Shown one piece after another: positions 1-64,000 of a stretch of 64,000 nucleotides of DNA. Source of the DNA: Tubulanus polymorphus. Lineage: Eukaryota; Nemertea; Palaeonemertea; Tubulaniformes; Tubulanidae. A program made the translations under genes and the position numbers. The stretch lies in contig NC_134025.1 of NCBI RefSeq assembly GCF_964204645.1, positions 23,962,001-24,026,000 of the forward strand, given 5' to 3'. Position 1 is the stretch's first letter, and the number at the start of each line of letters is the position of its first letter. The notes under the pieces were generated by a model. The model was not told the origin of the DNA, ran no database searches, and saw nothing but the letters and a program-made list of their open reading frames with translations.

Positions 1-518
1 ACGTTAGGGTCTGACTTTTATATCAGACTTCCAAATCGTGTATACATCCGCCATTTAACCGAATAATCCGATTTACTTATCATTTCTATTTATGCCTGCC
101 GTTTCTGATATAATCATACATCCTTTACTATTACAATACGTCTTCTAACGATATTCAATGCAATATAACATTTCGACGTTCAAATATAGGTCATTATATA
201 ATCACAGGAAGCCATTCTACATCTATGTCAATAATATTTTGCCAGATAGCTTGTTTGCGTACACATAGACCTGTGACGTTTAGCACATCGATTTACGGCT
301 GTCGTTTGTAAAATGACGCTGAATGGTTAACATTGTTTAGGTTTCATAATGGTAACGTTTTATAAGGCGTCAAAAAAATATAATAACATGATATAGTTGC
401 GTGATCGACGGTCAAATTTACAGACGTTTTATTGAAATCGAAATACTTAATTGGAACAATATAGGGCATCGATCCTCATCCGTGGGCGTTCGAAGTCTTG
501 TCGTTAGTTTTGTTCAAC
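1..518. other. 3' flank of the first oxidase gene
   Basis: This stretch lies downstream of the stop codon of the minus-strand oxidase gene at 519. It contains a minus-strand AATAAA signal at 428-433, so its inner part is probably that gene's 3' UTR. I see no coding sequence. The one open stretch (401-595, plus) begins with GTG, overlaps the terminal oxidase exon in antisense and has no recognisable content. Confidence 0.6.
428..433 (-). promoter_or_regulatory. Poly(A) signal, first oxidase gene
   Basis: The plus strand reads TTTATT, which is AATAAA on the minus strand. It lies about 85 bases past the stop codon at 519-521, a reasonable distance for a short 3' UTR. Confidence 0.5.
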
Positions 519-3500
519 CTATTCGACAATTGACCAGGGCTTCCGACCTTCATCTCGCTGTTCAAACTACGAAGCACATATCAAACAAATCATAGGCATG
601 CAATGATAGGAATTAGAAAGATTTCGATTTTCCTGAAAAGTTGAAACGTACCGGTTTGGTGAATTGATCAGTGCATGCAAGACGGACTTTCTCAGCTGTA
701 GCCGGGCAATCCAAACGAAAATATCCAGATAAACCAGCATCAGATCTCGCACTTAGAATGGCCTTTTTAGAAGCACAGTATACACATACAGCAAGTAACA
801 TTGGTGGTTCTCCAACGCCCTAAAATACCAAACAAAGAGAACACCTAGATCACATTATTTTAACCAACTAACGATTGAATAGAAACTCAACCCACGTAAT
901 CGTAAAAACCCCCGATTCAATACCTTTGAGGAATAAATGGCCCTCGGATTTCTGGATCCTTTCAGAATTGTTACGTTATATTCGTTGGGTAGGTTTTTGA
1001 ATCGAGGAAGATTGTAAGATGCAGGACCAGTTGTAAGAACTTCTCCATTAGGTGATACATTCACTTCTTCTGTCATGTAAAATCCATAACCCTAAAAAAC
1101 AAATCTAATATTGTTTATTCTATACATCTTATATACTCGGTATACAATGATATTATGGTATTATAGGACCTGCATAAAGGCACCATCAATCTGACCAATG
1201 TCAATGCCTGGGTTGAGACTAGCTCCAACATCAATAACAATGTCTGTTTTCAACACCTGTAAAAGCCAAGGTACATACAACTAATAGTTTCCAACATCTA
1301 CGCTTAATTACTGGACATTTTTTATCTAAACCTATTTAGTAAATGGCTTTTCTCGGGTAAGAATTTCGTGTACCTTGTGTTCACCAGTCAAACAATCTAT
1401 TTCAACCATCGAGCATGCAGCGCCGTAAGTGAAGTAATCACAATGGCGTCCAACTCCTTTCTCCCAATCAAAATACACATCATCAACGCTGAGAGAAAAT
1501 TAATATAAAGGATATCGCATTCTGAAACACATCTATTCATTCTAAAAACAGTAATATGAATATTTGTGATTTACCTGTGATAACCAGTTGCAGACAGATA
1601 AACATTTTCAAGCCAAGCACTAAGGACCCATCCGTCCCATCCTGCATCAGGTTTACTCTCTTTGAATGGTTTCAGTCTATCCATTATAGTTTCACAAGCA
1701 TTCTATTTAAGACAATAGAAAATAATAATCAATTCTACACAAGGTTCTACACAATGCCTAAAACTCAGAAATTCAACTCCAAAATTGGATAGAAGGTATA
1801 CCTTGGTAGCCATTGCAATATAATCTGAACAGATACTAGCAGAGGAACAAATACTGTTTGGAATCTTGTCTGTGCTTACGTCCGTGATGTGAATTTTGTC
1901 CACTGATATCCCTAAAACACGACTAGCAACCTGTGAATACAAACAAGTGGACAGGAAAAGAATAACCCTTCAACTATCTGGACATATCTATTCAGAAATG
2001 GGATATTGGTCCTGGGAAATCGAGGGAATATTTATATGATGCTGGTACCTGTATTGCCTTCGTGTGGACACCCTGTCCCATTTCTACTCCACCATGAGTC
2101 AACAGAACAGATCCATCTAGGTAAACATGTACCAATGCTGCAGCCTAAAACCTCAGAACAATGAATTGTCTGCCAATACTTATGCATGACATCGATATTC
2201 ATCTATGTGATGTATAGATATCTTTAATCCTTATATTCAGGAAAATTTACGATTTTGTTTTTCATTGTAATCTACAAACCTGGCTAAGAAATTTTTCACT
2301 AAATCCATTTCCGTTCTTAGTTGGTACCACGGCAACTCCTCTTTTCTTCCATCTATTTTGACTTCAAATGCAAATGTATATTACGATATATTACAAACAC
2401 CTAATCGTACCGCAAATATTTATACATAGAAAATAAAATATATATGGATATCATTTGAAAGCTCAAAATAAGCAAGACATGAAATCGTATTGGTTGACAA
2501 TGATAAGTGGAACAATGAGCTCATTTGATTCCAACCACTTAAATCAGTATAGGTCACTACCTATTGAAACGTTCTACTTCTTTCTGTAAATCTTTGTATT
2601 TGCTTTGTTCCACAACATCTTTCCAACATCGATGCAACACTTTCCCATCTACTTCCATACCAAAGCAATCTGGGGCAACTTCTTTGTAAAGATTTATTTC
2701 CCGTATCTATAAAATATAGTTCTAGTTCTGAAGATGAATGATCAACGCTTATAATGAAAACAAACCAAAAACATCGATTAGTGAATTTTTACCTGTTCTG
2801 GTGTCATATCAAGAATGGAACTCATCTGCTCGATCCAACTCTCAGTAATAACGGCCGATTGTAGTCGACCAAATCCTCTGAATCCTGTGTTAGATGCCAG
2901 ATTTGTGCGACAAATTAGACCTTTTAGACGCATATTGATTGGCAAAATATAGCAATGATCTACATCTTGAATAGCGCATTCCATAACCTTAAAGAAAATG
3001 GCGCAATGGCATCAATTAAGATTTCTTCAAAATAAGGTCTACCGTCGATGTCGGAATGTGATGATTAGGTACTCGCCTGATTCGAAACATCGAGGGAATG
3101 ACCACCATTACAGTACAATAAAAGATCCAAAGCTTGAATCTTTCCCTCTTTTGTGAATGCCACCTTAAAGTAAAATACATTTTGGTAACAATATCTACTA
3201 AACCAAAATCTTCTATGTCTAGTCCAGTCAACAAGTTCATAATTGTATTTTTACAACACTGCGCAGTCAGTACCTTATACTTTCCTAAAAACGGATGACG
3301 TCTGCCAGTAATTCTTAAATCTTCAACTCTTTCCAGCGAACTGCGCACAGGACATTGTAATCTGTTGAAATTGAGTAGAAATTACATTGGTTAAAAAGCG
3401 TTTTCAAAGCTAAAGCGAATATATGTGGAAGCTAAACCTACTTATTAGCTGCAATCGCTGCAGTTAAACAAACAAGCGCATCTCTCGATTGCTTGCCTCC

Positions 3501-6500
3501 AAAACCTCCGCCTGAAAATTCAAAATTCAATTTCATTTCTTAAAAGAGATGCTTGATTCACAAAACCTTTTCTATGTGTACATACATACCTATTCGTTTG
3601 TGTTTCACAACAACTTTGTTTGATACCAAACCCAAAGCACGACACACATCAGTCTGAAGCGGTAAAAAAAGTGTACACAATACGCGGGTTAAAATACTAT
3701 CAATAGAATCCCGCAATATTAAACGAAAAAGTCCGAAATCTGCTCAATTTTGAATTTTTACGTTTCGACTGGTCACTTCCAGCCATCGTCAGGTGGAATG
3801 TATGTTTTCTCATTTAATAATAAATAATAAATAATAAATTTATTCCACAATAAAATTGCAACATGTCATAAAGAGATATACAAATATGAAATGTTTTAAT
3901 ATAATGTGGAGGAGATTAGATGAAGCCAATGAAGGCTTATAAAATCTCTAATCCCCTAGCATACACCGATTCACTCAACTCATACACACATGCAGTCATA
4001 CACCTTCACCCAACATGCACCCACACACGCATAGTCACTCAGGCGGTCAATCACACTATCTTTCATTCACTCTTACAATCTCATTTCATTTATTTTAGCA
4101 GATTTCGGAATTACGTTTTATTGTGAGATTCTTGCAATCACTAACATTTCGAGTCCACGATCAGACGTAAGCCGTTTTTTTCGAGCGAATACCTGTATAC
4201 GGCATAAATCTTGAGTTGTCGTATAGATAATCATTTCATCGTTTTCTTTCACTGGCACAGCAACTGTGGCATTCGTTTCCATGTAGAAATGTTCTTGACT
4301 ACCAGTGTGAAGTTCTCCTTCAACAATATAATCTGCAATGGTGAATGCTGCATCAACGTCACCCTTGTCCACTTTGTAAACTGGTTTGAAGAAAGACTTG
4401 TTTTCGATAGCCTCCTTATGTACAGAAAAGAAGTTTGAAATACGCTTTAAGATATATACATGTAATTTCAATATACCAATTCACGAGTGATTACCTCAAT
4501 TGTAACGATTGGTTTTAGCACTTCAAATTCCACGTTTACCAACGCAGCAGCTTTTCGTGCAATATCCCTGTTTTCAGCCGCTATTGCACCAATTATCTGA
4601 CCACAACAAGTTACAAACTTCGTAGCAAATAGTTCCTCATCTTTGACAACAGGGCCGAAATAATTTGATGCAGGTACATCGTTGTGATCAATGTATGAAA
4701 CTACACCATCAACATTGAGTGCCTCAGACGGATCTACACTGAGTATTTGTGCATGGGCATGTTTACTATACACATAAGCAATGAATAATTCGTCTGGAGA
4801 TCAAAATTAATATAATATTTTGAATACAAAGAATTTTCGATAGGTTTCTACGCCAGAATTAGAGAATTTACAGAAATTGCACTTACTTCTGTATGAAGGA
4901 ATATCATCAACATATAACGTCTCCCCAGTTGCATGGCAAGGATTCATGATCTGTGGCAGAGGTTTTCCAATCGTATCATGCGCTGACCCATCGACTTTTT
5001 CAAATATTTGACTTGCTTTCAACGGTTCACGCTGAAGTTCGCGTACAGCAGCTGACGAACTTAAATCCTATGGAACATCAGATAGTAATGTAATCAGTTC
5101 CATCGTTATTTGCATTTGGATTGATTTTTACATCATTTAGTTTCAATGATTGCTAAAGAGATCGCGCAAGATTCTCTTACTGTCATCAATCATAATTTGA
5201 CCATTTACCTACCACGTTCTCATTACTTTTCATCTGTATTGATAGATAGAATTTAAAGAAGAATCCGAGTACAAGTGAACGACGATATTGAACTGCTCCA
5301 CCAGTATTATCTGTACATGGTTTAATCTCATCAGTCAAGATTTTACTCAAACTCGACACAACAGAGTCACACAACTTCCTGAAATCAAAGTATCAAGAAA
5401 AGACGTTGATGAAAACAAAGAATATCTTATCAAACCCTTTATTCATTATTTATATCTATCCTATCAACTTTTCAGTAAATTTGCTCACGAATACGAGAAA
5501 AAAACAGGATAAATCTGATATGATGAAAATCTATGGTTAGACTTACTTTCCTACGGCTTCTTTCATAGTTTCACTGGCCAATTTGATCCTTCCATCTAAA
5601 CCACTAGATATTATACAGAGTTCCTGAATAATACTGGTATTTTTCTCCACAGCCATGCGAAAAACGGATGTAACTTGGACAGAATTTGAGGTGTAGACTT
5701 CAAGAAACTCATTCTGAAAAAATAAAAAGTGCTATATTACTGGAATGTTACTAACGCGTAGATATTTTCGCAATGAATATTCTATTTCATTCTGCAACAC
5801 AATTTAATCATCTTCCTTTACCTCATTTCCATGTGGGATGAATATCGATTTGATAATTTCGGTTGGTCTCAGTACAGAGTATTCTTTTGAGAATATTTTC
5901 TCGTCCAATGAAACCTGCCTCATTCCCTCTATTCCCATGCAAATGCGAATAGATTTCCATGCAAATGCGAATAGATAAAAGTATTTCAAATATAATATCA
6001 TGAAGGTAAAAACTTCTAATATTCTCTACCACGCCCATACCTGATGAGACAGCTGTCAATGTACTGCCACATGCCACAAGAATAGGAATCAATTCCGATT
6101 TATTTCTACATGAGATTATGTGACCACCAATAGTCTATGAAAATAAATTAACGGGACATGATGTTGAAAAAAAACTGCACCATCGATAATGACCAAACAA
6201 GGTCATTTTGCAACAGAACAGTGTATGCATTCACCGGTCATATTAAAATGGACGAGCTACTCACGGCGACATTTCTTAATTGTAGACTTAGTGACCCGAG
6301 TATCTTCTTTACAGCAATACATGACTGTCTTCCCTCTTGAATATAATCAGCGAGGCCATTAGGAAACCAATTATTGGATTAACATAACTTATTCCAGAAG
6401 TCCAGATAATACAGGCTATAATGTAAGATACCTTGAGTTTTCTCAATTGAGGATGAAAGTGCTGTAGAAAGCATTCCCAATGAACACGCCGCCCCGATGT

Positions 6501-8710
6501 GTATACCACCATCAGCAAACATAAATTCACAAAGATCTCGAATATGTGATACGGATACAAGTTGAACAATCGACTTATCGGGGTAGATCTTATTCTTCCC
6601 TAGAAAATGTACAAGTCCAATGTTTCTGAGACATTCTGCGAAATATTGAAATTGTAGAATATGGCTGCATTGTGCATTACAAAAACATACTGATATAAAG
6701 TCCTCCTCCAATGACTGAAGCATACGGAAACATGTCTTTGATTTTGAAGAGTTCACTCAGTGATGTTGGCCTGTACCAGTCAATCCGTTTTCCTTTACAG
6801 TGAAAAATATTTCGATCAAGAATATCAGATAACTGTAAAGAATGACGAGGAAACACCTTATAATATGTCATATCAAATTCAGGTTTAATCAATACCGGAT
6901 TAAACAGGGCCTTTTGTGCTTTTTATTCCAATACGCAATAAAGACATCTGAATCTACATTTTTTCTTATGGCCGAATTTCAAATATTTGAACATGAGACC
7001 ACTCACTGTACCTGCAGCTCATTTGGAAATATTGGTTCTTGTTCTGGACTATAATTTTGCAGTGTTCCCTCTATTAGATTAGTTGCCATCTGAAATGAAT
7101 GGTGCTAATCGAATCAGTTTCTTGTATCTTGTATCTTGTATGGATTAGTTTTCTTCATCGATATAACTACTTTGTGTCAACATAACAAATTAATTTGTAT
7201 TCAAAGGCTGCTTACATCATCAGCCTGGTCTACAGTGTTGTTTTTACAGCACTGGTCACCCATTCCACAGTCGAAATCCTAGAAAAATATGTGTGATGAT
7301 AATTTCAGAAAATGTTTGAAATACACAGAAAAATGTAATTCAATTCTTCGCGCAATTCCAAAAAATTCTCACCTTATCAGCAAAAGTAACAAATGCTTGG
7401 TAGATTGGTCTGTATCCAGTACAACGACACAGATTTCCTTGCATTGCATTTTCTATCTCAGAGATGGAAGGATTTGGATTATTCCTGAGTAATGCATACA
7501 TTGACATAACCATACCAGGAGTACAGAATCCACATTGACTGCCATGGTATTTGGCTATTCGTTCCTGCAGCAAAGATAGATAATAGCAACTAATCAACTA
7601 CCGTGTGAGCCCATACATTATGAAATCTCGAGTCAAGACAGAACCTGTATTGGGTGAAGTTTTTTACGGTTACCGACACCTTCCACTGTAGTTACTGTCA
7701 TACCATGCACCGAACCAATGAAAACTACACATGCTGGAACGGCAGAATGCCTGGATTTATAATAAGGAATCAAATCATTTTAACCTTCGTTTAAATGAAA
7801 TTATAACATTAGATTCGTGGCCTCAATCTGATCCATGTATTTCTACATAGATGTTACTCTACAAAACTTCACAAAAAAGATACACAATTTTCTTTTGATG
7901 TCGATCATATCTAGATACCATCACAGTACAGGCACCACATCCTGCTTGGCCACAAGCGAGTTTTGTCCCGGTCAGTAATACTGGATTTTATGGTATAATC
8001 AAGGAGAAATAGCTAGAGAAATCACGTTTGCTGCTTGAGCAATCTACCTCTCTAATTAATGTCTGGATGGGCGAGTAATGCATTTGTCAAGGAACTTGGA
8101 ATTCCAATCCTGCACAGAAGATTGTGGTATCCGCTTCCTGTTATTTTTGTGCCTCTTTTTACACATGCATGGTGCCGTACCACTTGATTTTATTCCCTGG
8201 TAGACATAATGTGGCATATAAATGCTTTATAAAATCATCAGAAAAAGTCCCTAAACTATGACAATTCTATTTCTTCCCTCTTCGTACGTACATGACTCAA
8301 CCTACAAATGATCAGACTATTCTTTGAAAATGCTAATAATTGATTTAATCGCGGATTTCCAATTGCTGATTAACTACATTGTGCAATAGTGGTGTGAAAA
8401 AACTGTTTTTTCCTGACTAAAATGAAATGCAATGACGTTGAAATTATATACGATGGGATACGATGTTGTCTATAATGTTACTTCAGCTTTTAGAAAGGAT
8501 ACGCCTATTTCTCAGGTACTGCAACAATGTCCATTCAGGATCAACATCATTATCTGTTATCTGTGGATATATTGCAATTCATGATTAATTACAAATGTCA
8601 TTTATATTATCTTCATCTTTTGGCGTATTTCGATTTCATCTATTCGCTATCAATACCTTTTTGCCGTTGACGAAAAACGTCAATACCTGGGTAGCATAAA
8701 GCGCAGCCAT
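519..8710 (-). CDS. Aldehyde oxidase-like molybdo-flavoenzyme, copy A
   Basis: The gene encodes a xanthine dehydrogenase/aldehyde oxidase family enzyme of 1308 aa (family about 1330). Exons, N to C terminus: 8657-8710, 8503-8560, 7884-7980, 7645-7750, 7373-7564, 7216-7278, 7012-7089, 6691-6832, 6432-6599, 6265-6335, 6041-6134, 5822-5928, 5547-5713, 5213-5378, 4887-5067, 4495-4793, 4193-4414, 3590-3653, 3442-3511, 3274-3361, 3077-3163, 2793-2987, 2561-2706, 2280-2352, 2049-2144, 1802-1930, 1575-1702, 1374-1488, 1170-1256, 924-1091, 652-819, 519-566. All phases agree. The order is two [2Fe-2S] domains (first CGQAGCGAC, then QCGFC and CRC), an FAD domain (about 215-410) and a molybdopterin domain. 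The FAD part resembles aldehyde oxidase (GGHIIS, DEKIFSK). In the active site, Q784 replaces the xanthine dehydrogenase Glu803, C862 replaces Arg881 and D866 replaces His885. The catalytic Glu is kept as E1241. I infer a cytosolic oxidase of aldehydes or N-heterocycles rather than of xanthine. The exon 21 donor appears to be GC. The start ATG lies 54 bases before the first donor, after a likely 5' UTR intron. Confidence 0.9.
3732..4109. mobile_element. MITE-like insertion with 13-bp inverted ends
   Basis: TCCGAAATCTGCT at 3732-3744 is matched by its exact reverse complement at 4097-4109. The 378 bp between and including them lie in the copy A intron between exons 17 and 18 (539 bp). The matching copy B intron (13034-13160) is only 127 bp, so the difference is explained mostly by this block. 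Inside are an AAT-rich run near 3815-3842 and a hairpin motif at 3762-3792. No open reading frame of note and no clear target-site duplication is visible. The superfamily is unknown. Confidence 0.5.
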
Positions 8711-9017
8711 CCTTTTGTGACTTCCGATTTCTACAATTACGGTGAAACTTTTGTTACCGGTATATTTTTCGAGTATTTACGTGTATTTAACTATTGTCAT
8801 ACAGGGGAATAGATATTTAATGGTCGATAATTTGATATACAATTACTTTTCTTATCCCATATAGTCTTAACGTATTTCACCTTACCTATAAGCCATGAAC
8901 TATTAGCTATATACGTCCGTGCCTGAGCCAAATAATTTTATATCAATTATGTAATTAGAGAATAGTCTTTCGATATAAGTAAATACGTAAAGTTACATAA
9001 AATCTAGGTCTACTCAC

Positions 9018-9100
9018 CACTAAATGTAAAAACCGTAATCACCGTTTTGTTCAGAGAATCCCAAACTAATTCCGCACAGCAGTTACGTAGAATATAAATG
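9018..9100 (-). other. Probable noncoding 5' exon of copy A
   Basis: Only the 3' edge (9018) is supported, by a good splice donor that has a counterpart in the same context upstream of copy B at 18139. The 5' edge given here is a guess. It would splice to the ATG-bearing exon ending at 8657. Confidence 0.4.
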
Positions 9101-9145
9101 TAATCCTGTCAAATTTTGAATGTAACTAAGGCTAAAAAAATGTAT

Positions 9146-9345
9146 ACCTTGTTTCTCATTTCTGCTGAGCTTAAAGGATAATCCGGTCGGCTGCCTATCT
9201 ACCTTGCACATCACTTTTCTTTAAACATGATCAAACTTACAATAACAGACCCGGCAGCTGTAGAAATAAACAGATAACAAATTGTTTTGCAGTTCACGTT
9301 AGTGACGCGGCCGATTAGGAGAAACAAGACGTAATACATTTTAGT
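9146..9345. repeat. Interspersed repeat R2, copy 1
   Basis: This is roughly 200 bp with clear similarity to 19698-19895 and weaker similarity to 48105-48170. Shared blocks include TTGTTTCTCAT or TTGCTTCTCAT, ACAATAACAGACC and GGCCGATTAGGAGAAAC. No coding capacity is visible. The edges are approximate. Confidence 0.55.
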
Positions 9346-9828
9346 TAAAAACGTCCACTATCAACGTCATTTGCATAATCCGGCATGTTCAACACATATG
9401 GCGCGATGAGCTAAAGTGATGTTTCAAAAATACGTAATACGAAATATATTTCAAAGTTAGTTCGTTTTTCGTTGTTTCTTTGTGACTGAGGATTGTTAAA
9501 AGGGCCCTAAAATCTCCTAAAAGCGTAGGTGGCTGGATCTTTGATACTAGCGGACCTGTTGCAAAGTCAAACACAGTAATAACATATTCGTGACATTCGA
9601 GTCCCGGAGAAACACTGGATTTGTCAGGCGAACTTCTGCATCAAAACCATTGAACGTGTCTTCCGTCTTTTGGATAGTTTCTGATAAGTGGGAATAATCA
9701 GTGAAATTTGCATTTGGAGATTGTTACTCTGATTTTTCGTCATCTGGAACATAAAGCTTTCCTCAGCTCGAAATAGTTAATAAACTGAACACTAAAAGAA
9801 AAAGATCACTTTATAATCATTTGAAATA

Positions 9829-9834
9829 TTTATT
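9829..9834 (-). promoter_or_regulatory. Poly(A) signal, second oxidase gene
   Basis: TTTATT on the plus strand is AATAAA on the minus strand, about 170 bases past the copy B stop at 10005-10007. Confidence 0.45.
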
Positions 9835-10004
9835 TTACATGACACGTATGAATAACACGTGGTGCATAAAATATGATTCATCCATGTATACATGTATATA
9901 TATATTATCTGCTTATACTCTAAATAATTCATTCTTATTAAGGTCAACCAAAGCATGCAACACACTAATGCAATTTGTTGCAACGTTCACCAATTTTGAC
10001 ATTT

Positions 10005-13000
10005 CTATTCGATAACTGACCATGGTTTACTTCCACCATCTTCTTGTTCAAACTTTAAAAAAGAAACCAACAAATTATAAGCATTATAACATTTGATCTG
10101 AATTCAAATCAAGGCACAAAACTTACCGGTTTGGTGAATTGATCAGTGCATGCAAGACGGATTTTCTCAGCTGTAGCCGGGCAATCCAAACGAAAATATC
10201 CAGATACACCGGAATCGGATCTTGCACTAAGGATGGCTTTTTTAGAAGCAAAGTAAATAGATGCAGCTAGTATAAACGGTGGTTCTCCTATACCCTTCAA
10301 ATATAAGTAAGTATAAAAATAATAAAAAGAATAAATAATGGTCAGGATTTCATTAAACAAAAGCTCATGCCATTGTAGTAGAAACTCCTATAAGTACCTT
10401 TGAGGAATAAATGGCTCTTGGATTTCTGGATCCTTTCAGAATTGTTACGTTATATTCGTTGGGTAGGTTTTTGAATCGAGGAAGATTGTAAGATGCAGGA
10501 CCAGTTGTAAGAACTTCTCCATTGGGTGATACATTCACTTCTTCTGTCATGTATAATCCATAGCCCTGAAAAACAAATAGTTTGTTACGCATGCATTCAT
10601 ATTGTTCATCATTTTCACTATAAATTGATGTTTTGAGATAGTACCTGCATAAATCCACCATCGATCTGACCAATGTCAATGCCTGGGTTAAGACTTGCCC
10701 CAACATCCATCACAATGTCTGTTTTCAACACCTGTAAAAAGTAACATGCAATATACGGTTATATAGTGTCCATGGTATTGTCGTACCTAACAGATATGCC
10801 TACAGATTGTTGGTATTATTCTACTATGAACTGCTTTATAATATGCAAATGTTTAGGAAGCTCCATGTATTGATTAAAGCTTGAGTTTGGTACCTTGTGT
10901 TCACCAGTCAAACAATCTATTTCAACCATTGAGCAAGCGGCACCGTAAGTGAGGTAGTCAAACCTACGTCCAGTTCCTTTCTCCCAATCAAAAGAAACAT
11001 CATCAACACTGAAAAAGTTTTTTACAATTCGGAATAAAGTTCAATCTATTCATTCCAAATACAGTAATGTAGTTGTTTGTGATATACCTGTAATAACCAG
11101 TTGCAGACAGATAAACATTTTCAAGCCAAGCACTAAGGACCCATCCGTCCCATCCTGCATCAGGTTTACTCTCTTTGAATGGTTTCAGTCTTTCCATTAT
11201 AGTTTCACAAGCATTCTATATAAGACAATAGAAAACGATAATCAGTAAGTAATGGTTCTACACAATGCTAAACACTCAAAAATGTTACTCCAAAATTGGT
11301 CGTTTTATGATAAAAGGTGTACCTTGGTAGCCATTGCGATATAATCTGAACAGATACTAGCAGAGGAACAAATACTGTTTGGTATCTTGTCCGTGCTTAT
11401 ATCTGTGATGTGAATTTTGTCCACAGATATCCCTAAAACATGACTAGCAACCTATAAAAACCATGAGATGAAAAACTTTTCAAAATCACCACATTCAGGA
11501 ATATGATTTTGAAAATGGGAAAACATGTGATTACTGATATTCACTGTACCTGTATTGCCTTTGTGTGGACACCCTGTCCCATTTCAACTCCACCATGAGT
11601 TAACAGAACTGATCCATCTAGATAAACATGTACCAGTGCTGCAGCCTAAAACCACAATAGATTAGTTACATTTCTCTCAATACTTGTACTTCTGTAGTAC
11701 TGGTGTATTATTATTTTTGAATACCTGGTTCATAAATTTTAGAGCAAATCCATTTCCGCACTTAGTTGGAACTACCGCAATTCCTCTTTTCTTCCATCTA
11801 TTTTGGCTACAAATATAAGGTACAAATACATGAAGGCATGTAGCCCAGGAGACATTGCTAAAATGCTTAGTTAGATATAAGCACTAACCTATTGAAACTT
11901 TCTATTTCTTTCTGTAAATCTTCATATTTGCTTTGTTCAATTACATCTTTCCAACATTGATGCAACACTTTTCCATCTATCTCCATATCAAAACAATCGG
12001 GAGCAACTTCCTTGTGAATATTAATTTCTCGAACCTAAAAGTATTATCATAATTGAAGGTAATAATCAACAGTAGATATTATAATGAACATAAGTATGAA
12101 TAGTGAATTATACCTGTTCTGGTGTCATTCCAAGAACAAAACTCATCTGTTCGATCCAACTCTCAGAAATAATGACCGATTGTGGTCGACCAAATCCTCT
12201 GAATCCTGTGTTTGATGCCAGATTTGTCCGACATACATAGCCTTTCACACGCACATTTGGTAATTTATAACAAACATCAACCTCCAGGACAGCATATTCC
12301 ATAACCTTTAGAAAACAGTCATCAGAATGACAATTTTTTGTTCTCAGAAAACTCATCAATTAATACAACACATGTAAGCTAGACCTCACCAGACCAGAAA
12401 AATCTAGAGAATGACCACCATTACTATACAGCACAATGTCCAATGCTTGAATCTTTCCCATTTTAGTGAATGCAACCTAAAAATATGAACTACGGTAATC
12501 TATTCTAGTATTATTGTGTCAAAAAGGTCTAATCTTGAGTCTTTTTCACTGGGTCATTAATGCATTGATGAACTGTAGTAAATATAATCTGTACCTTATA
12601 CTTTCCTAAAAACGGATGACGTCTGCCAGTAATTCTTAAATCTTCAACTCTTTCCAGCGAACTACGCACAGGACATTGTAATCTGTTGAGAAAACATCGA
12701 AATTGTTTACCCTGTATCAAATTTCAATTTGGATGCCTTGAAACACATGATAAGTAAGCAAATGTACTAAATTTAGTAGGTGCATTTACGATACACTTAC
12801 TTATTAGCTGCAACCGCTGCAGTTAAACAAACAAGCGCATCTCTCGTTTGCTTGCCTCCAAAACCTCCGCCTGAAAAACATATTGGCAAATGCATTTTTC
12901 AAAGAAATACAAAGGCTTACTGGTACTGATATCCAGTTATTATCAACTGATAATTCGTTTGTGACTGACCTATTCGTTTGTGTTTTACAGCAACTTTGTT

Positions 13001-16000
13001 TGACATCAAACCCAAAGCATGACAGATATCAGCCTGAAGTATTGCACAGTACATAGATTATAGTTCCATAACTACTTTTGAAGACAAGTTATATACTATA
13101 TTCACTTCGGATAGAACTGGAATATATAGTATAACAACAATGGATAAAATGTCACCAAACCTGTGCACGGCGTAAGTCTTGAGTTGTCGTATAGATAATC
13201 ATTTCATCGTTTTCTTTCACTGGCACAGCAACTGTGGCATTCGTTTCCATGTAGAAATGTTCTTGACTACCAGTGTGAAGTTCTCCTTCAACGATATGAT
13301 CTGCATCGGCAAATGCTGCATCAACATCTCCTCTGTTCACTTTGATAACTGGATCAAAGAATGAATCAGCTTCAATAGCGTCCTGTAGAGAACAAGAGAA
13401 GTTATTATTAAGTTTAGAAACAGGTACATTAATTCATGTAATTGCATTTAACCGGGACATTTAATGTCTCTGAACAAGTTTGTCCATATTACAAACATAC
13501 CTGAATGGTAATTATTGGTTTTAGCACTTCATATTCCACTTTTACTAACTTTGCAGCTTTTCGTGCAATATCCCTATTTTCAGCAGCCACGGCACCGATA
13601 ATTTGTCCGCAACAAGTTACAAGCTTTGTAGCAAAGAGTTCCTCATCTTTGACAAGAGGGCCAAAATAATTTGATGAAGGAACATCGTTGTGATCAATGT
13701 ATGAAACCACACCATCAACTTTGAGTGCCTCAGATGGATCTACACTGACTATTTTTGCACGGGCATGTTTACTATACACATAGGCGATGAATAATTCATC
13801 TGGAGGAAAAATTCAATTAAACATTTCAAATGCGAATTTAACTGGCAATGAATAACAATGTATGTGCAGATTAGTCCTTACTACTGTATGTAGGAATATC
13901 GTCAATGTATATGGTCTCCCCAGTCGCATGGCAAGGATTCATAATTTGTGGTAGGGGTTTTCCAATTGTGTCATGCGCGGGCACATCAACTTTTTCAAAT
14001 ACTTGACTCGCTTTCAATGGTTCAAACGGCAGGTCGTATACTGCACTTGCTAAACTGCTTGATTCCTGTATAAATAGATGATCAAAAAGATCTTAGTATA
14101 AAATGTCCCTATTGATGTTAATGTACAATCAGACTTCATTGACTTCAATAACTAACCATGTTCTTATTGATTTTCATCTGCATAGATAGATAGAATTTAA
14201 AGAAGAATCCGAGTATAAGCGAACGACGATATTGAACGGCTCCACCAGTATTATCTGTACATGGTTTAATCTCATCAGTCAAGATTTTACTCAAACTCGA
14301 CACAACTGAGTCACACAACTGCCTAAAATCATCAAAATATCAATCAAAACAATTATCATATGCAGGTAATATAAACAGAAATGTTATTTACTAAATTCTA
14401 TCTAGTGATAAATCTATGCTTAGACTTACTTTCCTACAGCCTCTTTCATAGTTTCACTGGCCAATTTGATTCTTCCATCTAAACCACTAGATATTATACA
14501 GAGTTCCTGAATAATACTGGTATCTTTCTCCAGAACCATGCGAAAAACTGATGCCACTTGCACGGAGTTTGATGTGTAGACTTCAAGAAACTCATTCTGA
14601 AAAAATAAAAACGGTACTGGATGGATATGGTTTAGGAATAAGGAATCTTTTTAAATCAAGATAATTTTTGATAGTTATATCTCATACCTTAGTAACTGTA
14701 TCTGTATAAAAAAATTGTAAGATTCAACGTTCTATGCATTTGCCTTTACCTCATTTCCGTGTGGAATGAATATCGATTTAATGATTTCCTTTTGTTTCAG
14801 CACAGAATTTTCCTTAGACAAAATTTTCTCATCAAATGGAACCTGCCTTATTCCCCCTATAACAAAAAATATAATGCAGATAAATAGAAGTCCATATCAA
14901 GGCCGACTATTGTTTTCGACATTATTCATTTACAACTTTCCTTCACACAATACATACCTGATGAAACAACTGTCATTGTGCAGCCACATGCCACAAGAAT
15001 AGGAATCAATTCCGATTTATTTCTACATGAGATTATGTGACCACCAATAGTCTATAAAAGTGTGAAACAGTTAGTGCAGAAGCGAACTTCTCAATACATT
15101 ATCATGTTCCCATACTGAGGTACTGGCAACTTGGTTTAAAATTGCAAGCGCTACTCACCGTGACATTTCTCATTTGTTGATTTACAGAACCCAGCATCTT
15201 CTGTATAGCAATAAACGACTGTTTTCCCTCTACAAAAGAAAAGACAGTTACTCAAAACTAAAAGTATTTACCATCATTTTATCATAACTCTAAAAAAGTG
15301 CATACAACTGTATGTACCTGGAGACTTGTCGATAGAGGATGAAAGAGCTGTAGAAAGCATTCCCAGTGAACACGCTGCTCCTATGTGCATACCACCATCA
15401 GTAAACATAAATCCACATAAATCTTGTATGTGCGATAGGGTTACAAGTTGAATGACTGACTTGTTAGGGTAGATCTTATTCTTTCCTATAGAAAATACAA
15501 AATTTTTTCAACTGCTTTCTACTAAGTGAAATTGTGTACAATTTGCACCTAGAGCCATCGTTCTTATCGCAGGTGGTTCACTATATACCGGTACACCCTA
15601 GACTTGAAAAAAATGGAAGACAGTACAAATACATACTGATATAAAGCCCCCCTCCAATGACTGAAGCATCCGGAAACATGTCTTTGATTTTGAAGAGTTC
15701 ACTCAGTGATGTTGGCCTGTACCAGTCAATCTGTTTTCCTTTACAGTGAAAAAGATCTCGCTCAAGAACATCAGATAACTGTAAAATCAAGTAACATAGC
15801 TAGGCATCATATCATATCCATTTCAGTCAAGGAGACGTTCATCAGAAACTTCCAAGCCCCACATATCACTTCAACATCCTTGATGACACTGTACCTGAAG
15901 CTCATTTGGGAATATAAGTTCTTGGTCTGGATTATACGGTTGCAGTGTACCTTCTGTTAAGTTAGTTGCCATCTGAAATGAATACCGGTACGTCCCATTG

Positions 16001-17731
16001 AAAGTCTCAAATCAGAATCCATTATACTTGTTGTTGTCATTTATGATGAATGAAATTTCACAGCTTACCTCATCGTTTACAGTTTTATTTTTACAGCACT
16101 GGTCACCCATCCCACAATCGAAATCCTAGAAAAATATGTGTGATGAAAATTTCAGGAAGTGTATGAAATACACATGAAAAGTGTAATTAAATTTCATGTA
16201 ATTTTAAATTTCATGTAATTTCAAAATATTCACACCTTATCAGCAAAAGTGGCAAATCCTTGGTAGATAGGTCTGTATCCAGTACAACGACACAGATTTC
16301 CTTGCATTGCATTTTCTATCTCAGAGATGGAAGGATTTGGATTATTCCTGAGTAATGTATACATTGACATAACCATACCAGGAGTACAGAATCCACATTG
16401 ACTGCCATGGTATTTGGCTATGCGTTCCTGCAGCAAAAGACCGTAACAAATCAAGCAGCCTGATATCATTTCATCAAGAAATTATATCATTACGAAATTC
16501 CTAGTTAAACATACCTGTATTGGATGGAGTTTTTTACGGTTACCAACTCCTTCCACCGTAGTAACTGCCATCCCATGCACTGAACCAATGAAAACTACAC
16601 ATGCTGGGACGGCTGAATGACTGAATATTTCATAAGAATTCAAATCATATTTGTTGTTTAATTGGAGTAGAGTAGTTCACTGGTCGAATTTAAGATAACC
16701 ATTTATGAATATTCTAAGTAACACAGGATGTTAATATCTACAAATTTCCATAAAAAACAAAACCTCAGAGAAAGGATACACAATTTTCTTTTGATGTCGA
16801 TCATATTTGGATACCATCACAGTACAGGCACCACATCCTGCTTGTCCACAAGCGAGTTTTGCCCCGGTCAGTAATACTGGATTTTATAGTCAAGGATTCA
16901 AATGATAGCAAATAATTGAAATAAATGAGACACAAACAAAGTTATCAGCAGAAATTTTATCCTCGAAGTATGTAAATATCTATGACTAAAGTTGTCGTGA
17001 TATAGGACTTCGCAATTTCGCGAAAAGGTATATTCTTGTTTAGTTATCGGAATGATGAATGTCTGATTTGGGAAATTCATTCTTTTCTGATTTGAAATAG
17101 ATTTTAGATTTATAACAATTTTATAATTCATATATATAACACGCAACGTTGCGAAATGAACTGCTAAAGTGACAGGCATTCCATGAATTTCATGATGGGA
17201 TGAATTATATGTAAAACTTTAATACTATCTCATCGTTTTTTTAGGGTCATGACCTAAAGGTTATTAAATTTGTGCCAAACTGGTTCTATACTAGTTGTAT
17301 ACCGTTTACGCCCATAACCATAAAAATGTTGAAAAATGCATGTTTATACAAAAGCATAATGCTTATGATTTTTCTGGGTATATCAAGAATATATCAATAG
17401 CTATAGCGTTAAAATGATTTCCAAATGAAATGGAATTTCATCCTGTGTATGATAGAATTATCATTGCAAATGCAATTTTTCGCCTAAAAGCTTTTCGTTT
17501 TCTCATGAAAGTTAATTCAATTTTAGAAAGGATACAATTATTTCTCAGGTACTGCAACAATGTCCATTCAGGGTCAACATCCTTTTCAGTTATCTATTGA
17601 TGTAATCAAAATTCCCGATTGATTTGCAAAGATTATATATCCATAATGAAAAATTACTACTATATATATACCGGTACCTTTTTGCCATTGACAAAAAACA
17701 CCAACTTTTGGGTAGCATCAAGAGCAGCCAT
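10005..17731 (-). CDS. Aldehyde oxidase-like molybdo-flavoenzyme, copy B
   Basis: This tandem paralogue of copy A has 32 exons at equivalent intron positions and 1306 aa. Exons: 17678-17731, 17536-17593, 16780-16876, 16515-16620, 16236-16427, 16069-16125, 15895-15972, 15637-15778, 15318-15485, 15159-15229, 14958-15051, 14750-14856, 14430-14596, 14157-14322, 13882-14065, 13501-13799, 13161-13382, 12970-13033, 12801-12870, 12595-12682, 12390-12476, 12114-12305, 11889-12034, 11725-11797, 11550-11645, 11323-11451, 11088-11215, 10894-11008, 10645-10731, 10398-10565, 10127-10294, 10005-10052. All eight Fe-S cysteines are present. Q783 sits at the xanthine dehydrogenase Glu803 position, Y861 at Arg881 and E865 at His885, and the catalytic Glu is E1239. 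Tyr at the Arg881 position is also known in a mouse aldehyde oxidase. Copy A has Cys there, so the two enzymes may differ in substrate. Length differs from copy A only by small indels in exons 6, 15 and 22. I see no stop or frameshift. Confidence 0.9.
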
Positions 17732-19334
17732 CTTCAAGAATATGACTTCTGACTCCTAAAAACCTACAATTCTGAATTCTGTTATCATGTCCTCTGTACA
17801 TGGTTTTACTTAAAATTATGCACTACATGTATATGCTTACTATATTCCAGTGTATCAAGAGATAATTATGCTGTATTACCGCAGCAGCAGTCGCTATAGA
17901 AAAGAGATCATGATCATTTTAAGAGAGACGGACATGAAAATAGGCAAAGTATGTACATCAAATTTAGCTGATTGTCAGCCTCCTCTGCCCAAGTAAGAAA
18001 TCTTGAGCATTATGGATTATGAGGCAATTTTTGGTTCTAAATGCGCGATACGTGCTTGGTTTTACAGATTATACAATAATCGAGTGGGATGTTACTATAG
18101 TATAGAATGAAAATGAGAGTTATATAAACCGTACTCACCACTAATGTTTTATTACTAGGTATCTAATCAATCACCATTAGTCCTGGGCAAGTGAACTCTT
18201 AATCCTTTTCGTACAATACTCGAAGCTCAAATAGTTCACATTATTGCAAACCTGTGCGCATTGTCAACTGGCAGCTCAAAGTCTGCTATATAAAGCTATT
18301 CATTAAAAGCAGACATTCTGCGAATCAATGGTGAACAGTGTGCGACAACATATAGCCACCATAAGCCAAGCTTTAGGGCAATAGATAATTCGGTCATTAT
18401 AACTGAGTTTGTTATTATATCTCATAAGAAATAAGCAAATTTCTAACTTGAATCAATCATTTTTGTTTGATAGAACTAAACCGACAAAAAAATCCTTGTA
18501 TCCGAATCGTCATAATGAGGTTCCACTCTTCTAAGAAAACTATCGACCTTTATCATAGTGGTAGATATCATAATCATATAGGCGTTGCCAGCAGGGTGTG
18601 GAAACTCCTCCTTTCATGAATTGAAGTTCCAGCTTCGCTTGTAGTGAATTCATTTCCTTAAGATTTGTTGAGGTGGTAAATAATGATAATTCTACGGTAA
18701 AATGAGAACCCCTTCAGCACAGAGTAAAGCTGGTCTATGCAAATCGCCCCCCCCCCCCCCTTAGGAAATGCTCATGAGAATGGCTTCTTTCCTTCAAATT
18801 AGAAACAAGAAGCAACCGACTGGAAGCAGGGGTGCACTTAGAGGGGGTTTTCTGACCTTTTTTTGCAGATATTCGCCCTTTTGAAAATCACTAGGTGAAA
18901 AATTGCACCTGACGTTAATCTATGACGAAAGTCCACGGTACTGCTTAAAGCAGTAATATGCAATAAAATGGCATAAACATGTACCTAAATATTAAAATTT
19001 GTTCTCGCCCAGACTCCCCCAAAAGCTTCAATGTTTGCTAACATGCCTGCCACAACCTTAAGTTGTGAAATGAACCCCCCATTCTCCCAGCCTGGATCCA
19101 TCCCGGTAGAAGGTGGAGAATCTCAATCAAAAACAAAACAGTTTTTCATATGATCATACATGTAATATACATACATATAATTTTATTAACGAAGATTAAT
19201 CACTATAATACAAAACATGTTAAATAATAAATTCATTTAGTTTCTCATCCAGACTTAAGAACAATGAGTAAGATATTTTTGACTAGCAGCTTGATGTATG
19301 GCCATTCACAAAGATCAATTTATCGGTTCAACGT
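17732..19334. other. Upstream region of copy B and 3' flank of Beclin 1
   Basis: A minus-strand donor at 18139 (ACATTAGTG then GTGAGTA) matches the one before copy A and probably ends a noncoding 5' exon. A run of 14 C lies at 18747-18760. A minus-strand AATAAA for Beclin 1 is at 19182-19187. I see no coding sequence. Confidence 0.5.
19182..19187 (-). promoter_or_regulatory. Poly(A) signal, Beclin 1
   Basis: TTTATT on the plus strand is AATAAA on the minus strand, about 150 bases beyond the Beclin 1 stop codon. Confidence 0.45.
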
Positions 19335-22300
19335 TCATCGATTAGTAAACTGAGATGAAACCCATGCCAGACCCCATTTCAAATTCGTCAGCACAAATTT
19401 CAACGCTTTAGTCCACTGTTCCTCGGAATTGAATTGAATCCTGAAATGACGAAAACATATTTTGACATTCCCGCATTTTATTTTTGATGAAAATGTACCT
19501 ATTTAGGCAATAAAATCAACAGTAATAGAAATAGAAACAATCGAGATGATGACAGGGCTCCAACAGATCAGTCAATCATAGATATAAGGAGTTTTTAAGG
19601 AGTTTTAAAGGAGAAAATGTCAATTTTTGAGGAAGCATCTGCATCACTTTCAAATCCCAATTACAGTCTCTTTCGAAATCTGTACTAAAAAAGTAGATAC
19701 CTTGCTTCTCATCTCGGCTGTGCTTAAAAGTTGACCCGGACAGCTGCCTGTATACATTACTTTTTTAAAATCATGATCGAGCTAACAATAACAGACCTGG
19801 CAGCTATTGAAATGAACTGATAACAAATTTCATCGAAGTTTACAAAGTGACCTGGCCGATTAGGAGAAACGAGGTATCATTTTATTTTAGCCTTATCATG
19901 ATAAACCATTATTTCGGTTTTGTATGCAAATTCCTATCATTTCTTATTCGGTAACTGCCTAATTTGGTAACAAATCCTGGTCCTAGCTGTATCAATTAAG
20001 GCTTACCGGTAAGTCTATTTACTTCACAGCTTCTAAAATTTCTAATTGGCTATTTATAAAAAGTTTTGAAGGAGTTTTAAAGGAGTTTCAAGCACCTTTG
20101 AAAATAGTTTTCTGGTATTATGCTCAAAGTAATCGAGTTTCAAGCACCATTAAGAGCAGTTTCAAGCACCTTTAGAAGGAGGAGGGACCCTGAATGAGCA
20201 CTATCCACCTACTTTATGGAATATGAAGTACCAGTACTGGGATCTTCAATTCGTCCTTTCTCCATTTTATACGGCAAACAAAATCCGGAGTCTCCTTTTT
20301 CAACTTCTTCTTTAAACTGATAAGGGAAAATAATGATTTATTGTTAATGAACTATTCAAAATACTTTAATCGCTTCTATAATTACTGGTCACCGGTACAG
20401 TGATAATTAGGAAGAATTTCCTCATTAGAATACACACCTGTTGCAAGCAATCCAAGAATGCAACCATCGCTTGATCAAATCTGAAAGATCAATTCCATAC
20501 TCTTATAAATCAGGTGGGAATTAATTTTATTTTTGATATTGCCATCTCTGAAATTAAAAACTTACTTAGTATCCCAAAAAAATCTTATTCCTCCAGATCC
20601 ATACAGCGGAAGCTCTTTTGATTTATCAGTCAGGGATTCAAGAAATGAATGGCTACCATAAGGCACTAGTCTATACCTAAATAAACAAAGTATTATTCTT
20701 TATACACCAACAAAAATATAACAAAAAAACATTGCTAGCCACTAGTCTCTCGATCTATGTTCCCGTCTGACTTAAAACATTTTTTTACTGTTGCATACCT
20801 CTGAAATGTTAAGTTCATTTTCTTTGCTAGTGAGTGCAACAATAACACAGTCTGTCCCCAAGCAGCATTGATTTCATTCCAGTCAACCTACATCATATGA
20901 AAATAAAATATCAGAAAAACCTATACCCGGTTTTTTGATTATTGAATAAAGATGATTGGAATGAACATTTACTGGATTATTCGGCAGTCGACCGAGTCGG
21001 AAATTATTGATTGTTCCAAAGTGACCACTGTGCCTAAAAGATCAATTAGATGATTGAAATTAGCTCTTATGCGAAAACACCTGTTGCAAAATGATAAATT
21101 GTCATAAGCATAGGTTCAATGGTATGTAGAAATACTTACCAAATATGGAATGTTGCATTGAACACATTAGTTTTCTTCAGTTTATCAAGTTGAGCCTGGG
21201 CGTACTTTAACTGGTTATCAACACTGTAATATCATATAAATAGGTAGATGTTGTATATTGTCACTGCTTGAAATTGAAACAATTCATAAAAGGATATTGT
21301 ACGTACCTTCTCTGACTGTCCTCGTGCTCAAGCAGTTGTCTTTTATATTCATTATATTCCTTCCAATAACTATAAAAGAAACATTGACCAGTTCACAGAA
21401 CAATAATTCTTTAATAACCAAATTTGAATAACTGAATTTAGTCACCAAAGTAACTTTGGTGGAATTCAATCTGTCATTGGAATACCTCGCTTCATCCTCA
21501 TCAAGTTTCCGAGCCTCCTCTTTCTCCTGTCTCAACTGATCGGCGAGATGTTGCCGTTCTGATTCAATGCTTTGAAGTTGTTCCAACAATGCCGACTCTT
21601 CAGCACGTAACTATAAAATAAATTAATTAATGATGTTCTTTATAGAGACAACAGAGAAAATCAACAAGTGGATGTGTTAAAATACCTGTCCGAGTTCAGA
21701 ATCAAGCGCTTTCTCATCGACAGTTATTTCGCTGCTCTCACCTAGTTTCTCTAGAAAATCTCTGAAATAGCATTCAATACTTCCTATAAGTGTCAAAACA
21801 AACTACTCATGATGTCTGAATGTTCAGAACAAGCATAACCTACCTGTAATCTTTGCCCTCTTCTTCAGTTATCATCAATTGTTGATCAAGTTGCTCAAGA
21901 AGATTATCAGTGCACTCCTATGAAACAAGAACAGAAGAGTCAAATATTCTAAGGAAGTAATGACATATCAGAATGGCATTGAGCAGCAAACGCTGGTATA
22001 CACTGTATTCTACAATGTAATCATACCTCACACAGTGGATGATCTATTTCGGACTGTCCGGACATAATATCAAACAGATAACTGTTCACCTATGATGGAA
22101 TGAGAATAAAAAATAGAATCGTGAAATTCACCATGTCTACTGAAGATGAAGCAAAACTGTAGGCTACATACCTTCAGTCTATGGCTCAAATTCTCCATAT
22201 TACCAGAATCTGACTCTCCAAGCAATGTAAAATCATTGCCACTGTCAACCGATACTAATCTGCAAGATATTTTGATGCACGAATGTACACTACTTTTGCA

Positions 22301-23110
22301 TATAATGCTATAAATCATTACATCTATCTCATAGCCTTGTTCATATGATTATAAAAGTCCAAACCCACCGAAGAGGTTTAATGATTTTTCTTGATACATC
22401 ATCACCACCAATAGCTTCAGACTGAAACAATCAAAACATACAAAAAACCATCCATGGATAGAACTTCATTGAAAAGATGAATGATGTTTGCTGTTTTCTA
22501 TTCTGACTCAGTGAAAAAAAAATCGACGTACCGATGACGGTTCTTTGAAAATCATAAGAGGCTCCTCAGAATCCACTTGTGTTGTCAAAGGTGCTGAAAA
22601 TTGATTTTTTGTATGGTCAACTACCGGTAAGTATAACGTAGACCTATCAAAATCATAGGATAGACCCGTTTTTCCACACCACTGACACCCTCTAGGAATG
22701 GTGTAGCCTACTTAGGGTTGTGATGTGGGAACCTCGTGTCTGATCACCTCTTTAATCATATTGGTTTACAATGGAGGTTGCCAGATCTTTGAGTACCGCA
22801 CTGTGGATGCATATTGTCCCATTTTTCAAAACAGATATGATTTAAATCGATTTATTAACACCGTGATGCAATCGTTGATGAGAAAAGTGACTGCAAATCA
22901 TGAGGAAAATGTTTCAAAAAATGTTTCATTCTGACAATATCTCTTAATGAATAAGCTTATTGTCCACTATTTACCTGTAAATTCATTGAAGACCTGTTTG
23001 TCAATGCTGTTGAACGAGTGATCTAGTTTAAGAGGCTGGTTACATCGCTGACAAGAGAAGCTGACCTGCGTGGAGCCAGCCTTTCCATTATCAGGTCGTG
23101 TATTAGCCAT
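19335..23110 (-). CDS. BECN1: Beclin 1 (autophagy, PI3K-III complex subunit)
   Basis: Beclin 1 is the scaffold subunit of the class III PI3-kinase (VPS34) complexes that start autophagosome formation. The model has 16 exons and 445 aa (human 450): 22975-23110, 22532-22593, 22369-22421, 22172-22259, 22027-22089, 21844-21917, 21686-21761, 21486-21610, 21307-21369, 21140-21223, 20973-21033, 20799-20887, 20566-20676, 20438-20480, 20213-20316, 19335-19440. Phases agree throughout. Visible parts are an N-terminal QVSFSCQRC zinc-binding-like CxxC pair, a BH3 motif (MENLSHRLK followed by LFDIMSGQ, about 104-125), a central coiled coil (about 135-245) and the evolutionarily conserved domain from [13 protein letters not shown] to the C-terminal GLAWVSSQF. 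The ATG at 23108-23110 is chosen because the upstream extension in this frame has no ATG and follows an acceptor-like CTTTAG. The last intron contains repeats R2 and R1. Confidence 0.96.
19698..19895. repeat. Interspersed repeat R2, copy 2
   Basis: This lies in the last Beclin 1 intron and matches 9146-9345 over most of its length, with scattered substitutions. Repeat R1 follows it directly. The edges are approximate. Confidence 0.55.
19950..20180 (+). repeat. Interspersed repeat R1, copy 1
   Basis: This begins GGTAACTGCCTAATTTGG and ends with several GTTTCAAGCACC units. The same block order is seen at 33040-33235 (same strand) and, inverted, at 27003-27205. It lies in the last Beclin 1 intron and is noncoding. 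The edges are approximate. Confidence 0.55.
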
Positions 23111-26100
23111 ATTGGTCGACGACACTTGTCTACTGCTGTCGTGTAAACTAAAGCACAAATCAAATCACAATTAATGCCGGTATACAGGATGAAAGCATTC
23201 TCATTTTAATTGTTAAAATCAATGAATTCTATGAATGTATTAGGTTTAGGTCTATCTCTAGGAGTTAGGGTTTCGATAGTTAGTTACCTAATCGTTGGTG
23301 GTAAGCTTTTTATAATCGGATGGGCTTATACCAAAACGGGCTTGTGGATGGGCTTGTCTTACTCGACTTAGTGGTTTGTGAAAATATCCGATCGTGAAAC
23401 TAACTCACAACCACAGGCTGCAGGTTACTGACTAATTAACTAATTTACCAACAAGTTGGGATAGACATTAGCATAACTCAATCAATTTTGGTAAAATGTA
23501 CCTCTAACACTAGGACTCACAGGGCTCGGTTCTGTGTTGATGGTACTGCAAAATATTACTTGAATTTTAGGGCCGAATGTGGGTTTAAGTCGCGACGACC
23601 TTGACGAACAGGTTTGAGTACAGTAATAAAATCCGGCTGCGACCACTGGAAAAATCCAGTTCCGTGTTTTAGCTTTAACTCGTTTCCGGGTTTACAAATT
23701 TTGTGCATGTGTGTCTTAAAAGTATCGACTATTCCTGCACTTCGAAGGGCTGACATTCCTTGTTGATATTATATTCTATTCCTGCATAAGTCTATGATAC
23801 CCCGATTATTTTTAAGAGGTGAGTTTCACTCTCAATTCGATAAATTAATGGAGAAAATCCCCTTTCATTTGGTCAATATATGCGCAATTCAAATCAAATG
23901 ATATTTATTCAATTTTTTTTTCGGAGAACCTATAAATACTCTTTCGGTGTTTTTCTGTGTGTATTGTTAATTTAATCTCTCCTTCGGCCTAATCTTTGCC
24001 ACGAATCCAAACATCATAAATTCATGTGCACTGTCAGACATTGATTCCGACTTGGGCCTATTGGAGTTTTTGCTCTTATTGTTGTTGGTTCATTTGTCCC
24101 GAGCTTGTGTATTTGCATGATGAACCCTATAGGCTATATACACACCTTGCTTCAGCAGCTAATTTATATCTTATTTTTTCAGGAGTTTTTTTGTATAAAT
24201 CCGTTGTTACTTCAAATTTAACAGGTAGGCTTAATTCACAGCTCGATTATAATTTTTCATCTTAAACTATCCATGGGTATGGAGAATTGTGATATCAGTC
24301 ACGCTAAAAGGTACTGATTAGATAACCTCAAAGGCTGGCCTAGATGTAAGATAAATGAAACAAAAATGATTATTGTGATATACAAAATATAATTGTCTTA
24401 TAAAATATAATTGTCTTATAAAAGAAACTTCATAGGCCGATGACAGGCCACCCCGTTCTTTATTGAACAAGGATATTATATTTCTGCAATTGAGCTTGTG
24501 GGAATGTCATCTTTGTCTCAGTATCATTCAAAATCGAGTAGGCCCACCAATTCAAGCATTTACACAATTTTTCTAGTTTTTGATAATGGCCCAAGTGTGG
24601 CTAAGTAGTCTTGAACATACTTGCACTGGATAATGCTTTGATTTCTGTATTGTAGAAAATTGTAATTACTTCTATTCATTGATGTCTATTGTAGACTTGA
24701 ATTTCATTTTAAGCAGCGCGAATACTTCAATATGAGAACGAAAGAGTTATTCTCATTAGCAATAACTTCCGTGTGCGTTTAACTGTCGCCTAGCAACGTG
24801 TATCAACTCTATACTCATATATGTGATATGTGATATCGTATTAAACAATAAGATACATGTAACTTAAGGCTTTATCTTAGATCTCTACCTACTCCTCGAT
24901 ATCATCTTCAATAGCATAAATATGTGAAAGCGATTGTTCTGTCTATTTGAACAACACTTTTCCGCTGAAATAGAAAAAATTAGTTTTGCTGAGCTACTTG
25001 ACTTGAGCTATGGTATTTTCATTGAATTTAAAATTGAACACGAGTTATCTCACAGTAGATGAGAATATAATGGGTTATTACCAGGGGCAGCTCTAGGTGC
25101 AGACTTTGACAGAAGCAGAAAAAAAATGAAAAAGGCAAGAATATTATCCATACAAAGCAAGTATGTGCTCCCATCCAAAGCTCAATGTCCCATCCAACAC
25201 TCGAGCCTATGTTAATTGCGGAAAATCAATTTCATCATCTGTTTTGCTGTATACGGTCATTTCATGTATGTGCCCATATATCTTTCTAATGAGTATCTCC
25301 ATTGGCAATTAAGCCTTTCAGTTTCTTTAGTTCGTTGCCAATTATGGTCATCACGTGAATACTGTTACTTAATTGTTATTGGCTGTAGTAAGATACTCGG
25401 GGGGGGGGAGTGGTTATTCATATTAACCATCAGGGGTATTCTATATATATATATATATTGAGGTGGGAAAATATTTCCTTGCTTAATTCAGAGAATTACT
25501 GATCACTGTCTGTTTTCAGAGCACAGATTGGTATGTAAGTATAACTAATTTATGTATACTCATTCTAATGAACTGTATTTAGTTATTCTGACCTATGGAG
25601 AAAAATGACCAGTTATAAGTTAGCGCTTAAAATTCTGCAAGGTATTTGATTAGAGAAATGTAAATAGTTTTTAATAGAAAAACTGGTCTTTTTGTCTATC
25701 GGTAAAATATGCTGTACACTAATACATTTTCGGTAGATAGAAGAGCTATAACTCAAAAAACTTAACTCAATGCTCAAAATGAAGGTAGAGCTAGTATTAG
25801 GTTTACTGAAAAAAGGTTTTCTTATCTTTAAAACTTTTTACAGGTTTCATTAAATGATTTGTTAATAAATGATTATTGATGAATGATTTATTAATAAATG
25901 AATTTATGTCTAAGCATGTGTATGATGAAAGGATTACGTTTGATGCTAATAACAATGCTACTATTAATGCTTGTAAAGCATGTGAAGGTTTTCAAACGAG
26001 AATAAGACGAATCCCCCTTTGCTTAGACTGGAATGATCTTTCTATTCACAAGAACAAACATATCCATTATAGAATTGAATACCTTAGATCATACCTCAGA

Positions 26101-26546
26101 CCATAGACGTATAAACTAGATCTAGTTTATACGTCCATGCTCAGACCTTTATGAGCATAGAAATGTCTTTCTCTAGCGTATTGAAGCGGGTTTGTGACCA
26201 AGTGCTTATACTCTCAATCTCCTTATTCTGTATGGTTGTGGGAAAGGTATCGGTTGCACAACAGCTGCTTTCCTATGCTGGGAAGAGCCCACTCTTGGAG
26301 AATATAATCAATTTCTATTTTTTGGAGTACCACGTATTGAAAACGACAATAAAACACTGATATATGTCATGTATATAAACCAGCTTTTTCACGAGCCACC
26401 TCTATTGCTCCAATTCCTTTCAGTTCCAGAATAATTTCGTGTAAGAAAGATTGAACTGAAAAATAACCAGTTTGCGATGAACTATATATTTAACTTTTTC
26501 AGCGGGTATATCACAAAACGCTTCAAAACTCCTCCAAAGCCTGATC
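23111..26546. other. Divergent spacer, Beclin 1 to guanylate kinase
   Basis: These 3.4 kb must contain the promoters of both flanking genes, but I cannot locate a core promoter with confidence. An acceptor-like CTTTAG next to the Beclin start hints at a noncoding 5' exon. Simple sequence includes a run of 10 G at 25399-25408 and a TA run near 25443-25460. A 30-bp palindrome is at 26106-26135. Short open stretches here (23556-23756, 24026-24265, 25216-25461, 25876-26106, 26151-26360) show no recognisable protein. Confidence 0.5.
26095..26147. repeat. Perfect 30-bp palindrome between 8-bp direct repeats
   Basis: Positions 26106-26135 form a perfect palindrome with arm GACGTATAAACTAGA. It extends outward with one mismatch. 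CTCAGACC occurs at 26095-26102 and again at 26140-26147, so the palindrome with 7 extra bases sits between 8-bp direct repeats. An 8-bp duplication would fit a hAT-type insertion, but the unit is too short to assign. Confidence 0.7.
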
Positions 26547-28709
26547 ATGTCGACAGTTCGTCCGGTTGTATTCAGCGGACCGTCGGGAAGTGGAAAAAGC
26601 ACCCTAGTCAAAAAACTAATGAAACAATATGACGGACTATTTGCTTTCAGTATTTCACGTGAGTATCTTGATTAGTTTCGTATTAATAATTAAAACTTCA
26701 TTAATAGGCATTGATTAGTAACGTTATCTGTTAGATAATTGATAGCATGCTATACGTGATGTGCCGTCAGTAAGAAATCTGTGTATGGTAATTACGGTAT
26801 TCGTTTTGCGGGGCGAGTTTCATTGATCTGTCTTGATGAAGTATTATCTCTTAATGTTTTTCTAGATACCACTCGAGCACCGAGACCCGGTGAAAAAGAA
26901 GATGTAGGTACGTTAATTAACATGTGTTCTTCGTGCTTGACAAAAAAAAACCAAATACGCAGATTCCCTACGACTACTTATTCCTTTAAAATTCCTTCTA
27001 AATGGAAAATGCTTTTCAAGGTGTTTGAAACTCATTTGATTTGAGCAAAATGCCCAAGACTCCTTTAAAACTTCTTCAATTTTGAGAAATAGGCAATTTG
27101 AAATGTTTGTAGTTGTACAATAAACTATATCTGAAATGATACAGTTGGACCTAGGATTTTTTTTTTACTCAATTAGGTGGTTACCCAATTAGAAACTGAC
27201 TTAAGGTAGTGTGTTAGATAGAAATTTGCTTACAAAGCCACCGGATTAACGGTTTAACGAGATAAACAGTACCAATTTAGGAGGAATTTACTCTAATTGA
27301 TAATTTCAAAATGACCTGTATATGATACTGTAATCATTCAGTGTATGAAATGTTGTGAATATGTAATTAATCTTTGTTTCATCACTATTATCTTTAGATT
27401 ATCATTATGTTAAAAGAGAATATATGGAAGCTGCCATTGAGAAAGGAGAGTTCATAGAACATGCTGAATTTTCAGGGAATATGTATGGAACTAGGTATTA
27501 AATATTGTAGACAGTTATATACCGTATGTACATTCTCCAGTTCTCTCATTTTATCGGGCTGATGAGTTTTCTTAAATTTCTCTTCAGCAAAAAAGCGGTA
27601 GAAGATGTAGCCGCAACTGGTCAAATATGTATATTAGATATAGATATGCAAGGTGTAAAAAATATAAAAAAGACTGATCTAAATCCATTGTATGTATTCG
27701 TGAAGCCTCCAAGTATGGAGAAATTGGTAAGGATTTTCGCTGTTGAATTTATTATCTGAAAATACCCACTAACTCGAATTTACTCGAAATGTATACGGTA
27801 AGGTTATTAACTTTCAAACTCTGGTGGCGATGTGACTTACCCTTTGAAAATCAATATATTTACTATGGCTAGTACTGCAATTAGTACATATCCTAATGAG
27901 GTTTGTGGAATTACTGGTATTATGTATAAGTCGATAGGCTATAGAACAGTAAGCTAACAAGTTCCTCACATGTATCAATCGATAGAACACTATTTACACA
28001 CTGTTGTACTATACTGAGATATATCATTGAATACATCATGTGTTAATGATCGATTTTACTCTGCTGCCAGATTGTAATAAGATCAAGTTTAATTTCTACC
28101 AGGCTCTAATTACTAGAATGATGCCATATGTCTTGTCTGGCCCAGATTTTTCCTTATCAGATAAGATTCTTGTGTTTTGTTTTGATAAATTTTTCTAACA
28201 AAATATTGAGTTATTCCTAGAATATTTGAGCTATATTTACTTGTACTAATGGTAGTTCATGTCATTACTCCTTTATAGGAGGAAAGATTGCGTGGCAGAG
28301 GTACAGAATCAGAAGATGCGATACAACTAAGATTATCTAGTGCCAAATCAGAATTAGCTTATTGTAGGTATCAATGAAACATGGCTTCCTTGAAAAAAGT
28401 TTGTCTTACATATGTTTCTATGGTATGCACTGTTCATTTGTACAGCTGAAGAAGTGGGATCATATGACCATATCATCATAAATGACAATCTAGATGAAGC
28501 ATTTACTAAACTTGTAGACATCCTAAGACCAGTAAGTATCATATCATGTACCTATATTGGATCCAATAGATGAATTTGAAAAAATGATATTCCAAAATAT
28601 AGAATAGAAACCTGGTTTGCAATATATGAGAAAACATTTCAGGCAGTGAATGAACATTATTTTGTATTTTCAGTTGATGGATGAAATGATAAAAGCCAAT
28701 CATAATTAA
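26547..28709 (+). CDS. GUK1: Guanylate kinase
   Basis: The enzyme transfers phosphate from ATP to GMP to give GDP in the cytosol, and is the essential step in GTP and dGTP supply. It has 7 exons and 198 aa (human about 197): 26547-26658, 26866-26907, 27398-27494, 27588-27726, 28279-28363, 28446-28531, 28674-28709. Phases agree and the stop is at 28707-28709. The P-loop GPSGSGKST is at residues 11-19. The GMP-site segments follow: TTRAPRPGE near 39-47, DYHYV from 52, and EFSGNMYGT near 75-83. The LDIDMQG segment and the lid region RLRGRGTE are also present. The Met codon at 26547 puts the P-loop at the normal distance from the N terminus. Intron 2 contains an inverted copy of repeat R1. Confidence 0.96.
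27003..27205 (-). repeat. Interspersed repeat R1, copy 2 (inverted)
   Basis: Read on the minus strand this matches the R1 copies at 19950-20180 and 33040-33235. Shared blocks are GGTAACCACCTAATTGAG, TTGCCTATTTCTCAAA, GAGTTTCAAACACCTTGAAA and GCATTTTC. It lies in guanylate kinase intron 2. Confidence 0.55.
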
Positions 28710-31700
28710 TATCGCATTCATCTAGGGATATTTTAATACTTCCAAATGCCTCCTTCCATGGTTGTTCACGTTTGAATGATGGAAAAAGAAATATTGATCA
28801 AATCTTCTTTAAAGCTAGTCATGTCTTAGGCAAGTTTGCTATATGCAGGTTGGCAAATTTCAAGGGCAACCTGCAGTTTCGTTGTTATATCATAATTGTT
28901 AATGATTATTGATGTAATCGTGAATCCATGTCAGAGATCTTACTGTCGTGTGTGTAATTTTTGTATGGGACTGTAGCTATTTGTAAATGTATAGTTTACC
29001 ATGATTGAAACAGAAGTTAAGTCTGTGATAAGTAACTCATGTAGTACTAGAAATATATTTACAGAAATATCTCTAATCCCATTGACTTTCTATGTTTTAA
29101 AGAATGTGTTATTTTAGGATCACTATTATACACCCATGTACATACCCTACTTCAATTTATATTATCAGTATTGCTGGGATTTACCCGGTTATTGCGTACT
29201 TAAAAATCACTGCGGTAGATTCCATCCTCCCTTGGCAGGGATTTGAACCCGATTGTATCGCAATCTATGCCACGAAACCCTGTTAGGGGCTAGTGTAGTA
29301 TGGTTTCGTACGGTGGCGAGTCTCGATTCCAATAGGTTCAAAACCCTGCTGGGCAAGATGGTACATCCAGATAGTGAGGAGGAATTCAGGTCAAAATATC
29401 TTTATCAAGTTCATCCAGTAGGATGCAGAGGTTACCAGTGATCAAATGTGTGATGGAGACATTTGCCTTTAGTCATAAAATATTAACTAGTGGAAATGAA
29501 TAATTGTCCAGATGGAGAATCTGGTTAAATCTTATAAGCTGGATAAATAGCTTTGACTAAGTATCACATTCATGTGCTCAGGGCTTTTGCCATCAATTTC
29601 CTAAACGAAAAAATCAAATGTCATCTCATGTGAATGCAGAAAATTCCACAAAGCCGCCACGTGTTTACTTGTATTACTTTTTATTACGCATTATTCTGAT
29701 ACATATTGTATATCTATACGAATGATATGTTATAAACCATATCAAGGAGAATTGATTTAAATGAAACTTATTAAAATGCATCGGCTCATTGAAGATTAAC
29801 TTTCAATCTTATGCAATTATATTTTCACTGCCGTTATTTTTCATGTTAGCTGTTGGCTGGTTGCAGGCAACTTAATCAATAGCAATGTGTGTAAAATTAA
29901 AGAAAATTGTAGACGCAAGCACAGAAAATTGTTGAGGATAATTACTTATTAGTTTCTATGTGAGAGTACCGTATAATAGATTCCAGATAGATTCGAGTGA
30001 GGAATTTACCGCAAGAAACATCATTACGCATTAGTTATGGTAGATTCTACCACTAAAGCCATTTGAGTGCTGGAAGTTGACAAGCAATAAGCATAACTAA
30101 TCTGCTGCGGTCAGAATCAGGTGACATTTATTCTGAAGTCAGACCAAATTTGTGGACACTCCTATTGTCTTTGACTATGCTCTAAAAATAATTTTTCTTC
30201 CAGTGGTTGATGGCTGAATATCATAATTGAATTGCAGCTTACCGGTATGAAATATTAATGTCTTATACAATTTTATATATTTGTGACAATGTAGGATAGA
30301 TCTCTGAATTGTTAGAAATTGTGAATCTTCCAAGATTCTACTAGCCTAATTGAATGGAATCCATTTGTTTTATAATGTGCTACCACAATCATTTGTTGGA
30401 AATTCTAAAACATTTGTTGCCTGGATTTACCAGTAATGTTTTATTTGAATTTTATGGTGAGTGAACAGTGCAAGATTTTGTCTAAGTTTTGATTCAGTGG
30501 AATTTCAAAATGACAAACTTCAAGGGACCAGAAAATCTGTTAGTTACCAGTTTAGCTGAAAGTTCATTATTAAGTTCAGTGTGAAATTAATTGAATTGCT
30601 ATAATAACTTAGGATAAAATTCTAAGTTTGTCATATTTGACTTTCCACTTGAATTGTAGTAATATTTGATGTTACTGTTACATTATCAGTTTGCATTTTA
30701 GGAGAGTTCAATTTACATATCAAGGTACACAATTGAGTCTGGAGGTGAACATCGAGTAAATGAAACGAACAAAAAAATTATGATAGCATTAATGAATTAA
30801 TGTATTTGATGTCACTTCTTTTTCTGTGTGGGGCTCACATTTTTCACGATGTTTAAAATTATAACTAGATAAATGTTGACCTCTGGTGTTGTGGCATTTT
30901 AAATATTTGAATAATAAATGAAGTTTATCTAAAATCTGTTGCATTTCTGTTTTTGTGAAAAAACTTTGTATATGCAGTAAGCGATACAACACCTTCTTCC
31001 AAGAGATAAATGGCATCAACATGGGTAGGGAATGAATCCCCTTCTTAGTGAAATTCACTGCTAGAATTTGTGACAAGTCTTTCAATATGTTTCACTCGCA
31101 GGTCATTTTAAAATAAGGCAAATGTCTGGGCTAATTTTTACTGCTTTGCCATTTAAAAAGGGGCACATTCACTACAAATCTATTGCACTGATGGGCTGCC
31201 CTATAAGATAATGGATCCTAAAGCCTAGGGTGAAATCCTCAAATAGAAGGTACTATTCTGTAGCAACAGGACAACAGTTACAGCTGATGTTATGGAAAGA
31301 TACATTTTTCTTCTATCCATTCCTAGTAAATGAGAAAAGGAATCATGCTAACACACTTCACTTCCAATATACAAATCATTTATTATTTTTCTTTGGAAAT
31401 ATTTAATTTCACTACATTATACATGTAAATTGACAGGCTAAATAGTCATATAAAACGCAAAAATAAAGATCCTTCTTATGGATTTTAAAAATTCTATTAA
31501 AAGCAAGCATGTTCCATGGCAGTGACAAATAACTTAGGATACCATTCCACATTTGCAAATTAGATTTCGCTCTCTAATAACTGACTCCCAGTTATCATTT
31601 TCAGTTAATCTAATACTCATAGTTGTGGAAATGGGCTAAGAATACTTAAAAACGTCTAAGAATTCCCTTAAAAATTGATATAAATAAAACTAATCATCAG

Positions 31701-32375
31701 ATTAAATAAATTAATCAAAATTATTAATTAGAGTGAATCTAATCTAAAATGCGAAAACTAGTCGGCCAAGAATAATTCTAACAGCTAAGTATCATGAAAA
31801 TTTCGATAACAGTTTTTCTCATCATACTTCTTATCATAATAAAATAAATTGTGTATATATTATTTTCCACGCACCGCATGAATCATCATCACAATCAATG
31901 TGTCGGTAACATTTGATCACAATTTACAAGTCTAGTATGATAGTAAATTGACACACAAAAATAATTATCAGCAGAATAATTTCATCAACGACTAATTCAT
32001 TCAATTTACGCGAGCATTCGACCAGCAAATTATTCTCACGATATTCACGCTCCACTAAGTCTTAAAACAATCTCACTTTGGTTATGTAATAACAATATAG
32101 GAGCTCACCTCTACCTAAGATATATAAAACTATATTTACACTATTCATAAGTAGACAAAGGAACGATTGTTATGATAATATATGTACATGTTTGGCAGTC
32201 TAGTAGTCACAGTATTGGAATTGAAATATAGCCACAGCAGTACCAAAAAGACATATCTCGTACAAATTCATATTACAATGTCATATTTTTACATTTAGAT
32301 TTAATTCCTCTATTCAGAGGACAGCACTAAGACCGACAAAGCACTTTTAGTAGAAAATCCGTCTATAAGTTTGCG
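28710..32375. other. Spacer between convergent guanylate kinase and CCSAP-like genes
   Basis: The two genes end toward each other, so this stretch should contain both 3' UTRs. A pair of inverted tRNA-like segments is at 29215-29360. I see no gene elsewhere. The longest open stretch (30789-31085, minus, 98 codons) begins at TTG and resembles nothing I know. Confidence 0.45.
29215..29360. repeat. Inverted pair of tRNA-like (SINE-like) segments
   Basis: On the plus strand an A-box-like TAGTGTAGTATGG (29291-29303) is followed about 45 bases on by a B-box-like GGTTCAAAACC (29335-29345). On the minus strand a second B-box-like GGTTCAAATCC lies at 29239-29249. The two arms share GTTTCGT, GGTTCAAA and CCCTGC blocks in opposite orientation. 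Cloverleaf folding is not convincing, so I read this as a tRNA-derived SINE relic rather than a working tRNA gene. Confidence 0.4.
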
Positions 32376-33983
32376 TTACTTTATTGGGCTACGCGAGAAG
32401 TTTCGACGATATTCTGTGTCCCAGTTAGCGGTCTCGCGGTTCATCAATTCGTCGAATAGATTTTGGGTTCGTTTGCTGACACGCGCCGATGTTTTCGAGG
32501 TGCGATCTTTCTTCTGTTTGAGTTCTTGTCGGCGTTTAGCGGCGCGCAAAGCGTTTGGGTGAACCTACCGCGAAAATAAGGTTAAATTCAATAATCAATG
32601 CAAATTACAGACTCTCAGAGGCAATAGACTCGAAATGGTCCCGTATATTCGGTCATAAACATCAGGAACGATGAACTTACTTCTACTGGACACCTGACGT
32701 TGTACGTTTTCTTATCTCCGACCACATATTCCTGATCACCAGCTCCCCACGCAACGAACAACGGCTTCTCATTCTCGATTTCGGTTTTCTTCGATCGACT
32801 AGGCGGGGCTGTCGAGGGTCTCGCCTTCGGAATTTTCTTGTACAAATACGGTCGTCTAGGCTTCATGGTGACGTGGATTTTCTTCTGCTTGATCTTCTTC
32901 GTTGATTTCGCGACTTCTTTTGGTCTTTCTTCTTCTTCATCTACCTCTGCTGTGTCTTCTTCCACTAAAAACAAATTCAGAATCTCAGTAAACCATTAAT
33001 TTGGTGGTTTTCTGTGCAAAATTTATTTCCTTACACCAACCAAACCCTGCTTCTAATTTGGTAACCGCTTGATCGGCAAAAAAATCCTGTTCCCAAACTG
33101 TACCGGTTAAAGGCTTAGTTTTCTGTACAATTACAAACATTTATTGCCTATTTCTCAAAGATTGGAGTTTTGGGTATTCTGCTCAAATTAAAGGAGTTTC
33201 AAGCACCTTAAAAGCATTTTCTGTATAGGAGCAGTCTTAAAGGAATCACGAAATGGTAGTGAGCCTGAGTATATACAGGCATTTCTTTAAGCTTTGTAGC
33301 CTTTTAGCTGCTTATTTCACTTTTATACATGTATAATATAAATAGGTCGTGTTTTAATTGAACATAAAATTACTGGTACCAAATTACGAAAATTTTCTCT
33401 TACCATTAAGTTTTTCTACGGGACACAGCCGATATGTATCTTCAGTTTTCTGGACGTGGTCTTCTTCGTTTTTATCTCCAACTTCGTCTTCATTCAATTC
33501 CAAATTTTCGATACGGAGATCTCCCTCGTCCTCTGGCTCGGAAAAATCATCAACCTGCACAGCTCGTTCGATTACCGGTTTGCATACCAATTTGACTTCT
33601 TCTTGAACTGGCTTCGCGTCTTTTTTCGCGATAACTTTTCCCGCCTTTTTATCTTTTATTTCTTGTTTCTCTTCACGTTTTTCTTCGACTTGCTGTTTTT
33701 GTTTTTCCGCCCAATACTTCTGAAACGCTTTGAACTTCTGAATATGCGGCGGATCGATATACGCTTTACGAGACGAGGCGGGAACTCGCGGTGAAGGAAT
33801 CACGAATTCGGAGCCGGCTTCGCTGCTCGCCGTACTCAGCGTGTCCCAATCGATCGAATGATGTTGATGCTCGACTTGTCGGCGAAACGAACGATAGTCG
33901 TACTTTTGTTCGAAATCTTCGCTTAGATATTTAGTCGGTGATCGTAAGAAAGATCTTCGGTATTCTGATCGCTGGTAAACCAT
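32376..33983 (-). CDS. CCSAP-like centriole/cilia/spindle-associated protein
   Basis: The 350-aa protein is built from three exons (33404-33983, 32681-32964, 32376-32564) with matching phases and good splice sites. CCSAP in vertebrates binds polyglutamylated microtubules of centrioles, cilia and spindles. Similarity rests on AWGAG (265-269), KKTYNV (278-283) and the following HPNALRAAKRR (290-300), which correspond in order and spacing to the C-terminal half of CCSAP. An SEYRRSF motif at 6-12 and a second WDTEYRRNF at 336-344 are of the type found in CCSAP and MDM1. The middle (about 80-190) is very charged, with Lys/Glu helices and acidic runs, and likely coiled or disordered. The start is the first ATG of a 580-nt open exon. 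MDM1 is the main alternative identity. Confidence 0.72.
33040..33235 (+). repeat. Interspersed repeat R1, copy 3
   Basis: This lies in intron 1 of the CCSAP-like gene. It shares TAATTTGGTAACCGC, ATTGCCTATTTCTCAAA, AAAGGAGTTTCAAGCACC and GCATTTTC blocks with the other R1 copies. Confidence 0.55.
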
Positions 33984-35206
33984 GATGATTAAGTATATTC
34001 GGATTATTTAGACGAAACTCGAACTCGCAAACTCGATGAAAAATGGCGACCTGTTCAAAATTAGAAGCGATTAAAGTTCAGTTTTCCTAACCCGAATGGC
34101 TCGAAATGCGGTCAGTCCCGATATAGTAACTATCTCAACAGATCTACTTTTGCTCCAGACTTATTAAAGTTGGTTTTGGCAGTGCCTAATTAGTGCAATT
34201 AGTGATTTAATTACGAATGAGTACTACTCACTTGATGAGAAACAAACGTTGAGTCGCTGTTGGCACACGTGACCAAGCTTTGAAATTGCCATGTTTACAC
34301 CAGTAGATGGCGCCACTTGACGGCACTGCCTCGAGGATGCGTTTTTAAGCGGCGCGCGGGTGCAACTGACCACTGTCCGATAGCGAAATGGCGAAAAAAG
34401 GAATTATTTTCATTCGTCTGGGAGAAGAAAATCGCAAATAATTTACGAAAAAGAATATTGATTGAAAACGGATTTTCTGTGTAAGGAAAGCTCGACCCGA
34501 TGCCCGATTCAGTCTTGCCAGGCGGGCACCACGGCCGGGCACAGCTGCTGAGCAGGGTGTCTCAATGTGTTACCTAAAATTTATAATTGACCATTAATCA
34601 TCAATAATATTAACTAATTTTTGGGAGGTTAGGTTGGTTGACAAAAAGTACATAAGAATGGCCATTTTTCAAGAACAAAAAGCAAGAATTCTCAAAATTC
34701 TAGCAATAAAACTGCAACTTGAACTGTGCAATGAACTCTTTCGACGCAATAAATTCTTAGGTAGGCCTAAATTATTATAATTAAATTTAGTGTTTTAGAA
34801 TTAATGAACTTTTTATTTTATCAGTAATATTCTTAAACTCAAACTGGAATATGTTTTGGACTGTGAACTCTTAACCTTGGTTTTTACAGTTCCCCCCATA
34901 GCCATTCAAAAAAACGGTAGTGCTCAGCCATGCATGGGTTATCACTGCATTTCAATGTTCCATCCTTGAGCGACATCCAGGTCTACCAACCTTACCACCC
35001 AAAAAGTTTTCAATTATAGTTTATGAATGATTAATCTTAAGCTTTGGTAACACATTTGCTGAGGTATATCTTTCCTTTCCTCGACATGAACTGAAAAAAC
35101 CTATTTTCCCAAATAAGTGAAGCTGCACCGAAGATCTACTATTAAACAATTAAAACAACTAAACATTAGTCTTTGATAATGTTTGTATTCTATCCGACCA
35201 AAATGA
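33984..35206. other. Spacer upstream of the CCSAP-like gene
   Basis: This contains the promoter side of the CCSAP-like gene and the 3' flank of the 362-aa ORF. A GC-rich patch lies near 34340-34560. A minus-strand AATAAA at 34812-34817 could serve the 362-aa ORF. I see no convincing coding sequence. The open stretch at 34345-34542 (minus) has no recognisable content. Confidence 0.4.
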
Positions 35207-36295
35207 TTAGTAAGTACGGAACATCATAAGTTTAGACGCCTCTTTAGCCCAGAGATTTGGCTGGATTATTGTATCAATGTCTTGTCTTGGCCACACTTTT
35301 GCTACGTGAAAATCGCCCGGTTTATTCAGGACTCTAAAACGTAACTTTTCTACGGACGTACCTTCTCTGTCTAACGCGGTTGCAACAGGGTGTACATTTT
35401 TCATGACACTTCCGTACGAACGATTGGGCCAAGATTTTCTCAAATGGGAAAAATTATCCTGGTTTGTGGAGAGTGCCCATTTGTAGCCCATACCTGGGTC
35501 AGTCGTCTCGGCACCGGGTAGAATCGATGTTTTGGCGCGGTTATACAGAGGTCGAATCGAATAGTGATCAAAAGGCACTTTTGGTGCTTTCGCTTTCTTG
35601 GGTCCGATGTATGGCTCGTCGTAACATAGGTCTTCATCAATAGCATCACCAGTTTTAGAAGCCGAGGTGGCGTTTATATCAGCAGCTACACAAGTTTCAC
35701 CAGTTTGTTTCGTAGAGCTTGATTTGGGGTGCTTAGATTTTGACTGGCCACCTTGCGTTAAGCGTGATGTTGAAGCTGACTTAACGGTTTTTACGCCATC
35801 GCTTATTTCCCAATCTTCTAATTCGATTTTCGTGAAACTCTTCGGCGCCCGTTTCTTTTTATAACCTCCACTGTCTTCGCTAGAGCTAAATGAAGTCGAA
35901 GACACTTCTGAAATATTTGTATTTGACACATCGCCTGCGATAGCATTTCGGTGGCCCCTCATTCGCTGGAAGTTTCTTTTATTCAAATTCGTCGATCGAA
36001 ATAGATTTTTCTGCTGACATTTCGCCGGATTGTCCCATTTGAACAACGACCGATCAGGACGGATACCAGCCTTAAATAACTGCCTTTCAAGAATATCGAG
36101 GCGGACTTTGTCCTTTTCGGTATCTCTGTGTTTCATGCGCGCATCCTGCGGATCTCCACGAAGTTTCATCGATATGCTGTTGACCAAAACGTTTTTACGG
36201 ATGCTCGGAACGCTACCGTTGGCAGCTATTAATGCATCCATGCCGTCCCTACTTCTCCAGGCTGAACTTTCCGAATCTATACTGGTCCTATCCAT
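35207..36295 (-). CDS. Uncharacterised 362-aa protein, intronless ORF
   Basis: I do not recognise this protein. It is one uninterrupted reading frame of 1089 nt in a window where most genes are cut into short exons, and an in-frame stop precedes the ATG closely. Residues 57-90 form a charged, probably helical segment leading into RPDRSLFKWDNP. Residues about 115-230 are Ser/Lys-rich and likely disordered, with an SSTSFSSSEDSGG run. The last 120 residues are denser in aromatic residues (YKWAL, RKSWPNRSYG, KVWPRQD, PNLWAKEA) and look like the conserved part. There is no signal peptide or membrane segment. A strong minus-strand donor at 37174 (CAAG then GTAAGT) may end a noncoding 5' exon. Length and composition argue for a real gene. 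Confidence 0.65.
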   Translation of the reverse strand: MDRTSIDSESSAWRSRDGMDALIAANGSVPSIRKNVLVNSISMKLRGDPQDARMKHRDTEKDKVRLDILERQLFKAGIRPDRSLFKWDNPAKCQQKNLFRSTNLNKRNFQRMRGHRNAIAGDVSNTNISEVSSTSFSSSEDSGGYKKKRAPKSFTKIELEDWEISDGVKTVKSASTSRLTQGGQSKSKHPKSSSTKQTGETCVAADINATSASKTGDAIDEDLCYDEPYIGPKKAKAPKVPFDHYSIRPLYNRAKTSILPGAETTDPGMGYKWALSTNQDNFSHLRKSWPNRSYGSVMKNVHPVATALDREGTSVEKLRFRVLNKPGDFHVAKVWPRQDIDTIIQPNLWAKEASKLMMFRTY

Positions 36296-37468
36296 ATTTG
36301 GATCGGCGTATATTCAAATGAAAGTCACCCAATCGTAGAACCGCGTGAGCCAACAATAAGCTCCAGTATCTCCGGTATCCAATCCTTTAAAATATCGAAA
36401 AAACAATGCACTCTTTTTGAAATATTAACTACATATCTAAAAAAAAAGTGGAATTGTACAGATGACATTGATCAAAAGTTTAAAAAATCCCTCAGTTGAT
36501 AGATATCTTTGAAAATCGAAAGAAAATCGCTGAATTCAACTCACTTATCAAGATGGTCCTGTTGCGATTACAGAGAACTGTCCCCAGTTACGATAACATA
36601 TTCTACAGGTCAAACAGACACCGGACACCTATAATAACCACAACCAACTGTACAGTACTGGTGTATCGAAATTACAGAGCGTAACAGTTCATTATGGGAA
36701 ATGGAATTTCCTATGTTATTCGCAACAGCACAATATGTTTAGAAGTCACACTTCGTAATTTTCCCACGACAAAACCATTAAATTGATAAAATTTCTTAGA
36801 GAAATAACGATGACTATATGCAATAACATGTTCGCGTGTGGGGACTTCAAAAGTATATACACTCGTTGATAAGTCTCTATCATATTGATGGGGACAAAGT
36901 ATATATATATATTTACCCTAGATTTTACAAGAAAAGTGTGTTAGTATGTAAATGCCGTTTTATTTCATGCAGTAAACGTAAAAAGGTTTTATACATCGAA
37001 ACGCAGCGATAATTCCAAGACGTAGATCGTTTCTTTTTTACATTTGTATAACCGTTCTAAATGAGATTGAATTGAAAATATTCGCTTTTTTAAGAGCTCC
37101 ATCGTTCTGTATAGTTTTATGCATCATAATTCGAAAGCTAATCCCCCGGACTCCGGTTGCGATTTCAACTTACCTTGTGCGTCTCTGTACTGCAGGCAGA
37201 ATAAGCTTCGTCAATATGCTATGATCAGCCGCCTCCAGAAAGGTAATCAAATCACCGGCATACGTGATGTGGCGTAATGGGATTATAAACTTATCCGGAC
37301 CGTGGCAACACTAATGCACTGCTATCAACATCGTATCACGAAAAATCCAATTAGATTCGGATTACAACCGAGTGTTTGAGACATTAATTATGATATATAG
37401 TATTTTCAAATGATAATACGATAGGCTACAACGATATTCGCATTCCATGGAAGCAGGTCCACGGTTAA
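36296..37468. other. Spacer upstream of the 362-aa ORF
   Basis: The only supported signal is a consensus minus-strand splice donor at 37174, which may mark a noncoding first exon of the 362-aa gene. A short TA run is at about 36901-36912. I see no coding sequence. Confidence 0.35.
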
Positions 37469-37732
37469 ATGAAATGTCCCGACTTAGAACGTACTCCGAG
37501 GCGCAGAAATTTGTTCGTAAAAAAAGACAAAGGCTTTGCGGAGGAGACAGAGAATGGCGAAGCTAAACGACGGTTTAACATCGATTTCAATGAAGCCATT
37601 GAAGTCGAGCAAAAACGCCTTGTCCTAGAAAAGCAGATACTGATATCGAGGAGGCTTGGCTGGATGTGGAAAACTAGCGACAGTATACGTGCATTCGGAA
37701 CTGATAATCAACCAATCTTCTCAATCCTGTAA
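37469..37732 (+). CDS. Small hypothetical 87-aa ORF (doubtful)
   Basis: This is an ATG-started 87-codon frame, Lys/Arg/Glu-rich, with a predicted helical core (FNEAIEVEQKRLVLEKQ). AATAAA lies 40 bases after the stop (37772-37777). A second ATG frame starts at 37447 and overlaps it in a different phase for 38 codons (MSRLRTYSEAQKF within it). One frame may therefore be a leftover or the sequence may be a frameshifted exon. I do not recognise either product. It could be chance. Confidence 0.3.
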   Translation: MKCPDLERTPRRRNLFVKKDKGFAEETENGEAKRRFNIDFNEAIEVEQKRLVLEKQILISRRLGWMWKTSDSIRAFGTDNQPIFSIL

Positions 37733-37771
37733 CTGTAAATATTGTTATGTTGTACATGTTCTTTTCTATGT

Positions 37772-37777
37772 AATAAA
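37772..37777 (+). promoter_or_regulatory. Poly(A) signal after the 87-aa ORF
   Basis: AATAAA on the plus strand, 40 bases past the stop of the small ORF. It is the main support for a transcript here, but such hexamers are common in AT-rich DNA. Confidence 0.3.
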
Positions 37778-38591
37778 TGGACCACAACATCCGGGGGATG
37801 GACTTTCTTAACTTGAGATAATTTCTAAAATTTTTGTGCCTTTCCAAGAAGGGAATTTCTGATTTTTTTGAGTGCCTGACGTGAGCCACATGTATCCTAA
37901 ATCGGGCACTGCTGATCGAATATATTACAATCCATCCTCGTTAATAAATGTCACCAACATCACCAAGATACAACACAGTATAAGAGTATAATCGTGAATA
38001 ATTCAATTTATTCAACAACAACAAATAATACATTGTCGTAGAAAATAGTTTATAAAAATACATCTTCTCGTGTATATACATTATAATCTATATAAAGTGA
38101 AATTTTCATTCCCAACAATTAGTTCATGTACTAACAAAACAATATGTGATATGCGAAAATTAAACATTCATACTTAACAAAATTTTGGCAAGACAGGATT
38201 TTGTATTAGTAAGATTCACTATAATTCTATTCAAAATATTTTAAAAAAGGAAATAATAACAATGCACTTATGGTTCTAATATGGCCACTATATTTCGTTT
38301 GATAAAGGGTTTGCGTATAGCTCGAGGACTAAGACTTTGATATACTATCTGGTGATAAAAAAGCCATACATTTATTCGTTTCATCAATGTGGGAAGGTAA
38401 CTTCTTTTGAGAAGTATAAAATACACATATTTTCAATGGCAGTATTATTGAATTTGACACAAAATATCCATTTGAGAAAAGTGTGCAGGATCTTTCTGGA
38501 ATAAAGCCCTAACTTCTAAAAAAACCCCACCGCTAATTTGGTCGCACTAGCCAGTGCTATCTGAAGTAGAAATTATCTAACTAGTCTACCA
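37778..38591. other. 3' flank of the ankyrin-repeat gene
   Basis: This is probably the 3' UTR of the minus-strand ankyrin gene. A minus-strand AATAAA is at 38371-38376, about 215 bases past the stop. I see nothing else. Confidence 0.4.
38371..38376 (-). promoter_or_regulatory. Poly(A) signal, ankyrin-repeat gene
   Basis: TTTATT on the plus strand, read as AATAAA on the minus strand, about 215 bases beyond the stop at 38592-38594. Confidence 0.4.
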
Positions 38592-41500
38592 TTATTGTCT
38601 GATACTCATAGGCTGGATAGATGGGACGAAAGCTGATCCATTTTCAGGAGGATGTCGCCAAGAGAACCACATATCCGTCTGTGCATCATATGGGTTTCTC
38701 TTCTTGTATCGTATCTTTTCCTGGTATTCGTCAGGAGTCACGAACACGAGTTCAGCCCTTGGTCGGCTGCTACCATCAAACCGTGGCGAAAACGAAGCTG
38801 AAATATATAAATACCCCTAATCAAATACATCAATAGAAATACTAAACATCAACACACGAAACAGTAATTTTGCAAGCAGAAAATATGGAATATGTTTTTT
38901 GTGAGTGAAAAAGTTTGAATAAAACTTGCTTTTTTGAAATTTGAATCTCATGCTTATGCAAAGCACATGAAAACTTTATGCGTGATTAAAAGTTATCAGA
39001 ATAGCTTGAAATCTAAGTGATGTGATTGTGATATTTTGAGGGATTACTACCTCATTTTTTCATCTATTCATTAATGATTGCAATCAACAGAATATTGCAA
39101 ATCCCTTTTTATTTGATCGCGTAAATTCATAGTGGCTTCATAACATAGAAAAATCACTCACAGTACAAGCATAATGTACTAAAACATGAAATCTGCAGCC
39201 ATTCATTATTAGTGTCTACCACCATTATCTATAAAAAGAAAAACAAACACAAAAAAACGTAGATCGGTTATCACACACGGAGACGCACACGGGCACACAT
39301 CAGAGAGTAAGAAATAAGAATTTTTGTTACGGATAATTAAGTCATTGCTTTGCAACTTTGATTAGACCACTCGAAATATGAACCCTAGTTGGTCATCCTA
39401 AAAATTTTTCATAGTACGGAGGGTGATGGGTGGCAAATTTTCCTTTAAATGTTCCATGAAATTTGATCATTTGATCATTTGATGACCTAAAAACCGTTTC
39501 CATGCTCATTTAAGGACTGAGTGAGGGTGCTTTTCATTTTCATTTAGCGATGCCAGCACCAAGACTGGACAATTATCTATTAAGTTCCACAGCACTTTTA
39601 TTAAGGAACTCAGGCCATTCACACTGACATTCTTCACCACTGATACTTCACAACATAATAATCTGTGGAAAAGAATTTAAAACACAACTGCATAGTAGTT
39701 TGTGTATGCAAGCAGATTTTAATTTCCATAAAAAAGACGATCTGTTATTTCTTAGGCAGGCATTTAGGGATTTTCTTTCCATGAACGTATTGTAAGCGAC
39801 ACGCACTGGTTTTCAGAATTGATGAGAAACTAGGAATCAATTTTGAGTGGCCTGACAATGATTAGATTTTTAACACAGAAGTAATAGCAATATTGCAGCT
39901 CAAAGGCAAAATAAATTTACTAAGAAACAAGATAAAAGTTATCTAACATATCAGTATGGAATATACATACCGGCCGGGTAATATACTTGAGTGAAGGATC
40001 GTTATAATTGACCACACAAAAAAATATACACAATAACATAAAAGCGAAAGGTAATTAGTACCTGTTTAACTTCATCTAAACAATGGCTGCCCACAAAAAA
40101 ACAATGAAAGCTCACTACTAATCATGTATTCTCCTTGAGCGGGTGTAAAAAACCTCAATAAAACGAAGAATTGACTTCACAGGGGAAAATAATTATTTTA
40201 CTTTACACTAGGACCAATCATGAGACAAATGTAGATTTTTCTCCTAAATTATTGATTCTGCTAGTTCCTATGATTTACTACTTCGGTATATTCGACGGTG
40301 TGAGAAACAATGTGAGATAATGTAACGGAGAATAGTTGATGGAAAACTAACATAGTTGAATAAATATTACGTTTTGAGTTAGTACAACTGGTGTCATTGT
40401 GCTGGCGCAGACACTGATGATGATCGCGTGGTACGCAGTAACACATAAATCATACAACTGTGATGTTGCCGTGAATAAACAAACACACAAGAATCGATAG
40501 TAACAATCATTTTTACCTGGTAATTTATCATTGTGGCTGCTGGATTTTGATGACTGTCGGGTATCAGTGTTATTACCTGTGGTGAAGATGAATTAATTGA
40601 GTACAAAGCCATTGAATTGATCAAAAGGATGGATTGATGAATAGTTTGCAAATCATTTATCATTCTAAATGTTGCATAATGGAAATGATAAATGATCACC
40701 GATGAAGACTAAAATTGCAAATTTGAATAGCAACAACGAATCATTTATTTGGTCAGATTGATAGAATTTGTACCATGAGTACAAAAAGTAGCATTTCATT
40801 TCTTTATGTATTTTCCATTTGTCTGATACTGAATATAGAGCTAAAACTGAAACACAACGTTTATACAAAGTACATCTGCTTTCAGAAATATAGATAGTGA
40901 AGAGTTTAGCAATAAATTATTTGGAAAAAAAGTACTTGAAAACTGAACAGGCATTATGAAATATTGAACATTGAAGCTACCAGTATTTGTCTTTCCTATT
41001 GCATGAAATAGATATTTAAAAATGAAGAATAGGCATTTTTACTCACTCATTCCACTTTCAGGATGACTTCGAGGATATGACTGTGACTGCATTTTGTACT
41101 GAGCAGGTGATAGCTTTCGTTCTGGCATAGCCACTGAATTGCTAGGTTTTGATGACTGCGCTCGTTTCTGATTCCCATTGATCTGAGGAAAACTACCACT
41201 ACTTTGTTGGCCTCGATTACCATAGCTTGATTTTGGTTTGCCTGTAGAATAAATGAGCAAAATCTCATATTTCATATATCTTACTCTACATAAATGTAAG
41301 CCATTTCGGTATCTTGGAGATGGTATCTTTGGCTTACCACTTGAACTATGCAGTTTATATGTGTTCTCAAAAACACCAGGTGGAAGCTGAGGTCTGTACG
41401 CTTTGATCAAATTATCACTTTTCACCTTCATTCGTTGTGCACTGCCTTTTTTAGGATGACTATGTGTAAAAATTAACCTTGACCATTAAACAAGATCTAT

Positions 41501-44500
41501 TCCAATTACGCATTTTCTTTCAATCAACATTTATAACTATGATATTTATTATGGCAGACTTTTGAATTAACCCTTTCAGTGCAGACTAATTAATACCCTA
41601 TAGTGCTGGAGATAATTGGAATATTTTAAAAAATTCCACCCTAGTGTGTTGAATAATGGGAATACCACTATAGTGCGTCTACACTGCGACGCAGTGTATC
41701 GTTAGTTACTGTTTGACAGGAGCTGCCATTTTTCAAGAGAGATAATTACTAATTACTAATTACATCAATACACCGCAGTGCGGTGTACTAGCAAAATCAA
41801 TCACTGATTTATACACCGCACTGCGGTGTACACGCACTGAAAGGGTTAAGCGGGACAGATAATATATACGGTATGATGTCTACAACCATGGTTACTTATT
41901 ATATGTACCTGGAGGGAGTGGATGATTTTTTGGAAGAAGTTGTATCTGGATCATTATTTGATGCACGAGCCTCCAGTAGTAATTCATCTGCTGTCTTATT
42001 GGCATTATTGAATAAATTATCAGTTCGTTGAGCAATTTCGAGCATCTCTTTACCACTTTTTTCTTTTTTCTCGAGTGATGAATCTTCTTTTTCTTTGAAT
42101 TTTTTCCTTCGTCGATAATTTTCATCATTTTGCCTCTCATGAGCCTCATGTGCTTCTCGCTCAAACCTTCTCTGTTCATCCTCGAAAAATGCAATAACAT
42201 TACTGGTAAAGTAAGACAATGTAATGTAGATTGCATATTTCATCAGGAATAAAGATCAACGTAAGACAGATTATAAAATCACCAACACCTCAAGCAGCTC
42301 CAAGCAATTAAGATAAGTTAAAGAGTCCCCACACATTATGCTTACTTTAGCCAATGGGCTTATATCCCTGAAAGCAGGTTTATCCTGTTGCAGATAGGTC
42401 AAGAATTTCAATTGTTCTGAAAGCAAATGCATTACGAAATGAATATAATGAACCATAGCTATCAACTTACATGCTTTCTTTGAGCTGGAAAATATGCAAA
42501 TTACATGTACATCCAAAATGAAGGTGTATATCCATCATTTTCTACTGAAACATGGAGATTCTTAATATCTAAAAAAAAACTGAAAATTACCTCTGAGATA
42601 TCTTTCCCAATCGTCCATAGTATTGATCTGTGGATCATCACCATGAAGTTTACCATCTTTGCGATATTGTTCTATAAATCGTCGGATCACTACTATATCT
42701 TGATTTCGATCTTTATGTATCTGAGCTTTTCGTAATCGATGCAGTTCTTTAACAACCATTCTGGTGTATTCAAAATTTCGTACACTATCCTGCACACTTT
42801 TAGCTATCTTACTCTTTCCAGAATGTGGGTTCCTTGGAGATTTCAAATTTGTAACATCATCTGAATGTTTAAGAGATGTTTTTGGCCGGCAGTTTTGAGG
42901 TTCAGGTTTTGCAGATCTTGGTGTCTTAGAACTGCGAACAGGTCGCAGTGCTTTCTGTTTTTCTTTAGTATCTTGCTGTGGATCTTTCTTGTAAAGATGC
43001 TCAACACAAGCTTCGGGAGCAGCCTCGGCCTTTATATTAAGTCCCTCCTCTTCTTCTTGATCATCACTAACAGCTTCAATTTTCAAATCATTCGCTTCAA
43101 TCACCTCTTCTTTCTCCTGGATTTCTTCAGGCTGATCTTTTTCAGAATATTTTGAGGACTTTCCATCATTTTCTAAGTCTTCATCACAGTCATCATCATC
43201 ATCATCATAAATATCATCTTTATCGCTACATCTCAAATCATTTTCTGCTGTCACTCTCGCCATCTGAGATTCATCATCAGTAATTTTCATATCTTTGTCA
43301 TCAACATCCTGATTTGTTTGATTTTCTTGTTCCTCATCTTTTTCGACAAATTTACTAGTCTTTACTTCATCTTTATCATTTTTGCTGAAGCTATTATCAG
43401 CATCACTACTTCGCTGATCCTGATCAGATGCAGACTGTTGTTCACTTTCACTTGAATCTTCCTTTAGTTTGGGCTTCGCATCGTCATTCAAAATATCACT
43501 TTCTGGCTCAGATTCCTGAGTGCTTTCAATTACTAAACCTGGCTGACTCTGATGGCATTCTTTTCCACTTTCACCCATGTCAATGGTTTTTCTATTTACA
43601 GGTTTGTCCTCAATGAACTCTATTTCATAATCAGCTTCACATTTGTCAGCATTAATCTCTGCCTCAATCACATTTTCTCCTTTATCTAGTACCTCCATAG
43701 AATTTCTATGAGAATTTTTCCGACTCTCTTTATTTCTATGGACTTTACGCAGATTCCTTTGTATTGTTTTTGCAGCATTACCAGTTACTTTTTGTCCAGT
43801 TGCGGCACCATGAGATTTCAGATATTCTGCACATTCCATATTCCCCTTTAATACTGCTGTATCATATGGTGTAAAGTATTCATTCTGAAATCAAAATAAT
43901 CAAATCAGCTGCTTCCCCGGCAAATGAACTAGAAAAAGGGATCTTTTACTTAAAACTTCAATATGTAAAATCTGCATATCATGATTCTCAATGATGTAGC
44001 ATATGCTTGTTTGGGGATCAATTGAACAAAGAAAAGAAGAAAAATTCAACTAAGAAATTTTCACTTCAACAAGACATGATATAACAACGTAAAGGCAAAG
44101 TTTCCGATGTACATGAAATCTTAATTGACAATATGTACTGATCAAATTACATGCAGAACAAAACTAACATTATCATAACCTAGAAAATGATCAATATGAA
44201 TCATAAAAGGTCAATTAAGGCTGTCATAAATCAATATTGTTTGATAATAGTAATGCTTATTGTGTTAACAGAATACTCCTCGACTCCCAATATCAAATAT
44301 CCATATTTAGAAGTACCAGTAATCAGATGTCTAGTTAAGTTTCTGGGTCATATTTATATCCATTTTCATTGCATGGATTATAAAACGGAACTCACTTTTG
44401 ATTTACTTTTCATGATGGCATTTATATTGGCTCCATTATCCAGGAGAAGTTTGATGAGTTCCAAATGATTCGTCATTGCGGCAACATGTAAACACGTGCG

Positions 44501-47500
44501 ACCATCAGTATTCCCAGAACTCAGAACCTTTAGACCTTTATTGCCGGTTTTTTTCTTAGCGTCTTCTATCAGAAAGTTTACTGCATCTAAAAATGATATT
44601 TGTGTTAACTAACTAAACAGTGTCTCGAGAATCTCCTTTTCATCAATCGCTCAAACAATATCGCTATAATTCATCATTCGTTATTTACCAGTGTGTCCTG
44701 CTTGTGCGCCTTCGTGTAAAGGATACTCTCCTCGATTGTTTTTCAACCACAGATTTGCATTCTTTTCTTCGAGTAGAGTCAGGCACGATACTAAGCCTTT
44801 AGCTGCAGCACAGTGGGCTGGACTAAATAAGAAAATTTGAATAATCTTAGATGGATACCGTGCATTGCGAACGGTGTTGAATAGGTTTATTACTTTTCCT
44901 ATATTTCGCCGCCGCAAAACTCATTAAACAAAACAAATAACCGCCAGTCAGCATTTGTTGTCGTAGACATAAAACAACTGTTAATCGATTCCCCAAGAGA
45001 TTTAAAACAGAGACAAGGTACACTTTGACATTATGCTATAAAGAACCACAAACCCATATTATCAACGTTCATGGCATCTCATTTTCCTTAGACAAATTAA
45101 TATTGATAATGAATGATTAACTTTGTGAACATGGGTCATCCTGTCAAATTTTCATCTAGTTTTCATCTCGCTTTTCATTTTCAGGGCCCAGTAGTTTTGA
45201 CTAAAGATGAAACAGGATCGATAGATAGGGCTGTAATAACCAACACAGCTAAGAGTGACATACCTTCTTCCCTTTTTATCTCGAAAACTGGGATTCGCGC
45301 CGAGTTCCAATAAACAAGATGTGCATTTCTCATGGTTCAACGTGATCGCATAAAAAAGCGGCGAACATTCATTCTTGTCTTTACAATCGATGGTAGCTTT
45401 ATGTTCGACGAGTGTTTGAATACATTCCGGGTGTCCTCGACTAGCGGCACAGTGCAACGCTGTGAAAATAACAAACATATAATACAACGACTAAAAATTT
45501 ACCACATATTGGCAGACAGCATTCCATTCACGACTAGTAGTGACATCGTAAAATGAGACAAGGGTATTTGTTGTCGTAATGAAATTCAAGATTATTAATG
45601 TGTGAACTAAAGAAAGTTTTAACTGATTACACATTTCCACCACCCAGTTAACAAAAGCGTTAAACAAATGACATGAAAAATTCATATATCTGCTGAAAAC
45701 TTGAAATACGGCTTTGTGGAAATATTCTCAAGCTAGTTTCGAAATGAGATGGACATATACCTGTGAGGCCATCTTTGTCAGCAGATTCCACCTTGGCTCC
45801 AGCATTGATCAATGCAAGACACGCATCACTACTACCTAGAATTGAGTAAGGTTAGATTCAAGTTTAGATTCGAACGAAGACATTAAAAAAAGTGTCCATA
45901 GTAACATTACCTGCACTTGCGGCCCATAGTAATGGTTGTCGCTTGTCGTGGTCAGTCACATCAACGGGGATGCCTTTTGACAGTAATTTCTGTAATATTT
46001 TCATGCCAACGCCAGGCTCCATTCCCTCAGCGTTCATGCCAGCCATTTGGGCGGCATAGTGAATAGGGTAAGCATCATGTATATCAGGTGTTGATAAAAC
46101 TGCTGATTTTCCCATTATGATATCGAGCAGTTTTATTTGGCCACAAACTGAAATCACGAGAACCATATCGTAAGTAACGGTAAAGTTTTAAACGAATGAA
46201 TTTTTACCATTAACAATTACTAGTGCTTGAAATCCAGTTTTTAGGGCAGCCCTCCAAACCCTCTGTTTGATTGAATTCTTCTTAATTTCTAGATTCAATA
46301 TCAGACCCAGTCATCAAATTAGGCCTATAGCGTTTCTCAATTACATAGCCGAAACATCGATACCGGTACAGTCAGGGACTAGCGTAATTGATTCTGGCTC
46401 ATTAGTGTGTGCTTGATAAACCTACTATCTCAAGAGCCCAGTCACACAAATCTCTTACCAGTGGCCCAATGAACGACCGTGTGTTTCTCATTATCCGTAC
46501 TATTGATATTTGCTCCTCGGTCGATCAGTAACTGCAATAATGCCGCGTTACCGGTGATCACAGATAAATGCAAACAACTATATCCATCTTTGTCCTGAGC
46601 GTTCAGAATTGATGAATCGTAGTCCAAAATCGCTGTTGCGCATCTAGTTTGTTTATTCTCTACGCAGTGATGAAGGGCTGTCTTACCGCTTCGATCAACA
46701 GCCGTGATATCTCCCTAAAATGCAGAGAAAACTCCAATTTCTTTTTGTTTTCTTTTTCAGTTCAACTTGTGACTATTCATCAAATGCTATTTGAATTGTA
46801 CACAGTTTTGGGATGATGGCCAATATAAAGCCATTTAAAATTTAAATTTGCTAGTGGGTAGAAGTCTATTCATCCCATAGAATTCAGAATATAGCATAAA
46901 CACGTTTAGTTTAAACAGTTTAAATCAATCTCCCATCCCACTACAAGGAACACTAGCATGCTTTTTAGAATACTCACTCGTTTCTCTAAGAGGCTGTTTA
47001 CATTGGTAATGTTTTCCGCTTGACAAGCCAACATAAGAGCCGTGCAGCCTGATTCATTGATCGATTCTGATGACATTTTATCTTCCGCCAACAATAACTG
47101 CAAATATGAACTATTTACGTGCGACGCCGCTCGTTTGAATACTGTTTTACCACCGCCATCTTTAATATCTGCTTTAGCGCTGTGCCTGAAAATATTCAAC
47201 AATAAAACGTTGAAGGGAATTAACATATACCATTACCTTCCCTTATTTTCAGCAACTATCGTCAATTCATAAGCCCAAAATATTCTTTCTCTTTAGAATG
47301 TAATTGTACTATTTTCAGGTTTTAAGTAAGGTTTTTTGGACATGATTTTTGATGTCAAAAACTTGACTTATACACCTGAGAATACGGTAGCCTCATATTG
47401 TTTCATCGAAAATGACTAGAGACATTATTTGTTTTGGAGAAATTAATCTATGAACTTCTAGAGTAGACCTGCAGCTTATGCAAAGTTTACTGTATATGGA

Positions 47501-50500
47501 ATTATAGGTGCACAGTTGAACAACTTTTCAGAAAAGCTATTGAATTTTTTAGGAATTTGACGAACACACCAGATATTCAATATCTCGAGTTTAATCTTAA
47601 CTCAGCTGCCTTGAAAAGCCCATTAGCCAAATACCGTTCAACACCAGAGGTAAAACTGTGGTATGCATGTTCCACGGCGGTATGCATAGAGAACAGCTCG
47701 GTAATTGAATTTTGTAACTCATTGCCGTTGTTGTCATAGAAAATAACCCTGAAGCGGTGAGATTAATTGGAATGGATATATGAATAATAGATCCGTCAAA
47801 TTAAATGTTCCTCTCGCGTGTGATGATTGTATTTCTAAAACCCTCATTGCAACGCGTGGTACACTGGAGTAATGATTTACTGATTCTTACACTGAATTTG
47901 AGAAAATGAAAGCTAAGGCTATAAAAAGATACATTGTTTCCTATCCTGTACAGGCACATTGGCAGCAATCTTTCATTGCCCCGGCCAATTGCCTATTTTT
48001 GACAGGTTCTAATATTGCCGTGGCGAATTGACTTCAATTTCATCAAAAACATGGTATAGAAAGAGAAAAACATTCAGTAAATTATTGCTGCAGATAGACA
48101 GCTGGCCGAGTCGAACTTTAAATGAGAAACAAGGTATCAATTATATTTTTTAGTCTTATTCCTCAGTGTTAATTCAGTTTTGCAATCAAGTTTAGGTTGG
48201 AGCTTGTGGAGGAAGAAGGCAGTTCTTTCATTTTAGCTGCATCTCTACAAGGTCTACAGTCAATAGGGATGGGTATAAATTGGTTAAGAATGCTCATAGT
48301 CAGTAGCTACTCTTGATTAGTGAAAGATCCTTAGATCTACAAAATAGGATACGGATGATAGTTGATGCTTTCATTTATTCTATCCTAATTGATAGGTGAA
48401 ATTCATCGCGGCCAAGACCAGACTTTGTTCAATAATTCAAAGCCAATTTAAGTCGCGGCGGGCGCCGTCGCTCAGTCGGAAGTTGTTGCCATGTTACTGC
48501 AAATATCGGCGCTACGAAGTTACGAACCCCTCAATCACAATAACAGCGGCAGATAAGCTGTCAAACAAAAGAAAATCACAGTTTGATGGTATAATGATTT
48601 TCTAATATTCAAGGGCCTCTTCGCTTATGATATGAAACCGATTTGAATAGCTTATTATAAAAGCAACCGGCGAATTCAGATTTCATAATTTAATAGCTTG
48701 AATATTGACAATACACGCATACACACACACACACGTTTACTGCGAGTACTTTCTCTCACTTCAATTACTGATAATTGCTCTTCAAAGCAATTCCGCTTGC
48801 TTGAAAATTACACCTTAATGATAATGTCTGGCATTTACAGTGAACTACTGCCGAGAGATCCCCGAGGCCTACATTTCCTTGTCAAATTCCATAGGTTTGA
48901 TATCTTTCAAATACGCCTGAAATAATTTTCTGTTTTTCTTCATTTGATTCCCCGCATTATAGAAAATCTAGATTCACTGTAGTCTTTTGTAATATACCCT
49001 TGCTGCGAGGAAAGGAAATACTTTTTTGGTTTTTCAAAAAAGAAAAAATTCCCCACAACTTTCAATTTTTCTATTCTGATAACGTTACTCGCTCGTTTGT
49101 ATACATCAACAATCCTCAAAATTGAAAACCCTGAGCTCGTCTTAGCTTATTCAAAGCTTATTCATATACATGAATGATATCCCAAAACCGGCCCTTATTA
49201 CATGTATTGAAGATCTAGAAATACGGTTTGACAGATATTAATTCATGGTATTAACTGAACCTAAGCAACAGATGATCCCAAATACCTTTTCATATAAACA
49301 AAAAACAACTGTAAAAAAATTATATGATCTATTTCTACACCATGGATATAGTAATTTTAAGCGATTCACCTTCTTATCGTTTAGAAATCCGAAACAGAAA
49401 CAGAAATCATAATATCTCCATTCACCGTTTACTTTAGACCCAGCTACTGTATTATAACAGTTCTATAGTATATAAGCATTAGTACAGTACTGGCAGTCGT
49501 CGTTGCCCATGGAATCGCAGGAGACACCCATTCGTTAACGCGCATATATTAATGGCATGAACAATAAAATCTCTGACCGCGACAATAAACATCGGGGTAA
49601 AAGCTTTCATGAAAGGTCTACCGGATTTGATCCCGTCTGAATGGGACAGTTACGAATACGAAAAATTCACGCGTCTTTAACGACGACCTTTGTTTGCGCG
49701 GCCTATAAAAAAAGGGGGACACTTTTCTGTCGCAGGTTGACAACATTTATCGTCGACAATCAGACAATTTGCGGAAAGTTGATTTTATTCAATTCATATC
49801 CACATTCTGAAAATAGATCAGCGCCCAGATCTTTCATTTCGAATGTGGTTATTTGTTTATATATGTTTACAGCTTAGAATATGGATTGGGATGATTTTGC
49901 GTTTATTTCTATCTACCGCAGTTTAAAGCAAAATATTAGGCTGATCTATTGTCTTTGATAATTTCCATTTCAAGGGCCAATTGTTGAAGAGCTGGTTAGA
50001 GCATTAATGTATGAACTAGTTTATATCCTAGTTTATATAACTAGTTTATATTTAGTCCATGATTAGAGTTAACCAGTGGATTGTTGACGTAGTGACAATT
50101 AAAACTTCATTGTTTCTAAAGTATTTATCCAACTGTTATCTTTAACAAACTTTTGAGCAACTGGCCCCAGAATAATCATGACAACTCAAATATCATGAAA
50201 CAACAAAGGAAGGAAACGTCGCGTAAATACCTACCTCAGAAGAAGTTCGAAAATACTGTACTTATCATGTTGAATAGCGATATGTAACGCGGTTCGTTTC
50301 GATTTGTTCCTTTCAATTACGTTTAGGTTGCAGTTGTTTTTAACGAATATTTTCACGATATCCGTTTTACCAAGCTCGACGGCGTACAACAACGGTGGAA
50401 GGCCAGTACACTCATCTAACAGCGTTTCCTAAACAGAAATATCGAATATATCATCCAAAAGGCAAATTAAGACGAACCACACAAGGATATACGGGGGGCG

Positions 50501-53500
50501 GATCTAGAAATTTGAGCAGAGGGGGTCAAGCGCAGTGTTTCCCAGATATAATCTTTTTTATATTTCAATGAAAAATGCATTCATAAAAATGTCTGCATTT
50601 CCTTAAGTAATTTCTGGCAGACGCTGTATCAGCAATCGATAAAAGATTTGAATAATGGTTAGTTTCATTGTTAATATGATTGATATCGCTATCAGAAAAT
50701 CTTCGAACACAGAATGGCTAAGACCCCCTTGGATCTGCCCTTGATATATCAGCGATGCTAAGAAAATATACACTGGTAATCCATATGACACCTCGAGATA
50801 AACTAGAAATTTTGGATATTCACGTAAATAACACTAGACTTAGAATTCATTCACTCTAAATAATTTGGTGGTTTATCAAAATGTTCATGTTACTATCTAA
50901 TCGAACGATTACGGACTCAAAAATTTGTGTCATCACTGTGATAGATTGAAATTAAGGTCTTTGAAAAAAGCCAGAAAAAATAAGGCTTAGCTAACGACTA
51001 GCACAGTAGTTCTAGCATTGAAAAATCATATCATTCCAACACAGAGGTCGAGGACAGTATCATTTACAAGGCCGAGTTACGATATCTGAAGGTGAAATCG
51101 ATTAACCAATTGCCTTTTCTAAACTAACAAAATGATTGCTAACACTGAAACAAGAGCTACGCCTCACCTTTCAAGAATAAATATCAATTAAGGGATACTC
51201 CTGGCAATTACTAAGGATGGTACAACCAGCGGGGAAAAAGCTACCGGGGCCGGATTATCCATTCATGTTATTTCCATGGCAACCCAGTGATATGTAATGT
51301 TTGGGGGCTGGCTATTATAGGAACACCATCTTTAGTTATAACGGGGCATAATGTTTCCTACCGCGCCGGATCGACTTCATATTTGGAAAAAATGTCTGTT
51401 AAGTGTGCATGAAAAGAAACCACTCACGACAAATTCAATTACACTGAAGTAGAGGGCGAATATGAATGGAAGATACAGCAGATGAAATCAGGTATAATGT
51501 ATGCAAATGTTTTAAAGGCCAGAAAGATTGTGTAGAAAAGCAGCAGTCAAACTTCTCTTTGTGGAATTATCGGTCACATTCTTTTAACATATCAGCCCAT
51601 TGTTATTTTGCATAAATGGCGAAAAATGAATAGAATTAATCACTTGAATACTCATACTGCTAAGATGTTCTAAAATACAAATAGATGAAGTAGAAGTTGA
51701 TCACCTTTTCTTCCAAGTCGAAATGCCCTATTCAAGAAAAGGGGGTTCATGGGCCCTTCCTAGAACCTTCCTTGAACCCACCCCCAACAGTAGCATGTGC
51801 TTGATGTAAAAACATACAAATGAGTCGCTCAAGTGTACCGGTACTCGTTAATTTCAATCAGCCTTTAGTTAAACATTTCCGATACCCAAACGCATATCCT
51901 TGATGAATTAAACATGAAGTCAATTCATATGTAGCCATCAATATACATAGGCCTATATATATATATCAGAAGTAAATAACAGAATTTTTCCAATGTAGTA
52001 TATTCAGGATCTACAAAATTGACTACCGACACATAGTTCAAACAATAGTTCAAAACAAGCATAGGTAGGCCTAATTCATTTCAGGGTCAGATTTAGGGAT
52101 GGTCTCGGGGGTCAGGACCCCTGCGTTCCTGAGGTGGCCCTTTTTGTCAAGTCAAAGATCATTAAAAACACCAAATTTTCAAGTCATCCTTCGGTAAGAG
52201 CAATTTTGGACATATTTCTTCAAAAACATCTGATACAGAGGGTGGGACCCCACTAATAGCCTAGGAAATGACTTTTTATCTGAAATATGCCTTTTCTCTT
52301 CTTCCGGATCCTGGCCTTTCAAATTTCCTAGATCTGTCCCTGCATTCATCATAGTTCCTCAGGATACGCATCTAGAAGCCTCAGATTTTTCAGGGACAAG
52401 CAGTGGTTCTTCCAGGGCTCGCAAAAGGGGCACACGGTACTGTTTAGAAATGATGTGCCCTGGGAAATTTCTCTTGAAAGAAATCCATATTGTTATTACT
52501 TGATTATTCGAAGTTTGTCAATGCAACTACTAAGGGCGGATCAAAGAGGGGCCCATTTTTGAAGAGGCCACTTGATATTTTCAAGTATGTCCTTTTTATT
52601 GGAGGCAAAGCCGATAGCCCAAGCACCACAGCCAAGATGCCCAATGAGGGGTTAATTGAATTTGCAGAAAAAAAGCTTTAAAATGTCTGTAAGGATATCA
52701 TCAGTGTTAGTTCTTAGCCCTACTTTTTATTGAACTTGGAAAATATGAAAATTAAAACTTTACAATAACATTTTCAATCCCATTCTTCGTGGATGGAGTG
52801 TTTCTAATGTCAATTTTGCAGTTATACTGGGTACCATGAATTAGAGTCAGAAAACTGAGTTTGTCCTGGACCATTGATGCTTTCATGTAACAGTTTTTAA
52901 ACATCGCATCATACTGATGTTATTCAGTACTAAATGTTTTGTACTGCTCGGTGATAGCTGAAAAAAAATCATTCATTTGATGGCATATTTTATCATAATC
53001 GTCGTACCGAAATCTTTGGTTGAAGTGTATATAAAGTATAAACTATTGTAATGAATAAATGAAGAAAAAAATTTAAAAGATAGCAGTGATATAAAGACTC
53101 TGAAGGACAATTGGTAAAAAAATGGAGCATAAATCTGCCCTGACTACTATCATGCATGCCCCTGGATCAACCCTGACGAAGAATCCATTTTCTAAGAAGA
53201 ATTTTTAGGAGGTATCTTTAATTTGAAGTATACCCACATTACATGGTTTCCACAGCTATATGAATTCAAAATTCCCAAGTTTTCCCCCCAAGTATTTCAT
53301 GGGTGATTTTTCAATTTTCCCAAATGGAAATGAACACATATCCTCATGCTACAGTCAACATTTTAGCGGTGACTGGTTGATAAAGGTGGAAGAAAATTGC
53401 CCTTGGGCTTGGCAAATGCGTTATGTGAATTGAAATGTAATGAAGTATTTCCCTGATTTGAGGAAAATTTTAAATTCCCAAATATTACCAAACCGGGAAT

Positions 53501-54062
53501 TATTATTTCAAAATTCCTAAGTTTTTCCCAATTTCCTTGTTCTGTGGGAACCATGACATTACAGCCTCAAAATCTGCAGTACTGTGTCATTTCAAATGAC
53601 AGTGAAGCTGGACACCAGTTTACTTACCCAATCAGCATCAACTTCACAAATACAGTTTATGGCGCCAATATTATCATTGTTCATGGCAAAGATCAAGCAG
53701 TTGTACCCGTCTTCATCTTGTATTTCTAAATCCGCACCGCTGTGTATGAATAATGATAACAGCGAAGCATTTTCGTAAAATACGGCCCAATGTACGGCTG
53801 TCCGTCTTTTTTGATCTTGTAAATCTAAATCAACGCCATGTTGCAACAACAATTCACAAACTTTTTCATGGTCTATACCGGTGTCTTCATTTTTCTTATA
53901 TTTTCTAGCTCCTTGCACGGCATGAATGAGAGCGGTGGCCTTATCCCTCGAGCGACAATTGATCTTGAAGTTAACTGACCGGGAATGTCTCGTTAAGAAA
54001 TCCTTCAATTCTTCCCATTTGCCGGAAAAGGCGAGTTTCAGCAATTGTTTCGATACATCCAT
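38592..54062 (-). CDS. Large ankyrin-repeat protein with acidic and coiled-coil tail
   Basis: Sixteen exons join in phase to give 1381 aa: 53628-54062, 50235-50428, 46978-47185, 46459-46714, 45911-46147, 45761-45835, 45264-45459, 44689-44822, 44396-44586, 42591-43884, 42346-42416, 41909-42180, 41338-41459, 41047-41241, 40517-40576, 38592-38797. Residues about 40-670 are some 16-17 ankyrin repeats (for example DGYSCLHLSVITGNAALLQLL, GLTALHCAASRGHPEC), so it is a protein-binding scaffold. An IQ-like segment (AAKTIQRNLRKVHR) follows near 679-692. Then comes a long acidic region with a run of six Asp, a Lys/Arg/Glu-rich coiled-coil region in exons 10-12, and a Ser/Gln-rich tail ending in a conserved-looking segment (TPDEYQEKIRYKKRNPYD). 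The repeat-plus-IQ layout recalls inversin, but I cannot name the orthologue. The exon 12 acceptor and the small exon 40517-40576 are the least certain. Introns 1 and 2 exceed 3 kb each. Confidence 0.85.
41567..41849. mobile_element. TTAA-flanked MITE (piggyBac-like) with internal palindromes
   Basis: TTAA followed by CCCTTTCAGTGC (41567-41582) is mirrored exactly by GCACTGAAAGGG then TTAA (41834-41849). That gives 12-bp terminal inverted repeats starting CCC and a TTAA target duplication, as in piggyBac-type elements. The element is 275 bp and noncoding. It lies in the ankyrin-gene intron between exons 12 and 13. Inside are three 19-bp palindromes of one pattern: 41680-41698, 41769-41787 and 41812-41830. 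Confidence 0.8.
48105..48170. repeat. Fragment of interspersed repeat R2
   Basis: AGCTGGCCGAGTCGAAC followed by GAGAAACAAGGTATCA and TTTTTTAG resembles the right end of the R2 copies at 9146 and 19698. It is short and diverged. Confidence 0.35.
48457..48535 (+). repeat. Possible tRNA-derived SINE fragment
   Basis: CGCTCAGTCGG (48469-48479) looks like an A box and GTTACGAACCCC (48519-48530) like a degraded B box, about 50 bases apart. The surrounding sequence is unusually GC-rich for the intron. No complete cloverleaf is visible. Confidence 0.3.
50429..53627. other. First intron of the ankyrin gene
   Basis: This 3.2-kb intron shows no coding sequence I can support. It contains degenerate repeat-like text, including GGGTCAGGACCCC-type stretches near 52090-52330 and a block of AATTCCCAA/GGGAATT motifs at about 53250-53560 that recalls the GGGAA-rich repeats in the usherin intron. 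Confidence 0.45.
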
Positions 54063-54628
54063 GAGTGAACACAGTGTTAAAAGGCACGAATGGTTTCACA
54101 TGACAAATCACCGACAACGCCGACACGCCGGCCTTAACAACAACAAAACAATCGAAAAATGCCATGCTGTCAGATCCATGCATGATTTACTACGGGAGGT
54201 GGCGCCATCTAACATTATTGCTTTAATCTACACATTTTGATCATAGAGTTTAGTTCTATCATTTATAAATCATACCCATAAAGGCAAAGCATAGCCTACT
54301 TCAATGGACCAAAAATTGCTGATTATAGTTTTTCTTCCTCCACTGAATTTAGTTACTAAGACTAAGTGGCACAATGAATAAAATCGAATTGATCGGACGA
54401 TACTCTCAAACTCGCACCATTATTACTCGAAAACTGGATAAGTCTCGTACCGCGAGCTTCGCATGACAATCGATACACGATATGCGTGATCAGCTGTGAC
54501 GGTCGTTGAATTATCAGAATTCGTGCTCATTGGTCAAATATAATGGTAAGTATCAATATGGTCTATTTAAAGAGCTTATAAGATATGACTGATATTCGGA
54601 ATGCTTTTACTTTTTTTCGTGCCGCAAT

Positions 54629-55507
54629 ATGTTCCACTTGACTGAGTGGTCATCCAGTTCGACTATTGTATATAAAGCATATCTTGAAAACATAACGTCC
54701 ATGCACTCAACCCAGAACTGGTGCACAAGTCTCCACTCACTTCTGGAATGCCTCGACCTCTCAGGTGTTTGGTGCAATCAAGGGTCAAACCATCCAAAAA
54801 AGATAATTAATCTACTGCAGTCTAAAATAAAAGCTCTTTATTCTTCCATTTGGCTCAAAGAAATTATGACTCAAACAAAAACCCAAAACTCCGATCCTAC
54901 AAACTATTTAAATCACGCTTCATTATAGAAAATTATATTGTTGCCAACAACTTCACAAATCGCCGCGAATTCTCCAAATTACGCCTTGGGTCCCATCATC
55001 TCCGTATTGAAACTGGACGACATCACAAACCTCCAATACCGGTTCCCGATAGGATCTGTCAATTTTGCTCAGATCAATCTGTTGACGATGAACTGCATTT
55101 TCTGATCAACTGTTCATACTCCGACAGTGCCAGGTCTGATATTTTCACGTATTTGGACACTTTTACCGATTTCAGGACCATGTCTCACATTGATAAATTC
55201 GCCTTTCTGATGTCTTACAATAACAACGATCCCGAAATTTCCACAATTGTTTGCGATTTGGTCAATAAACTGGTCAAGCTAAGACTCGACTCCATTTCAT
55301 AGTAATTCCTCAGCTTTGCGACTGAGGGCGCTTTTCTAATTATTTCTTGTATAAGTTCTTGTTTTTTGATTATGCTACTATGTATTATGTATTCTCTATT
55401 TAATGTCATTCTTTAATGTTTTGTCCTGTAAATTTATTGCATGTCTTATCCTATGTATAAATGTTATATACGGCGCAATAAATATAAGTTCAAGTTCAAG
55501 TTCAAGG
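54629..55507 (+). mobile_element. 5'-truncated, frameshifted non-LTR retrotransposon (LINE) 3' end
   Basis: Two overlapping open stretches in different frames (54629-54928 and 54850-55302) carry the C-terminal part of a LINE ORF2-type protein. The first has the typical region after the reverse transcriptase (NWCTSLHSLL and IKALYSSIW). The second has LRLGSHHLRIETGRHHKPP followed by a zinc knuckle C-x2-C-x9-H-x4-C starting at CQFC. The frame change between them shows the copy is broken, and the catalytic domain is missing. After the stop come AATAAA (about 55475) and a tail of AAGTTC units ending near 55507, typical of a LINE 3' end. The 5' edge is uncertain. Confidence 0.82.
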
Positions 55508-56633
55508 TCATCCGGTCATCTACTAACTATCGATCGGCGACCCGATCTCGCGTATCAGTCGTCAGTCAGTAACCTGTCTGTGGTTGAGTTTCACAATACT
55601 CCGATATATTTTCACAACAGCAAGCCCATCCGAATATAAAAGCTAACAACAGTATCCTCTGATTGAGTGCTGATCTGCTGATATGATAGTGCTGTTGAAT
55701 CTAAGCCCATTTGATTTACCACAATGATAGGTAACTTAACTAGCAAACTAATTAGCAAAAAAATTTTGAGTTCTCACTCGTTTTTATGATGAATAAAAAG
55801 TTTTCTCAATTTTATGTTTCTATTTACTTGAACTTTTTATTACCGGTAGGCCTAATCATGAATAGGGCCTAATTGAATAGAAATGTTGAGATAGGGGGGC
55901 CTAAATCAAATTATATTATCAAATGTAAATGATGTCCCCACAATCTTTTGACAAAAAATGGAATCATTTATTTCAAGAAGATTTTTCTGAATTTATGTCA
56001 AGTCAACACAGAACAAAGAAAACTTTTTGATAATCGCAAATGATTTGAGATATCTCGATATACTATCAAATTTTCATTTTTTCTAAATGAATTTAATTTT
56101 TCTGTACACTGAAGCAAGTTTAAGGACCATACTTTCAAAAGGCCAAAGTTATCATTTTAAAGAATTGCATCTGATAAAGCTTCATTCAGTGATTGTAGGG
56201 TAATTTTTACAGATCTATAATGAGGGGTTCAGCAATGAGGAATAGGGCCGCTAAAGAAAACTGCAAAAATGTATGCAAAAGAAATGTAATTGCTGCAAAG
56301 ATGGTGTTAGATTTTATAAATAAAAATGTAAAAATAAAAATCCTATTTTTTAGATTTTTCATTTTTTAGAAAGCTTGGTCTCATTGCAGTGTGGTCAAAA
56401 ATGAATTGTTGCTTGATTTTACAGTTCGGCTTGAACTTCAGCCAACATGATGCAAGCACCTTTGCCATAAAGTCTTGAGAAATAACTCATTAATTATTGA
56501 TTATTGCTGAATTAACCTGTTATAATTGGCGTTATACATGAAGACTTTACTCATTCGATCTATTAAAAATGCATAACAATTCGCTTATAGATCTTTCTAA
56601 CGGAATTCTGAATCAATGCAAATCAACCAGTGG

Positions 56634-56641
56634 TATATATA
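56634..56641 (+). promoter_or_regulatory. TATA-like element before usherin
   Basis: TATATATA lies about 155 bases before the usherin ATG. It would place transcription start near 56665 and give a 5' UTR of roughly 130 bases. This is position and sequence only, and no other core element is evident. Confidence 0.3.
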
Positions 56642-56793
56642 CACGACTGCCACTGTGCGCGGCTATGTTTTTCACATCATTAGATTTTGTTTAGTGGCTT
56701 GCATTTATATGTTTTTCACAGGTACTGCGTGCAATATTGGAAAACTCTGGATGTTCTACTCTTGAGTTGACTGTTAGTGGTATATGACGTCCG

Positions 56794-59700
56794 ATGTCGC
56801 TGGCAAGCATGGCGGCTATTCGCTTCATCATCGGGAGTTTATTCGTAATTTCGGATATTTTTCTGGCAGAGGTGATCGCGCAAGGGAATTTTCCGCGAAT
56901 TTTCAACGTGGAATTATGGAAACCGATCACGACGACTCCTGTTCAAAGCACTTGCGGAATACCAACTCGGACAACATTTTGCCAAAGCGCAGCTGATGTA
57001 ACCGCGACGACGAAAAACTGCCCGGGTGACGAATTTTGTATCCAGGATTGTCCGGTTCGCACGAATTTTCCTCCGTTTTCTTCCTTGCTGTCGGATAGTT
57101 CTTTGCCGACTTGTGCCATAAGAGACACCATCAATTTAAGACCTAATAGTATTCAAGGGGCGTATTCTATACATTTCCAACCCGCGCCCAGCGGTAACAA
57201 GGTCTGTTCGTTGTCGCCGACATCGGCTGTAAGTTTAGGAGCAAACGCAGCTTTTACGATGAGTTTGTGGTTTCAGTTAGACAACTCAGCAGCTGGGTAA
57301 GTGATCAGTTTTTTATGACGATAAAATTTCAATTATTCCATTTTCGAACTAGTAAAACTTCAGGTATACGCTTTACATTTTATTGAATACTGGGAGATAA
57401 TTTATTTATCATTTGAATTCAGTGAAAAAAAGACTTGTTTCATCCCTGATATCGCGTAAGCTATACCTATATGTATATTGAGTTAAATAGGCCTATGGCT
57501 TAACGTCGACGCGATATAATCCGAAGTCAAAAATATTGACAACTTTGCGAATGATACTTACACTCGCGGAAAATCGATATGTGAAGGGTTGTTATAATGA
57601 CATTAACATGGCAGGTCTGATGATTAATTTTCTCTTCCCGCTGAATAATGCCTGACTACCAGTAATCAAACCCCACCTCGGCCCTTAGTTACCGGATGGT
57701 CGAGATGTTGTTCGTCGGTGGGTATTTTTCAAATTAAAGAATTCTCGAACAACGCGCTAGCCCCATTAGAATGTTGACCAATCTATCCCAAAATCCAAAT
57801 CTATCCCGAAAAAAGAAGGAAGATGCTTATAAGCCGGCTAATATTTAGTAGTTGGTCGACTACTTATTACAGATTATTTGAAAAAAATTAATGAATTACT
57901 TGTTGCAAATATGATCATTTCTGATTTTTAGTTTCAGCTAAGATGAAACAGAAAATTCTATGAATTTTTATAGATAAATTTTTCTAATCAACTTCATTAT
58001 ATTTCTTCCATTTTTCCTAACTCGTTAAGATATTTGATTCCGCTAATGGAAGTGTTTGAAATTTCAGAACGCTGATAGAGAAGACGTTGAGCGTATCCGG
58101 TGGATTGATATTTCGAGTGGTCGTAAATACTACGACGGTTACATTTTTCTACCGATCTTCGCAAGGCGAGAAATCAGCCTTACTGACTGAGACTATTACT
58201 CCTAATACCTGGCATTATCTGGCCATACAGGTAAGCCTAATGTTGTCGATATAATGAGAATTATATTTCATCTTTACGAATATGTTTTCTCCCTAGATAA
58301 AGATATGATACAATATATTTGTAGCCTTCTAGATAATGATGATTACACAGAAATCGGGGAAAAGTCATGGATTCTTTTTTTCTTTGAAAAAGTCAGAGAA
58401 TAGTGAGGGAATTTTGTAAAAAAGCTAAATATCAAGGAAAAGTCAGGGAATGTTTTTTAGATTGCCAGATCACGCGTAAAATCAAAGTTTCCATCTTTAT
58501 CCTATGTATTTGTGTTAATTGAGCGGATTATTAGCAGATCAAGTCAGGGAAAACAGTGTGCATGTCAAGGAATAGTCAGGGAAAGAGCAACTCAAAAAAG
58601 GGCCACAGTTACAGTTATCAACCTATCCATTAGTGCCATTAGGCCTATAATGCTACGACAAATTTTTCCAAGATAGTGAGCAACTATCTTGGACTTAGGC
58701 CTATCCCAAGTGTGAGTTATTGATAGATTCATTCCATAAATTATTGATGATGTTTTGGCAGAAATTGCCTTATAATATGTTAAACAGACGTTGAGGTGTT
58801 GCTAATCTCAGACTTCTATGTAAGCGACAGATGTTGTTATATGTGCGACAGAAGGCTGTATAGATTCTCAGAATCAGACGTAGTTTTTGAATCTCTCGAT
58901 GACGCATTTTTATCGAAAGAAAGAACCATGTTCGTGACGAAATAAATGATATGTATGTCAATGTATGGTGAAGAGTAAATTGGAATCATGTTATTTGGTC
59001 TAGAACAGGGTTGCCACTGACCACTCAGGGAATCAGAAAAATCTGGGAAAACTCATGAATTTGACAATTTTTACTAAAAACCTGGAAAACTTGGATAATG
59101 TTAATGACCACCTGTTTCTTTATGAGTATGCGATTCGATGGAAAATGAATGCGTTGTAACATTTTTAACCTAGAAATTTATCTGATTCACGCAGGGAATT
59201 TTGTGTAATCGCGTGAAAAAATAGGGAAAACTCAAGGGATTTGTAAATGGGTGGAAAGTGGCCACCTTGTAGAATACAAAGTGTATTTTCAAAGACTGAT
59301 CGGTGTGAGTGAATATCTGCTTTCGAGTTGCTTTTCATTCCATCTATCAATAATGCCTGTGATGCATTGGATTGCACCAAAAAAGACTGCAAGAAAATTT
59401 TCAATGGCTTCATCGGGCCATTAACATCGGGTCGTCTTAACTGGTCGAATCGGCTATTTTCACTGCGTAACAACCTTGGTTTTCTTATATAATGTCCATA
59501 GCTATCTCGAACCTTTCATGTTTCTTAATCATGATCCACAGTTTTCCGAATTAACACCAATTTCCATACATAATGAATACAACACACGATCGCAAATAAG
59601 CAATTCGAAAAAAATCTATACCAATTTTGCCGTGCTGCCAGTATTGGCTACATGGCGGTATTATTTCATTACGCGAAGCATGGTTTCGTATTGTTGATCG

Positions 59701-62700
59701 GCGTTTCGCACGCATGATCTTATTCGCGTACTACATCATTGCTTAATTACAGATCGACTTCGAAATATGCCCGTCACACTCATAAATATTGCATTACGTG
59801 TTATTGAACTTTCGTGGCGTTTATTAGCATGCGACTATTTGGTTATTTATTGTACTTTAACTCGAAGTGAACTTTTTTGAAAAAGAAAACTCGAACAAGA
59901 GAAAGATTTTTGAATTGGTTTAAGTCTTTATTTAGTAGCCTATGTAATGTTGATGTATCAAATGGTATCAAAATGGCAATGAAACTCTCCATACAGCAAC
60001 TGCTGCTATCAAGAGAAAGACGTAAACAGCAGAACCCGAAAGATGGAATGAGAATTACTTCCTATATAAACCTTGATTATTAGAAATTTTGTAATCTTTT
60101 GTTGGTTTGATTCGCAAACGTTTTAGAAAAGCATTTGAATTTTGTTGTTGAATTTTCAGTCATATCCATGAAATGATTCTTTTCATATTTGTTATATTCA
60201 GTTATTAGTAATGATTTGTCTTTTACCCATAGGTTTACAGTACATCGTGTAGTTTCTTTTTTAACGGGCTCCGCCCTGGCTTTGCTGCCACTCAAACTAT
60301 CACATTGCCTTTACCCATATTTGATGGACAAGGAACTGTAAAAGTTGCCAATAATGCTCAAGGTAATATTGACTTGGTGGAACGTGAAGTATTATTAGTA
60401 AAGTTCTGAATATTGTCGTTATTTATAGAATATCCTTATTGTTTATTTAAAAATCTTTCAGGCAATGGACAATTTTTCGGTCGTTTGCAAGACTTCAAAT
60501 TTTACTCGTACACATTGACGAATAGAGAAATTGGTGAACTTTATTCCGGTGTGTTTCCGTCCGTTCCCCTTCAATCGAATTGTCGATGTCCGGCTACCCA
60601 TCCTCGAGTCCGTCCTCAAAGTAGCCGATACTGTATCAGAAATGGCGTCCCTAATGATAAAACTGGTAATTGCAATTTTACTGTAGTAGAATAGACACTC
60701 TCTGACATGAAGAATAAATAATGAGTTTAAGTTAAAAAATATACAAAATTTTTAAGATAAAAACATCGTTTATGAAAAATTAAAATCAAAAGAGAGAACA
60801 TTTCGAGATCATCGTCTGGTGATAATTTGAAGTATTGTGTCTTTTGATTTAAATTCTTTCGATAAATAAGATTCGTTTTTAACCTTTTAACTTTTCTGTA
60901 TTTTTCTGGATTTTGATATAAAATTTTACTGTCTTTTTTACATCTTAAAGTTTAGTTGTAAATTTGATAACTTACTTTCATTTCTGCTTTCAGCTGATGA
61001 AGTTGTTCGTTTGAATAACTATTCTCATCCACTCGGTTATCTAAACGACGGAGACAGTTCAACATTTTGGGTATCGTCTGATCTCAATGAAGTGACATTA
61101 ACTGTTGATTTACTCGATCAGTTCCAGGTATAGACTTGATAATTAATAGTATCAGTTGTTTGAAGTTATTATTAAAAAACCTATTGTGTAGAAATTGTTC
61201 ACTATTGTTTATGTCTTTAATGAAATTACTTTTTTGAAAAATGTTTACCAACTTCATACATTGATGCTAATCGTAATCCTGCTAATCCTGTATTCATTTC
61301 AGATATTCTACGTTGTGTTAACTTTCTACAGCCCGATGTCACAGTCGATAATCATTGAAAGAATGAAGGATAGTGCTAGCCCGTGGACAAGATGGCAATT
61401 ATATGCTACTGACTGTAAAAAGGAGTTCAACGTCGCCAATAATGGTCAACTAAATACACCGAATGCAGTAAACTGTATTCAGATCGGCAGGTAAGATGAG
61501 CATTGATGATTTTTTTTTGACGCCATGAAACCGTTACAAAAATGTTTTTATATTTCGGCTTAAAAGTGCCTCCTTTAGAGTTGTGAACCTGATATGACAA
61601 TATGATAGCTACTATCCATTTTTTGAGGGGTAATGTGTGAGTCAATGTGCACTACATCAGAATGTTAGGCCATTGTTATGTAGTTTGAATACCAGACAAC
61701 GCAGTGGTATGCTACACACTGTGCAGAAAGGGTTGAGTCCTGGAATGGTATTAGTTTGATTTCTTTTGGTTTCTGTGTGAGTGTGCACTATGTCATCGAT
61801 ATGACTGGTTGCCGGTCAATTCAATTCAGTCGATATTCAAATCCAAAATAACTATTGGTCCTCAATATTATATAATTCCTATTATACTATTTATTGTCCA
61901 CACTGTTAAGCAATATGTTATTTTCCAAGGCGTCAAACTTTCAAGTTTCTGTACATTGATATTCTTGGGCGTTTTCAATTACAGCCAATATGTACCGGCA
62001 CTAATGAATCAAGGCAATGTAACGTTCAATCTGTTATCTCAATATCCCGGCGAACGCCCGGGCTATATGGATTTCTATAATACACCACAATTGAAAGACT
62101 TTGTTCTCGCTGAAAAAGTTCGAGTCACGTTGAAAGGACATCTGTCGCAATTGTACTTGTATTACGGCCTCTTTCAGTACATAATCATTGGCAGGTATGA
62201 AAAAAACCTTCACGTTATTTCTACCCATCTTTTTACTCAGCAATTAGTTCTGTATGCAAAAGTATAACTGATGATATTTTTCTCTGGTACATGCAGGTGT
62301 CAATGTAATGGGTACGCAAAATCATGCGACTTGTCTGCTTTACCGTATAAATGTCAATGCGATCCTCTCAGCAACACAGAAGGGAGTCGGGTTAGTATGC
62401 GAATGCGATGAAATTGAAATAGAAATGTTTAAGAATTGAAATTTGCAAGTTTTGAATGTATTTATCGATCCTGTGATAAAACTATGGTTTCATGAAATTT
62501 CAGTGCGATAGGTGCAAGCCGTTATTCAATGATAAACCATTTAAATCCGGCATGCAGGATAAGGCGTTCAACTGTAAACCCTGTCGATGTCACAATCACG
62601 CCTCGAGTTGTAGATACGACGCGAGTTTAGATTCAGCACCCAACAATCACGATGCGGGTGGCGGCGGAGTTTGTATAAATTGTCAACACAATACTACCGG

Positions 62701-64000
62701 GCGGTTATGCGACGTATGCGTACGGCTGTATTATCGCGATTATGGAAAGTCGCTTGAACTTCAAAATGTTTGCACGTTATGCAACTGTTTTGCTCCAGGG
62801 GTTAATGGTTCAGATTTGGATTGCGAAAAGGTATAATAGCGAATTCCTTCTAAAACTCATTCACATGACAAAATTTTCAAAGTCTGTTTTTTTTTTTCAT
62901 TTCTACACATAGATTGGAGGCCAGTGTAGGTGTAAAGAAAATGTGGATCAGCGCCAATGTGACAAATGTAGAAATGGATTCTACAATTTACAAGCGTCTA
63001 AACCTTTAGGGTGTGATGCATGTGGCTGTCATGCACCAGGGACTATAAATGGAGATATATCCTGTCATGCTACTTCTGGACAATGTAATTGCAAAGCTAA
63101 TGTCAGAGGTAAAATATCTTTTTAGATCCCTGTTTAGTCGTAGAATCTGAAACAAACTTCTTCCTTCCAACTTTCTTTATTACTGTACATGTAATGTTCA
63201 TTTATGTTTGTATATATGATGTCTGATTCAGATCGACAGTGCAGTAGGTGCCAGTATGAATACTACAATCTTACTGAAATTAATCCTGATGGCTGTTCTC
63301 CGTGCGAATGCAACCCTTCGGGCTCGATGAATAGAAATTGTGATCCGTCGAATGGAAAATGCTTTTGTAAAGACCGAATCACTGGTCGCCAGTGTGACCA
63401 ATGCAAAGATGGCTTCTACAACTTCGCAAACGGTTGTTTGCCCTGCGGATGTGATACGAGTGGGTCTGTAGACAATGTTTGCGACAAAAAGACAGGAATG
63501 TGCCGATGTAAGATAAACGTCGAAGGTTTGAAATGTGACCGATGTAAAGACACTTTCTACAATTTGAAAGCGACGAATCAGAATGGCTGCGATGCGTGTG
63601 GTTGTAACATAAATGGGACGATGAATAGTTCATTAGTTTGCGACAAGATGAACGGTTCATGTTCCTGTATGCAAAATGTTCAAGGGAGAACTTGTAATCA
63701 GTGTAAAGGAAATACTTGGGGTCTAGGAATGAACAGTACTGTTGGATGTTCGCCGTGCGATTGCGATCCGTCGGGAACATTCCAGGGTGATCAAGTGGCT
63801 CCGTATCAACTTGCTTGTGATCAGAATAACGGACAGTGCGCCTGTCTCAGTAACAGAATCAATAGACGTTGTGACTCATGTGCAGTCAGTAAGTCTTTAT
63901 TCATTCATTTTTAATGTTTTTGGTTTTCAAAATCATGTTGAATTTCACATAAATGTACATGTGCATTTTGCTCTTAGGCCATTATAAGTTGGATTATAGA
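56794..64000 (+). CDS. USH2A: Usherin N-terminal part (partial, runs off the window)
   Basis: Usherin is a very large secreted or membrane-anchored matrix protein; in vertebrates it forms fibrous links at the photoreceptor ciliary region and hair bundles. Exons: 56794-57296, 58068-58230, 60233-60362, 60462-60665, 60994-61127, 61303-61490, 61985-62194, 62297-62390, 62504-62830, 62913-63108, 63232-63888, then 63978 onward. All phases match, giving about 935 aa so far. A signal peptide (about 1-30) precedes FPRIFNVE and STCGIPTRTTFC, both close to human usherin. A LamG-like domain (about 130-290; FFGRLQDFKFYSYTLTNREI) and CRCPATHPRVRP follow. The laminin N-terminal domain comes next (about 320-500; FYNTPQLKDF), then at least eight laminin EGF-like domains from CQCNGYAKSC on. 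The LamG/LamNT/LE order is specific to usherin. ATG 56794 is the first in frame; ATG 56809 is an alternative. Confidence 0.95.
58340..59260. repeat. GGGAA-rich degenerate repeats in usherin intron 2
   Basis: Motifs such as AAGTCAGGGAA, GTCAGGGAAAA and CTCAGGGAATC recur at about 58355-58600 and 59020-59240, separated by unrelated sequence. They recall the block at 53250-53560. No open frame is associated with them. Confidence 0.4.

Follow-up and report, generated by a model that had tools for sequence, protein, structure and literature searches.

Tandem xanthine dehydrogenase paralogues of Tubulanus polymorphus: candidate Mo/Fe-S hydroxylases with a changed purine clamp and a putatively lost or remade flavin site

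Enzymes of the xanthine dehydrogenase (XDH) family usually release their electrons to O2 or NAD at the FAD site. Human aldehyde oxidase AOX1, with His351 and Arg422, and the insect AOX, with their diverged FAD domain, are flavoenzymes. Vertebrate AOX (human AOX1, PDB 4uhw; mouse AOX3, PDB 3zyv) have lost the purine clamp formed in XDH by Glu802 and Arg880 (bovine numbering unless stated otherwise; Glu803 and Arg881 in human), carry Val or Ala at 802 and Lys at 884, and lack both the NAD motif and the four-residue cluster of XDH. According to Rodriguez-Trelles (2003), as cited in PMC6321594, AOX arose from XDH repeatedly; fly AOX1 (PDB 7px0) is itself an XDH-derived paralogue whose pocket has been rebuilt. 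In human XOR the E803V/R881M mutants no longer act on purines and acquire AO activity (PMC3509653), as the original prediction had said of mutants at these two residues. In mouse AOX3 Lys889, the residue at the 884 site, governs activity jointly with the clamp (PMC3864932), and purine activity did not return when the clamp mutations were made in reverse in mouse AOX1 (PMC2671166), hence two clamp residues cannot settle the substrate. The fungal nicotinate hydroxylase HxnS (PMC5746545) is an XDH paralogue that acquired a new substrate while keeping the Glu, the Arg and the FAD/NAD residues. The eukaryotic XDH-derived enzymes in the literature that we examined retain the flavin on which their oxidase or dehydrogenase character depends. 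The aldehyde oxidoreductase of Desulfovibrio gigas (PDB 1sij/1vlb) has no FAD domain; it contains Mo and two 2Fe-2S clusters and passes electrons to an external carrier, flavodoxin (PMC10223205), which shows that Mo and two Fe-S clusters, served by a carrier from outside, are enough for a member of this family to work.

The window, the whole stretch of T. polymorphus DNA analysed here, covers 64 kb at positions 23,962,001-24,026,000 of contig NC_134025.1 and contains two intact spliced genes of this family, A and B, modelled by splice-aware protein-to-DNA alignment with bovine XDH as the first query and then with each other (Table 1). The original prediction spoke of an oxidase pair; both genes are real, and they are joined by a third paralogue, C, located outside the window, with the FAD site changed in all three. 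The spacing between C and A is approximately 20 kb and holds no other XDH-like sequence; tblastn revealed no further XDH-like copies in the fetched flanking DNA. Searching the 268 Mb genome with two Moco Pfam models returned A, B, C and one more XDH-type gene, X, and no others. At the amino acid level A is 86% identical to B, 66% to C and 46% to X, while X is 57% identical to bovine XDH and retains all the residues examined for the purine clamp, FAD and NAD. Judged by its sequence, X is the one true XDH of the genome. Exon lengths, and hence intron positions, are nearly equal in the four genes, so the copies were made by duplication, at the DNA level, of a gene rich in introns. One intron of A and two introns of X have GC-AG junctions, and the C-terminus of C is shortened. 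An allelic or assembly duplicate is ruled out for A and B by a dS of about 0.3 and by diverged introns, and the absence of stops and frameshifts together with low dN/dS rules out pseudogenes in the case of A, B and C. Scans of the 64-kb window for tRNA genes and Rfam families were empty.

Table 1. Genes and exons discussed in the text (positions of A and B refer to the window, those of C and X to the contig).
Feature	Position	Strand	Description
Gene A	519..8710	minus	Spliced model; 32 exons, 1311 aa, complete; ATG from 8710, TAG 521-519
A, architecture			2x2Fe2S, FAD-domain remnant, Moco domain
A, Pfam matches			Fer2, Fer2_2, FAD_binding_5, CO_deh_flav_C, Ald_Xan_dh_C, MoCoBD_1, MoCoBD_2
A exons 8-9 and intron between	6432..6832	minus	First FAD loop GNTEIG to GGLYIR (N261G, T262L, G265R)
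A exon 11	6041..6134	minus	Second FAD loop; XDH GGNIITASPISD altered (N351H, P357N, D360E)
A exon 13	5547..5713	minus	167 nt (185 nt in X); loop A 18 nt shorter; K422T, R426V
A exon 19	3442..3511	minus	Gln784 at the Glu802 site
A exon 22	2793..2987	minus	GFRGFG; Cys862 in place of Arg880, Asp in place of His884; R912 and F914 kept
A exon 31	652..819	minus	GVGEPP, catalytic Glu kept
Gene B	10005..17731	minus	Spliced model; 32 exons, 1309 aa; tandem paralogue of A
B exons 8-9 and intron between	15318..15778	minus	First FAD loop lost as in A
B exon 11	14958..15051	minus	Second FAD loop
B exon 13	14430..14596	minus	Loop A 18 nt shorter, as in A
B exon 19	12801..12870	minus	Gln783 at the Glu802 site
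B exon 22	12114..12305	minus	GFRGFG; Tyr861 in place of Arg880, Glu in place of His884; R912 and F914 kept
B exon 31	10127..10294	minus	GIGEPP, catalytic Glu kept
Paralogue C	23933500-23943000, same contig, outside the window	opposite to A and B	31 exons, 1305 aa
Canonical XDH, X	7554000-7565500, same contig		31 exons, 1330 aa

Reference sequences for the comparisons below were compared with structures. Bovine XDH matches PDB 1fo4 over its full length, with no difference seen over residues 1-979, and fly AOX1 agrees with 7px0 almost from end to end. The Moco domain of human AOX1 matches 4uhw throughout. The N-terminal part of human AOX1 and the fly XDH sequence serve as provisional references.

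In domain order, the eight Fe-S cysteines, the Moco contacts and the catalytic Glu the three paralogues resemble bovine XDH and X, at 44%-47% amino acid identity. The original prediction that the catalytic Glu and all Fe-S cysteines remain was borne out: E1261 and the cysteines 43/48/51/73 and 113/116/148/150 are kept in A, B and C alike. Q767, R912, F1009, Q1040 and Q1194 are also retained in all three, as is F914 in A and B, with Met in C. Residues E45 and G46, next to Fe/S II, are replaced by Gln and Ala.

The purine clamp is a different matter, and here too the substitutions predicted for A and B proved exact in the spliced models aligned with bovine XDH. The motif GGKQ starts at A781 and B780, which places Gln at 784 and 783, while C and X have Glu at this site. 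At the Arg880 site A and B carry the Cys and Tyr listed in Table 1, C has Leu and X Arg, and at the His884 site (human His885) A and C have Asp, B has Glu and X keeps His. Thus the Glu802/Arg880 pair of XDH is absent as a pair (Gln/Cys, Gln/Tyr and Glu/Leu in A, B and C); both residues are lost in A and B, as in AOX, and only the Arg in C. Loss of xanthine-binding residues therefore applies to the clamp Arg and the His in all three paralogues, and to Glu802 in A and B. Since C keeps Glu802 and X is the outgroup, parsimony has R880 and H884 lost ahead of the A/B/C split, with E802Q following in the A/B line; on this reconstruction E802Q is specific to the A/B pair, not a mark common to the family. 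The Gln of A and B differs, as predicted, from the Val or Ala of vertebrate AOX. In the alignment the acidic residue at 884 is unlike both the His of XOR and the Lys of vertebrate AOX. Some likeness to mouse AOX3 is seen in the Tyr of B, at the Tyr885 site, and in a Pro of C, at the Pro1015 site. T1010, V1011, S876 and P1076 change as well. With the purine clamp lost, xanthine is an unlikely substrate.

The copies also differ from each other in the pocket, as had been proposed. Among 18 positions commonly taken to line the bovine pocket, A and B differ at 7, compared with 91 of the remaining 705 positions of the Moco domain (Fisher p = 0.006). The excess is present between A and C (p = 0.005) and between B and C (p = 0.011), and the same 18-position test gave none for X against bovine or fly XDH. 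The dN/dS between A and B is low (0.17 in the Fe-S, 0.23 in the FAD and 0.25 in the Moco domain), and it is well under 1 for A, B and C in every domain with measurable dS. Given the low dN/dS and the excess divergence of the pocket, the clamp changes are not chance decay.

The most pronounced departure from XDH is observed in the FAD domain. Identity of A, B and C to bovine XDH is 65%-68% in the Fe-S, 28%-30% in the FAD and 48%-49% in the Moco domain; the corresponding values for human AOX1 are 69%, 43% and 52%. Bovine XDH, fly XDH, X and human AOX1 all have the same residue at 66 positions of the FAD domain, of which A, B and C keep 33, 31 and 35, whereas out of 247 Moco positions invariant in the same four proteins they keep 206, 211 and 207 (FAD versus Moco p = 1e-7 for A). 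Fly AOX1 keeps 26 of the 66, T262, K422 and R426 included. The FAD contacts changed in A, B and C are T262L, K422T/S, R426V, N351H and G457S; P357 is also changed in all three, and D360 is Glu in A and B and is kept in C. These positions are highly conserved over 21 bacterial FAD subunits drawn from loci found with the alignment (D360 in 100%; T262, R426 and N351 in 95%; K422, G457 and P357 in 90%), and human AOX1 differs at 351 (His) and 422 (Arg) only. Loop A (bovine 423-433), the loop that governs how the flavin of XOR reacts (PMC3509653), is six residues shorter in A, B and C; the 18-nt difference falls within exon 13 and the flanking introns are placed as in X, which rules out a gene-model artefact. 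The NAD motif FFxxYRK is gone, as is the four-residue cluster of XDH, and the set of FAD/NAD motifs typical of XDH (GNT, TASPISDLNP, FFxxYRK, KQxxRREDD) was not found in A, B or C. The Pfam score of FAD_binding_5 drops from 162 to 97-111 bits and that of CO_deh_flav_C from 94 to 38-44 bits, both still above the cut-off. With G260, G350 and S359 kept (and D360 in C), some flavin binding is possible. The name oxidase, used in the original prediction, presupposes a working FAD site; with FAD and NAD residues largely gone here and present in X, it is doubtful for A, B and C.

The FAD domain evolved rapidly on the stem leading to the three paralogues. On a fixed tree this stem measures 1.18 in the FAD domain and 0.45 in the Moco domain. 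The bootstrap value of the ratio is 2.65 (1.86-3.67), compared with 1.23 (1.01-1.48) for the other lineages pooled, and the two ratios overlapped in 0 of 100 bootstraps. Given a fast stem followed by the A-B dN/dS of this domain stated above, the domain was remade and then kept, and is not rotting now.

On balance, we favour the view that A, B and C are XDH-derived Mo/Fe-S hydroxylases acting on non-xanthine substrates, whose flavin site was lost or remade. They would hydroxylate aldehydes or N-heterocycles, a different one per copy, and the substrate perhaps bears a positive charge or an amine group that meets the acidic residue 884. Electrons would run from Mo through Fe/S I to Fe/S II as usual but would not exit via a normally bound FAD to O2 or NAD+; they would pass either to an external carrier or to a flavin in a remade site. 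A more far-reaching version, which we hold tentatively, is that a clade of animal XDH paralogues gave up FAD while keeping Mo/Fe-S catalysis. These full-length eukaryotic molybdenum hydroxylases would reach neither O2 nor NAD+ by way of flavin, would pass electrons from Fe/S II to another carrier and would have acquired a separate non-purine substrate for each of the three copies. The D. gigas enzyme offers a precedent for the carrier, but the three paralogues cannot be classed with it because they still contain FAD_binding_5 and CO_deh_flav_C and have lost cofactor residues, not the domain.

The main rival, a possible if somewhat doubtful one, is that A, B and C are ordinary AOX-type enzymes, a lineage-specific set with O2 as acceptor and FAD still bound, in a diverged manner. 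It is consistent with the loss of R880 (and of E802 in A and B) and of the NAD motif, with states as in human AOX1 at 351 (His), 427 (Gln) and 549 (Leu), with FAD domains that Pfam still recognises, and with the reported recurrence of AOX origins from XDH. However, human and insect AOX still have T262, R426 and G457, and Lys or Arg at 422, all of which are lost here; GNT, Lys422 and Arg426 are kept even in fly AOX1, which is only 29%-30% identical to A, B and C. The shortened loop A, the acceleration specific to the FAD domain on the stem and the acidic residue in place of the AOX Lys884 also argue against it.

That the paralogues and vertebrate AOX descend together from one old animal AOX clade seems unlikely. 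In an unrooted Moco-only tree bovine XDH and human AOX1 are separated from fly XDH, X, A, B and C with 97/97 support, a full-length tree with a bacterial outgroup pairs human AOX1 with bovine XDH (98/99), and A, B and C are placed with or near X in both (81/88 in the Moco tree and 76/87). These trees exclude fly AOX1, as trees containing it (branch 4.07) were unstable. A, B, C and human AOX1 have His351, Gln427 and a few other states in common, and forcing the four together costs 14-18 log units at p-AU 0.07-0.09 (0.07-0.23 overall), short of formal rejection. Nevertheless, the derived letters that they share (32%, compared with 21%-28% for other pairs) are near the background, which along with the Moco tree disfavours simple orthology to vertebrate AOX. 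The independent origin suggested by the original prediction is thus favoured by the tree, not proved.

Pteridines are classical substrates of the XDH family, and A, B and C might still be purine or pteridine hydroxylases of altered specificity, taking for example hypoxanthine and not xanthine, with Gln replacing Glu802. We consider this improbable. The sandwiching F914 and F1009 are kept in A and B, Glu802 is kept in C, and an Aspergillus nidulans Arg mutant without xanthine activity kept hypoxanthine activity (PMC4334109); nevertheless, R880, H884, T1010, V1011, S876 and P1076 all change, and an intact XDH is encoded in the same genome. It is very improbable that the three are degenerate or non-catalytic remnants, as the eroded FAD site and the short C-terminus of C might suggest, given three open genes under low dN/dS with complete Mo and Fe-S sites.

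Recruitment of XDH paralogues and XDH-to-AOX-like divergence are already known; loss of the flavin site in an animal set of three genes would be new. In the open-access literature searched we found no flavin-less animal AOX or XDH, although one may have been described elsewhere. If the favoured reading is true, evolution has uncoupled the two halves of the enzyme in A, B and C, Mo/Fe-S intact and flavin site eroded, and the three provide a natural test of electron exit from an XDH-type enzyme without FAD. The natural clamp variants Glu/Leu, Gln/Cys and Gln/Tyr are useful for finding the determinants of substrate choice.

The loop A block (exon 13) is common to A and C through gene conversion. 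The A-C dS in exons 13-14 is 0.17-0.31, whereas most neighbouring exons are saturated, and the two genes align at 84% over 502 nt, intron 13 included. This intron shows the highest identity of all A-C introns, 58%, compared with 39% between A and B. Milder signs of gene conversion were observed in exons 3, 5, 29 and 30.

The third paralogue, C, retains Glu802 and carries leucine at the Arg880 position; it also has the substitution F914M and a shortened C-terminus (FDVIG). The block of gene conversion between A and C includes intron 13, and the loop A deletion is carried within it. An open frame with zinc fingers lies between C and A, so that the cluster of XDH paralogues is broken up by an unrelated gene. 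The canonical XDH gene of the same genome, X, has two further GC-AG introns besides the one found in A.

Locations of the features (L017, L045 and L016, stretches carrying C, the C–A interval and X, respectively)
Feature	Location	Strand	Remarks
Paralogue C	G000:C1:23933500-23943000 (L017)	opposite to A/B	third copy
Gene conversion block, A vs C	window 5213-5713; L017 3591-4077		A exons 13-14
Zinc-finger open frame	L045 3583-5379		between C and A; weak Pfam matches
GC-AG intron of A	window 3075-3076		intron 21 donor
TA repeat arrays, very long	L016 421-844, 1171-1752		inside introns of X
Ankyrin-repeat exon	window 53592-54095	minus	Pfam
CxxC...HFLxxC open frame	window 54826-55302
Laminin-EGF repeats	window 56788-64000	plus	Pfam

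The open frame with the CxxC...HFLxxC pattern gave zero matches in a Pfam search; it resembles a non-LTR retroelement tail. On the minus strand, window 35000-54100 contains the ankyrin-repeat exon and, further along, extended open frames that are charged and of low complexity; exon and frames perhaps belong to a single gene. The N-terminus preceding the laminin-EGF repeats, within the same interval (window 56788-64000), is usherin-like.
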